Shown in pieces: positions 1-64,000 of a DNA stretch of 64,000 nucleotides; within the stretch, counting starts at the first letter, position 1; each line of letters opens with the position of its first letter. The notes below the pieces were generated by a model. The model saw only the letters and a program-made list of their open reading frames with translations, was not told where the DNA came from and searched no databases. Origin of the DNA: Cymodocea nodosa (Eukaryota; Streptophyta; Magnoliopsida; Alismatales; Cymodoceaceae); the NCBI GenBank assembly GCA_036874045.1, contig CM072343.1, forward strand, positions 15,148,001-15,212,000. Direction: 5' to 3'. The position numbers and the translations under genes are program-made.

Positions 1-1468
1 AAGAGCCCATTTTTGTTAACCTATTATTAGAAGAAGAAGAAGATCAGGAACAATTATTTAGAAGAAGAAAAGGAAAAAAGATAGTGCCTAAGGCTCAAGC
101 AGAAATTAAAGCTGAACCTATGGCACTAGTAGTAGAGCATAAAGAGCCTATTGTTGTAGATTTGCTATTAGAAGAAGAAGAAGAAGAACAAGAGTAGAAG
201 AAAAGAAGAGAAGAAAAGCAAGCTAAAATTAGTCTACAACCTGAAGAATTGGAAAAAGAAGTTAGAGTAGAATATATTGTGCCCGAGACTCCATCCCAAT
301 TACCATAGAATCAGAAAGAACAATAACAATGCAGATTGGTAGTGAGGAGGAAGAAGAAAGAGAAGAAGCTAAGTAGGAAGCTGAATAGAAAGAAAAGAAT
401 TCAACAGATTCCTCTAAAGAGAATGAAACTCTTCAGCAACTTATGGAGAAAATACAAGATAAAAGTGTGGAAAGTTCTGTAGGCTCTCTACCACATTTCA
501 AAATTGAAAGGTAGGAATCTTTAGATTATTTGCAGCAACGAGTGCAACAACAAGCTCAACAAATTAAAGAGAAAATTCAAAAACAAACCCCTTTGGAGAA
601 ACAAATCCAAATTCCTAACCCTACAAATGCAATTATTCTGAATGAAATTCATTTCTAGAGTTAGGAAGCTTATGATAAGTATCAAGTAATAAAGATGTAC
701 GACATAATTTATAGTAGGCCAGTAGAATGGACTGGAATGGATGATGTTAGAGAATTATTTGAATTCTAGGGCCTACTATAATTTATTCCTAAAGCAAAAG
801 GGCATGCAATTTATGAAAATTTAGTGCCTAGTTTTTATGCAAATTTGAGAGAGGAAGAAGGAAAATTAATCTCAAATGTGGAGGAAGTTAATATTTAGAT
901 AACACTTGAACTCCTCCACAACATTTTTGGATTGAAATATGAAGGGATTGAAATTCTGGAAGATACAATTGCAACTGAATGGATAGACCAAGAAATCAAG
1001 CAATGTTTGGCCATCAACCCTAGTGTGCCACTACTAAATAGACTAAAGTACTTAAACGAAAAAGCACACATGGTGGCAAATATTTTAGTTAAAATTATCT
1101 ATCAAAGGCATGACCACGACATTAAACTTAATCAATTTGTCAAATGGGCCACGTATGTAGTTGTAAATAAAATTCAAGTTAATTGGTGTCAAGTCTTCCT
1201 GTCAAAGATAAAGTTTGCAAAGAAGAAACTATTCTTTGGGGACTTGATACCAGAATTAATAGTGGAAGGAATAGATTTCACGAAATGGACATCTAAAAGG
1301 ATGAGATCAAGAACCATTTCAGTGAAAGAATATAGAAATTATGTTACTGCTACTACTAGAATAGTTGGACCTTCTAGAGAAGTTGTAGGAGCTGTAGAAT
1401 GTATTAATCAATTAAAACAACTAAAAAAGCTCCAAAAGGAAGTAGATGAACTTAGGAAGAAAGACTAA
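1..1468 (+). pseudogene. ORF3 (env-position, plant transposon protein domain), decayed, 5' end outside window
   Basis: The first ~640 bases encode a Glu/Lys/Gln-rich, probably coiled-coil stretch. From about 650 comes a globular domain with landmarks such as FYANLREEEG, LLHNIFGLK and NPSVPLL, which resembles the putative plant transposon protein domain found downstream of integrase in Athila elements. The only long open part is 932-1468 (178 codons). In the frame of that part there are stops at 374, 386, 512, 656, 662, 767, 779 and 896; all but 779 are TAG. The frame changes near 306-311. The right copy (55887-58132, minus) aligns along the whole length and has Gln at 662, 767, 779 and 896. 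No function is established for this domain, and a membrane or envelope role is not supported by what I see. Confidence 0.75.
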
Positions 1469-1904
1469 ATGTATTATTCATCTACTTGTATTGAAAAAAT
1501 GTCTAATTGTATGTAATTGTAAACTATTTATATATATGAATGTTTGAACATCAAATGTTTCTAAATTCGTATGATTGTGAATGAATGATTTAACTGAGAA
1601 CTGTATTGAAGATGAATATTATATATATTTGTTTAAAGCTTTGTAGGACTATTTTAAAAGTTTTATAATTTTAGGAATGATGTGGATACATGCACAATGA
1701 ATTGATAATATATATTAGTATACTGAAAAGTAAAATGTAATTTCTACATAATAGGAAATGCATTGTAAGTTAAATATGCATATAATGTCCAAATTTAAAT
1801 GAGTTTAAATTGGAATATTGCATTAATGTAATGTATTTAACTTTATTTAAGTTAATAAAATGTAGGGAAAAAAATATAAAAGTTAAGATGAGGAGTAAGT
1901 TTTT

Positions 1905-2060
1905 AGGAAAATTTGCTAAGTATTAACTTAACAAAGTTAGTTTGTGGAGTTAGCAAACAGTAACTAAGGCTAGTCCGTTGAGTTTTCTATAACTCAACAA
2001 GGTTAGTTTGTGGAGTTAGTGTAATAGTTATTCTTTTATTTACGAATGAAACTTTGTGGG
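1905..2060. repeat. Palindromic GTTGAGTTA module between ORF3 and gag (left copy)
   Basis: Two or three inverted-repeat units of the type CCGTTGAGTT ... AACTCAACAA, alternating with TTTGTGGAGTTAG, lie after the ORF3 stop. The same family of units occurs in the equivalent gap of the right copy (55268-55465) and in the LTRs. Confidence 0.7.
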
Positions 2061-2177
2061 TTTAGTAGTTACTAAAATTTAAAATTAGAAGTGGAACATG
2101 TATCCATAAAAATAGGAACCATACCGCACGTTACAAGACACGTTCTTGCAATGAGATTTATTTGCCTTATAGACGTG

Positions 2178-4230
2178 TGTTCAGGTTGCTTAGGTGGCAC
2201 CAGAGAACTTATATTGGTTCCCAGGTAGCAACACTAAATAACTTGTATTTGTTAACTTCTGTTTTTAACTTAGTTAATTTGTCTTTATGCTTATTAGTAA
2301 TTCCTTTTTAGAAGTAAACAAACAACCTTTCATACAAATTAGATATTAATTTCAATTTGTACTTTAACTGCAAGTGCATAGTGTATATTGTATTTGTGTG
2401 TAAGTATAGGTCGATCCCATAGAGAAATTGAGTAAGAATTGTGTACTATTTTATTTTTTATAATATACTTAATATGTTTAGTAGTCCCTCCGTTGAGTTA
2501 CAGTTAACACAACAGACTGATCTCGTGGACTTAAGTTAACTCCACAAGCCTATCTTTTCAGTTTAATATTACTATTTATAAAGGGATTCGATCAACCATT
2601 GGGCAGTTTCACAGATTGTAAATAACATCAATTGAGCTCTTTAATGCTAGTGAATATTAGCTTTATCATTAAACAACACTAACATTCAAATATTTCAAAC
2701 AGTAACCATTAAAATCTTTAAGTATCCGGAACAATCGATTTCAGTAAACTATGATACTATTTTCTATTTTCTGAATCAAACAAACACAAAACATTCACAA
2801 TACTAACAATAACAACTTTAATCACAATACAAAACAAACAATACAACACTTGAATACTAAATATAAACTCAGATAAGTTGTTTTTGTTATTTTTGTTTTG
2901 AGATATTCATGAAAATGGGCGAAAGGTGAAATGTAAAAATCTCTATCAACAGTAAATACTTCCGTCACTACATGCTACGCGATTACACCACTGAAAACTT
3001 AATCACTTACAATTTTTCCTCCTCTCCCTATAGAATCGCGAGTCTAGAATTGTAAGATGATCTCCTCTTCAGCATACTGAGATCAACCTGAAACCAAGGT
3101 TAGAAGCTTTACGATCTCCTAAGATATGAGTCAGTGCTTAGTGAAAATGGCTTCCCTTCCCGCGACGTGATCACTCCTCACAATGGTTGTCAGGCATCGT
3201 GTTTGGCTCGGAATCGACCCGACATCAGGAAAGTATCCTCACAGACCTCTGATGGTTGGTGATTATGGTAATTATGGTGATGTTGGTGAATTGTTGGTGT
3301 TGGTGTGGATGATTCAATGAACTTCCGATGCTGCCTGCAGTTAGCGCAGTCCTCCACCTTTACACACACTGCCACACACCTCCAACCACCCCTTCTTCAT
3401 TTTTTCTCCTCTTCTTTTATATTTCTTTAGTAGTAACTGCTTCTGCTTAAAATGATCGGTTGAATTTCCTTCATTCAGATCAACGATGGTGATTTCTTCT
3501 CCTTTGCACGAGTGAATTCTTGCATGATACGTGCAATCGTAGCCTTTCTTCGAATGTCCTGTTTCTGTAACCGCTATAGTGGCATATTAGAAAATAAATG
3601 GTCCATGGAGTTACAGATAACTCAACAGACTTACTTCGTTGATTTAACTATAAAACACATGCACTAAAGAAATAAGCTACTAACCTAACGTGTTACCTTA
3701 ATGTGTATTCATGTAACTCAACGCGTACAGTTATGCTAACTTAACGAGTTAAACATGTGTATCTCACGTGATATACTAAAACATTTAAATTCAACACGTG
3801 CATAATTCTAACTTAACAAGTTCAAATATTTCGGACACTTACGAACCTAACTATTCAATGCCTAGATGCATTTCGAATAGTTAACAGATAACTTACCGAA
3901 AATCCACTTAAGTCATGCATTATGGTTTCAACACATGTACTTCAAGAAATAATAAAATATTCTTTAAAACATAACTGTCTGGTACATTAAACATAACTCT
4001 CCAAAATAACAGAAAATTCAGATACTTAAGAATTTCATAGCCTGCAATTTACCGACAGTCTAAAAATGTACTAAATTAACATTAATTTCCTGGAATTATG
4101 TAGATTCTTTCATTAAAGCTTATAATAGTGCAATTATAACATAATGGCTTAATTCTCATATGATAAGCTAAATATTAAGCAATTAACCATCATTTAACCA
4201 TTAATATTATGCACTTTTTCATTCTAAACA
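2178..4230 (-). mobile_element. Solo LTR of the Athila-like family, antisense to its host element
   Basis: The 2053-bp segment matches the LTRs at 8978-11871 and 48656-50489 in minus orientation. In its own sense it starts TGTTTAGAATGAAAAAGTGC and ends ...CCTGAACA, so it has TG...CA termini. A 5-bp duplication, ACGTG, flanks it at 2173-2177 and 4231-4235. The right copy shows the uninterrupted target at the corresponding place (about 55110-55130). A conserved TATA box (AAATATAAAAG on the minus strand) lies at 3414-3424. No internal region or second LTR is present, so LTR-LTR recombination is the likely origin. A 61-codon sense ORF at 3190-3375 is probably not a gene. Confidence 0.88.
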
Positions 4231-4431
4231 ACGTGCATTATAAATATAGAATAGAATGTTATTTACTGGTTACGAGCAATTGAGGAGAGAAAAGAAAATT
4301 TGTTGGGGAACTGGAAGGAGAAGCAACTAATTCGACTTATGTCAACAACTATTTACTAAGAACAAAGTTTCAGATTGGTATGTAATTAATCTTCTGTAAT
4401 TTTACTTTATGTTAAGAGTTTATGAGCACAT
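4231..4431 (+). pseudogene. Remnant of small ORF upstream of gag (left copy)
   Basis: This stretch aligns with a 101-codon ORF at 54909-55214 (minus) in the right copy, including ELEGEAA-like codons and the sequence before the capsid ORF. Here the 5' half is cut off by the solo LTR and the rest has stops. Its function is unknown. It could be a leader or an N-terminal extension of gag. Confidence 0.4.
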
Positions 4432-5770
4432 GGACTCATTCTCCTAGCACTAAATGATTAGTAAAAACACCTACATAGGATTATTCAACACAAAAGCATA
4501 CTAAGAGATTTTCTGAATTGGACTTTAACGAAATCCTTAGGGGTGTAATTAACCTTTCTTTAAAGGAGAACAGAGATATGACTGCTCCAGTAGAGAAACA
4601 ATTAGGGGAAATTTTGTATTTAGAATTAGTTGATGAACATTCATGTATTCAATTGCTAAACTTTGAGGGAGATAGGTTTGAACTGAAATCTAATTATATT
4701 AGTCAATTGCCATACTTTCATGGATTAGAAAGAGAAGATTCCTATTATTTCCTTAGAGAATTTAACGAAATTTGTCAAATGATGAAAATGTTGAACATGA
4801 GTATTGATGCTATTAAACTTAGATGCATTCCTTTTGCTTTAAAAGACATAGCTAAGAGATGGTTATATACTTTGTCGCCTGATTCAATTTCTGTGTGGAG
4901 TAAATTTTACTCTATTTTTCTAGAAAAATATTATCCAACACATCAAACGATTAAAAAGAAAAAGGAAATATTAATGTGTAGCAAAAAAAGGGAGAATCAT
5001 TCTAAAAATATTTTGAACAATTTAAAAATTTACTAACTCAATATCCACATCATGCAATGAGTAAAGCACAATTAATAGGTATACTTTATGAAGACATAGA
5101 TGTTTCAACTAAATCTTTATTAAAATCTACTTGCTAGAATGGATTTTTAAAACTATGTAGTGAAGAAGCATGGGCATACTTAGAAAACTTTGTAAAAAGA
5201 ACTACTTAGTGGGAAAACTTGGCTGAAGCTATTACAGATAAAAGAATATTACCAAGGGGAATGCATGAAATAGATTCAAGTACTATGCTTGAAGTTAAAT
5301 TAACTGAGTTAATAAAGAAAATAGAGGATTTATCATTAAATCAAAAACTAGCAGAAAAGAATGCAAATATTAATGACTTAGATATTATTTATGCTAGAAA
5401 CTATAAAGATAACTTTAGAAATTTTTATAACCCTAATTGGAGAAATCACTTGAACTTATCTTGGAGAAATAACAATTTCCAAGGAGGAGAAAATATAAAT
5501 AACAAAAATATAAGTTATGAAGCATTAATTGAACAAGGATCTAGAATAGAGAAGTTAGAAAAGGTAATTCAACAATTAAACAATCGTCTAAACCATGTAT
5601 TTGGAAATGCTACCATTCAAAATCAAAATATGAATAGAAATATACCTCCTAGATAGAAGGAATCAATAGAAGTTAGACCTACTAGAGGATTGCCAATGCA
5701 AGTAGTGCTTAACCCTATTAATAGAACTGTTAATGAAATTGATACCTCCTATGAGACGAAAGCTAAATGA
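4432..5770 (+). pseudogene. gag: gag capsid domain (Retrotrans_gag, Athila type), left copy
   Basis: Open parts are 4518-5036 and 5219-5656. The first contains the capsid (Retrotrans_gag) core: FHGLEREDSYYFLREFNE, then DAIKLRCIPFALKDIAKRWL, then FLEKYYP. The second has the basic stretch YNPNWRNHLNLSWRNN, a hallmark of Athila gag, followed by a coiled-coil heptad stretch (IEKLEKVIQQLNNRL). A frameshift near 5030 and TAG codons, for example 5207-5209, break the frame. The TAG at 5207-5209 is at the same codon as the TAG at 54152-54154 in the right copy. No zinc knuckle is encoded here. In the right copy the knuckle is encoded next to the primer binding site, more than 8 kb away. The gene lies downstream of ORF3, which is not the usual place for gag. 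Confidence 0.85.
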
Positions 5771-5859
5771 GGTAGTATAATTCTTAGCAACTATGTATAA
5801 TATAGTAAGTAGAAAATTATAAAAAGAAAATGAAAGTTTAATTATAGTTAATAATATCG

Positions 5860-5930
5860 TAGAGTTATTACTTAACTCAACGAACTTAGTCCGTTGAGTT
5901 ATGACCTAACTCCACGAAGGTATGTAAGTA
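5860..5930. repeat. Palindromic GTTGAGTTA module between gag and F-box ORF (left copy)
   Basis: Reads TTAACTCAACGAACTTAG, then CCGTTGAGTTATGACCTAAC, then TCCACGAAGG. The arms CTCAACG / CGTTGAG can pair. The right copy has the same module at 53465-53535. Confidence 0.75.
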
Positions 5931-5985
5931 GCTATGTTAATTTTATCTTTGTTTAAATTTTATTTATGTTACATAATCACAACAG

Positions 5986-7118
5986 ATGGAATTGATGGAA
6001 TTACCATTGGATGCACTGAGGGAAGTACTGAGTAACTTATCAATGAAAGATCTATGTAAATTGTGTTATGTGTCAAGACAAATTAAAGAATGTGTTAGAG
6101 AAAAATATTTTCATGGAATACAAGCTGCAAAGATGACTAATATTAGATATGGATTTTTATGGAAGTCATTTAATCGTAGTTCAATCAGTTATGAATATCT
6201 GAATATGAAAGAAAATGCTGGAATTCCACCAAATACATTAGAAGGAATAGATCATATTATGGGGATAGATGAAGTATTGATTATTTACAAAACCAAACCA
6301 AGGTATGCTATTTTGTTACCCAATATTTTGATTAGAAATCCTATCACTAGAGAAGAATGGAATATAGGAATGCCTAATAGATTTGAAGTACCAACTGAAA
6401 ATTGTGGGTCAACTTTAACATTTTCTGATAAAAATTCAACCATTCCTGAAAAATTGTATTACTGGAGACCAACTAAAAATTGGGATAAGGATCTATGTTT
6501 AAGTGTGCATAATTTTCTAACTAGATCTTGGAACGAAAATACTGTGATATATCTAAGAGAGAAAACATTAATTAATAACATATATGTCACACTTGATGGA
6601 TATATATATCTAGTCACGGATATATCAGTTGCATTTAGATCTAATTTATACATAGTAAGCATAGATAGTTATGATGATGACTTTATAGAAATATTGCCTA
6701 TACCTAATGATATAGCTAAACCACCATCTGTAGAACATGATAAAATTCAATTAGGAGTGTGGTATAATGAATATGATGATCCTACTTTATGTTTAGATGG
6801 CAGGATGAATTAATGAAATTTCAAATATGGATTATGAAAGACCTAAATAAATGGAAGTGGGAAAAGAAATATATTGAAATATATGTAGAAGAGAAACAAC
6901 TACAATCTTGGAACAGAAGAGGATCCCTTTCTACATTTCAATTCATTAATGGTAATACACTTGTATTTAGCATTGATAACATGTTGCAAGTTTACACGTT
7001 AAAAAGGGAAGCAAATTGCATTAAAATAGAATTAAGAGCAAAAAGAATGATGCCTAAAGGTTTTACTTGGACTGACACATTTATTCCATTTGTCGCTACT
7101 TTTCAATCATGTTCTTAA
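5986..7118 (+). CDS. F-box protein ORF carried by the retrotransposon, left copy (one frameshift)
   Basis: The first part (5986-6813, 275 codons) opens with an F-box motif at residues 4-45: LPLDALREVLSNLSMKDLCKL followed by VSRQIKECV, matching the pattern LPxDxLxxILxxLxxKDLxxLxxVxK. F-box domains bind SKP1 in SCF ubiquitin ligases, and the remainder would be the substrate-recognition part. That C-terminal part has repeated Tyr/Trp/Asp motifs (YYWRPT, LDGYIYLVT) that may be a beta-propeller or FBA-like fold, but I cannot assign it. A short deletion near 6793 shifts the frame, and the natural C-terminus (FQSCS) is read in the 6789-7118 frame. The right copy (52262-53401) is about 70% identical over the first 66 residues by eye. 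The start was chosen at the first ATG after the palindromic module, and the same Met-Glu-Leu-Met start occurs in both copies. Confidence 0.8.
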
Positions 7119-8964
7119 ATTGTGATTTTGTATTTTTTTTTTATGTTGTGTGTATTTTGCATTTATTTTTGAAAAAAGAAGAAGAAGTCAACTTTTAGTT
7201 TCTATTTTATTTATTTTTAGAAAAGAAAAAAACAAACAAAATATCAATCCAATTTGTTGGTATCTGTTCTGGGAAACCAACTAGCTTGCTTGTGAGCCAC
7301 CAAAGGCATAGGAGCCTGAGTTCTACATAAGACACTGATTTAATAATTTATGTTTTGTTGTTAAGCTGTTATTTTGTTATATATTTTGCTTTTATTTGTA
7401 AATGAAAAGTTTTTCAGAATCAAAGGTCGGAAGATATTGAAGGAGATACAAAGAATAAGGTATGTAATTGATTACTTATCTTGAATTTATATTTAAGTAC
7501 AGTTCGTGGAGTTATTCAATAACTTAACGAATTAAGTTCGTTGAGTTAGGTGCTAAGTCAATGGAACATTATTCATGTCTGCTAACATTTTCTATATTTA
7601 CTGTAAATCTTTTACATTGAGGACAATGCAAAATGTAGGTATGAGGGGAGGTAATTAGATTAAAATCTAAGTGATCTTGTTAATTAAAGGAATTAGGATT
7701 GTGTTGCAAATTTCTATAGAAATTGAAAATCTTTTTATGAATTTGCTGTAACTAACTGAAATTTCCTATAACTATCCGATAATTAAAATTGTGAAATTTT
7801 TTTTTTAGAACTATAATTGCTTGAATGTTATATTTAAAATCTTATATAAGATGCTACAAAATTTTACTATTAATATAAGTCTGGATATAGTATCTTATGT
7901 TTTTACTAAATTTTATGAGTTTAATAGTTTCACGATTTTAAAAAGAAATCAGAATGCTTAACTAAAACTCAAGAAATGATCTGAAATCATGAAAAAGCTG
8001 AAATGTTGATTTTTGGATTAAATGAGATGCATATGATCAATGATACATTTAATTTGATTGATTAAACTTGTAGAATGATTTACGTGTAAATCTTATTAAA
8101 CTACAGAAAAAGTATGAGCTTATTGATATGGATTCATGTTTTCAGTAAATTATAAAAGTAGGATTATATGAGATTTGTGTTTTATTACATCTATATTAAT
8201 GAAATACATATATATACTATGTTGAAAAGAAGAAAAGAGAAAAACTTTGAGAGTTTATTGATTTGTTTGATCACGAGCCTTTTGTACTTGAGCAGATAGG
8301 CATGTAAGGATTGTTGACCTGAAAAAGAACTATTTAAATTTGGCAACCTAAGATCCTAATCAGATCTGGGATTTTTGACTTAAAGCTCGATACATAAGTA
8401 CACTAGAAAGCTCTTGTATAATTCAAGCTTTTCAAATTAACTTTTAAAGTAAAAATATGCATATACTATTCTAAAAAGATAAAAGTATTTTTTGAAGATA
8501 CAGATATCTTTTGAATCGAGTATATTTTATGTTATCTATGATTACTGAAGTATGAATCTAGAATTAGACTTTTGAAGTTGTTTATTTGATATACAATTCA
8601 TTATTCTTCTTGTTTTAATCATATTGAGTTGAATTGTGTTTTGATTCATATGTAGTTGAAATTTATTTTGAAAATTATATTGGAAAATTCAAGATAATAG
8701 ATGCTTGAAAAGAAAAAATGATAATATAATTACCATCTATGTGATGCTAGTATATTTTGTATGTAATTTACATATGTTTTAAATATATTTACAAGTTAGA
8801 GAGGAGAAAATAATGTTTAATTAGATTACTAAATTAATACAGAATATCTTTACATTAATCTAAACTATGTATTCTGAAGATACAAAATGAAGAATTAATT
8901 CTAGCACTTTAGAAAGACTAATTAGTTATATCTTCCTAGTTTGCTAAGGGACTAGCAAAAGTTA
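7119..8964 (+). other. 3' noncoding region of left Athila-like copy
   Basis: No reading frame was found. It is similar to 50504-52261 of the right copy. It contains a stretch near 7250-7330 conserved between copies (GGGAAACCAACTAGCTTGC), another palindromic module at 7500-7560, an internal purine-rich motif at 7616-7652, and AT-rich sequence up to the polypurine tract. Confidence 0.6.
7616..7652 (+). promoter_or_regulatory. Internal second polypurine-like tract
   Basis: Reads TTGAGGACAATGCAAAATG, then TAGGTATGAGGGGAGGT. Many Athila elements have a GAGGACAATG...GGGG motif just upstream of the 3' LTR. Here it lies about 1.3 kb before the LTR. The right copy keeps it at about 51798-51845 (CCTCCCCCCCATACCTACAT on plus). 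Confidence 0.5.
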
Positions 8965-8977
8965 AGTATGGGGGAAG
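8965..8977 (+). promoter_or_regulatory. Polypurine tract, plus-strand primer site (left copy)
   Basis: AGTATGGGGGAAG sits directly against the TGTTTAGAATG start of the 3' LTR. The right copy has the same tract at 50490-50503. Confidence 0.85.
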
Positions 8978-9300
8978 TGTTTAGAATGAAAAAGTGCATA
9001 ATATTAATGGTTAAATAATGGTTAATTGCATAATATTTAGCCTAACATATGAGAATTAAGTCATTATGTTATAATTGCACTATTATATGCCTTAATGAAA
9101 GAATCTGTATAATTTCAAGGAATTAATGTTAATTAAGTACATTTCTAAATTGTCGGTGAGTTACAGGCTTTGAAATTCATAAGTATCTAAATTTTTTGTT
9201 ATTTCGAAAAGTTACATTTCATGTACCAGGTAGTTATGTTTTAAAGGCTTAAAGAATACTTTATTATTTCCTAGAGTACACATGTTGTAACATTAATATA

Positions 9301-10330
9301 TGACTTAAGTAGATTTTCGGTAAGTTAGGTGCTAACTATCCGAAATGTGTCTGAGCATTAGATAGTTAGGTTTGCAAATATCCGAAATATCTTTTTATCA
9401 TAAAACTTATTGAGGACATGAGTCGTGATCTAGAAACTTAACTTAAGTTATCTTTTGAAAAGTTAGGTGCTAACTATCCGAAATGCATGTAGGTTTTAGA
9501 TACTTATAGTTTGTAACTATCTGAAACATCTAAACCTATTAAGTTAGAATTATGCATGTTTAGAATGAAAAAGTGCATATTATTAACGGTTAAATGATGG
9601 TTAATTTTATAATATTTAGCTTATCATATAAGAATTAAGCCATTATGTTATAATTGCACTACTATATGCTTTAATTGAAGAATCTGCTTAATTTGGGGGA
9701 ATTAATGTTAATTTAGTACATTTATGAACAGTCGGTAAGTTGCAGGCTATGAAACTCTTAAGTATCCGAATTTTCTGATATTTCGAACAGTTATGTTTAA
9801 CATACCGAACATATTTCGGACAGTTATGTTTAACATACCGAACATATTTCGGATAGTTATGTTTAACAGACCGAATATGTCGGATAGTTATGTTTATATT
9901 GCCGAACAGTTATGTTTTGAAAGAATATTTTATTATTTCCAGAAGTACACATGTCGAAACCAGAATGAATGACTTAAGTGAACTTTCGGTGAGTTATCTA
10001 TAACTATCCAAAATTGCAACTGGGCATCGGATAGTTATCCCTGTAACTCTCCGAAATCTCTTTTTATTTATAAAATAGCTGAGGACACGTGTCATGTTCT
10101 GAGAAAGTGACTTAAGTGGATTTTCGATGAGTTAGCTGTAACTATCCGAAATGCATCTGAGCATCGAATAGTTAGACCTGTAACTCTCTGAAATGTTATT
10201 TTATGATTAAACTACTATTGACACGTGTCAAGACCTGGTAGATTTACTTAAGTTATGTATCGGTGAGTTATTTGTAACTATCTGAAATGCACCTAAGCAT
10301 CGGATAGTTAAGTTTATAAGTATTCGAAAT
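9301..10330 (+). repeat. Tandem array in LTR U3 (about 137-bp units, with a 36-bp sub-array)
   Basis: Units starting near GACTTAAGT recur at about 9301, 9438, 9971, 10109 and 10247. Each holds paired arms of the type TAACTATCCGAAATG and CATCGGATAGTTA, which are inverted repeats of each other. Between 9793 and 9912 a shorter 36-bp unit (GTTATGTTTAACATACCGAA) repeats three to four times. Two units carry the palindrome GACACGTGTCA (10085, 10221), which contains a G-box core CACGTG. Confidence 0.75.
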
Positions 10331-10671
10331 GCACCTGACCATCAAATAGTTAAATTTATGCACGTGTTGAATTTAAATGCTTTAGTATATCACGTGAGAT
10401 GCACATGTTTAACTCGTTAAGTTAGCATAACTGTACGCGTTGAGTTACATGAATATTACACTAAGGTAACGTGTTATGTTAGCAACTTATTTCTTTATAT
10501 TTTCTAATATGCCACTATAGCGGTTGCAGGAACAGACAGTTGGAAGAGAAAAACCATGTTTGCACGTATCACGTAGGAATTCAATCACGTAGGGAGAAGA
10601 AAGCATCGCCGTTGATATGAATGAAGGAAATCCAACCGACCATTCAAGCAGAAGCAATTACTACCGAAGAA

Positions 10672-10680
10672 ATATAAAAG
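10672..10680 (+). promoter_or_regulatory. TATA box of the 3' LTR
   Basis: ATATAAAAG, preceded by GAAGA and followed by a purine-rich stretch. The same sequence occurs at the same place in the other LTRs (3414-3424 minus, 12274, 13825, 49823-49833 minus), so it is the most conserved promoter element of the family. Confidence 0.7.
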
Positions 10681-11871
10681 AAAAGAAGAAAAAAAGAAGA
10701 AGTGTGATCAATGTGTGATTAATGGACGGACAATGTGTGCAGAGGAGGATGAGCGTCGCAATTCTCTAAAGTACTACACCAACCACCATCGTCACCATCA
10801 TCACCACCATAATCACTAACCATCGGAGGTCTGTAAGGATACTTGCCTGATGTCGGGTCGATTCCGAGCCAAACACAGTGCTTGACAACCACTATGAGAA
10901 GTGATTGCGTCGCGGGAAGGGAAGCCATTTTCACCAAGCGCTGACTCATATTTCAAGAGATTGTAAAGCTTTTAGCCATGGCTTCGGGTTGATGTCTATA
11001 TGCTGAAGAGGAGATCATCTTGCAATTCTGGACTCGTGATTCTATAGGGAGAGGAGACAGAATTGTAAGTGGTTTAATTTTCAATGGTGTAATCGCGTTG
11101 CAAGTAGTGTTGGAAGTATTTACTGTCAAGTGAGATTACTTTACATTTCACCTTTCGCCCATTTCCATGTTCACATCAAAACAAAAATACCAAAAACAAT
11201 TTATCTTTGTTTGTATGTTGTATTTGAGTGTTGTATTGTTTGTGTTGTATCGTGATTAATGTTATCTGTATCAGTTTTGTGATTGTTTTATGTTAGTTTT
11301 AATTTTACAGTTTATTGAAATTGGTTCGTACCAAAGACTTAAAGATTTTAATGGTTACTGTTTGAATCATCTGAATGTTAGTATTGCTTAATGATAAATC
11401 CAATGTTAACTAGCATTAAAAAGCTTAATTGATGTTATTTACAATCTGTGGAATCGCCCAATGGTTGGCCGAATTCCTCTGTAAATATCAATATTATAAA
11501 GAAGAGACAGGCTCGTGGAGTTAACTTAAGTCCACGAGGATAGTCCGTTGAGTTAGCCATAACTCAACGAACTTTGTCCGTTGAGTTAACTGTAATTCAA
11601 CGGAGTGCTTATTGAATATAAATTTGAATTATTAACAATCAAACAGTTCTTAAATTCATCAGTAATTCCCTATGGGATCGACCTGTACTTGCACACTGAT
11701 ACAATAGACACTATGCACTTGCAGTTAAAGTACAAATTGGAATTAATATCTAAATTGTATTAAAGGTTGTTTGTTTACTTCTAAAAGAAAGAATAGGCAT
11801 AAAGATAAATTAACTAAGTAAAAACAGAAGTAACAAATCTAAGTTTTTCTAGTGTAGTGCTAGGAAAACCA

Positions 11872-13440
11872 AACAATGCACGTGCTAAATTTAAATGTTT
11901 TATTATGTCACATGAGCTACACATATTTAACTCGTTAAGTTAGCATAATTATACGCATTGAGTTACTTGAATATACACTAAGGTAATGTGTTGTGTTAGT
12001 GTTATAAGCTTATAAGTATTTCTTTATTGTATGTGTTTTATAGTTAAGTCAACGAAGTAAGTTCGTTAAGTTACACTAACTCCACGAACCATTTGTTTTC
12101 TAACATGCCACTATAGTAGTTGCAGAAATAAAAATACGAAGGAAAACCACGATTGCACGTATCACGCAGGAATTAACTCATAGAATGAAGAAGAAATCAC
12201 CATCGTAGATATGAATAAAGGAAATCCAACTGATCATTTAAGAAAATAAGCAGAAGCAGTTACTACTGAAAGAAATATAAAAGAGGAGAAAAACCATGTA
12301 AGGGTGTGGGTGGAGGACCGTGCTAACTATAGGAAACGTCGAAAGTTCCCTGAAGCTCTACAACACCACCAAAATCACCTACCATCAGAGGTTTGTGAGG
12401 ATACTTTCTAGATGTTAGGTCGATTTCGAGCCAAACATGGTGATTGACAACCATTGTGAGGAGTGATCATGTCGCAGGAAGGGAAGTCATTTTCATCAAG
12501 CACCGACTCATATCTCAAGAGATCATAAAGCTTCTAGCCTTGGTTTCGACTTGATGCTAGTATACCGAAAATGAGATCAACTTACAAGTCTTGGTTCGTG
12601 ATTCTATAGGGAGAGGAGGCAAGATTGTACGTAGTTAAATTTTCAATAGTGTAATCGCATCGCATGTAGTGACGGAAGTTCTTACTATCGATAAAGATTT
12701 TTACATTTCACCTTTCACTTATCTTCAGGAACATATCAAAACAAAAATACCAAAAACAACTAATTATCTATGTTTGCATTTAGTATTAAAGTGTTGTATT
12801 GTTTATTTTGTATCGTGATTAATGTTATCATTGTTATTATTATGAATGTTTTATGTTTGTTTAATTTAGAAAATAGAAAATAGTTTTATTATTTACTGAA
12901 ATTGATTCGTCGAGAATACTTAAAAATCTTAATGGTTACTGTTTGAAATATCTAAATGTTAGTATTGCTTAATGACAAAACTCATATTATCTAACATTAA
13001 AAAGCTTAATTGATGTTATTTACATTCTATGAAACTACCCAATAGATGGCTGAATTTCTCTATGAATAGTAGTACTTAACTAAAAAGGTAGGCTCGTGAA
13101 GTTAACTTAAGTCCACGAGGTTAGTCCATTGAGTTAACCATAACTCCACGAACTAAGTCTATTGAGTTAACTATAACTCAACAAAGTGCTTAATTGAACA
13201 CATATATAAACTCTATTATAAAAGTTGAAATAGTACACAATTCTTACTCAATCTCTATGGGATCAACTTATACTTACACACAAATACAATATACACTATG
13301 TACTTGCAGTTAAGAACAAATTAGATTTAATATCTTATTTATGAAGATTGTTCGTTTACTTTTAGCAGAACTTATAAATATACATTTAAAAGTCATTGAA
13401 CAAAAGAGGATTTACTTCTTCCATAAAACATAGAACCTCG
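11872..13440 (+). repeat. 5'-truncated LTR of the same family (second in row)
   Basis: Begins inside the LTR at ATGCACGTGCTAAATTTAAA, equivalent to about 10368 of the intact LTR, and runs through the TATA box (AAATATAAAAG near 12274) and the palindromic modules (13090-13200) to the conserved end region (TATGGGATCAACTTATACTT). The right end is diffuse. The left element probably inserted into this older LTR, whose missing 5' part would then lie left of the window. Confidence 0.7.
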
Positions 13441-13499
13441 TAAAGTTAAGAATTATTTCACACGTCAACTCTTAAATGATTAAGAATTACTTCTTTTAC

Positions 13500-14955
13500 A
13501 TATTAAATGTTAAATGTTATAAAAGTATTTGTTTTATTAAACTGCGAAGCTAAACAAGTCTATTAAGTTAAGCTTAATTTAACGAGGTCAGTCCATTGAG
13601 TTATAGTTAAGTCAACGAAGTAAGTCTGTTGAGTTACACTAACTCTACGGACGAGTTATTCTCTAATATTCAATTATGAGTAGTTGCAAGAACAGGAAAT
13701 TCAAAGAAAACCACATTGCACAAACCACGCCATGATCTAAATCATGAATAGAAGAAGTAATCACTACCATTAATATGAAGGAAGGAGATCTAACCAGTCA
13801 TTTAGGTAGAAGCAGTTACTATTGAAAGAAATATAAAAGAAAAAGAGAAAAAACAAAGAATAGTGTGGTAGAGAACCGTGTTAACTGCAGCAAGCGTCAA
13901 TCATTCCCTAAAGCTCCACCAAACCAACACCACCAATCACCAACCATCAGAGGTTTATGAGGATACTTTCTGGATGTCGGGTTGATTCCAAGCCAAACAT
14001 GGTGACTGACAACTATTGTGATGAGTGATCGCATTATAGGAAGGAAAGCCATTTTCACCAAACACTGAATCATCTCTTAGGAGATGGTAAAGCTTCTAGC
14101 CTTGGTTTCGAGTTGATGTCGATATACTGAAGAGGATATCAATTTACAAAAGTCTCAATTCACGATTCTATAGAGAGAGGAATGCATGACAATAAGTTAT
14201 TAAATTTTTAGTGGTGTAACTGCATCACATGTAGTGACAGAAGTTCTTACTGTTAATAAAGAATTTTACCTTTCACCTTTCGTTCATCTTTAGGAATAGA
14301 AAACAAAAACTCATTACCTATTTTTATGTTTATTAATTATATGTTGTATCGTTTGTTTTGTATTGTCAATATTGTTAGTAATGTTAGTAATGTTAGTATT
14401 GTTAAATGTTTTATGTTTATTTCATTCTAAAAAATAGAAAATCGTATTACTAATTACTGAAACCAGTTCGTATTCAAGTCTAAAATCCTGATTGATATAT
14501 TTACTATTTAAAATATTTGAATGTTAGTGTTGATTAATGATAAATATAGTATAAACTAACATTAGAAGCTTAATCGATATTGTTTATATTCTGTGAAATC
14601 ACCTAATGGATAGTTGTATTCCTCTATGGACAACAATTTTAATTTGAAGTTAATAGTGAGGCTCATTGAGTTAACTTAACTTCACAAGGATAGTCCATTG
14701 AGATAACTATAACTTAACAAACTAAGTTTATTGAGTTAGCAATAATTCAATAGAGTAAGTAATTCAGAACATAAAAACCTCTAGCTGTAAAAATTTAAAT
14801 AGTCTGAAATTTTTACTCATTCTCTATGGGATTGACTTGTACTTGCACACTTATGTGATAGACACTATGCACTTACAATTAATTACAAATTAGATTTAAT
14901 ATTTTATTTGTGAAAATTGTTTGTTTACTTATAAAATAAAATATATATATTTAAG
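13500..14955 (+). repeat. 5'-truncated, more diverged LTR (third in row)
   Basis: Matches the LTR from the GTTGAGTTA modules (13560-13660) through TATA (13825), AGAGGTTTATGAGGATACTT, to TATGGGATTGACTTGTACTT near 14827. It is more diverged than the two copies before it. It ends against copia reverse transcriptase sequence at about 14960. Confidence 0.65.
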
Positions 14956-15782
14956 TAAATAAGAACAAACCAAACATTGCTCCACGTAAATCTCTTCCTC
15001 TAAGTTTCCATAAAGGAAGATAATCTTTACATATATCTACTCAATCTTTAAATTGAGACTTACTGCCAAACCAAGAATGACCCAAATAGAAGTCATCTTC
15101 ACTATTGGAAAGAAAGTCTCGTCAAAGTCAATTCCCTTTCTTTGAGTGAAACCTTTCACAACTAGCTTAGTCTTGTACTTTAGATGTGATGTGTGCTCAT
15201 TTTACTTGATTCTATAGACCCACTTGTTCTTGAGTGTTCTTATTCATTTGGGCAACTTCACTAACTCATAAGTGTGATCTTATGCAAGGAACTCATCTCA
15301 TCTAGTATGACTTCCATCCATTCCTTCTTATGCTCACCTTCCACTACATCTACATAGTACTCTAGTTCAACACCATCTAAGAGTAACACCACAAGCTCAT
15401 TTGAAGAATATCTAATAGAAGGTCTTCTAGAGAACTCTAGCTGATCTTCTAAGTAGAATAGCTAGTAGAACTTCTTGCACTAGTGGAATTTGGTCATGAT
15501 CATTTGCTTCAGCATCATCTTGATCCTAGGGAGCATCTTATCTGTAGCTAAAATCATCTTACTCATAACCAAGGAAAATACACTACTATGTCTTTACATC
15601 AAGCTTGCTTCTTTCATCCTGAGGTACATGTACAAAGGATGTGCATCCAAACACCTTTAAATGATCACAAGAGACATCTCTACCATAATAGACCTTGTTT
15701 AGAACATTTCCCTACAAGTAGTGATATAGTGAAAGATTAAAAAGATAAATAATAGTTATCAAAGCGTCACCCTAATAAGACC

Positions 15783-16170
15783 TTGGTAAATGTGCTTATA
15801 AAAGTAAACATCTTATTCTCTCCACCAATGTTTTATTGTACCTTTCTGCAACTCCATTCAACTATGATGTCTTTAGAGGAGTCTTTTGAAGTTTTATGTC
15901 TTACTCTTTATAATAAGCATCAAATAATCCATAATACTCTCCCCCATTATCCTTTCGAATGCACTTTACTTTCTTGTCTATTTCTCTTTCAACAAAAACT
16001 TGAAACTCTTTAAACTTATCAAGTACTTGATCTTTGGACTTTAAAACATAAGTCCAAATCTTCCTAGAGGAATCACCAATAAAAGTGACAAAGTATCTAG
16101 CTCCACCATGTATCATTACCTTCATTGGTTCACAAGGAGTGATTAAAATCAGTTTCTAGGTTGCTTTGAG
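15783..16170 (-). pseudogene. copia integrase fragment
   Basis: A 74-codon open stretch at 15901-16125 reads HGGARYFVTFIGDSSRKIW and then CIRKDNGGEYYGLFD, which covers the first Asp region and the DNGGEY catalytic motif of the rve integrase core of Ty1/copia. The expected D-D-S/H-S-R-K is changed to G-D-S-S-R-K. Downstream frames continue with AERYNKT-like remains and stops. Confidence 0.75.
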
Positions 16171-16182
16171 CTGGTGGTAGTG

Positions 16183-17585
16183 TTTTACTAATTAAGTCCC
16201 TCACTTCATTGCGTTATTACTTAACTTAATAAACAAGTCTATGGACTTAAGTTCACTATAGTTGTTTGCACCTAAATTTGGCCAACCATTGGGTAATCCC
16301 AAAAAATGCAAACAACTTACTTTATGCTCTATGATTGCTACTTATTTTAGATTGAACAATGAATAGATTTAGCATCCAAATGATTTCAAATAGTAATCAT
16401 CCAAGGCTTGATTTCAAAGATTAAAACTAATTGATTTTAAAATAAAGTCATATAGATTCATATTGAAATAGGAAATAAATACACAACATTTGATAATCAC
16501 GAACAATAATACAAATACAACAAATATAGAAACAAAACATAGTATATATGTAAATATAAACGTTAATATTCCTTAAGGTGGACGATAGATGGATAATAAT
16601 GCTCTCTATTGAAAATCAAAAACCTCCATCCTTATACATGACGTGATTACACCTCTGAAAATTTAATCACTTGCTATCAAGCGCTCTTCTCCTTACTGAA
16701 TTGTAAACCTAGACCTTTGTAAGGTGATCTCTTTCTTGGCAAATTGGCATCAACTAGACACCAAGGATGGAAGCTTTAATCCTTCTATTGAGAGATATTT
16801 GGTACTTAGTGAAGAAACATTTCCTTCTTTTAATGCAATCACTCCTTTGCAGTAATTGTCAATTACCATGGTTTGATCAGAATCGACTAACTCTAAAAAT
16901 ATCTCCATAAACCTCCGATGAGTGGTGGATGGTAGTAGAAGAAGGATATCTCAAGAAACATCTGATGCTCTTTGCAGTGAGTGCTCCTTCCTCCCTCCCC
17001 TCTCGATTTCTTTTAATCCTTTTATATTTTTTTTTAATGACAACTACTGGCACCAAAAATTAATGACTGGAATCTTCTTTCCTATGCATCAATGACTGTA
17101 ATCTCTTCTTCATTCTATGACAAAGATCATACATGTGAATCATGCAATGTGGGTTTCCTATGTAATTCCTGTAATTATTTATAATCGCACATTAAATAAA
17201 ATAATTGGTCCGTAAAGTTAACATAACTCAACAGACTAATTTCATTGGATTATTGCTAACTCAACAAACTAGTTCCATTGAGTTAAGCGATAACTCCACG
17301 AACTCAGTTTGGTCATGTTGTTCAATAAGATAAACATGTAATAAAATGATTTATGTAAATAATACATGTACTACAAAGGTCTAAATAGTATTTAATAATA
17401 TTTTAAGGGTGTATTTTATAATAATACTTATTTAACGTTAATTCCTTTCAATTATGCATATTCTTCAAGTAAGCCTCAGATTTCCACATATCTAACATAA
17501 TGGTCTAATTCCTATCTGATTAGTCATATAACATGCCCTTAATCATTAATTTAAGCTTTAAGAGTTATACACTTTTTCACTCTAA
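16183..17585 (-). repeat. Old LTR of the Athila-like family inside copia relic A
   Basis: Reads on plus like the solo LTR at 2178-4230: CAACCATTGGGTAATCCCAA near 16284, a promoter-proximal stretch with AAGGTGATCTC near 16720, and the terminal TTATACACTTTTTCACTCTA near 17570. It is strongly diverged. I find no clear target duplication, and neighbouring copia sequence between gag and integrase is missing, so deletion accompanied or followed the insertion. Confidence 0.65.
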
Positions 17586-17591
17586 ATAACT

Positions 17592-18225
17592 TGCTTTTGC
17601 CTCTTTCAAAACCTTTGAGACCTTTGCTTTGACTTCTCTCTCATGACTTTGTAACTAGCACATTAGAGTGGGAAGAGGAATATTCTACAATTCTTTTGGA
17701 CTCTTCATTCATTACCTTAGTCTTCACATAATTTCAAATAATAATACCATTAGGAGTTGAGTTACAAAGTGTGACCTTCAAGGTTTCCCAAATATCTAGC
17801 AATGATCCCAAAAGTAATAAGTCTCTCACCTCATCATCAAACGTAATGCCCATTGAAGACAACTGATTTATGATCCCTTAGAATGTATTTTCATGATCTT
17901 CCACAAGGGTATCATCTTAATATCTCAAATGTATCAACTGTTTGATCAAAAACATCTTATTGGTGCCCTCCTTTCGAGCATTTAACTTTTCTAACTTTCA
18001 CCTCAAGGTACTTGCATTTATCTCATCATTGATGTGATTTAACACATTGTCATCAACTCACTATCGAAAATTTATCTTTAGATTTCTCTGCATTGAACAT
18101 AGGCTTATAGTATTCTTTCACATAGAAAAGATCTTTCATTTTCCCCTTCCATGCTTAATAATTTGTGTCATTCAATGAAATTATTCTACTAATGTTTGCT
18201 TCCATTTCACCATAAAGAACTAAAC
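17592..18225 (-). pseudogene. copia gag fragment
   Basis: Minus-strand translation gives ISLNDTNY near the start, KMKDLFYVKEYYKPMFNAEK, and at the C-terminal side CNSTPNGIII and SSSHSNVLVTKS, which match the copia gag polyprotein (UBN2 family) up to just before the zinc knuckle. The frame is broken by several stops. Confidence 0.7.
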
Positions 18226-18300
18226 TTTTATTTCAAGTCCTTACCCTATGCTTTTGGCCCTATGGTGGGCACTACTTGTTATGGTAAGATGAGACTTAGA

Positions 18301-18666
18301 TGGAGCGAAAGGACAACTTCTTCCTAATAAAACAAACAAAAGAAAAAAAAAACAAACAAATGATAGATACAAAGGGTCTTATTTAGTATTTAACTAGATG
18401 AATCACACATCATTTTCATCAACTAATGGCACAATGCAACAACACAACAAGAGAAGGTATAGATATACCTATGTAGGCTATCCATGTTTCAAAATTTTTT
18501 GCTACTACTATACTAATTCAAAAATCACGAAACTATAAAAATTTTTTGCTACTACTATACTTATTCAAAAATCACGAAACTGTAAGAATGAAGTTCCACA
18601 AATCCTTGAACTATTAAAAAAGTTTCAGCCAAAACAAACCTCATTTTATCTCTCAAACTGACCTTT
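18301..18666. other. No gene seen
   Basis: AT-rich sequence upstream of the copia gag remnant. It includes a short duplicated stretch (TTTTTTGCTACTACTATACT at about 18497 and 18543). It may include copia leader or LTR sequence, but I cannot place an LTR boundary. Confidence 0.4.
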
Positions 18667-19492
18667 TACCAAGAGTGTGCTCTATAGAATTACATAGACG
18701 AAATCCTTCTAAATCCTTCTTTGAATATAACTTTCCACTATTCTAATCTTCGATTCAATCGTTCAATCTAAAGAGCATCAAGTCACGACCTTGCCTTTAA
18801 ATTTTTAACTTGATCCGACTACAAATACTCCTCCAATCGACCATACAATCAAGATGGTGTAATAGAAAAGGAGAGAAACGAAAATTGCCACCACTACTTA
18901 TCATTTGAAAAAGTTGTGTTATTTTCTCTCTCCTCCTTCACAACCTATAGTAAGATTATGTAAGTAAATTGTGTAAAGGTCAAAATGACATGAATGGGTC
19001 ATCCTCCATATAGAGGGAAACCCAACAAGAATACTAGTTTGGATAGCAAGAGAGATGGTTGCACAAATCCAACTAAAAACTAATTCTATTAGATGTCTTC
19101 AAAGAGACTCCAATTGAAAACCAAATGATCAACTTTCTTCCACTAGGGCTTAGATGGATTAAAATCCATAGTTATATAATATGAGAGAGATCTTGTATGC
19201 AAAGGACACGAAGAAATTGACAAATAAGAAATCTTCTCCGCTGGCATGGCAAAATGATGAGAAATATATGTTGAACGACATGGTAGCTTGTCTTGGTAGA
19301 AGAAGACAGAGGGGTGGAAATTGTAATAGAAGATGACATGTAGAACAACATGATCATGATCCTAATCCTAGCCTACAAATGGCACCATGAAAAAGAAGAA
19401 AAAGGAGCAAGACAAGGAAATGATAATTATCGGGAGAAGAAAATTTTAAATTTAAACTTAAACAAAAACACTACCACATCATGCGCATCTAT

Positions 19493-19631
19493 TATCTTCT
19501 TCTTCTTCTTTGGGTTTCTTCCTCCACCTTCTTCTTCTTCTTCTTCTTCTTCTTCTTCTTCTTCTTCTTCTTCTTTCTTCCTCCACACTCTTCTTCTTCT
19601 TCTTCCTCCACCTTCTTCTTCTTCTTCTTCT
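19493..19631. repeat. (TTC)n microsatellite, first block
   Basis: Runs of CTT/TTC are interrupted by TCCTCCAC. They give artificial poly-Ser, poly-Phe and poly-Leu frames on plus. Confidence 0.9.
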
Positions 19632-20472
19632 TTACCAAGAGTGTGCTCTATAGAATTACATAGACGAAATCCTTCTAAATCCTTCTTTGAATATGACTTT
19701 CCACTATTCTAATCTTCGATTCAATCGTTCAATCTAAAGAGCATCAAGTCACGACCTTGCCTTTAAATTTTTAGCTTGATCCGACTACAAATACTCCTCC
19801 AATCGACCATACAATCAAGATGGTGTAATAGAAAAGGAGAGAAACGAAAATTGCCACCACTACTTATCTTTTGAAAAAGTTGTGTTATTTTCTCTCTCCT
19901 CCTTCACAACCTATAGTAAGATTATGTAAGTAAATTGTGTAAAGGTCAAAATGACATGAATGGGTCATCCTCCATATAGAGGGAAACCCAACAAGAATAC
20001 TAGTTTGGATAGCAAGAGAGATGGTTGCACAAATCCAACTAAAAACTAATTCTATTAGATGTCTTCAAAGAGACTCCAATTGAAAACCAAATGATCAACT
20101 TTCTTCCACTAGGGCTTAGATGGATTAAAATCCATAGTTATATAATATGAGAGAGATCTTGTATGCAAAGGACACGAAGAAATTGACAAATAAGAAATCT
20201 TCTCCGCTGGCATGGCAAAATGATGAGAAATATATGTTGAACGACATGGTAGCTTGTCTTGGTAGAAGAAGACAGAGGGGTGGAAATTGTAACAGAAGAT
20301 GACATGTAGAACAACATGATCATGATCGTAATCCTAGCCTACAAATGGCACCATGAAAAAGAAGAAAAAGGAGCAAGACAAGGGTGGAAATTAAAGGAAA
20401 TGATAATTATCGGGAGAAGAAAATTTTAAATTTAAACTTAAACGAAAACACTACTACATCATTGGCGTCTAT

Positions 20473-20670
20473 TATCTTCTTCTTCTTCTTTGGGTTTCTT
20501 CCTCCACCCTCTTCTTCTTCTTCTTCTTCTTCTTCTTCTTTGGGTTTCTTCCTCCACCCTCTTCTTCTTCTTCTTCTTCTTCTTCTTCTTTGGGTTTCTT
20601 CCTACACCCTCTTATTCTTCTTCTTATTCTTCTTCTTCTTCTTCTTCTTATTCTTCTTCTTCTTCTTTGG
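20473..20670. repeat. (TTC)n microsatellite, second block with higher-order repeat
   Basis: Three to four copies of a ~60-bp unit (TTC)n + TTTGGGTTTCTTCCTCCACC, including TTATTC variants. It lies about 150 bp upstream of the small gene's TATA-like sequence. Confidence 0.9.
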
Positions 20671-20813
20671 GTTTCTTCCTCTAATCTCTCATCTGCTGGC
20701 ATTTTACTAGTCAACCCGCCATCCAAAACACACCCGTTTCGGCGGTACACGCCTAGGAAGGAAGACTAACAAAAACAAAGACGTACGTAAAAAACCAACC
20801 CACCAAACCATAC

Positions 20814-20824
20814 ATATATATATA
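20814..20824 (+). promoter_or_regulatory. TATA-like sequence of the 83-codon gene
   Basis: ATATATATATA lies about 70 bp upstream of the chosen ATG. The spacing allows a short 5' leader that includes an upstream ATG at 20827. Confidence 0.45.
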
Positions 20825-20891
20825 CCATGGGCGTACATAAATTGAACACGATTTATTATTCCTTTTATGCCACAAGGTTTGCTGACAAGGC

Positions 20892-21143
20892 ATGTCGTCG
20901 GAGAAAGCTCTTGCCCGCGGCGGAGGAGAGGGTGGAGAACATGATCGTGATCATTCCAAGCGTGCGCGTTACGACCGGTGCTTCTCCGGCATCGAGTTCT
21001 CCATGGATTCCGGCCCTCTGAAGGACCTGGAGCCCGAGAAGTTGAAGAGGGAGATCAGGAGGTGGGCGAAGGCCGTCGTCGCCTACGCCCGGCAGCTGAG
21101 CGGCAGCTTCGGGTCCGGCCGGGAGAGGACGTCAGAGAGTTGA
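20892..21143 (+). CDS. Small conserved plant protein of unknown function (83 aa)
   Basis: The frame is GC-rich (many GCC/GAG/CTG codons), unlike the AT-rich surroundings, which argues for a real host gene. Residues 1-25 are charged (HDRDHSKRARYDRC). The conserved-looking core is FSGIEFSMDSGPLKDLEPEK followed by LKREIRRWAKAVVAYARQL, which I recall as characteristic of small uncharacterised plant proteins; I cannot name the family with certainty. No signal peptide or membrane segment is visible. The WAKAVVAYARQ stretch could form an amphipathic helix. The start was chosen because it gives this core. An upstream ATG at 20827 opens a different 64-codon frame overlapping the start and could act as an upstream ORF. 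Downstream to about 21470 the sequence may be 3' UTR, possibly with an intron. Confidence 0.6.
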   Translation: MSSEKALARGGGEGGEHDRDHSKRARYDRCFSGIEFSMDSGPLKDLEPEKLKREIRRWAKAVVAYARQLSGSFGSGRERTSES

Positions 21144-21480
21144 AGGACAGATCCCACGGTAGTAGTGGTAGCAGCAGCAGCAGTAATAGTAATACACGAA
21201 ACCGTTGATTAATTAATTTCCATGATCGATAGAATCTTAGTTTTTCTTCGTTAGAAATTACGGGCATGTATAATATTGGTGATGATCTTTTTAATTTCTC
21301 GGTTGATTTGGTGTAGTCAAGAGTTCCAGACTCCACCATGGCCGCCGCCGGCTGTCTGCAAGAAGCAAGCTTGCCAGAAGCATATTCTCTCGCCGGTTTC
21401 CACCATACAACAATTCCATCTGCAACAAGCAAGCTTGCCAGGAACATCTTCTTTCTCCTGATTCAACATCGATTTATATG
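21144..21480 (+). other. Probable 3' region of the small gene
   Basis: Contains a GTAGTGGTAGCAGC stretch, a possible acceptor GGTGTAG near 21315, and two direct repeats of AAGCAAGCTTGCCAG (about 21365 and 21430). Frames here (for example 21276-21461 plus and 21055-21447 minus) have no recognisable content. Confidence 0.35.
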
Positions 21481-24400
21481 TGCCTCATGTGAATAATTCC
21501 ATTAATTCAACATCTACGAGCTGGAGCCTTCTCTTTTTCCCCCTCTTTTTCCGGCGGCAGCTAGCCATGATTAATGCCATTTGGCGTATCTTGTCCTAAT
21601 GGCTTTCTCCCTCTGAATAAATTAAGACATACGTCATGAGCGGATGATTGTTATGACACGTAATTTTCTTATTCAATAAAGCAATGAACAAATTAATCGT
21701 TGCTTGTATCGGATTCTTTCCTCTTCTGCCTGATTACCTTTGGAAAGCAACATATCCGTTGTCTTATAGCAGGTAAAATATGAAAGCGTGGGCGTGTGTA
21801 CGTTACCTTTGCCTTTGTGTTATACTCCAGCTAACGTGGTGCAATCAACCACTGAACTAATTAAGAACCGTAGAAAATCCCCAAAAAACAAAACAATACT
21901 GCCGCAGGTTCTCATCTATGTATGAATTATAAATCATGGCCATCTCTTGCTTTCCTGCACGGTGGACTGCGGCGAATCTCCCACCTGGGAAATTGTATCA
22001 AGGAATGTAATCTTGTTTCAGAAGACAATATACTCGGTCTTCACCATGTATATATATTCCAAGATCAGTCAAGAACTGCAATTCTGAAAAAGTATTACCA
22101 TGTTCAAGAAATGCCTTCCATGTTCAGCAGCTTGCGTGAGCAAATTAAAATAGAAAGATTTCGTTTGACTTCATGACCGATCAGATTCCGGTTGAATCCA
22201 TGAGTTAAGGCGTAAACGTGTAACATCACATTCTCATCGTTCTTAAGGATGGTAATCACAACTGCATACCGTGGACGACACATGTCCTCGTGTGATGTTT
22301 TTTTCTCTCTACCGGTTGTAAATAGACCACGTATTTGAATTCAGATTCGGACTTGTGAGGTAAGAAGAGGATCGTGGGTTTTTAGCCATCTAGATGAACT
22401 GTGACGTCATCAAAAAAAATAATTAATAAAATAAATTGAGGCGGTGAAACATCTATAGTCTCATATATTTAACTATATACTGTTATATAAGTATGGTGGT
22501 GAATTATTTTCACTGCTGAACGTGAAAGAGAGAAAGAAAAGAAGAAGAAGAAGAAGAAGAAAATAAGGAATATTATTGTGTTTTTGTAATTTTTTCTTTA
22601 GGTAAGTTTTTCTTTTTTTAGTCTAAAAATAATCTTATTTGAGATTTATGCATGATTTTAGTAATTATGGTGAGTTATGTAATTATATTCATAATTACTT
22701 GTAATTAGTGTTATGTATTCTAGAATAATGTATGGATATAGTTAAGTGATTTTGGTGTACATTTCAAATCCATAAGCATAAACATATTAGTATTATTGTA
22801 AATTTATATTGATTATAGTATAATTATATGTTTATGCAAATATTGAGATTTTGCATAACTTCTTAAGATTAGTGCAAATTGGGTCTAAGGTAAAATTTGA
22901 TATATATTAAAATAAATGAATGTTTAGCTATGAATTTGATCACGAGAGTATGGTATTGTGATATTATATATAATAAAGATAGAAGATATGTTTGACATTG
23001 TCTCTAAGTACTCAAGATATTCAACGACTCTAATCAAAGGATGATATGTGACAGTTAGTTCCTGCCACAGAGAATAACTATGTAGTCATAACTAAATTAA
23101 ATATAAAAATATATGAATAGTCTTAATATTAGGGCCCAAGGTATTATTGTAATTTTTAAGATACATTTTTATTTGTAACAGGAATGCATACTTTTTATTA
23201 TTACATTGAGTTGATAGTACAATCTTCTTTTTCTCATGTATAACATATTATTATATTTTAGACTAATGGTAAAATAAATTACTAGGTTTTAACTCACATA
23301 TTGATATTGTTCCTTTTAAGATACCTAATAGATATTCTAGGGGAACGTGAGTAAGATAGAAGTTAATTATATTTTAACTAACTACACAAAATATTATGAA
23401 TAACAGATATTGTAGTTTGTACCACATTTTGTGTTTTCTTTGTTTGAGGTTAGATTGTAAATAAATACTATTACTTTTAATGCAAGTCTACATATATATA
23501 TATTGTGAATTTTTATTATTATACCTCTTTAACAAATACCAACCTTGTAATATTAAAATGAGAAATTTTTCATATATCAAAATTTTATTTATACATGTTT
23601 TCTTCTTTTTAATATTATGAAGATTGTCTTACCCCTTTTTAGGGCATGACATGAACCTCTGGGTTGAAACAAGAAATTCTTGTTGTGTCATGTCTCTACC
23701 CACCGTATTAGATAATCATATTATCGTATTTTCATTTTTAACCATTTTTTTTTATGACTTAGTGTAATTATGATTGATTAAGGGAAAAACTAGGAACAAA
23801 ATCATTGATTATTAACAACTATTTACTCTCCATTCCCTCTAAAATTCTATCCTAAAGTAGATTTCATTCCAGATAAATTTCATTCGGCATACCAAATGCA
23901 GCGTTAGGATTAGGGATCCATTCCACCGTAAGCGAGCTTTACAAAGTATTGACCTCGATCTCTCTTACAATTGATAAAATAAATGTAAGGTTAGAAAACT
24001 GAAAGGGTACCTTCTTAAGGTATAAACTAACATATCATGGGAAGGCAGATGGTAATCAAATCTACCATTAGAAAAGGTTCATCTCTGACTAAAAAGAAAA
24101 CCTTGAACAAAGGATGATAGAATTTCAGAATAGACACCCACAACCTTCCCTTTGAAGCTTTTTCCTCTTTTTGCAAGGTGAAGTTTAATTTTTCATTCTG
24201 TGAATTTCTTCTCAGCTCGGTCTCACTGGACCAAGATGATACATGAGACAGAGTGCTGGACATTAACACAACCGATGAACCCATTTAGGAGTGTGATCAA
24301 ATAATGCTAGAGCATTATTGCAATATCCATTGCATGGATACAAATAGAATCAATTTCTTGCATGAATAGAGATAGAATTACTGCATTCCATGTAAAGATA

Positions 24401-25100
24401 TCTTATTCTATCAGAATAAATATTCTTCTTGCAAAATCTATTCTCCCAAATCCAGATTTAGCTATTGCGTTGTACTACGTATAAGATAATTGTGTTATCA
24501 GTTTGTATCTTATTCTCGTATAATTTAGTGAAGTGAGGATTGATTATAGATAATACTATAAATTCAAACATGTGAAAATAGATGTACATTTAATTTTATA
24601 TTTATATAAAACATAAAATACTAATATAACACTTGTAATTCAAATTTGCATAACAATATCTAGAACGAAGAATCAGACTGTAAACAACCGTCCAAAAAAT
24701 TTAGAACCAAACTATCATAATCTTCCTTCCCAAACACACATCATCATCAAAAATCAATGGATATTAACCAATTCCACCAATGATTTCATTTACACTCCTA
24801 TTCTAAACCGATGGAGAGATCAACCACCAAACATCACCCTAAAAAATTTAGAACGCGCCCATTACCTGATAATAGCAAAATGCAAATCATACATCCGGGG
24901 CAACATTAATATATGGAAGAAAAATACTTTAAAATAAATTATCCATTGAACAGTCTACATCTAGTCCTGTGATTGTAATCTCACCTATGGCAATGCACTA
25001 AATAGAAAAAAGCTCAAGTGGCGCAACAATTTCCGCAAGTCCTGGCCCAGTGTCAAACTACGGCTTCACCAATGTATTATAAACAGAATTTGTTGCAGCA
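21481..25100. other. Intergenic stretch, no gene seen
   Basis: Mostly AT-rich sequence with a (GAA)n microsatellite at about 22540-22562. Short frames (21922-22176 plus, 24027-24284 minus) show no known motif and codon use like random AT-rich DNA. The part close to 25100 is probably 3' UTR and terminator region of the TRAP-alpha gene. Confidence 0.5.
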
Positions 25101-25126
25101 GATTCCCCCGAAAGCTTTGGAATAGC

Positions 25127-28100
25127 TTACTTCTTCTTCCTGGACTTGCTTGATAAAGATTGTGTGTATGCGTATGCAGTTCCCTAATAAAAATGAAGAT
25201 CAGTCGATACAAGTCTATCCAGACAATAGAAAGAAAGTCACAATAGAAGTGCCAATGTGACTTGTAACCGCCATTGCTAAAAGAACTCCACTCACTTGCA
25301 ACCATTCATCCATGTCAGCATCAATTGTAGCAGTTCCCACTTCCACCTTTGATGCCCGCTTTGTCTTCTAAATGAAAACAATCAAGTTTTTTGCTATTCA
25401 GATTTTCAAGCATCCATCAAAACAAGAGTGAGAGCTGCGAATACATGCAACCCCTAGAATGATTTTTTTTCATAATAATTAAAACAATATAATCTTCAGA
25501 TTACCATGAAAGACCAAGGTTCATTGTACCAAGTTTTCCTCTATGGGCAACGTAACAGTAAATTCCAAATTGAAACAACCAAAATACAAGGTCTAACCAA
25601 TCTCCCATTGACGTTTACAGATGCACACTCCATGAAAACAAGGAAGTTTCATGACTCTACGAGGTGAGCTTCGTGGGATAAATTATTACGAAACAGTAGT
25701 ACCACATGTTAGAATAGGTTTGTACTTAACCAACTGAAATAGTTTAGTTGGCTGAGACCAACGGTACTTGCAGCTTCTACTAGGCTTCAAATTCCGTTGA
25801 ATATTAGAATTATCATTATCAAAAACAAACACTAAATTTACACTAATGTTATCTTGAGTGGTACAAAACAATTGTCAATACTTCAAAGAAAGTCCTTTTT
25901 GACATTATCAACAGATAGCACAAACTAGATTATGAATGCCACAAAAATTTATGGTTTTTCATTATAGCAGAACCTTTGTTGAAGAAGATTACCTTAGAGA
26001 AATTCTGAATATGTCCATTTGCCCACAGTCCTAAAAGACCGAAAAGGGCAACTCCAAGAGTAATAAGGAAAACAGATTCCATGTTTAGAAAGCCTCCAGC
26101 TTCAACAACTTCAATGGTACCATTGTAGAAGACATTTTGGTAGGGATGCTGATTGATCTCGTAGAAGATTGTTCCAACTAAATCAAAGGATCCTGGCTGA
26201 AAATTATACATTTAATATTAATTATATGCTTCCAGGACTGAAAGAAATGATATTAATAGTCAATGACATATCCAACTCGTAAGTCATAATAGCAAATAGA
26301 TACACTGGAAAATTGCTCCAATTATACCTGGAAATCCTAATGGTCATATTCTCCCATGATTACAGAATAAGGAAAATGATACCAATAACAAATCACTGTC
26401 ATGGAAATCTTGTATTAATCTACTAGAAATAATTCAGACTGAAGTGAAAAACAGTTTACAAACTCAAGTCAAGGCTGCAAACATAATGCATCTTATCCCT
26501 CATTTCCCCAAAAACTTCTGAGCAAAAATCATGATACTAAGGCATGCATCTTAGTATCAACACCAACATGATACCTGCATGTATTTGCTGACAGCAAATA
26601 TGTATGGGAACGTTGCTTGGGCAGATACTGGTACGGTTGAATTGTAGAACTCCTGAAATATAATGGAAGAGACATGTAAGAATTACAGTATCATTGATAA
26701 TAGAAAAGTGTCTAACAAGCACCATTAGACAGTTTATAACAGCAAATATGAAATGAAAAAGGATATTTCCCATAGAAAACAGGAAGAATCAACCTTACCT
26801 GAAAAGTAAGATTTTGGACTACCATCTGATGGTCAAAAGAGAAGTGGAGGCTGGCTCTTAGGGAAACAATCTTCATTGTCGATTCACCTAAAATTTCTCA
26901 AAAAATTAGAATCAACAGAAAAGTAGAGAATCAAGAAGATTATGGCAAAGCAAAACAAAAGAATATGTGAAGATATTCTGCAAGTTGCAACCCCATTTCC
27001 TATTAACAATAAAAATGTAAAAGCAGTTAAGCTAAGCAGGAACAAACAACAATTAATTAATGCCTCAGTCCCACTTCACTGGGAGGCTAAGCAGGAACAA
27101 GAAAATGGAAAAATGATTGTTTGAAGAATCATAAATATGAGCAGTAGAATTAAAGAAACAGATATCTAATAATATCTCAAAATTCAAATTTTCCTAAGTA
27201 AGAGTTCACTTAAGTTGAACTTCAAGGAAATTTATTCCCTTGTGCTACTAGACACACTTGGCAGAAACCTATTCAGTCTTTAGATAATCGTTAGCAAAGC
27301 TCTAGAATCTGGAATTCTTTTACATGGACTGATTTGGTCACCACATGAAAAATAAGCAACTTTTCTTTATTTCTAAATATAAATATTATTAAAGAAAACA
27401 ACAATAACAATGCAAGTACATCACAGCATACATGAAGAGATACAGACCAGAGAAAGGATTTTTACCCATGCATTTTTTCATTAAGTATTCAACATATATG
27501 GCTATCACTAACCAAAAAACTTCAAAGATATAGTTCTGTAAACCTATGGGTGAACATCATCACAACGGTCAAGTTTTTTTTGCCTTTACTAGGTAGCAAA
27601 AGGGTGGAGGTTTGCGAGACATTCATCCCTTCCATTTCACTTTTTTCATCCATGAGTTGTAAAAAACCAAGATGAAAAGGAAACAATGAAGACTATTCCA
27701 CCGTATAAAATAACTTCATGTGAAACCAAACTAAAAACTGTCAAAAAATAAAATGTTGGCTGCAATGAAAAAAAGGCCACTTCAAAGAGATACTGCAAGA
27801 AATTGAAGGGGAGATTCAAAGAGTGAATGAGAAAGCTGAAATTATAAACTTATCTAAATCAGAAATAGAAATTATAAAAAAAATTACACAAGAAGTCTGT
27901 TTGTGCACTTAGAATTTAATCTGATAGAATTTAAATTCTACAAAATTAGACGAAAACAAAATTAAAAATAATAAAATCTAAATATTGAAATAAAAGTTGA
28001 CAATGGAATCAATATAAATACATAAATAAGAAGTCATGTACCATCATCTTACATCGCAGTCATGATATTTTAATACTAAATAAAAAGATTTATCATATAT

Positions 28101-31100
28101 TAATTTAAGTTTAATTTTTTTTCACTAGCATTTTCTGCAGAAATCTCCACAATCTCAGGCTTCCTTAGCAAGTTCATTTCACTCAAATCGCCATCTCTAT
28201 TACCAATTTTCCTCGTTTTAACAAAAAGTTGGGCTTAATAGTGAACCTCAAAGGCTTCTCCTAAATCTCATCCTCCACCAAACCATCTAGTTTCCTCAGC
28301 ACAACACCAGGCCCAGCTGGCTTGGCACTCATCTACAACTTGGGCACATTGGAAGCAACTGCCTTCTTGACAACCTTATCATCATTAGATCCTTTCTTAC
28401 TAATAGGCCTCATCAAATTCAACTTTTGTTCAATAGCATTCTTCCCACAAGTTAGGGTGCACAATCCTTGTAATTCCATCAAGGTACTCAATTGCTACTG
28501 CTGTCTATGCTTCTATTGATTCCTCTCTAGCACGTCCCAATCTAATGGCACTTCAACAACCTCACCACTGCTAGGCATAGACTTACATTTTTTTCTACTT
28601 ACATAAAACTTCTTCTCAACCTCAATGAACAAGATGTTGGGATTCGATTTCCTCACCATGACCTATTGCACAACTCAAAAATTGCTAGTCCATTACAAAA
28701 TTCAAGTGAAGTTGGTGCACCTTTTACCTTGGTGAGAGTAAACTTGGGGTCTTCACCAATGAGTTTGCCAAACTTAAGCTCCATCAAGCCCCATTGGTCA
28801 AGGTGTGGGCCATTGTCACCATCCAAGGAGGAGATAGAGATAGAGAAGGAGAAGGAGGTGCGTCAATTAGAGAAAGGGAACATGAAAGAGAAAGTGTTGG
28901 TCAATTTGGACCTAGTGGAAGGGAGGGAGGTGGGAGGAGGAGGAAGCAGCGATTAGAGTGGCAGGTTCCAGTGGAAATGATTTGCAGAAGTAAATCTGCA
29001 TTTCATTTCCGTTGAATTGTAAAGAAGCGGAATTTCATTTCTAGCAGAATATCATTTCCCCCAGAAAGTATTTACCAAAGATACACAAATGTCACTTCTT
29101 TGGAATTGGACAGAAATTATTTTCATTTACTTTCAATTCCTCCTGCACAAACCCCTACAAGGAATCCCAACTTACTCCAAGATATCAAGAATCTCTAAAT
29201 CTAGGCTGCAAGAAGATGACACCACAAAATTCTTTCATGCCATAACAAACAGTCACAAGCAAAGAAACAGAATCTTCTAATCATAAATGAAACTGTATCT
29301 GAATAAAAAAAAAGAATGATTCAGGAATTGTATATGCACTTTGATAGACATTTCAGAGAAAGGAAAGGCCATTGGATCAATATGCATTGGAGGTTCTTGA
29401 TAGGGAACACAATGGAAGACCCTCAAATTAGAATGAGAATTCATGAAAGAGGAAATAGATGATTTAAACTACTGTTACAGTAGTTTGGTAAAAACTGCTG
29501 TTATGCTAAATTTTTATATTTAATTTATACATATAATCTAAATTTAAACATTGATCGGGTCCTGGTCAGCCAAAGGCCAAACCTTGATTTAATTCATTTA
29601 AACCAATTACATTAGGAACCAATCAAAGCACTAGCCTTGCAAAATAATAAATTCGTAACCAACTCAAATAATTAAATTGTCTAGGACCACATGAATTCAA
29701 CTCCATGTCAAATCCTATTATCTAGTCATACCAATTTCAAAGAAAATGTCAATTGGTAATTGTGAAATTTTCAAAACATTAGTTACATGGTCATGGAAAA
29801 TAATGACAAGTAGAATTTGGAAGCATAAATAGAATTCAAAGAGTTTATTTGTGTGCTTGAAATTTCAAGGAAAGTAGATTTCAAAATTCAATGGAGTTAA
29901 TAGAAATTTGAAGGAATTGCAAAGTGAAAGAAAGTAATTTCCTATTGACCCACTTTCTTGGTGTTTATACATGTTCAAAAATTTAATATAAAATAAATAA
30001 TATAATATAATACACTAACATTTTGAAATATTATTCTAAAATAATGAAAATATATAAAGGTCTAAATTAGGCATGGTTTGATCGTGCCATTGACCAGTCT
30101 AACATGGTTGGGTGGATTGTCAACCCGATTGCAACTCACATGTTGACATGACGTGGATGGGCAGAGGCACAAACATGGGAGGACTAAAAGGCAGAGGGGC
30201 AAGGCAAGCAACGACATCAAGCAAAATAAGTTGTGGCCTACAAGCAACTATATATTAATATTAATATTTTACTAATCTAAAATTAATACAATATTAGTAA
30301 AAATATTTCAATATTTTAATATAATATTATTAATTATATTCAAAAAAAATAAGCATTTCTACATATTTAATATTAATATTAAATATGTAGAAACACTTAT
30401 AGTTTTTCGGATATAATTAATAATATTGTATTAAAATAGATTCTAATATAATATATATTTTATATTAATAATTATGTTATTGAAAATATTATATTATTAT
30501 ATTTGAAAATATTTCGTAGTTTTTATAATAATATATTAGTGTTTATATTTTCTTAGTATTAAATAATATTATTATTAACATTAACAATGTAGAAATAAAT
30601 AATTTATGTATAATGTTAATCTTATATTATTTTTTATTCTTAGCATCTTATTACTATGGTATTAATAACATTTTTAATATTTTATAATATAATATTGATA
30701 TTCATGACATAAAACTAATTAATTTATACAAAAATATAAAAATAAATAAGATATCAATATCGTAATTAGAGATTTCAATGAATTCTGTTCAATTCCCAAA
30801 TGGAAGGATCAAAATTCAAACGAAGAGTTCCTTTTATAGTCAAGGAAAGCAAAGAAATTACTTTTTCACACTTTCACAAAAAATGTGCACAAACATTAAT
30901 GATTCAACTAATCAAGGGAATTTGATTCTCTCAAATTCCTTTCCTTCGAATCCTCAGTATGCAACCCCCTACTCCAAATAGTCCAAATGTTTTATTTAAA
31001 TGCCAAAAATGTATAACATATGTTTAATGCAATCAAAGGAAGCTTTAACATAACAACTAGTTGCATAGTGACCAGAAAAATACCCTCATTGTTAACTCCA

Positions 31101-34100
31101 ACTAAGAGTTCAGTTTCTTCCCCAACTGGAACCACTGTAGATAAAAGTAAAAAAAAAAAATCAATGGATTAAATCAAATCAAAGGGCAAGGTACACATTG
31201 TAATCAGACACATACAGCGGGCAGAATTTTGAGGAAATACACACACAGTATCCACCCCTAGAGCTGAACTAAATGGCATATCACCAAAATCTTGGGCATC
31301 ATCACCAACAATACCAAGGTTTTCTTCAGCAGCATTAGCAATATCTGTATCGGCATCAGATTGACACCTGACAACTGCACAGACGTTTCAAACATAAAAG
31401 ATTAGATATGCTAGTCAAGAACATGAGCATATGATAGAAACACAAAACTGTGTAAAAGGAAAAACAAGAAAACTAATCAAATAAAAAACCAGAAAGTTGT
31501 CTTGATAATCTCATATGGGTGAAATGCAGACTAATTGTATTGTCTTTCAACTTGATTCTAAATAACAATGTTATCCAGCAGAATCCAGTGAAGTTCATTA
31601 AATTTCAAACAATGAAAACAGCAAAATTTATAGTGAAAACAAGAAGGTTGGAAAAAAGCAATCATATGATTACTTTGTCACTATCTGAGAGGAAATCATG
31701 AGAAAAAACTGAAAGAGCAATCCCCTAAATAAAGGATAAATTTTAATAAAAAAAACCAGAAAAAAGCAGATATTGAGAAGTCTGAATGAGAGGTTCAAAA
31801 ACTGCATAATAATTGGGGAATAATTAATATCAAAGGTGGCTTCCAGCCTTCCACATTGGCACATTGATATGATATCAGTTTATTGAGGAAGACACCAACT
31901 AGTTGTTTATTTCCCCATGTAGAAAAAGAAATCATAACATAAATTTGTAGCCATCTGAGGGGAAATCATGAAGAAAAAAACCGAAAGAATAATCTCTGAA
32001 ATAAAGGTTAGATTTTACCATAAAAACCCAGAAAAAAGCCAGATCTTGAGCAGTCTGAATAAGAAGTTCAAAAACTGCAAAATGATTGAGGAAGAATTGG
32101 TACCAAAGGTGGCTTCTAGCCTTCTAGAAGGACACATTGATACCTGCTTATCAAGGAAGACACCAACTATGATCCATGGTCGGAGGACTATAGGGAGATG
32201 GCAAAAAAGAGGAGGCCAAGAGGATGATAGAGTTACAGCATTCAAGGCTTGGCAACACTACCAAAGAGCATCTTACTTAAGGAAGAGATACTCATCCATG
32301 GAGAAGCCAAAGCATACATGACCAACCATGAAGAGAGTTAAGCAATACCACACAAGGTGTAAACAATTGAACTACACCAACCAAGGCCAGCTGCACTTTG
32401 TCACTTGTGGCTAGCCATAGGTTGCAGCCAACCAAGTAGTGAAGGTGTTGACTAACTCAACTAGAGTTACAATAGGCTCACTAACATGCCATCAAGACTC
32501 ACCAACACATTGACCAAATTGACTAACAAACACTCACACGTGATCACAAGTGACTGTAGGACACAATTTTTGACAGGCATTCACATAGCTTTTGACAAAT
32601 GATGACATAACAGCCACCAACATCTATACAAGCAGCCATCAACCAACCATAGGCGATTTTGCTTCAAACAAGATCCAACATGGAGTTGGACAAGTCAATG
32701 AAGATTCACAAAATGAGTGATGAACCATTGACAAATTTGAGAGCAGCAATCAACACACGTAAATCTCACCAATGACTAGTGAGTGACTCAAACAATGATG
32801 TGGGACACCAAGCATCCAGATCTTGACTTTGGGGTTTTTGTGAATTTCACAGACTTAACAAGGGAATTTTCATGAACCAAATATATAGAAGTGAATCTTA
32901 ACATGTTGAAGATGTTCAAGTCCATTAACAAACAAAATAAGCACATTTCATATGTAGACAACATATTGGCAACATGACCATCAACAAACAAGATAAATGT
33001 GTGGCCCAAAGCTCAACTTGAAAGATTCATCCACTTGGTAGTGCAAACATGGTGAACATCAAAGAAGGCTATATTAGATCAAAAATTCAAGATGTATGGA
33101 AGATGTCAAGACTCATTAGAGCACAAAATGAGGTGGCATCACAAGGTTCTCACATTACCAATAGTAGCTATCCAATAAAAGATGCTTGGCAATATGACAA
33201 CACCCTTTGCTTCATGGCCAATGTGACATAGACGGGTCAAATCACTTAGGAATGTCTTTGTAATGTGGGGTATATGTAGCAAGTCTAGCACATCTAAGAA
33301 GTGTGAGGACCAAGTTTGTGGTATCTCATGCTCTCTAAATTATAATTGGCAACATTAGGTGCCAACAAACAAGTCAATCTAGTCCTCTATTTAAGTAATG
33401 CATGTAGTCTTTCTCTTAATTCAATAATAGATTGATTGTTTGCCAAGATATTGTGTTACTTCATTAGTTCACACCTGATCCTACAAGAGAAAAGTGAGAT
33501 TTGAGCAATCACAATCTCATCCACCTGTGCCACCTTCACATCCACCTAGTCATAACCAATTTCCATTTGGCTCCACCCAAGTCATCCTAGGCCACAACCC
33601 CATTGAGGTAGGGCTTCCTTGAAGAGAATGGGCTGTAGACCAAGGAGGTATCAAAGCATAGATTCATGGTGTATGATGGGGACACACATTCAATTATAGG
33701 AGAAGCGTCCATTCAACTTCGTTCAAAGAGAAGGGCATCCATCATTGGTAACAACATAAGTGGCCAAGGTGAGAAGGAGACATCCTTTTCTTTTCTTGAT
33801 AAGGTGGGATTGCTTCCATCTTGGGTGCTCTTAAGAAAGGGATTGCAAACATTGTTGGAGAGTATGAACATATGCTTGAAGCACTTGGAGGTAAGGAGTG
33901 AAGAGAAGATGCACACCCTTGAAGAAATTCCAAGGAGAGATAAGGTAACCTTAGAGGACACTAAAGAGACTATGTTCAAGGTGCTCATCCAAGTAAGTAG
34001 ACCTTTTAAGGTCAAAGTTCATATAGATCTTCCCATCTTTGATGATTCTATAGATGCCAAAAAATTAGATTCTTAGGTGACAACTTGAAACCAATTTCTC

Positions 34101-37100
34101 TTTGTATAGCTATCAAAGCTAGAGATGTCAATTGAGGTAAACTTAATTGTGTCGGTCTAGCCCAACACAATTTTCCAAGCTCTATTAGGTCAACATTTGA
34201 TGGAACTAGGGCATGCTAGCACAACCCAATTTAAGTATATGAGCCAGCACAACACAATTTTGTTTTCTAAAATCAAAATAGTATATTGAAAAGATTTATA
34301 GAGTTTATTTGTATCGATTTTGGTATATCAATTGTAGGATCGGCATATTGAACCTATAAAATTTAGAAGTCTATACTAAATTTGATATAGCATTTATAAA
34401 AAAGATATGTTAAAAATTGATTTAATATAACAATTCTATAATTTAATATGTCAAAATGTACAGTTCAGTATGACCCAAAATAGTTAAATTGTGTTGTTAA
34501 CTAGCATAACATAAATGGGCCACAGGCCATGAGCAATGCTTAGGCCACCACCTTCCCCCCCTTGGAATAGCATGACCTGATGCAAATTTCACCAAACATG
34601 ATACCAACCAACATTTCTAATCAAAGCAAGTAGAAGGTGACCTTTGTATAGCTAAAGTTTACACATCATACCTTGGTTTGGTGGAATAGCTATCTTGCCA
34701 TGCCATACACAAGATGGCTAAGTTGTCTTAGGAGACCTTCAAATGCATAATATGATAGGAGTTCTATCTAAGTAGATGGATAAAGTAGAATTTTCTTTGT
34801 CATCCAAGACAACAAATTATGCAAGACTACACTACAAAGTTCCAACACTTAACTACAACCTTAGGTGTGACCATTGACAATGAGGCCATTCAAAAGTTCA
34901 TTACCAAGCTACATCCACATATTCAAAGGGAACTCTTGCTTTTTAAGGTGTGTGACATCACAAAGGTATGCACCATGACCATGACTATAGAAGTGAAGAA
35001 TCTTTGTCCAAGCTAATTGAGCCCAAGTAGGAGAGTCTCACTCCATTCAACAAGGCACATCCCAAGAACTGTAAGTCCTTTCCTTTTCTTCTAAAACCAC
35101 TTTATATTGTAAGCATTGTAAAGTGGCCAACCATAAGAAGTATTAGACCCTTCATCTAGAACTCAAGTCAAAGTACAAATCCAAAGACAAAGGCAAGCAT
35201 GTGACATGACCCATGATGTGGAAGAAAATTTGGAGCACTTAGGGATAATTCAAAATGCCGATGCTAAATTCTTCCTCATGGCCCAAGGAGAAGGTAGAGA
35301 AAATCATGCTAAAGAGCTTTTCGTCTTTACTATGCAAGTCAAGCAAGAAGTGGATATTCATTAACTTCGAGAGTCAAAAGAATCTCATTTCCAAAAAACT
35401 TGTAGCAAGCTAGAGTTGGAAATGATGCCTCAACCCAAGCCCTATACCCTTGGATGGATAGGGCAAGGTATTGGCCAACAAGTGACACAATAATGCCAAC
35501 TCAAGTTTACCATTACAGCCCATTTCATTGAAGTGTGTGTGATGTGGTACCCTTAAACATGTCAAGTGGTGCTAGGGAGTCTATACTTGTAGCAATGAGA
35601 TAGACACTATCATAGATAAGCCCAAGCACATGAACTTACCAAGGATGATCAAAAGTTCATTGTCACCTGGCAACTTGCTTTAAAGGCCATGGGAGTAGAG
35701 TTGGTCATGGTGGGCTAGGTGAAAAGGACTCTTCATTCTTAACAAGCCTTTTTCCTCATATTGATTACGGCTGGAGATATTAGAGATCAAGTGGCTAAGG
35801 TTTGTCATGCCCATAGCCAAGTGTCAAGAGAGCTAACCAAATTGCTAGCCTCCTATGAAAATCTCTTTGAAGAACCATTTAGTCTTCCACCTTCACAAAG
35901 CATAAAGCATAAGTTCCACTTGACATCAAAGTCCATCCTTCCCAACTTGCCCATGTACTTGGTATTTTTTGGTGGAAAATATAGAGATTAAGAAACAAAT
36001 TCAAGAGTTGCTTGAGAAGAAGGTGATTCAACCTAGTAGTTCTCTATGTTCATTCCTGATTATCATTATTTTAAAGAAAGATAGAGGATGGCATTTGTGC
36101 ATAGACTACCATACAATCAACGAGATCACAATAAAGAATAGGTACCCTCTTCCATGCATAAATGATCTCTTAAATCAACTGAAGCTAAGCATGTACTTTT
36201 CAAAACTTGATCTCAAGTTGGTCTACCATCAAGTACAAATGTGGGAAGAAGACTCTTGGAAGACAACATTCAAGACTTGACAAAGATTCTATGAGTAGAG
36301 AGTTATGCCATTTCAATTATACAATGCATTGGCTACATTCATGAGGTTGCTTGATGACATCCTCCAACCCTATATTGATAAATTTGTACTTATTTGTTTG
36401 GATGACATTCTCATTTATAACACATTTTTGGAGAAGCATGTGACCCATGCACACCAAGTTTTTGATCTTCTGCACCACCATGGCTTGAAGTTGAATGCCA
36501 AGAAGTGTAAATTCAGGATGAACATTTGGCCTACCTACCTTGGATTTGTCGTGGACAATGGAGAATTATGGATAGATCCTAGGAAAATCAAGGTCATCCA
36601 AGAGTGGCCATCGTTGAAGAGTGTCACCAAAGTTTGAAGCTTTTTGGGAGCTTGCCAATATCTACAAAAGTTCATCAACAATTTCTCAAGCATTGCTACA
36701 CTTTTGTATGACCTTACCAAGTGTCATAGTAGGTTTACTTCAATAGATAAGAGCAAGGAGCCCTTAGAAACCCTAAAGCATAACATATGCACAATACCCA
36801 TTTTGGCTTTGCCCAATCTTCAATGCCCTTTTGAGTTGGAAACTAATACTTCAAGATATGTTGTAGGAGTCATCCTACTTCAAGAGGTACAACTCATGGC
36901 TTACTACTTGGAGTAGCTTTAAGGAGCCCAACTCAATTATTACATTAAGTCATTAAGCATTAGAAGTGCTACATACTTAGCAAGGAGACAATGGTGCACA
37001 TCAACCACCACCTACTTTAATTCCTTCAAACACAAAGCAAGCTTCAACTAGTAAGACACCTAAAGTAGATGTTCTATATGAAACAATTCAACCTTCTCAT

Positions 37101-39896
37101 CAAATACAAGCAAGGAGCCCTTAGCAAGGTAGTTGATTTCCTTTAAAGTACTATTCCACTTACCACTACTTTGTGTAATGTTCTTCAATTAAATTCTATT
37201 GCATGTGAAGATTATGAAGAGATGACCAAAGAGGATTCAAAGTTTTGCAACCCTTGGAGCAAAGAGGAAGAGAGAAGGCAAACCAACTTCCATATACAAG
37301 CTAGACTCATTTGGAAGGGGCAATGCTTGTGTATTCAAAAGGGAGGAAACCAGATTAAATGGATAAGGGTGGCACACTCATCTAAAGTTATTGGTCATTT
37401 TGGCATGAACAAAACCATTCACAATCTTTCAAGGTATGTCTATTGGCCCAAGCTTCATCAAGATGTGGTTAGATATGTTAAAGGATGTACCTTATGTTGT
37501 TAAGTTAAGCCTAGTAATTAGATGATAGGCTTGTATCAGCCCTTACTCACTTAGTCTCATCCATGACAAAGTGTTTTATGGATATTATGGGTGAATTGCC
37601 AGCAACTAAGGATCATGATTATCATTATGTAATGGTATCCCTTGCAATAAGACTATCACTAGAGCCAAAGTAGTCAAGCTGTATTTTCAATATGTATAGA
37701 TGAAGTTTGGACCTCCAAGCTCTATACATTTTAGCAAACACTTAAGGGGATTGATGAATACTACTTTGAAGAGAAGCATTCCATATCACCCTTAAATGGA
37801 TGGCCAAATGAAGGTAGAGAATGAGACCGTAATTTACTTACTCCAAGGGTATAATTCCCAACATCCCAAGATGTGGGATGAGAGCCTATCATATATCCAA
37901 TTTGTCTTCAATAGGGCTGTTACTATTTTCTAGGAGAAAACTACGATTGCTTTCCACAGCAAAATAACATACCAACTTTGTTATAGCGTATTAAGCCATC
38001 TATAAGTGTAATACCATTTCATATAATAGTATACTAATCCATTTGACCATTAAACAAAACAAAATACTGATTCATTAGTCATTGAAGGAAATTTCTAGTC
38101 ATTGTCCCTATGACTCTAAGCCTCCAAACTCTATATAAACCTCTCCACAAGCCTTGAATTCAACACACCATTGGCTATAATGTCTCGTATGATCCATTCA
38201 CATTTATTAAGAGCTTAATTTCCTTCCCCATTCTCCTAGAAGCTATTACTTACACGATAAAGCCTAATTGTAGATCAATTACATACATATAAGGGATAAC
38301 TTCAAGCAAGGGGATATAGCATTGCAAAGGTTATAAGTTGTGTATAAACTTATCTCTTCAAGTTGTGGTGAGGGCTTCTTGAGTTATGATAAAGAAGGGC
38401 TTGACAGATTTTGCCAAGAAATTTATAAATGGTAAGGTGTTGGCTCAAAACAATACTAGATTAGTGTAAAGCTTAAATGAGAAGTTTGAAGAGAGGACGT
38501 AACCTAAGTTTTAGGTGAATCACTATAAATTCCTTGTGTAAGTTCTCATCCATTCATGTAGTTTAGTTTTCCACAACTTTATTTTGTGCATAAACATTTA
38601 TTATATTGCAAATCAATAAGTGCTTGTTAAATTAGTTAAACATTATTACTAATTCACTATTCACCTTCCATCTAATAAAGTCACTGAACCCTAACAATAT
38701 TGCTGCATCCAACAAAAATAAATAAAAAAATCACACAAATAGTACATCAATGCCTGATTTCTGCAGGCATAAGGCAAGGATGGCAAGCTTTCTGCATGTT
38801 CACACAAGAAGAGCTATGAGCAAGGCAAGGGTTATGCTTTACATGTGGAGAGCTGCAAAGATGAGGAATGCTTCTATGCAAGGAATATTGCTCACAAAGA
38901 GGGCTCCAAGTCAAAGTCAAGCAACGGAGGAGGATGACAAGGTGAAGAGGATGATCAAGTGCAGGAGAGAAGGTTGGAGATGAAATTCCTTAACCTAGTG
39001 AGACGAATCAAATTCTCAACATAAGTGGGAATTTCATTCCCATTGGAACAAGTATTCCCTATTTGATAAGTACATTAAACGTTGGAATAAAGTGAGGCCA
39101 TGGAATTTCAGATAACATATAAAAATAAGTTAGCATATGAAAAATACACTTTGGTCCAGTTTTTGTTTTGAAAAAAACTAGCATATTTTCATACATAGGA
39201 TAAAATACTTGTTACCAGATGCTTTCCAAGACCTGGACAAAAGTCAAAGTAATTGTTACCATAGGCGGCAAACATGCTGGTATGCTAACTTTACACATCA
39301 TTTCTAAGACAAAAGCAAATCAATGCAACATAACAACTCGAGAAAAGAACCAATATGCTTCGTAGATGGATGACTAGAGGGAAACTAAGCATTTTACATG
39401 GCAATTCGTGAAGCACGAAGCGAGACATTAGCGTTGAAAGGCATCAACAACGAAACACAACGCCAAGGCATGAACCTTAAGCACACCTGACAACGAAACA
39501 CGTCAAAAAACACGACAAGTATTGTAATTCTCGGCAGAGACGACATGCGAATTTCCCTTGTGGGTCGCTGCCTTCAACAGCTCAATACGTAATCCACATG
39601 GCAATTTAGAACAGAAAATAAACAAACACATCAATCACAAACAACAATGATTCCGCAATCCTAAACGACAACATCTCCCACCCATAGAGTCCGACGTAAA
39701 AAGATGCAAACCACCCGATCTGTCACAAACTAGGAATCCCCGCAGCGCAACCCTCAGATCTACCAAATCATTGGTCAAAATGCGACGCGCCAAGGACGAA
39801 AAACGTACAAGAATCTGAGGTGGTATTACCGTGTAACGCCGAAGACGCGAAGAGCATGAAAGCGAAAAGGATGGAGAAGTAAACCCTAATCGCCAT
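25127..39896 (-). CDS. SSR1: Translocon-associated protein subunit alpha (TRAP-alpha / SSR1), 8 exons, 258 aa
   Basis: Exons on the minus strand: 39896-39830, 31374-31216, 31134-31084, 26887-26799, 26652-26575, 26196-25993, 25367-25296 and 25183-25127. They join with GT-AG borders and matching phases to 777 bases, 258 codons plus stop, the usual length of the plant protein. Residues 1-26 are a signal peptide (MAIRVYFSILFAFMLFASSA). An acidic luminal stretch (27-60) follows, then a luminal domain with sequons N118, N126 and N173 (NGT). A membrane helix lies at about 190-208 (VFLITLGVALFGLLGLW). The basic cytosolic tail ends SSKSRKKK and includes DEWLQGTAYA. TRAP-alpha is part of the ER TRAP complex at the Sec61 translocon and aids insertion of nascent secretory proteins. 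Intron 1 is 8455 bp and intron 3 is 4196 bp, both swollen by transposon debris. No stop or frameshift is seen, so the gene is probably functional. Confidence 0.93.
29170..29460 (+). pseudogene. LINE (L1-type) ORF2 fragment
   Basis: The frame around 29190-29280 reads RLQEDDTTKFFHAITNSHKQ followed by RNRIF, which matches the conserved LxEGDxNTKFFHxxANxRRRxN motif between endonuclease and reverse transcriptase in plant L1 elements. Flanking frames give weak continuation (LIINETVSE, then HFRERKG). No RT core is present. It lies on plus, opposite to the TRAP-alpha gene. Confidence 0.65.
30240..30760. repeat. AT-only low-complexity block
   Basis: Long runs of AATATTA / TATTAAT with several short palindromes. 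An inverted pair near 30345-30415 (AAGCATTTCTACATATTTAA versus TTAAATATGTAGAAACACTT) could form a hairpin. Confidence 0.7.
31683..32142. repeat. Direct duplication of about 180 bp in TRAP-alpha intron 1
   Basis: The stretch 31683-31867 (GAGAGGAAATCATGAGAAAA through CACATTGATA) recurs at 31956-32142 (GAGGGGAAATCATGAAGAAA through CACATTGATA) with many substitutions. No coding sense was found in either copy. Confidence 0.75.
33540..35030 (+). pseudogene. gag: gypsy gag fragments
   Basis: 33666-34076 ends VHIDLPIFDDSIDAKKLDS, the entry to the Retrotrans_gag capsid domain. The domain resumes after an insertion at about 34630 with KVTFVQLKFTHHTLVWWNSY, and 34819-35016 gives DYTTKFQHLTTTLGVTIDNE and KFITKLHPHIQRE. 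The pieces are in different frames. Confidence 0.7.
34120..34605. mobile_element. Insertion inside gypsy gag, hAT-MITE-like
   Basis: About 480 bp separate two adjacent parts of the gag capsid domain. The left edge reads TAGAGATGTCAATTGAGGTA, and the interior repeats CCCAACACAATTTT-type stretches plus GGGCCACAGGCCATGAGC. This resembles non-autonomous hAT elements with TAGAGATGTCAAT ends. A matching right terminus is not evident, so the identification is tentative. Confidence 0.4.
35761..36640 (+). pseudogene. pol: gypsy reverse transcriptase, broken
   Basis: Pieces at 35761-35991 (protease-RT linker), 35969-36280 (IQELLEKKVIQPSSSLCSF, then WHLCIDYHTINEITIKNRYP) and 36305-36637 (MPFQLYNALATFMRLLDDIL, then the catalytic LICLDDILIY, then KKCKFRMN). 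The catalytic DD pair is kept. Frames change at about 35985 and 36290. Confidence 0.85.
36644..37950 (+). pseudogene. pol: gypsy RNase H and integrase remains
   Basis: 36644-36916 covers the RT thumb/RNase H start (FELETNTSRYVVGVILLQE). 37171-37503 contains the integrase zinc-binding domain, VIGHFGMNKTIHNLSRYVYW through YVKGCTLCC (HHCC pattern). Later frames to about 37950 show IPYHP-like and WDESLSYIQFVFN-like remains of the integrase core. Many stops. Confidence 0.75.
37961..39829. other. Remainder of TRAP-alpha intron 1, no gene seen
   Basis: AT-rich up to about 38700. A 77-codon plus frame at 38750-38983 has no recognised motif. From 39350 the base composition becomes GC-richer towards exon 1, as is usual near a plant promoter. 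The stretch next to the donor site at 39828-39829 is the 5' end of the intron. Confidence 0.5.
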
Positions 39897-40100
39897 TGCT
39901 GTCGAGGAGGAGGAGGAGGAGGAGGTCGCAAGAACGTAAAGTGTGCATCCAGTCGGGGACGAAGGTCAGAGACGTGGACTTTTACAAGCGAACCGATGTG
40001 GGGCCCGCAGGATCGTACGGTCCTGATGCGTGGATAAGTATCGGAGCTCCAGAGCGCATTTGTCGTTCGCAACGTTGATTTGGTCCCCGTGTACCTTGAA
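39897..40100 (-). promoter_or_regulatory. 5' UTR and proximal promoter of TRAP-alpha
   Basis: GC-richer than its surroundings. A (CCT)n pyrimidine stretch at 39903-39925 precedes the start codon on minus. A CCACGT half-site (ACGTGG on plus, 39972-39977) lies about 75 bp upstream of the ATG. No clear TATA box was seen. Sequence beyond 40100 is again AT-rich. Confidence 0.45.
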
Positions 40101-42480
40101 AAGAAACGAAAAAATAAAAATAAAATAAAGTAATTTTTCCAATACTTGCGTGAAATTTAAATTTTAGGTGTTTGTGTATAAAATAAAATTTATAAGTAAA
40201 AATTAACGTAGGTATTATAATTAACATCTCAATTGTAAATTATAAAATTTATAAATTACTATATATTTAAGCATTACCTATTTAGATATTATTTAAACCG
40301 AAAAGATATTAATTTTACATATTATTTTTGTAAATGATAGATATACTAAACTACGAAAATTTGTTGAGGAGACTCACATGAGATCAACCAACCATCGGAA
40401 ACTCATTAACACATGTTGATAACTTACTAACACTCTATCACAACCAGTATTGGCACTCGCACAACACCAACCAATCAATCGGTCACTAGCCAATTAGGCT
40501 GATAAGACTTTGGGAGTGTTTGTGCGTTTGAAAAATGGTGAAAAGAAAATGATGATAAAAAAAAAAGATAAAAAGTTAGTAGAAATTCAAAGTGTTTGTA
40601 TATAGAATAGAAAATGATGGAATTTAAAATACATGTATTTGTACATAGAACATAAAATGATAAAAAATCATATAATGTAAAATAATATGTTTATTTATAA
40701 AATAAAAAATGTTAAAATTGATAAATTAAATATTTTTTGTATTTGTATGTAATATAGAGAATAACAAAATTTATCATAAATAATATAAGATAGAGTCATT
40801 TGTGATAATAGTCACAATATAAAATACATTTCACACATTTTTATTATTCTATATATTTCTTATAATATCAATTCTCATTTACTAAGAACATGAATAATTT
40901 CTAATTTACTAAGAACATGAATAATTTCTATATCAAAATTATATATTGTTAATATATTTTATAATAATTCACCTTTTCTATTCATTCATTTTCCATCAAT
41001 TTTAGAGATTATAAAGTTAGGAAGCAAAATAAAATTTCTTATATACCAAAGAAAAGTAGTAGAATACTTCAAAAACTTATTTGATATATAAACACCTAAA
41101 AAAAGGTAAAAAAATTTTCAATATTTTCATCATTTTCATTTTCTAGGTAAACAAACACCCTCTTGGTAAACCACCAAGACTCTCAACTAGCAACAAATGC
41201 TGGTGAGCAATGCCAATGGACTTTGGCGATCCATCGTGCTAAGTGAGTATCTCAGTTGCATCACTGACGACCAATCGATTGATTTTAGAAGTGAGCTGAC
41301 GAATTCCACCAATCGATGGACACGTTCAGACAAGCCACACACCGATCGACCAGCCTAACAACTAATCAATCATTTACGCAGTGGACTATTGAACAACGCA
41401 GTCACCCAACCATCATGAACATGGAAGCTGTTCAAGATAAGAGTCCTTTGGTGCTCAACTGATTAATCCTACGATGCATGGAGTTACGGGAGAGCTACTA
41501 GTATTGGATCTTAATACTCGGGACGTGCTTAAGATCGCGTTGGTCACCGAACTACGAAAGAGCACCACCACTTTCACTACAGAAGATGGGTTTGAAGCAG
41601 ATGAAGCAAGGCTCAGGGATGAAGGATACCAAGGTTTCCCACATACGTGCACCAAGCAAACATGATGAAATATAAGCTTAGATATCCGTTGAAGAGCTCA
41701 GGATGTGAGGAAGACCACTACACTCGTTCCATCATCATGATTGAGTGTGGCATCCTCGAGTGATATACCCTTTTTATTAGACAGGGAGTGTTGAGTAGGC
41801 TCTAAGGAAGGGTGTACTTACATGGGTTAACGGGGTTAGTGGCTTGACAAATGTGTGAGAAGGTGGGAGAGATGTGGCCCGACATGATTAGAAGTTTAGG
41901 TGAGCTTGAGAATCTTACCCTTTCCCTATAACCAGGAGGTACAATCTATCCATTCAAAACTGATAATGTCTGCCACTCTTTGTCTTTGCTTCTCTTTACT
42001 TCAATAGAAGATTTGTTTTTCTTAAGTGGGTTTCCCACTCGTCTTGAGAAAAGGAGAGTGGCCTTTGTTCCCCTCGGTCCTTGAGCACTTGTCGTTTAGG
42101 CTTTGTTCATGTATATTTCTTACAAGAAAATGAAATGATGAAAAATAAAGATAACATGATATAGAAAACATAATATTATTTGTGCATCAAATAAAATGAC
42201 AGGAATTCGAAAAATTAAGTGTTTATGTAATTACAGAAAATAATAAGAAATCAAAAAGTTAGTTAATAATTTTTAAAAACTTAAATAATAAATTAGGATA
42301 ATGAGTTGGAAAAAATTACAATATTTGAAAAAGTATTGTAGTCTACATTAAAATTTCATTAAATATAAAGGCAACATATGAAATAACAAGTTTGTAACCA
42401 ACCTCAATAATATTGTTTATTACAATCCAAATCTTTTCATAAATAGACAATATACCATATAAAAAATCTAATATTACATG
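40101..42480. other. Intergenic, no gene seen
   Basis: AT-rich, with a moderately GC-rich island at 41150-41950. A 63-codon frame at 41474-41665 and its mirror at 41455-41655 lack recognisable motifs. The block could be an old transposon remnant, but I see no diagnostic sequence. Confidence 0.4.
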
Positions 42481-42489
42481 TTACATATT

Positions 42490-43300
42490 ATCTCTTTGCT
42501 ACCTTGAAAAGGAAAAATAAACTTCTGTCCATTGGAAAACTTGTATCTACTTGATAAAATTTACCTACATAATATTGTAAATAATTACTACTTAATAGAA
42601 TTTAAAATTAAATTATAAGCATATTAACACTACAAGTAATGCTATACAAGATAGGACTTGTAGCAAATTTCATCGAAAAGTAATATCTTGCAATATTTGA
42701 GCATCTATAATTGATTTTTCTCATTCTACAAGAACATAAGTGAGTTCTACATGGAAATGACAAGTAGTTAAAACATTTTGTGTCAATTTCCTTTTTCTAT
42801 TTCTAAATCTAGTATTTTCTTTTCTAGAAATTATTACTTTGACATGTATACCATCAATAACACAAATGCAATTCTAAGTAGAAAAAAATTAAACAATGAC
42901 AATTTCATAATAAATATTATTAATGAAATGGAAGAGACAATATAACATAATAAAAATAATACTTTAAAGTATGGAAAGACATTTGGATCATTCCAAATCT
43001 TACTTAGTGTTGTCAATGAAGACTTAGCAAGAAGTACACAATGTAATCTAATTATAGCATTCATTGTCTCATTAAAGTAAGTATTAATTGTCTATATAGA
43101 TTGATGAAAACACTCACTTGTAATCCCATATCATTAGTTTTAACCAACTATAACAAAAAAATTATTAATTTCTCTTCAACACTTATACTATTACTACCTC
43201 TCTCTTTTGAGCAAATGACAAAATTTCAGAAAACATATTAACTCATGTGATACATTTTCCTACAATTATATAATTGGTAAGGTATAGAGTGATCTAACAA
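42490..43300 (-). pseudogene. PIF/Harbinger transposase relic (HARBI1-like)
   Basis: Minus-strand pieces match the DDE_Tnp_4 nuclease. First, NAIIRLHCVLLAKSSL...IWNDPNVFPYFK (43064-42960). Then, after an apparent intron, NCICVIDGIHVKV (about 42875-42835), which matches the CIGAIDGTH motif with the first catalytic Asp. Next come KLTQNVLTTCHFHVELTYVL and then a stop where Trp is expected, before EKS, and finally GKFYQVDTSFPMDRS near 42560-42510, matching GKYYLVDxGFP. Upstream remains (CRKMYHMS) reach about 43260. Stops and frame changes make it non-functional. Confidence 0.7.
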
Positions 43301-44270
43301 TCTCCTAATATAATTTTATCCTACTCTAGTGTATATTTGTTATGTTGCTTGAGGTATAACATCCATGGAACGTGTTATTAAATTGCACATTTGTGAAAGT
43401 AATACAAATACCATATGTAATTTTTGTCACTATCTTCCCATTCTGTTATCACTCACCTTCTTCGTTGTTCTCCATATGGATGATAATCATCTATTGCAAT
43501 AATGAATTGAAATATGACATGCAATCAATATAAAATTCAACAATTCAAGAAGTAATGTATCAAGGAAATATAATAACCAATACATAAAAAAATAACAATA
43601 CATGTCTAAATTAAAAATAATATAAGAACACATGCCTAAAAAAAAACAATATAACAACACGTCCAAATTTAAAATGCAAGAACAAATAACATGTACAATC
43701 ACATCATCTTTAGCAACATAAAATTCAAATATAACAACTAAAAGTTTTATATATCCTCAATATTGAAATTTAATCATTCAACTCACATGTATGTAAGAAG
43801 AGCTAGATACACATTCTTCTCTTTCTCATCCATTAATAATTGTATTCCTAATAGCTTTTCTTGCTTGGTCAAATCATCCATTGCAAGAAGTATATCTTGA
43901 TTTCATCTCTTTTTCTTTCTCTTTTTTTATATTTTGACATATATATATATATAAACAATTTATACTCTTGTTTAAGAGTATTTAATATTTTATATTAAAT
44001 ATCACCCAATATTTGTTAATGTCAAGCTATTTTACCTAATATTTTATGAATGTTAGAGGTATCATATCTCTCTCTTTTTTAAAATTCATATATTTTGACA
44101 TTTTTGAACATATCAATTGATTGATTTATTTGTTATTTCATTTTCTTGTTTAGAATGCTATATTTTTATGTTGGAATACATTTTTTTATAAACAATTTAA
44201 ACTTATATCTAGGAGTAATAAAAACATTTTTTCTAATTAACTTTTTAAATTTTTTAATTTTGGATGACTA
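43301..44270. other. AT-rich intergenic, no gene seen
   Basis: Short frames only. It contains (AT)n near 43940. It may include the 5' side of the Harbinger-like element, but no terminal inverted repeat was found. Confidence 0.4.
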
Positions 44271-44279
44271 TATTGAATT

Positions 44280-45150
44280 TTCTACTTTTGATATTTAGAC
44301 CTTAAATCCAAAGTATTATAATGTTATCGTAGATATTTGTATTTCATATCCAAAATACTTTAATCTTGACTCTTAGATACTTATATTTTATATCCAAGAC
44401 ATTTTAATTCTTTGTTTTAGATACTTATATTTTGTATCTAAAATATTTTGATTTTGATTCTTAGATATTTTTATTCTATATCTAATATATTTGATTTTAT
44501 TTTACATACTTATATTTTGTATCTAAAATATCTTAATTTTGATTTCTTAGATATTTATATTTTTATATCTAAGATATTTGATTTTGTATCTAAAATATTT
44601 TGATTTTGATTCTTAAATATTTATATTCTATATCTAAGATATTTGATTTTATTTTAGATACTTATATTTTGTATCTAAAATATTTTGATTTTGATATTTA
44701 TATTTTATATCTAAGATATTTGATTTTATATTTTACATACTTATATTTTGTATCTAAGATATTTTAATGTCATACCTAGGTTATTTTGATTTTTTTTAAA
44801 TTTATTCTAAACATTTAAAATTTTCATTTAGAATATTTTTACTATTTTGAAGCATTCAAATTTTTAAATTTAATTTTAGATATCTATATATCATATCTAA
44901 AATTTTAAAATTTCATTTTAAATGCTCATATTTAGTATCTAAAATGTTTGATTTTACATTAGATATCTATAGTTAATATGTAAAACATCATAACTTTATT
45001 TTTGATATTTATATCTAAAATATTTTAATTACATTGACTTACTTGTATCTTTTATCTAAAATGTTTATATGCACTTCAGATATTTATAATTGATGTCTTA
45101 AAATATTTTATACTCATTTTGAATATTTTTATCTTATATCTTGGATACAT
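44280..45150. repeat. Degenerate AT-rich minisatellite with TATCTAA/TTAGATA arms
   Basis: A unit of roughly 40-60 bp recurs about fifteen times: TTAGATACTTATATTTTGTA, then TCTAAAATATTTTGATTTTG. TTAGATA and TATCTAA are inverted repeats, so each unit can fold. Unit length and sequence vary, most regular between 44390 and 44760. Confidence 0.8.
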
Positions 45151-47004
45151 ATATAATTTTATTTTAAATAAAATGTACTTACCAGCTGGACACGGTGCGA
45201 CCGTTTTGTTTTCTTATTTCCTTTTTTTATTCTATTTATTTACTTATCTATTGTTTTTCCCTTTTTTTTTTAAAAACGACATGGGAATTTGATCCAATAG
45301 AGTATACGTCAAATCCAAAAGGGAAAGAGAAGATTGATCCATTTCTTCCTTTTACTCTTTCTTCCTTATTATTTATTTTTCAAAAAGTAAATGATCGATT
45401 TGATCAGACCTGTGCGCCAGTCAGACCGATTTCTTTTAGCTTTCGATCTGACTGAATAGAGCATCGGTTAAACCGATTTCAAATTTTTTTTTTTAATTCA
45501 GTCTGACCGTATGCATGTTTCGGTCAGACCATTATTTACTTTCTTCCCTTTTTAATATCATTTTTCTCTTTTTTCTTTATTATTATTTTTTTATTACATC
45601 TTACAATTTAACCTGAGATGTTTAATTATTTTACATTTTATATTCTAAAACATTTTGATTTTCTCTTTAAATATTTAGATTTCATCATACTATCATATCT
45701 TATTATTATTTCATTTTTTTTCTTCTATTGCTTTATCCCTTTTATCCATTTATTCTTCTTTTCACCTATTCCTATTTTTTAGGCTTTCCCCTTTATCGTA
45801 GATATTTATACTTTTTTTTGAATATTTATATCTAAAGTATTTTAACTTCTTTTGCCCGTATATGCATATATATATATATATATATTCTTCATGTGAAATA
45901 TTCTGAACTTACTCACATTTTTGAATATTTACCTATATACATTTTTTTTCTTTGCCCTTTTTTTTTCTTTTTGAATCGGCACTGTAGTTTGATCCCATTA
46001 TTGAAGGAAGGAAGTGCAATAAATAATGTCTTTCTTTTTTTTCTTCACCACCGTCATTGTCCTGTCCTTTCTAGGGAGGAGTGTGACACATGTCTTTCTT
46101 TTTTTGTTTACGATAGAAATTCATTCATCGGATGCCCTCCTTCTTATGACAATACTCAATGGAGTGGAGTGGGACATCATTGGAGAGATCGTGGGACATT
46201 ATTGGTGAGATCGTGGGACAACGTGTAGGGTCGTGGAGATTGCAGTCGACGCACGAAACCTCTCGTGCATTCCAGAAGTTTCACCATTTTTCAGTTTTTT
46301 TTTTTTTTTTTTTTAATCGCCGACCGACCGACCGACCGACCATTGGTAAAACTAGAGCTTCTGATAATGTCAACGTCTACGGTAGAATGCCGATCATTCT
46401 CTCTATTTGAATGACACAGTCATGAGGTAAGAAAACATATAAATTCCTAGTAAACAATGCAAGCTTCTTGGACTTTAAACAAGACTTTATACCTGCTACA
46501 CTATCAACATTTTGTTTGATCCCTTTGAGTCTGACCTAGCGAGATTGTTGAGCAAGCTAAGGAGAATTTCAAAGAGTGATGGTCATGGCCTTATTATTCT
46601 CAGTTTCGAAAGTAACTTGATTTACAATACTTCTTTTACCAGCGAAAGGGAATCTTTTTAACTAGTAACACCCATCAACGATGTCACCAATTCCTTCACA
46701 ACGAGTGCAATAATACTTGTTATTATCCTTTTGTGCTCCACAATTCCCACCAGTAGAATTTTTATCACCATTATTACGTTGATTTTTTAAGTACTACTCT
46801 TGCACTCTTTATTGGTTTTAACGAAAACCAATGATTGCCAACCTTATCGCCATCCATCCCTTTCCTCTGCTCTTTCTCTTTTTCTCGCCCTTGATTTTTC
46901 ATTCAAGTGTTGTTTGATTTTCTAACTTAGTATTAGAGCTAAGGATTAGTACATTTCTATCATGTCTTCATTCTGAAACGTTTCACCTTCAACTTCCTCA
47001 TCAC
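45151..47004. other. Intergenic, no gene seen; short repeats
   Basis: Pyrimidine-rich tracts (45540-45800). A pair of CGGTCAGACC-type motifs at 45405-45535 resembles the repeat at 58440-58780. (TA)n at 45870-45885. (CGAC)n at 46318-46340. Small plus frames at 45893-46410 have no recognised motif. Confidence 0.4.
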
Positions 47005-48655
47005 CTATTCTTGCTATTTCTGCTCCACCATCTGTTTAATGTCCAAAATCACGTACCAATCAAGCTTGATAAAAGCAATTACATCATTTGGCATGCATCA
47101 TTCCTTGCAATGTTACGTACTTATGATCTCCTAAGGTATGTCGATGGAAGTTTCACCTGTCCATCGTCTAATGCCTCTGATGAAGGTGTTGATGCAATGA
47201 CCGCTTATAGGAAGCATGACCAACTAATCATAAGCTAGATCTTTTCATCGTTGACATTGCCAATTCTTGCTCAAGTAGCAAATCAAACCTTTATTGCTAA
47301 TGTATGGCAGGTTTGGAATGCACTTATGCATCCAAATCTCAAGCTTGATTGCTTCATTTGAAGCTTGATCTTTAGACAATGAAGAAAGAGAATTAGTCTA
47401 TACTGGAATATATCACTCATGCCACTATGCTTGCTGATAATCTTGCTAATGCAGGAAATGTTTTAAGTAAGGAGGAGATTGCCTTAAGCTTGCTTGGAGG
47501 TATTGGCCTAAAGTATGATGGCTTCGTCACAAGCATAACAACTCAACCATATACTGTTAGTCTTGTAGATCTACAAAGTATGATGTTGAATCAAGAATTG
47601 CAAGTTAATAGGTATATGAGTGCAAATGCATCGATTAATCTTGTAGTGAATCAGAGGAGCCTTCAATCTCAAGGTGGTCGTGGAAGAAATCAAAATAATG
47701 GAAGGAGAGGAGGAGGTTGCAGAAGCAATGTCTGGTGTTAGACTATAGTAAACCAAGTCACTTGGCATTGAATTATTTCAAGAGGCTTGATGTTGAAAAT
47801 GTTGCTCCTACTCGCACCAACAACTCTAATGCTAATAATCTCAGTATTACAAGGGTGAGACTACAGTAGATAATACTTTATGGTACCTAGATTTAGGTGC
47901 CACACATCATGTCACCAGTGATTTAGCAAATCTAGCGATTAGTTTACCATATGTAGGGGCTAATTCAGTTGTAGTAGACAATGGAGCGTCGTTACCAATC
48001 ACACATACTTGGAATGCAACTATCACTATTGATCATGGTAAAATTTATCTTAATGATATTTTAGTTGTTCCTTAAATTCGGAAAAATCTCATGTCTTTCT
48101 ACAGATTTTGTAAAGATAATCCTATGAATATTGAATTTGATGTCAAAGGATTTTCAATCAAGGATCGTCGAACAATAGAGCAAGTGCATCGAGGACTTGC
48201 TGATCAGGATCTACATCAGATGCAAGTATCACAAGGAAGTAGGAATTTAATTCAAGTTTGTCTTGTTGTTCAAACTTCTTATAATGTTTGGCACTATAGG
48301 TTAGGGCATCCTAATCCCTAACCAACACTATCAATAATAAATTCAAACTTTTTACCAATTAATAGTAATGATATGTTGCATTTTTGGTAAGACACATAAG
48401 CTTCTCTTTAAAGATGGTACATTTGTGGTGGATGGGCCTCTTACCTTAATATACAAATATTTATAGGGACCAAGCCCTATTGCTTCTAAGCAAGGTTATA
48501 AATATTATATTACCTTTATTGATGCTTGGTAAAAATATACTTGGTTGTTTCCTTTGTCATGCAAATCAAAGGCATTAAATGCTTTTATTAATTTTAAAAC
48601 ATAGATTGAGAAGAGATTAGGAAGAAGTATTAAGATACTTTAAAGTGACTGTTCT
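47005..48655 (+). mobile_element. Ty1/copia retrotransposon relic B, cut by the right Athila-like element
   Basis: Plus-strand order: gag (47020-47740), protease remains (about 47880-48075; WYLDLGATHHVTSDLAN, ILVVP), pre-integrase (48090-48320; NVWHYRLGHPNP) and integrase start (about 48460-48655; GPSPIASKQGYKYYITFIDA, then IEKRLGRSIKIL). It stops abruptly at 48655, where the LTR of the right element begins, so the remainder should lie beyond the window. Stops and frameshifts are present. Confidence 0.8.
47020..47740 (+). pseudogene. gag: copia gag (UBN2 type), broken
   Basis: 47011-47238 reads VPIKLDKSNYIIWHASFLAM and DLLRYVDGSFTCPS, the N-terminal gag_pre/UBN2 signature. 47427-47741 continues with NVLSKEEIALSLLGGIGLKY and ends in an RGG-rich tail (GGRGRNQNNGRRGGGCR) expected just before the zinc knuckle. 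The frames are separated by stops at about 47238-47426. Confidence 0.8.
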
Positions 48656-50489
48656 TGTTTTCCTAGCACTACACTAGAAAAACTTGGATTTGTTACTTCT
48701 ATTTTTACTTAGTTAATTTATCTTTATGCCTATTCTTTCTTTTATAAGTAAACAAACAATCTTTAATACAATTTAGATATTAATTCCAATTTGTACTTTA
48801 ACTGCAAGTGCACAGTGTCTATTGTATCAGTGTGCAAGTACAGGTCGATCCCATAAGGAATTGCTGACGAATTTAAGAAATGTTTGATTGTGAACAATTC
48901 AAATTTATATTCAATAAGCACTGTAACTCAACGGACTAAGTTCGTTGAGTTATGGATAACTCAACGGACTATCCTCGTGGACTTAAGTTAACTCCACGAG
49001 CCTGTCTCTTCTTTATAATACTGTTAATTACAGAGGAATTCGACCAACCATTGGGCGATTCCACAGATTGTAAATAACATTAATTAAGCTTTTTAATGCT
49101 AGTTAACATTAGATTTATCATTATGCAATACTAACATTCAGATGATTCAAGCAGTAACCATTAAAATCTTTAAGTTGTTTTGTACGAACCAATTTTAGTA
49201 AACTGTAAAATTAAAACTAACATAAAACAATCATAAAACTGATACAGATAACATTAATCACGATACAACACCAACAATACAACACTCAAATACAACATAC
49301 AAACAAAGATAAATTGTTTTTGGTATTTTTGTTTTGATGTGATGGGCGAAAGGTGAAATGTAAAGTAATTTCACTTGATAGTAAATACTTCCAACACTAC
49401 TTGCAACGCGATTACACCATTGAAAATTGAACCACTTACAATTTTGTCTCCTCTCCCTATAGAATCGCGAGTCTAGAATTGCAAGATGATCTCCTCTTCA
49501 GCATACAGGCATCAACCTGAAGCCAAGGCTAAAAGCTTTACGATCTCTTGAAATATGAGTCGACGCTTGGTGAAAATGTCTTCCCTTCCCATGATGCAAT
49601 CACTCCTCACAGTGGTTGTCAAGCACTGTGTTTGGCTCGGAATCGACCCGACATCAGGCAAGTATCCTCACAGACCTCCGATGATTGGTGATTATGGTGG
49701 TGATACGATGGTTGGTGTGATACTTCGGAGAATCGCCGATATTGTTTGCAGAAAGCTCGGTGCTCCTCCTCTGTATACACTGGCCATCCATCAATCGCAT
49801 CCTTTCTTTTTTTTCTTCTTTTCTTTTATATTTCTTCAGTGGTAACTTCTTCTACTTGAATGGTTGGTTGAATTTCCTTCCTTCAGATCAACGGCGATGA
49901 TTTCTTTCTCCCTACGCGATTGAATTCCTGCGTGATACATGCAAACGTAGTTTTTCCTTCCAACTGTCTGTTCCTGCAACCGCTACAGTGGCATATTAGA
50001 AAATATATAGTCCGTGGAGTTACAGATAACTCAACGGACTTCCTTCGTTGATTTAACTATAAAACACGTGCAAAAATAACAACTTAAGTTTATAACGCTA
50101 ACCTAACGCGTTGCCTTAGTGTATTTTCATGTAACTCAACACGTGCAGTTATACTAACTTAACGAGTTATAATGTAAGTAAATCTACCAGCTCTTAACAC
50201 ATGTCAGTAGCAGTTTAAACATAAAATAACATTCCGGAGAGTTACAGGTATAACTATTTGATGCTCAGATGCATTTTCGGATACTTAAGAATTTCACAGC
50301 CTGCAATTTACCAACAGTTCATAAATGTACTAAATTAACATTAATTTCCCAAAATTAAGCAGATTCTTCAATTAAAGCATATAATAGTGCAATTATAACA
50401 TAATGGCTTAATTCTCATATGATAAGCTAAATATTATGCAATTAACCATCATTTAACCGTTAATAATATGCACTTTTTCATTCTGAACA
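48656..50489 (-). repeat. 3' LTR of the right Athila-like copy
   Basis: In element sense it starts TGTTCAGAATGAAAAAGTGC after the polypurine tract and ends TGCTAGGAAAACA, so it has TG...CA ends; 1834 bp. TATA box AAATATAAAAG (minus) at 49823-49833. Palindromic GTTGAGTTA modules at 48921-49005 and 50010-50060. The U3 tandem array of the left LTR is much shorter here. Confidence 0.9.
49823..49833 (-). promoter_or_regulatory. TATA box of the right 3' LTR
   Basis: AAATATAAAAG on minus, at the same relative position as 10672-10680 in the left LTR. Confidence 0.7.
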
Positions 50490-50503
50490 CTTCCCCCATA
50501 CCT
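50490..50503 (-). promoter_or_regulatory. Polypurine tract (right copy)
   Basis: Minus strand AGGTATGGGGGAAG abuts the LTR start. Same core as 8965-8977. Confidence 0.85.
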
Positions 50504-52261
50504 AAATTTTGCTAGTCCCTTAGCAAACTAAGATTTAATTAATTGGTCTTTCAAAAAGTGCTAGAATTAATTCTCCCCCTTTTATTTTTTTTTCTTCTGT
50601 TTAGCATAAACATATATTCTGTATGTTTCAGTAATCAACCTGCAAAGATATTTAGAATATATGTAAATTACATACAAAGTATATCATCTTCATATAGGTG
50701 TTAATTATATTATCGTTTATTCTTCTTTTCATCATCTGTAATCTTGAATTTTCCAATAAGTTTTTCTAGAAGAAATTTCAACAACATACAAATTAAAGTA
50801 CAATCCAATTCAATCTGATTAAGACAAGTAGAATAAAGAATTGTATTTCCATTAAACAACTTCAAAAGTCAATTCCAGATTCATATTTCAACAATTCTAG
50901 ATAACAGAAAATATACTCGATTCATAAGATATCTGTATTTCACAAAACACTTGTATCTTTTCAGAACAGTATATGTTTTTTTTTTTTCTTTTTTTTTCTT
51001 TTTTTGTGTACTTTAAAAGTTAATTTGACAAGTTTGAATCATGCAAGAGCTTTCTAATGTACCCATGTAACGAGCTTTCAGTCAACAATCCCAGATCTGA
51101 TCAAGATCTTAGGTTGCCAGATTTTCAGAGTCCTTTTTCAGGTCAACAATCCTTACATACCTATCTGCTCAAGTACAAAAGGCTCGTGATCAAACAAGTC
51201 AATAAACTCTCAAGGTTTTTTTTTCTAAAAATAAATGCACACACAAAACAAAGCATTAATCACATACTGTATATGCACGTATTTCATTAATACAGATGCA
51301 GTAAAACACCAATCTCATATAATCCTACTTCTATCATTTACTAAAGATATAAATCCATAACAATAAGTTCATACTTTATCTGTAGTTTAATAAGATCTAC
51401 ATATAAATCATTCTACAAGTTCAATCAGTCAAAGTAAATGTATCTTTCATCATATGTGTTTCATTTAATCTAGAATTCACATCTCAGCTCCTTCAGGACT
51501 TTAGATAATTTTCTGATTAAGCATTAAATATTCTGATTTCATTTTAAAATTGTGAAACTGCTAAACTCATGAAATTTAGAAAAATCATAAGATACTATAT
51601 CTAGATTTACATAAATAATAAATTCTATAGCATCTTCTATAGCCTTCTAAATATAACATTCAAGCAGTTTATAAAAATTTTACAGTCTCAATTATCGAAT
51701 AGTTACAGCAAGTTCATAAAAATTTTCAATTTCCTTAAAACTTTGCAATACCATTTTAATTCATTTAATTAATAAACTTACATGGCTGTTACTTTAATTA
51801 CCTCCCCCCCATACCTACATTTTGTAATGTCCTCAATGTAAAAGATTTGACAATAAGTACAATAATTGTAGCAGACATGAATAAAGTTTTATTTGATTTA
51901 AAATTCAGGATAAGTAATTGGTTACATACCTTGTTTCGTTTGTATCTCTTTCTGCATATTTAGATTTTTGATTCTGAAAAACTTTTCATTCCCAGATAAA
52001 CACAGAATATAAAACAAAATAACATTTAACAGGTATTAATAAATCATTGTCTTGTGTGGAACCCAGGCTTCTATGCCTTTGGTGGCTCACAAGCAAGCCA
52101 GTTGGTTTCCCAGAACAGATACCAACAAACTCGATTGATATTTTGTTTTGTTTGTTTTTTTTTTTTTATAAAATGAACATGAAAAACTTCAAAATTCCTT
52201 TTTTTTTTCTTTTTTAAAAATAAATGCAGAATACACAACATTAAACACACAAAATCATAGC
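50504..52261 (-). other. 3' noncoding region of the right copy
   Basis: No gene. It corresponds to 7119-8964 of the left copy, including the internal purine tract (51801-51815, CCTCCCCCCCATACC on plus) and the conserved GGTTTCCCAGAACAGATACC stretch near 52110. Poly-T and poly-A runs at 50975-51005 and 52150-52220. Confidence 0.6.
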
Positions 52262-53401
52262 TTAAGAACATGATTGAAAAGTAGAAACAAATGGAATAAA
52301 TGTATCAGTCCAAGCAAACTTTTTAGGCATAGTTCTTCTTGCTATTAATTCTGTTTTAATGCAGTTCTTGGTCCTTTTTAATTTGTAAACATGCAATATA
52401 TTATAAATTCCAAATACAAGTGTATTACCATTAATGATATGTAATGCAGAAAGGGATCCTTTCTGGTTCCAAGGTAATGTAGCAGTTTCTATTTCTACAT
52501 CTATTTCAATATACTCCTCTTCCCACTTTCATTCATTCATGTCTTCCATAATCCATATTTGAAATTTCATCAGTTCATCCTACCATCTTATCAGACATAA
52601 AGTAGGATCATCTTCTTCATTATACCACATTCCTATTTGAATTTTATTAAATTTTTCAGATGGTGGTTTAGCTATTTCACTCGGTACAGGTAAAATTTCT
52701 ATATAATCATCATAACTGTCTATGCTCACTATGTATAAATTAGATCTATATGCTATTGATATCTCCGTGACTAAATAAATATAACCATCAAGTATGACAT
52801 GTGTTTGGTTAATTAATGATTTTTGTCCTAGATATATTATAATGTTTTCATTCCAAGATCTGTTTAGAAAATTATACACACTTAAGCGTAAATCTTCACC
52901 CCAATTTCCTGTAGGTCTCCAATAATATAATTTTTCAGGAATTGCATAATTTTTATCAGAAAATATTAAAGTTGACCCACAATTTTCAATTGGTGCTTCA
53001 AATATATTAGGTCTTCCTATATTACATTCTTCTCCTGTTATAAGATTTCTTATCAAAATCTCAAGTAATGATAAACTTGCATACCTTGGTCTCGTCTTGT
53101 ATATGATTAATCCTTCATCTATCCCCATAATATGACTCATTCCTTCTAATGCATTGGGTGGAATTCCAGTAGTTTCTTCCATAGCCAGATATTCATGGGT
53201 ATTTGAACTACGATTAAATGACCTCCATATGAATTCATCTCTAATCTTAGTCATTTTTGCAGCTTGTAGTCCCTGAAAATATATTTCTTCAATACAGTCT
53301 TTAATTTCCTTTGATACACAACACATCCTAGATAGATCTTTAGCTGACAAGTTACTTAGTATTTCCCTTTGTGCATCCAACGGTAATTGCATTAATTCCA
53401 T
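52262..53401 (-). CDS. F-box protein ORF carried by the retrotransposon, right copy (two stops near C-terminus)
   Basis: The open part is 53401-52580 (273 codons). Residues 4-45 form an F-box: LPLDAQREILSNLSAKDLSR, then VSKEIKDCI. The body is collinear with the left copy (5986-7118): GIPPNALEGMSHIMGIDEGL, RNLITGEECNIGRPN, KLYYWRPTGNWGEDLRLSVY, LDGYIYLVTEIS. A TAG at the position where the left copy has Gln, and a TGA where it has Trp, interrupt the last ~105 codons, which end FQSCS at 52262-52264. No signal peptide or membrane segment. It begins about 190 bp after gag, separated by a palindromic module, so it is probably a separate cistron. By family it would bind SKP1 and direct substrates to ubiquitination. 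The target is unknown. Confidence 0.8.
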
Positions 53402-53464
53402 TTGTCGATTCTGTAAAATAAAAACAAAAATTTAACAGAAACAAAAATTAACATAACTACTGCA

Positions 53465-53535
53465 CACTCCCTTGGAGTTAAGGAATAACTCAACAGACTA
53501 AGTTCGTTGAGTTAAAAATTAACTCTACGATACTA
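53465..53535. repeat. Palindromic GTTGAGTTA module between gag and F-box ORF (right copy)
   Basis: On plus: GGAATAACTCAACAGACTAA then GTTCGTTGAGTTAAAAATTA then ACTCTACG. Same place as 5860-5930 in the left copy. Confidence 0.75.
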
Positions 53536-53589
53536 TTAACTTAAAATAAAAATAAAAACATATATACATATAGATAGTTGCTTCAGATA

Positions 53590-54940
53590 TGCTGCTTCAT
53601 TCAGCTGCCCTCCTAGAAGAGGTATCAATTTCATTAACCGTTCTATTGACAAGATTAGGTATAGCTTGTATTGGCAATCCTCCAGTAGGTCTAACTTCCA
53701 TTGGTTCCTTCTGTCTAAGTGGTATATTTCTATTCTGATTTTGATTTACAGCATTTCAAAATATAAATTATAGACGATTGTTTACTTGTTGGATTATCTT
53801 TTCTAATTTCTCTATTCTAGCTCCTTGTTCAATTAATACTTCATAACTTATGTTCTTCTCATTTATATTTTCTCCTCCTTGGAAATTGTTGTTTCTCCAA
53901 GATAAATTCGGGTGATTTCTCCAATTAGGATTATAAGAATTTCCCAAGTTATCTCTTTGGTTTCTAGCATAAATAATATCTAAGTCATTTATGTTTGTAT
54001 TCTTTTCTGCTAGCTTTTGATTTAATGATAACTCTTCTATTTTCTTTGTTAATTCATTTAATTTCACCTCAAGCATAGTATTGGAATCTATTTCATGCAT
54101 TCCTCTTGGCAATAATCTTTTATCTGCAATAGCTTCAGTCGAATTTTCCCACTATGCAGTTCTTTTTGCAAAATTTTCTAAATATGCCCATGCTTCTTCA
54201 TTACATAATTTTAAAAATTCATTTTGACAAGTAGATTCTAATAAAGATTTCGTTGAAACATCGATGCCTTCATAAATTATGCCTATTAATTGTACTTTAC
54301 TCATTGCATGATGTGGACATTGAGTCAGTAAATCTTTAAATCTTTCAAAATATTTCCAGAATGATTCACCCTATTTTTGGCTACACATTAATATTTCTTT
54401 CTTCTTTTTAATCGTTTGATGTGTTGGATAGTATTTTTCCAGAAAAACAGAGCAAAATTCAGTCTATGTAGAAATTGAATCAGGCAATAGAGTATATAAC
54501 CATCTCTTAGCTGTATCTTTTAAAGCAAAAGGGATATATCTAAGTTTAATAGCATCTATACTCATGTTCGGCATTCTCATCATTTGACAAACTTCGTTAA
54601 ATTCTCTAAGGAAATAATAGGCATCCTCTCTTTCTAATCCATGAAAATGTGGCAATTGACTAATATAATTAGATTTCAGTTCAAACCTATCTCCGTCAAA
54701 GTTTGGCAATCAAATACATGAAGGTTCATTAATTAATTCAGGATACAGAATCTCTCCTAATGGTTTTTCTACTGGAGCAGTCATCTCTATGTTCTCTTTT
54801 AAAGAAAGGTTAGCTACACCCCAAAGAATTTCGTTAAAGTTCAGTTCAGAAAATTTTTCAGTACTCCTCTGCAATGAAAATTCCTGGATAGGAGTTCTTA
54901 CTAATTGCTTAGTGCTTAGAGAATGAGTCCATGTGCTCAT
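53590..54940 (-). pseudogene. gag: gag capsid domain (Athila type), right copy, downstream of ORF3
   Basis: Pieces at 54940-54710, 54709-54464 and 54112-53768, with remains between and to about 53590. Capsid signature: FELKSNYISQLPHFHGLERE, then DAYYFLREFNEVCQMMRMPN, then FALKDTAKRWLYTLLPDS. The basic segment is YNPNWRNHPNLSWRNN, followed by a predicted coiled coil (IEKLEKIIQQVNNRL). Stops: one before MPNFDG (TGA), TAG at a Trp position after SIST, TAG after SQK, and TAG at 54152-54154 shared with the left copy. In known Athila elements gag lies between the primer site and protease. Here it is at the other end of the element, and no capsid domain is found near the primer site. Confidence 0.85.
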
Positions 54941-55214
54941 AAATAAATAACAGAAGATTAATTACATACCAATCTGAAGCTTTCCATTCTATAAATATTT
55001 GTTGTCGGATGAAGGTTGAATCAGCTGCTTCTCCTTCCAGTTCCTCCAATGCTTTCTCCTTTCTCTTAAAAGTGCTGGTAACTCGTAAATAACATTCTGT
55101 TTCATATATATACTGCGCATCCATAAAGTGAATAAATCTCGTTGCAAGAACGTGTCTTGCAATGTGCATCGTGGTTCCTATTTTAATGGGTACGTGTACC
55201 ACTATTAATTTCAA
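54909..55214 (-). CDS. Small ORF of 101 codons before gag, unknown
   Basis: Starts at 55214, ends overlapping the first gag frame. It is mostly charged in the middle (FKRKEKALEELEGEAA). It aligns with the left copy on both sides of the solo LTR (2140-2177 and 4231-4431), so it was present in the common ancestor. No known domain. It may be a gag leader, or contain a splice donor (TTGGTATGTAA). Confidence 0.35.
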   Translation of the reverse strand: MKLIVVHVPIKIGTTMHIARHVLATRFIHFMDAQYIYETECYLRVTSTFKRKEKALEELEGEAADSTFIRQQIFIEWKASDWYVINLLLFIYEHMDSFSKH

Positions 55215-55267
55215 ATTTTGGTAACCGCTAAACCGACGAAGTTTCGTTTGTGGTTAAAAGAATATTC

Positions 55268-55465
55268 GTTCTGCTTAATCCACGAACTAACCTCATTGAG
55301 TTACAGATTACTCAACAGAACACAGTCGGTTACTGTTGCTAACTCCACGGACTAACTTCGTTGAGTTACAGATAACTCAATAGAGTGACCTTATATTATA
55401 TTACTGACCTCGTGGAGTTACGGTTAACTCAACGGAATTACTTCGTTGAGTTAACACTTGGCAAC
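55268..55465. repeat. Palindromic GTTGAGTTA modules between ORF3 and gag (right copy)
   Basis: Three or four units: CATTGAGTTACAGATTACTC, TTCGTTGAGTTACAGATAAC, TCGTGGAGTTACGGTTAACT. The longest array of this type within the internal region. Confidence 0.8.
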
Positions 55466-55886
55466 TTCTAAGTTTCACTCTCGTAAGTTTTCTATTCTGT
55501 TTTTTTCTTCTTTTTTTCTTTGTTTTTCATTCTGCTAACTGTAATAAAGTTAAATCTATGTCATTAATGCCTCATTTTGATTAAAATACGTTTAAATCTA
55601 AACATTATATAAAGATTTAAATTGCAGGTCATTTTATGTTATGTAGAATTTACATTTTACCTTATAACATGCAGAAATTTTTAAGCAGTTATCCTGTCAT
55701 TCAGCAAATTGTAAATCTGTTACATATTCATAAAGTTCCACAAATTACATAATATTCAATAAATTCCATTCATTTCACATTCAAATACGTATGAAAATTG
55801 CATCTGAAAAATTATATTCATTAATATGAATCAATTACATTACAAGTACATTATAAAATTTTACACAAGTAGACAAACAATACAAT

Positions 55887-58132
55887 TTAATCTCTATGCC
55901 TAAGTTCATCTACTTCCTTCTGGAGTTTTTCTAATTGCTACTCTAATTGATTTATCCTCTCTACTGCTCTTGCAATTTCTCCAGAAGGTACAACTAATTC
56001 TGCAACTACAAAATTTATGTATTCTTTCACTGAAATGGTTCTAGATCTTATCCTTTTTGATGTCCATTTAGTGAAATCAATACTATCCACCATCAGCAGT
56101 GGAATCAAATCTCCATAAGTAATTTCTTCTTCACTGTTTTCAGCTTGGAGATAAAAACTGCAGACCAATTTATTTGGATCTTATTTACAACTGCATACGT
56201 GACCCATTTGACAAATTGACTTAATTCTATGTCATGGCCTTGTCGTTGATAGACATTCTTAATCAGAATGTTAGCTACCATGTGTGTTTTACCATTTAAA
56301 TGCTTCAATTTGTTTAATAATGGCACACTAGGATTGATAGCTAAACAATCCTTAATTTGCTGCTCAGTCCATTCAACTACAGTTGTATCTTCCAAAATTT
56401 TTGTTCCTTCATTCTTTAAACCAAATATGTTGTGGAGAAGCTCTGGTGTTATCTGTACATCAGCTTCCTCCACGTTTAAAAGTAATCCTCCTTCTCCTTC
56501 TCTTGAATTTGCATAGAAACAGGGCACTAAATTCTCATATACTGCATGCCCTCTTTCTTGAGATATAAATTGCAGTAGACCTTGGAATTCAAATAGATCT
56601 TTGATTTCTTGCATTCCATCCCAATTTATTGGTCTACTGTAAATAATATCGTAACCCCTTATTTCTTGGTATTTGGTATAAGCTTTCTGACTACAAAAAT
56701 GTACTTCATTCAAAATTGTTGTTTCAGTCGGGTCAGGAAGGTAACTTTGTTGCTCCAGAGGGGTTTGCTCTTGCTCTTCCTCTAGCATAGGCTGCATTTG
56801 GACATTCTCTTCAAATTCCTGAATTTTTGCTTTTGCTTCTGTCTATGGTGGTGAGCTGGCAGAACTTTCCACTCTATCTTGAATTTTTCCATAATTTGCT
56901 GAAGAGTTTCTTGCTCTTTAGTGGAATCTGTGAAATTATTTTTTGTCCAAATGGCTTCTTTTAGCCTCTTCATTTTCTACTCTTTCTTCTTCCTCCTGAC
57001 TACCAATCTGTTCTGTTACTGTTCTTTCTGATTCTGTAACAGATTGGGATGGAGTCATGGGCAATTCAGTTTCTACCCTTATTTCTGTTTCTTCTTGTAC
57101 AGACTGCAAATTAATTTCAACCTGATTTTTTTCTTTTCTTTGCTCCTCCTGCTCCTCAAATTCGAATAGCAGGTTAATAAAAATCTGCTCCACAGGCCCT
57201 GTAAAAATTGGTACTTCAGATTTAATTTCTTCATAATCAGGCACTTTTTCTTTTTCTTTCTTTTTTCTGATTAGTTGTGCCTATTCTTCCTCTTCATCTT
57301 TTGAAATTAAATCTACAAAAATAGGCTCTGCAGGCTTTCGAACCACAGGTACTGGCTCTTCTTGTTTAATTCTTCCAATAATTGCTGGTCTCGAAGGACC
57401 AACTTTAGCTTCTTTTGCAGCATATCTAACAGCAATTCTGGCAGTAGCTTCTTGATGTTGTTCCACTTTAATTTTATATTGGGCTTTCAACTTTTCTGCA
57501 GCCCTCTTTTTGTACAGGGCATCAAACACCAGGTGTGCTTTAGCCACTACCAAATCTTCTGATTTTCCTTGGTTTTTTCCAACTTCAACCAGTTCTACAA
57601 ATTCTCTTATTTCTTCTTCAGTCGAAGGCCCCATCATTTTTGCTCGTGCCAATGGCTTAAATAGTGGAACTGAAGGTCCAGACTGCTGCTCCTCAGGAAC
57701 AGGTCTTTCAGTAGTTGGTTCCTCCCGTTATTCAGTTGCCTCTTCATTTGCTTTCCTTTCTTGCTCCCAGATCACCCGTTTAGCTTGTCTACAGATTCGT
57801 CTTTTGAACTAGAGTCGGGACTTACGCTGGATTAATTCTAGGGCAACTTCATTACTTGACCTTATGTGTCTTTCCTTGCTTACAGCTATTTCTGTTGCTA
57901 TTCTGATTCGTGTTTTCATTATTTAAGGTATTTGTATATCCATATCTACTAAATTTCTTCTAAACTTGAAAAGTTCTAATTCTACCTTCTGTAGCTCTTT
58001 CTCTCTTGTCGTATTTCTGATCTTCTGCCGCATGTGCCACTCTTCTGATTCCTTCAGAAATTCTGATGTATCAACAACATCTTCCCAAAATTTAGGCGTC
58101 ATCTTCCTCATCATGGAGTTACACAACAGCAC
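55887..58132 (-). pseudogene. ORF3 (env-position, plant transposon protein domain), right copy
   Basis: Starts at 58132 with a 69-codon piece (MTPKFWEDVVDTSEFLKESE), then Glu/Lys/Gln-rich coiled-coil-like pieces (57652-57281, 57244-56936, 56973-56782), then the globular domain in 56797-56105 (230 codons). That domain has FYANSREGEGGLLLNVEEAD, LLHNIFGLK, AINPSVPLLNKLKHLNGKTH and FVKWVTYAVVNKIQINW. A frameshift near 56120 leads into 56168-55938, and the end is at 55887. The domain resembles the putative plant transposon protein domain common downstream of integrase in Athila. No obvious signal peptide or C-terminal anchor, so an envelope role is not supported here. Stops and frameshifts make it a pseudogene. 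Confidence 0.75.
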
Positions 58133-58289
58133 AAAATCGCTCTAATTTCTACTGTTCTAGATTCTAAATGATTTGTCGGATAATGCCCCCAAAACCCTAG
58201 GTTTTAGTTTAAATAAGCACTAAGTTTAGGCGTGTAATCAGGTCATTTCCCGAACCAACTATTACTATTTTATCCGCGGTCCTAGCTAT

Positions 58290-58400
58290 AGTACTCCGTT
58301 GTGTTACAGGTAACTCAACAGAATAAGCTCGTTGACTAACTCAAGACTTAACAGAGTATGCTCGTTGAGTTAAGCGTAACTCAATGGGCTCCCTGTACAA
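58290..58400. repeat. Palindromic GTTGAGTTA module between integrase and ORF3
   Basis: On plus: TACAGGTAACTCAACAGAAT, GCTCGTTGAGTTAAGCGTAA, CTCAATGGG. Placed at the pol/ORF3 boundary. Confidence 0.75.
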
Positions 58401-58439
58401 GCAATTATAATAAAAAAGTATTACAGAGAATAGTTTTTC

Positions 58440-58780
58440 TGTTTTTTTACAGGTTTAACCAATACTATGCTTCAGTCAGACCTAGATATTTTTTATTTTT
58501 TTATTTTTCTTTTTGTTGAACCGATACTATGTTTCGGTAAAACCAATATTTTTTAATGAAAATTAATATACAATTTTTTTCCGGTTTAACCGATACTATG
58601 CTTCGGTCAGACCAAAATATTTTTTATTTTTTTACTTTTCTTTCGGTTGAACCAATACTATGTTTCGGTAAAACCAAATTTTTTTAATGTTCCAGTCATA
58701 CCGATGCTACGCTTCGGTCAGACCTAAATATTTTTTAATTTTCTGGTCATATCGATGGATCCAGTCGGTTGAACCGCAAC
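58440..58780. repeat. Five tandem ~60-bp units with AACCGATACTATGCTTCGGT core
   Basis: Cores lie near 58458, 58516, 58579, 58646 and 58697, separated by AT-rich spacers (ATTTTTTATTTTTTTA). The flanks GGTTTAACCG and CGGTCAGACC form an imperfect palindrome around each core. A related pair lies outside the element at 45405-45535. Confidence 0.8.
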
Positions 58781-58859
58781 TACTTTTATGTTATATATAT
58801 ATTTTTAATGTTTTTATATATATATATATATATATAAACATAAAAACTGATTTCTTACC

Positions 58860-61048
58860 AATTAAAACTCGAGTAGTCCTCTACTCTGACTTCTTCTATA
58901 ATTCCAAAGGAGCTTTTTGGTGTTTTTAGAATAGGTTTAAGTCTTTGTCCATTTACTTTAAATATATTCTGATTTTTAGGATTTTAAATTTTAATAGCTC
59001 CATAAGGATAAACATTTCAAACTATGTAAGGTCTTGCCCATCTAGATCTTAATTTTTCCTAGATGGTTATGGAGTCTAGCCAGATAAAGATATACTTCTT
59101 GTCCTATTTCAAAGTTTTTAGGAATAATTTTTCTATCATGCCAAAATTTAATTTTCTCTTTTTCTCTTACAGTCTTTGAATAAGCTTCATTTCTAAATTC
59201 TTCTAATTCAATTAGTTGCATTTTCCTATTTTCAGCAGCTTGATTTAAATTAGTGTTCAGAGTTTTTAATGCCTAATAAGCTTTATGTTCTATTTCAGCA
59301 GGTAAATGACAACTTTTTCCATATACTAGCCTAAAAGGTGACATATCTAAGCTCGTTTTATAAGCAGTTCTATAAGCCCAAAGTGCATCAATCAATCTAT
59401 TAGCCCAATCTGTTCTAGTAGGATTTACTACTTTTTCTAAGATTAATTTAATTTGTTTGTTTGCACTTTCTACTTGTCCACTTGTTTGCAGATGATATGA
59501 TGTTGCAATTTTGTGGTTTATTCCATATTTCTTCATTAAGGCTTCAAAACTTCTATTACAGAAATGAGTTCCTCTATCACTGATAATAGCTTTAGGTATT
59601 CCAAATCTGGCAAATATATTTGTTCTTATAAATTGTATTACCACTTTGTTATCTTTAGTTTTTGTAGGAATAGCTTCTATCCATTTAGATACATAATCCA
59701 CCCCCAACAGTATGTAATTAAATTGATTAGACATAGGAAATGGATCGACAAAATCTATTCCCCACACATCAAAGATTTCAACCTCAACAATAGGATTAAG
59801 AGTCATCATATTCCTTTTTCATATTCTTCCTATTTGTTGGCATCTTAAATAACTTAAGCAATATTTATGAGCATCTTTGAATAGTGTTGGCCAATAAAAC
59901 CCACATTGTAGAATTTTTGCAGCAGTTTTCCCTAAACCAAAATGTCCTCCACAAGCTTGGTCATGACAGAAAGACAATATGCTCGAATATTCAGTTTCTG
60001 GAACACACCTCCTTAAAACCAGATCAAAACATTTCTTAAATAAGTAAGGGTCTTCCCAATAGTAATATTTTACTCTTGAGAAAAACAATTTCTTATCCTG
60101 TCTATTCCAATCCTTAGGTGTTAAACCAGTAACTAAGTAATTAATTATGTCTGCATACCAAGGCATTGTGTTGATGGTCATTAATTGTTCATCAGGAAAA
60201 TTATCCTTAATTTCAATATTTGATTTTTCTATTTGTAATCTTGATAAATGATCTGCTACTACATTCTCACAACCTTTTTTATCTTTAATTTCTAGATCGA
60301 ATTCTTGCAATAATAATATCCATCGGATCAATCTAGGTTTAGTTTCTTTTTTCTTTATTAGATGTTTTAGAGCTGAATGATCCGTGTATACTATTACTCT
60401 AGCTCCAATCAAATATGATCTAAACTTTTCTAAAGCAAACACAACAGCTAATAATTCCTTTTCAGTAGTTGTGTAATTAACTTGAGCATCATTTAAGGTT
60501 TTGCTTGCATAATGAATCACTCTAGGAGATTTTTCTATTTTCTGTCCTAACACTGCTCCTACAGCAAAATCAGAAGCATCGCACATTAATTCAAATGAAT
60601 GGTTCCAATTAGGTGCTTGAATTATAGGAGTTGAAATTAAGCTAGTCTTAAGTCTAAAAAATGCTTCCTTGCAATTTTTATCAAAGTTAAATGGAACATC
60701 TTTTAATAGATTAGTTAAAGGTCTAGGTATCTTGCTAAAGTCTTTAATAAATCTTCTATAAAAACCAGCATGTCCTAGAAATGATCTAATATCTTTTACT
60801 GGTTTAGGTTCTGGTAGATTAGAAATTACTTCTATTTTAGCTTTATCTACTTCCAACCCTTTTTTAGAAACAACATGCCCTAAGACTATTCCTTGTTTAA
60901 CCATGAAGTGACATTTTTCCCAATTTAAAACCAGATTTTTTTCCACACAGCGTTTTAATATTTGGTCTAAATTGCTTAAACACACTTCATATGAGTTGTC
61001 ATATACAGTAAAATCATTCATAAATATTTCTAAAAATTCATTAATCAT
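58860..61048 (-). pseudogene. pol: pol: RT C-part, RNase H and integrase
   Basis: The 409-codon frame (61048-59819) starts in RT with FMNDFTVY, where the second D-D position should be Asp-Asp; the first is Asn. It continues through RT thumb ([18 protein letters not shown]), RNase H ([47 protein letters not shown]) with its acidic residues kept, and the integrase zinc-binding HHCC. The next frame (59809-59273, 178 codons) is the integrase core with [16 protein letters not shown] and SGQVES, an intact D,D-35-E spacing. The C-terminal domain (QAAENRKMQLIELEEFRNEA; KFWHDRKI; NIFKVNGQRLKP) reaches about 58860 with stops. Confidence 0.9.
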
Positions 61049-61063
61049 TCTAGTAAATATGCC

Positions 61064-61540
61064 CTACACACACCTTTGAAAGGTAGTTGGTGCATTACAT
61101 AATCCGAATGACATTCTTTTAAAAGCATAAGTTCTATTAGGACAGGTGAAAGTTGTTTTCTCTTGATCCTCTAATGCTACTGGAATTTGATTATACCCTG
61201 AATACCCGTCTAGGAAATAAAAATATTCTTGCCCTGCTAATCTTTCCAGCATTTGATCTATAAAAGGTAAGGAAAAATGATCTTTCCTAGTCACAGCATT
61301 CAACTTTCTATAGTCTATACATACTCTCCAACCTGATTGAATTCTAGTAGGTATCAAGTCTTGACTTTCATTCCTAATAACTGTTAATCCTGATTTCTTG
61401 GGAACTACATGGATTGGACTAACCCACGAGCTATCAGAAATCGGATATATTATATCATTATCTAACCATTTAACTATTTCCTTCCTGACTACTTCCTTAA
61501 GGTTTGGATTTAATCTCCTCTCAGGAATTCTAACAGGTTA
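61064..61540 (-). pseudogene. pol: pol: reverse transcriptase N-part
   Basis: The open part 61357-61064 covers RT blocks 2-4: SGWRVCIDYRKLNAVTRKDH, FSLPFIDQMLERLAGQEYFY, FLDGYSGYNQIPV, TFTCPNRTYAFKRMSFGLCN, APTTFQRC. Upstream remains (SWVSPIHVVPKKSGLTVIRN) join to the protease frame across a TAA at 61537-61539. A TAG at about 61062 separates it from the following frame. Confidence 0.9.
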
Positions 61541-62974
61541 AGCATTCTCTTCTAAATATATGTGGTGACAACATAAAGTTGAACTTAACCCTTTTATATC
61601 AGTCATAGTCCATCCTATTGCTTCTTTATAACTTTTTACTACATCTTTTAATTTAGCTATTTGATCCTCTTTCAAATCTGAAGCAATAATGATTGGACAG
61701 GTCTGTTTATCTTCCAAAAATATATAGGTTAATTCAGGAGGTAAAGGTTTTAATTCTAAATACTGCCCATCAGAAGCTAGAGCTCCTAATTGAACATCAT
61801 CATTTTTTAAATTAATTTCTTCCTGATCTCCTTCTATATTTATGCTTTCACTTTCTTCTAAAGTTTCAGAATTGATTTGCCTATTTAATTCTTCTTGAAT
61901 CACATCATCTAACATATCTCCTTCATCCTCTAAAAAGTCTATGGTATGTAAGGACATTTCTAACTCCTCAAACATTTTTGGTTTGAAAATATTTAATTGA
62001 GTATCCTCATTACCATATGCTAACTTCATTACTCCAGTTTTACAATTTATAACAGCCCTTGATGTTGCTAAAAATGGCCTTCTCAAAATTAAAGATGTAT
62101 CACTATTTTTATGCTTAATTTGTTGGGAATCCAAAATTACAATATCAATAGGATATATAAAATTCTTGATTTTAATTAAGACATCCTCTATTTTTCCTCT
62201 AGGGTATCTTATACTTCTATCAGCTAATTGAATAACCGTACTAGTAGGAGTTAAGACTTCTAATCCTAAGGATGTAAATATATCACTTGGCATAACATTT
62301 ATACCTGCACCTAAATCTATTAAGGTTCTTTCTAGAATGATATTTCCTATGGTGCATGATATAACAAGGATTCCAAGATCAGATAACTTTTTAGGAATTT
62401 GTGGCAGAAATAGGTAACTACTTTGCTCAGCTAAAAAGACATTTCTAAGAACTTTTCGCTCTCTTTTCTTAGTACACCAATCCTTTAGAAATTTAGCACA
62501 AGGTGGCATATTCTGCAATAGATCTAACAAAGGAATGTTAACTTGTACTTTTTCAAAAATTTCTCTGATTTTTTCTTGTTTTTCAGGAATTGTTTGTTGT
62601 AATCTTTTAGGATAGGGTGTTAAAGATTTTGATTTCAAAGATTCTTTTTCTTTCAGTTGATTTGTTTGATTATTTTTAGCTTCAATTGCAGATTCAGATT
62701 GTTCTTCAGTGATTTCTAGATTTTCAGCTATTACATTTTCATTATCATTTTGATTTTTACTCTTGTCTGCCTTCATATCATTTTCATTTTGAGTTCTTGG
62801 TGGTATATCAGTTCCAGATCTTAATGTTACACATACATCTTCCAGATTTTCGTTACTTTCATGATGTTTTTGTATATCATTTTCGTGATTATGATCTTTA
62901 ATTGTTTTTAGCTTTAAAGTGCATTCTTTAAATTCTCTTACATTAGTGTTTTCTATTTGTTGTATATTTTGCAA
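61538..62974 (-). CDS. pol: Aspartic protease region and flanking linker (478 codons)
   Basis: The longest open frame of the element. The N-terminal ~150 residues are Glu/Asn/Lys-rich linker. Residues about 200-300 form the retropepsin-like domain: TLIDLGAGINVMPSDIF carries the catalytic Asp in the Athila-type DLGAS context, LADRSIRYPRGKIEDVLIKI and IDIVILD follow, then RRPFLATSRAVINC, where LGRPFLAT is usual. The C-terminal part (YIFLEDKQTCPIIIASDLKE, IGWTMTDIKGLSSTLCCHHI) is the bridge into RT. It processes the polyprotein in active relatives. Here the frame is open, but RT next to it is broken. Confidence 0.85.
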   Translation of the reverse strand: MQNIQQIENTNVREFKECTLKLKTIKDHNHENDIQKHHESNENLEDVCVTLRSGTDIPPRTQNENDMKADKSKNQNDNENVIAENLEITEEQSESAIEAKNNQTNQLKEKESLKSKSLTPYPKRLQQTIPEKQEKIREIFEKVQVNIPLLDLLQNMPPCAKFLKDWCTKKRERKVLRNVFLAEQSSYLFLPQIPKKLSDLGILVISCTIGNIILERTLIDLGAGINVMPSDIFTSLGLEVLTPTSTVIQLADRSIRYPRGKIEDVLIKIKNFIYPIDIVILDSQQIKHKNSDTSLILRRPFLATSRAVINCKTGVMKLAYGNEDTQLNIFKPKMFEELEMSLHTIDFLEDEGDMLDDVIQEELNRQINSETLEESESINIEGDQEEINLKNDDVQLGALASDGQYLELKPLPPELTYIFLEDKQTCPIIIASDLKEDQIAKLKDVVKSYKEAIGWTMTDIKGLSSTLCCHHIYLEENA

Positions 62975-63142
62975 GTTGTGTAGGTTTATAACATTATAAT
63001 TTTCATTGTCCTATTGTAAAACTTGTATTTTCATTGCATTTTTGTCTAATGCTTTTAATTTTGTTTCCAGATCATCTAATTTCATTGCATTTAATTTTTG
63101 ATCAATTTTCTTTATGGCTTTTTCAGTTTCGTAAATTATATC

Positions 63143-63583
63143 CTATTTAGGTTCTGAATATTCCTCCTTATAATTTAATTGGTTGACTTCTTGTTGTTGA
63201 CACACAAAGTATTCCAGTTTGTCTAGATTTTGCTCTATACTATGCTCTAGTCTGTCATAGCTATCCCAAACTTCAGTGTCTCTCATCATATTACACATTC
63301 TATACTGACCATCAGTTGGGTAAACTATAGGATTCTCATACTCGGCTCTATTATATTGAGGATAATTCATTTGTTGTTCATGGGATCTATCAATCTGTAA
63401 ATGTTTCAATTTCAAACAATCAGAAATGTCGTGTCCTTTAGAATTGCAGAATTCACATATGCTAATTAAAGGTTTCAGAAATCTTTGAGCATAAGCATAT
63501 GCCATATCCTCAATTACAGAAGAAAACACACAACTCTGACTATTAAAATGAAACAACTCTAACAGTTGCTTATATCTATTCAA
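63143..63583 (-). CDS. gag: gag-end zinc-knuckle ORF (146 codons), without capsid domain
   Basis: Contains CEFCNSKGHDISDC (residues about 43-56), a CX2CX4HX4C zinc knuckle as in retrotransposon nucleocapsid. The rest is charged, with possible coiled coil (RLEHSIEQNLDKLEYFVCQQ). The ORF begins only 86 bases after the primer binding site, leaving no room for the capsid domain usual there. The frame continues downstream with stops (DDLETKLKALDKNA) to the protease ORF. Confidence 0.75.
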   Translation of the reverse strand: MNRYKQLLELFHFNSQSCVFSSVIEDMAYAYAQRFLKPLISICEFCNSKGHDISDCLKLKHLQIDRSHEQQMNYPQYNRAEYENPIVYPTDGQYRMCNMMRDTEVWDSYDRLEHSIEQNLDKLEYFVCQQQEVNQLNYKEEYSEPK

Positions 63584-63669
63584 TTCAATTCAATTCAGTT
63601 CAATTCAATTCAATTCAATTCAATTCAATTTAATTTGATCCAGTTCAATTCAATTCAGTTCAATTCAAT
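63575..63669. repeat. (CAATT)n pentanucleotide repeat in the leader
   Basis: About 18 units of CAATT, with CAGTT and TAATT variants, fill the gap between primer site and the first ORF. The frame at 63566-63754 on plus is an artefact of this repeat. Confidence 0.95.
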
Positions 63670-63687
63670 TCCCCGGCAACGGCGCCA
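63670..63687 (-). promoter_or_regulatory. Primer binding site complementary to tRNA-Asp
   Basis: Minus-strand TGGCGCCGTTGCCGGGGA is complementary to the 3' end of plant tRNA-Asp including CCA. It lies 13 bases inside the 5' LTR end. This primer is known from Athila-lineage elements. Confidence 0.9.
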
Positions 63688-63700
63688 TAAAACTTGTTCG

Positions 63701-64000
63701 TGTTTTCCTAGCACTACACTAGAAAAACTTGGATTTGTTACTTCTATTTTTTAACTTAGTTAATTTATCTTTATGCCTATTCTTTCTTTTAGAAGTAAAC
63801 AAACAACCTTTAATACAATTTAGATATTCATTCCAATTTGTACTTTAACTGCAAGTGCACAGTGTCTATTGTATCAGTGTGCAAGTATAGGTCGATCCCA
63901 CAGGTAACTGCTGACTAATTTAAGAAATGTTTGATTATGAACAATTCAAATTTATATTCAATAAGCACTCCGTTGAGTTAACTGTAACTCAACAGACTAA
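63701..64000 (-). repeat. 5' LTR of the right Athila-like copy (partial)
   Basis: Reads TGTTTTCCTAGCACTACACT from 63701 on plus, like the 3' LTR from 48656. The rest lies beyond the window. A palindromic unit at 63969-63995 is complete here but half deleted at the matching place of the 3' LTR. Confidence 0.9.

Follow-up and report, generated by a model that had tools for sequence, protein, structure and literature searches.

Is an F-box gene a regular part of a plant LTR retrotransposon, and how would the element reach it? The question arises from one stretch of Cymodocea nodosa DNA (64,000 nt, C15:15148001-15212000; hereafter the window), in which an earlier note had reported a 273-codon frame with an N-terminal F-box at 52262..53401, aboard an Athila-like element. 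We found that this interval is correct, and that the ORF itself runs on the minus strand from the ATG at 53401 to the end of the stop codon at 52580 (273 codons). Its translation matches the F-box family PF00646 at residues 4-38 with E=1.4e-8, above the curated cut-off. This significant match bears out the 273-codon frame with its F-box and removes the objection that the ORF might have no F-box HMM hit.

The ORF is real, but the earlier note overlooked that it is incomplete. The homologous frame continues past 52580 to 52262, the left edge of the reported interval, and comprises 379 codons in full, and the window ORF is a truncated copy of this 379-codon gene. When the 379-residue form was compared with the HMMs, PF00646 again lay above its cut-off (E=4.4e-10, 39.5 bits against 20.5), whereas the FBA_1 match at residues 202-307 fell below threshold (13.2 bits against 21.1, E=0.086). 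In the PDB, a profile of ten copies matched only two FBXO4 sequences, marginally (E=0.89) and in their F-box, and a PDB search with one F-box sequence returned just an unrelated chain (E=0.47). The host F-box gene from which the ORF might have come was sought in two protein searches, and no relative was found: none of 283 candidates reached E <=0.001 in one, and none of 3,654 candidates with an alignment reached E <=0.1 in the other. From its domain, we infer that the F-box protein is an SCF substrate receptor.

The plant's own genome (374.6 Mb, 28 contigs) was searched with the protein, and 141 of the 6,184 first-look candidates were scored. All 141 scored matches cover residues 1-272 or 1-273 at 92-100% identity, and the ORF is therefore not a chance frame. 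In 16 of the 30 best genomic loci the frame is open through codon 379 (no stop before codon 380). A pattern for the unspliced acceptor was found at 1,535 genomic places (777 + 758), and its reversed control at none. The suspicion that the ORF exists in only the two copies of the window is refuted by these places and by the 141 scored matches. We conclude that the F-box ORF belongs to the fixed gene set of a large LTR family of the Athila type.

The features of the two window copies are collected in Table 1. Copy B carries the ORF under study, and copy A belongs to a diverged subfamily.

Table 1. Features of the two F-box-carrying copies in the window (window numbering).
Feature	Position	Strand	Remarks
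Solo LTR nested in copy A, between extra ORF and gag	2179..4230	minus	TSD ACGTG both sides
Gag region, copy A	4235..5656	plus	intron donor GTATGT conserved
F-box gene, copy A	5986-6813	plus	275 codons, diverged subfamily, protein 72% identical to copy B
3' LTR, copy A	10493..11876	plus	
3' LTR, copy B	48650..50489	minus	purine tract 50490-50502
F-box gene, copy B	52262..53401	minus	379-codon frame, stops at codons 274 and 291
Intron	53411..54969	minus	1,559 nt; GTATGT (54969) to TTTTACAG (53411); removed in spliced genomic copies
Capsid-type gag within intron	53768..54940	minus	start codon 54940; frame broken in window copy; no zinc knuckle
Exon 5' of intron	54970..55253	minus	stop-to-stop frame 55253..54909 crosses it; exon extends further upstream
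Extra ORF region, integrase-gag interval	55938..58141	minus	no Pfam family above cut-off
Integrase core	59273..59818	minus	rve, E=4.1e-16
Reverse transcriptase, RNase H and integrase zinc-binding part	59819..61537	minus	two open pieces
Protease region	61538..63010	minus	DLGA motif; Asp_protease_2 E=0.005, below curated cut-off
5' piece of pol frame	63143..63589	minus	CX2CX4HX4C zinc knuckle (CEFCNSKGHDISDC)
PBS TGGCGCCGTTGCCGGGG	63671..63687	minus	7 nt after LTR
5' LTR, copy B	63695..64000	minus	cut by window end; extends to about 65.55 kb

The element reads LTR, PBS, zinc knuckle, PR, RT, RH, IN, extra ORF, capsid gag, F-box, purine tract and LTR. As the earlier note had stated, the F-box ORF sits between gag and the purine tract, inside LTRs at 48650-50489 and from 63695 onwards. 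It had overlooked, however, that gag lies downstream of pol. The Ty3/gypsy order GAG-PROT-RT-RH-INT is thus not followed: PROT-RT-RH-INT is kept, and the capsid gag stands 3' of integrase. Gag itself is also split, with the zinc knuckle found 5' in 6 of 8 loci scanned on that side (not in L037 and L041), and the capsid gag lacking a knuckle in 5/5. The capsid domain was recognized as Retrotrans_gag in a sister copy, L033 (E=1.4e-14). In the open pieces scanned with general Pfam models, RT-type RNase H alone was found; archaeal-type RNase H marks Tat. In copy B and at the five further 5' ends that were read, the PBS, which we take to be of the tRNA-Asp type, lies 7 nt past the LTR; the purine tract GGTATGGGGGAAG of copy B adjoins the LTR at 50489. 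Directly after the PBS lies a pentanucleotide array (63578-63671, 18.8 copies of ATTCA on the plus strand), and similar GAATT runs occur in L033.

The LTR pair of copy B is 93.7% identical. Its flanks differ (GTGGG before, GTCAC after), so that window copy B is not a clean single insertion, and for this reason the gene order was checked at other loci. Among six RT-plus-F-box loci whose ends were fetched, three unspliced, LTR-bounded elements have a TSD (C24, TGTGT; C5, GATCC; C10, GGGGT); in the remaining three the TSD is unreadable, one LTR being cut or missing. The C5 element (7858138..7841371) is 16,768 bp long with LTRs 96.9% identical. Over the span that holds extra ORF, gag and F-box, it aligns collinearly with copy B at 95.3%. 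Its RT match begins about 1.6 kb past the LTR, which leaves no room for another gag on the 5' side; stops are found in its gag frame and none in its F-box frame. In the C24 element (15,608 bp) the RT match begins only about 0.45 kb past the LTR, and most of the knuckle-protease part is therefore gone.

The same arrangement recurs more widely. A listed F-box lies 1,689-1,704 nt downstream on the same strand in 20 of 40 scored gag matches (window copy included), and downstream of 14 of 40 scored RT matches, in 12 of these at 7.65-8.61 kb; matches without one do not mean absence, since the F-box list holds the 141 scored places only. L033/L034 is a derivative that has lost RT and the extra ORF by deletion. 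The three TSD-bounded elements contradict the idea of a host locus around which LTRs lie by chance. Together with a spliced element on C5 described below, they also show the ORF within TSD-bounded copies of the family. In another locus (L031), the integrase-to-gag region upstream of the F-box forms a large inverted duplication (1-3965 and 4703-8212; 3.5 kb, 90.5% identical).

The earlier note, which had recognized an F-box ORF aboard an Athila-like element, missed that gag here has the form of an intron. In the window copy the F-box ATG is preceded by TTTTTATTTTACAG|AATCGACAA, and at L010 and L013, both among the 30 best loci, AATCGACAA is preceded instead by a stretch from 1.56 kb upstream. 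Mapping of this junction showed 54970 joined to 53410. The absent 1,559 nt begin with GTATGT, end with TTTTACAG, and have GT-AG ends and a pyrimidine-rich acceptor. The gag ATG lies 29 nt past the first intron base, and the F-box start codon 9 nt past the junction. Donor and gag ATG are both present in the five unspliced copies where this region was read, including the diverged copy A, in which the donor GTATGT is conserved and the acceptor altered.

The splice-junction pattern, allowing up to 3 mismatches, occurs at 163 genomic places (75 + 88; reversed control 0). This corresponds to a spliced share of about 10%, which is rough because the junction and acceptor patterns differ in length. Of five spliced copies whose ends were fetched, a TSD was found in one: a complete element of 15,160 bp (C5:1402394..1387235) with LTRs and CAACC on both sides, whose F-box frame (L067) is open to codon 379. 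Among spliced copies fetched by pattern, the frame is open to codon 379 in 4/20. The TSD-bounded copy is most readily explained by reverse transcription of a spliced RNA. At least one spliced copy, on C12, retains RT upstream (RT 2727827, junction 2734810), which indicates that the copied RNA was long, without gag but with pol. These genomic copies show a splice by which the F-box gene would be reached, gag being removed as an intron.

In a tree of 51 rows (L025 unlabelled; spliced and unspliced rows sampled differently), the spliced label requires 8 changes (bootstrap 8-9), and strongly supported branches alone force 1. A single spliced clade was rejected (p-AU 0.0039). Several independent origins of the spliced copies are thus likely, short of proof given the different sampling of the two kinds of row and a possible scattering of the label by recombination. 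Splicing is not the cause of every short copy: it was ruled out for L025, which has a shared GACA at its junction and no GT, and was also rejected for the deletions of L033 and of a C19 copy (60548/55660), which show no clear GT-AG ends. A splice from the 5' leader to the pre-gag exon was considered as well; acceptor-like sites were seen by eye near 55545 and 55803, and no such spliced copy was found. At L080-L081 the TSD-bounded spliced element adjoins the leader sequence of another family member, which indicates that the family inserts into itself.

We then compared the changes among F-box copies in 39 gap-free aligned sequences (11/50 were dropped). Singleton changes have a missense/synonymous ratio of 170/57=2.98, against a computed neutral value of 2.97, and include 13 nonsense changes (13/240). 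Changes common to at least 4 copies give 42/24=1.75 with no nonsense change (0/66); this contrast by itself falls short of significance (Fisher p=0.086). All three codon positions vary to about the same extent among 29 close copies (0.031, 0.024, 0.027). A comparison of copy A (5986-6813) with seven copies from the other subfamily gives dN/dS values of 0.29-0.35, and two stretches of gag yield 0.23 and 0.29 between A and B. The missense:synonymous counts between A and B (about 84:55) differ from those of the singletons (170:57) with p=0.005. Within the subfamily dN/dS is 0.67, a rough value, since L015 with its indel was included. Because singletons are nearly neutral and dN/dS between A and B is 0.29-0.35, F-box copies decay neutrally after insertion, while the source lineages kept the protein about as well as gag, as judged from one subfamily pair. 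The comparison of this one pair supports purifying selection on the F-box gene between subfamilies.

The window contains further repeats. Copy A contains tandemly reiterated sub-terminal repeats of about 90-280 bp at 8978-10310, with a relationship to the LTR's initial 214 bp. Three LTRs of related subfamilies stand in a row on the plus strand at 10493-14940 (10493-11876, 11928-13370, 13601-14940), with a further piece at 16567-17264. We also observed a direct duplication of about 960 bp at 18665-20590 (95.5% identical) with a TCT-rich array at 20475-20667, an AT-rich tandem array at 44253-45170 (units of 22-152 bp), and a 104-codon plus-strand ORF at 47427-47741 resembling, by eye, a piece of Ty1/copia gag.

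Taken together, these data favor, with a probability of about 0.7, a large permuted Athila-type family that took up an F-box gene and has maintained it in working form, reached by splicing and linked to the SCF machinery. The element RNA would carry, in order, zinc knuckle, protease, RT, RNase H and integrase, the extra ORF, capsid gag and the F-box gene. Splicing from GTATGT (54969) to TTTTACAG (53411) would excise gag and place the F-box start codon just after the junction, so that unspliced RNA would be translated into Gag and spliced RNA into the F-box protein. Judged by its domain, this protein would most likely join the host SKP1-CUL1 ligase via its N-terminal F-box, and its C-terminal FBA-like region would select the protein to be bound. 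The element would most likely benefit by eliminating a host factor responsible for its silencing or restriction. Such a factor is our first-choice candidate for the target because small plant viruses are described as deploying F-box-bearing proteins against host factors; this assignment is drawn by analogy. The redirected protein turnover and the ARGONAUTE target that the earlier note raised as inference are conjectural in the same way. Some spliced RNAs would have been reverse-transcribed into gag-less copies, which would have had to use the Gag of other copies. The fuller picture, in which the capsid gene is an intron, the splice switches between particles and an SCF receptor acting to eliminate a host silencing factor, and spliced RNAs feed a gag-less satellite population living on its parent family, is tentative, and we consider it possible rather than probable.

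The main rival concerns the target. The F-box protein could be an SCF receptor for Gag or integrase and thereby limit or time particle assembly. The splice choice trades Gag against the F-box protein, which would suit such a feedback loop, but the viral proteins are aimed at host factors and make a host target the better prior, and we regard self-regulation as unlikely. It is quite improbable that the ORF is instead a captured fragment, spread with the element without benefiting it. This would agree with the neutral decay after insertion, visible in the singletons (2.98 vs 2.97) and in the equal codon positions of close copies, and with a large survey in which the extra ORFs of plant LTR elements are described as heterogeneous and of questioned function (PMC6317226). 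A mere passenger is, however, at odds with a dN/dS of 0.29-0.35 between subfamilies, similar to that of gag, with the shift from 170:57 in singletons to about 84:55 between A and B (p=0.005), and with a dedicated intron whose donor is retained in the diverged copy A.

Two other explanations are disfavored. The order of pol, gag and F-box might stem from two neighboring or nested elements rather than one unit, as could be suspected in a window full of nested LTRs whose own copy has no TSD. The 16,768-bp TSD-bounded element has the same order, spacings are near-constant at many loci, and the 5' knuckle and the knuckle-less 3' capsid share one gag between them, which makes such a chimera very improbable. 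No PBS-like site was found between integrase and gag, and self-BLAST of copy B detected no LTR there; a recent fusion of two elements was rejected on these grounds, and an ancient fusion is possible as the origin of the order. Hardly credible, finally, is the proposal that the junction without gag came first and gag entered it afterwards, in which case the copies we call spliced would be uninformative on splicing. Some of them (L069, L070) do branch deep in the F-box tree, but GT-AG ends and a pyrimidine-rich acceptor mark the stretch, gag already occupies this position in the diverged copy A, and the spliced copies are scattered rather than forming one clade (p-AU 0.0039).

Both the splice arrangement and the gene order of this F-box-carrying family are unexpected. 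With this family, a component of ubiquitin ligases joins the set of genes retained under selection in a retrotransposon, which opens a direct way of searching a transposable element for proteolytic counter-defence. Its 163 places are a genomic record of a spliced junction returned to DNA, an event of the kind once proposed for sudden gene loss (PMC1142308).

Host plant F-box/FBA proteins have an N-terminal F-box and about 380 residues. The protein described here resembles them in both respects and in its weak C-terminal FBA_1 match, and differs from them in being encoded by many copies inside an LTR element. It also recalls the F-box proteins of plant viruses (polerovirus P0 and others), where likewise a mobile genome encodes an F-box-bearing protein. 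P0, likened here by its description only, has an F-box-like motif, whereas the present protein has a canonical F-box followed by a long C-terminal region and belongs to a retrotransposon. A literature search over titles and abstract starts, with preprints and most subscription papers outside its scope, returned no report of an F-box gene belonging to an LTR element family. An LTR-associated gene and retrogenes described within the Thlaspi F-box family (PMC8764390) were set aside as a different matter.

The large survey of plant LTR elements gives the Ty3/gypsy order as GAG-PROT-RT-RH-INT and discarded unexpected domain orders as likely mispredicted; the permuted, split-gag architecture found here is of the discarded sort (PMC6317226). 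The survey names other domains in extra ORFs, and the term F-box is absent from its main text (PMC6317226). It also reports partial splicing of element RNA that decides which protein is made, as we propose here, but its intron is a short region between ORFs, whereas here the intron comprises the whole capsid gag and the splice reaches an extra gene (PMC6317226).

As described for Athila, Calypso and Diaspora (PMC1142308), the present family has long LTRs with TG...CA ends, a 5-bp TSD, a tRNA-Asp-type PBS near the LTR, a capsid gag with the usual Pfam domain and an extra ORF after integrase. In those elements gag and pol form one ORF, and in Diaspora the zinc finger lies within gag and the PBS is of the tRNA-Asp type (PMC1142308). 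The present family departs from the Athila lineage in that gag lies downstream of pol, is split from its zinc knuckle, is intronic and is followed by an F-box gene. The authors of the Diaspora study proposed that improperly spliced subgenomic RNA, once reverse-transcribed, could cause gene loss in one step (PMC1142308), and the present family shows events of the kind that they proposed.
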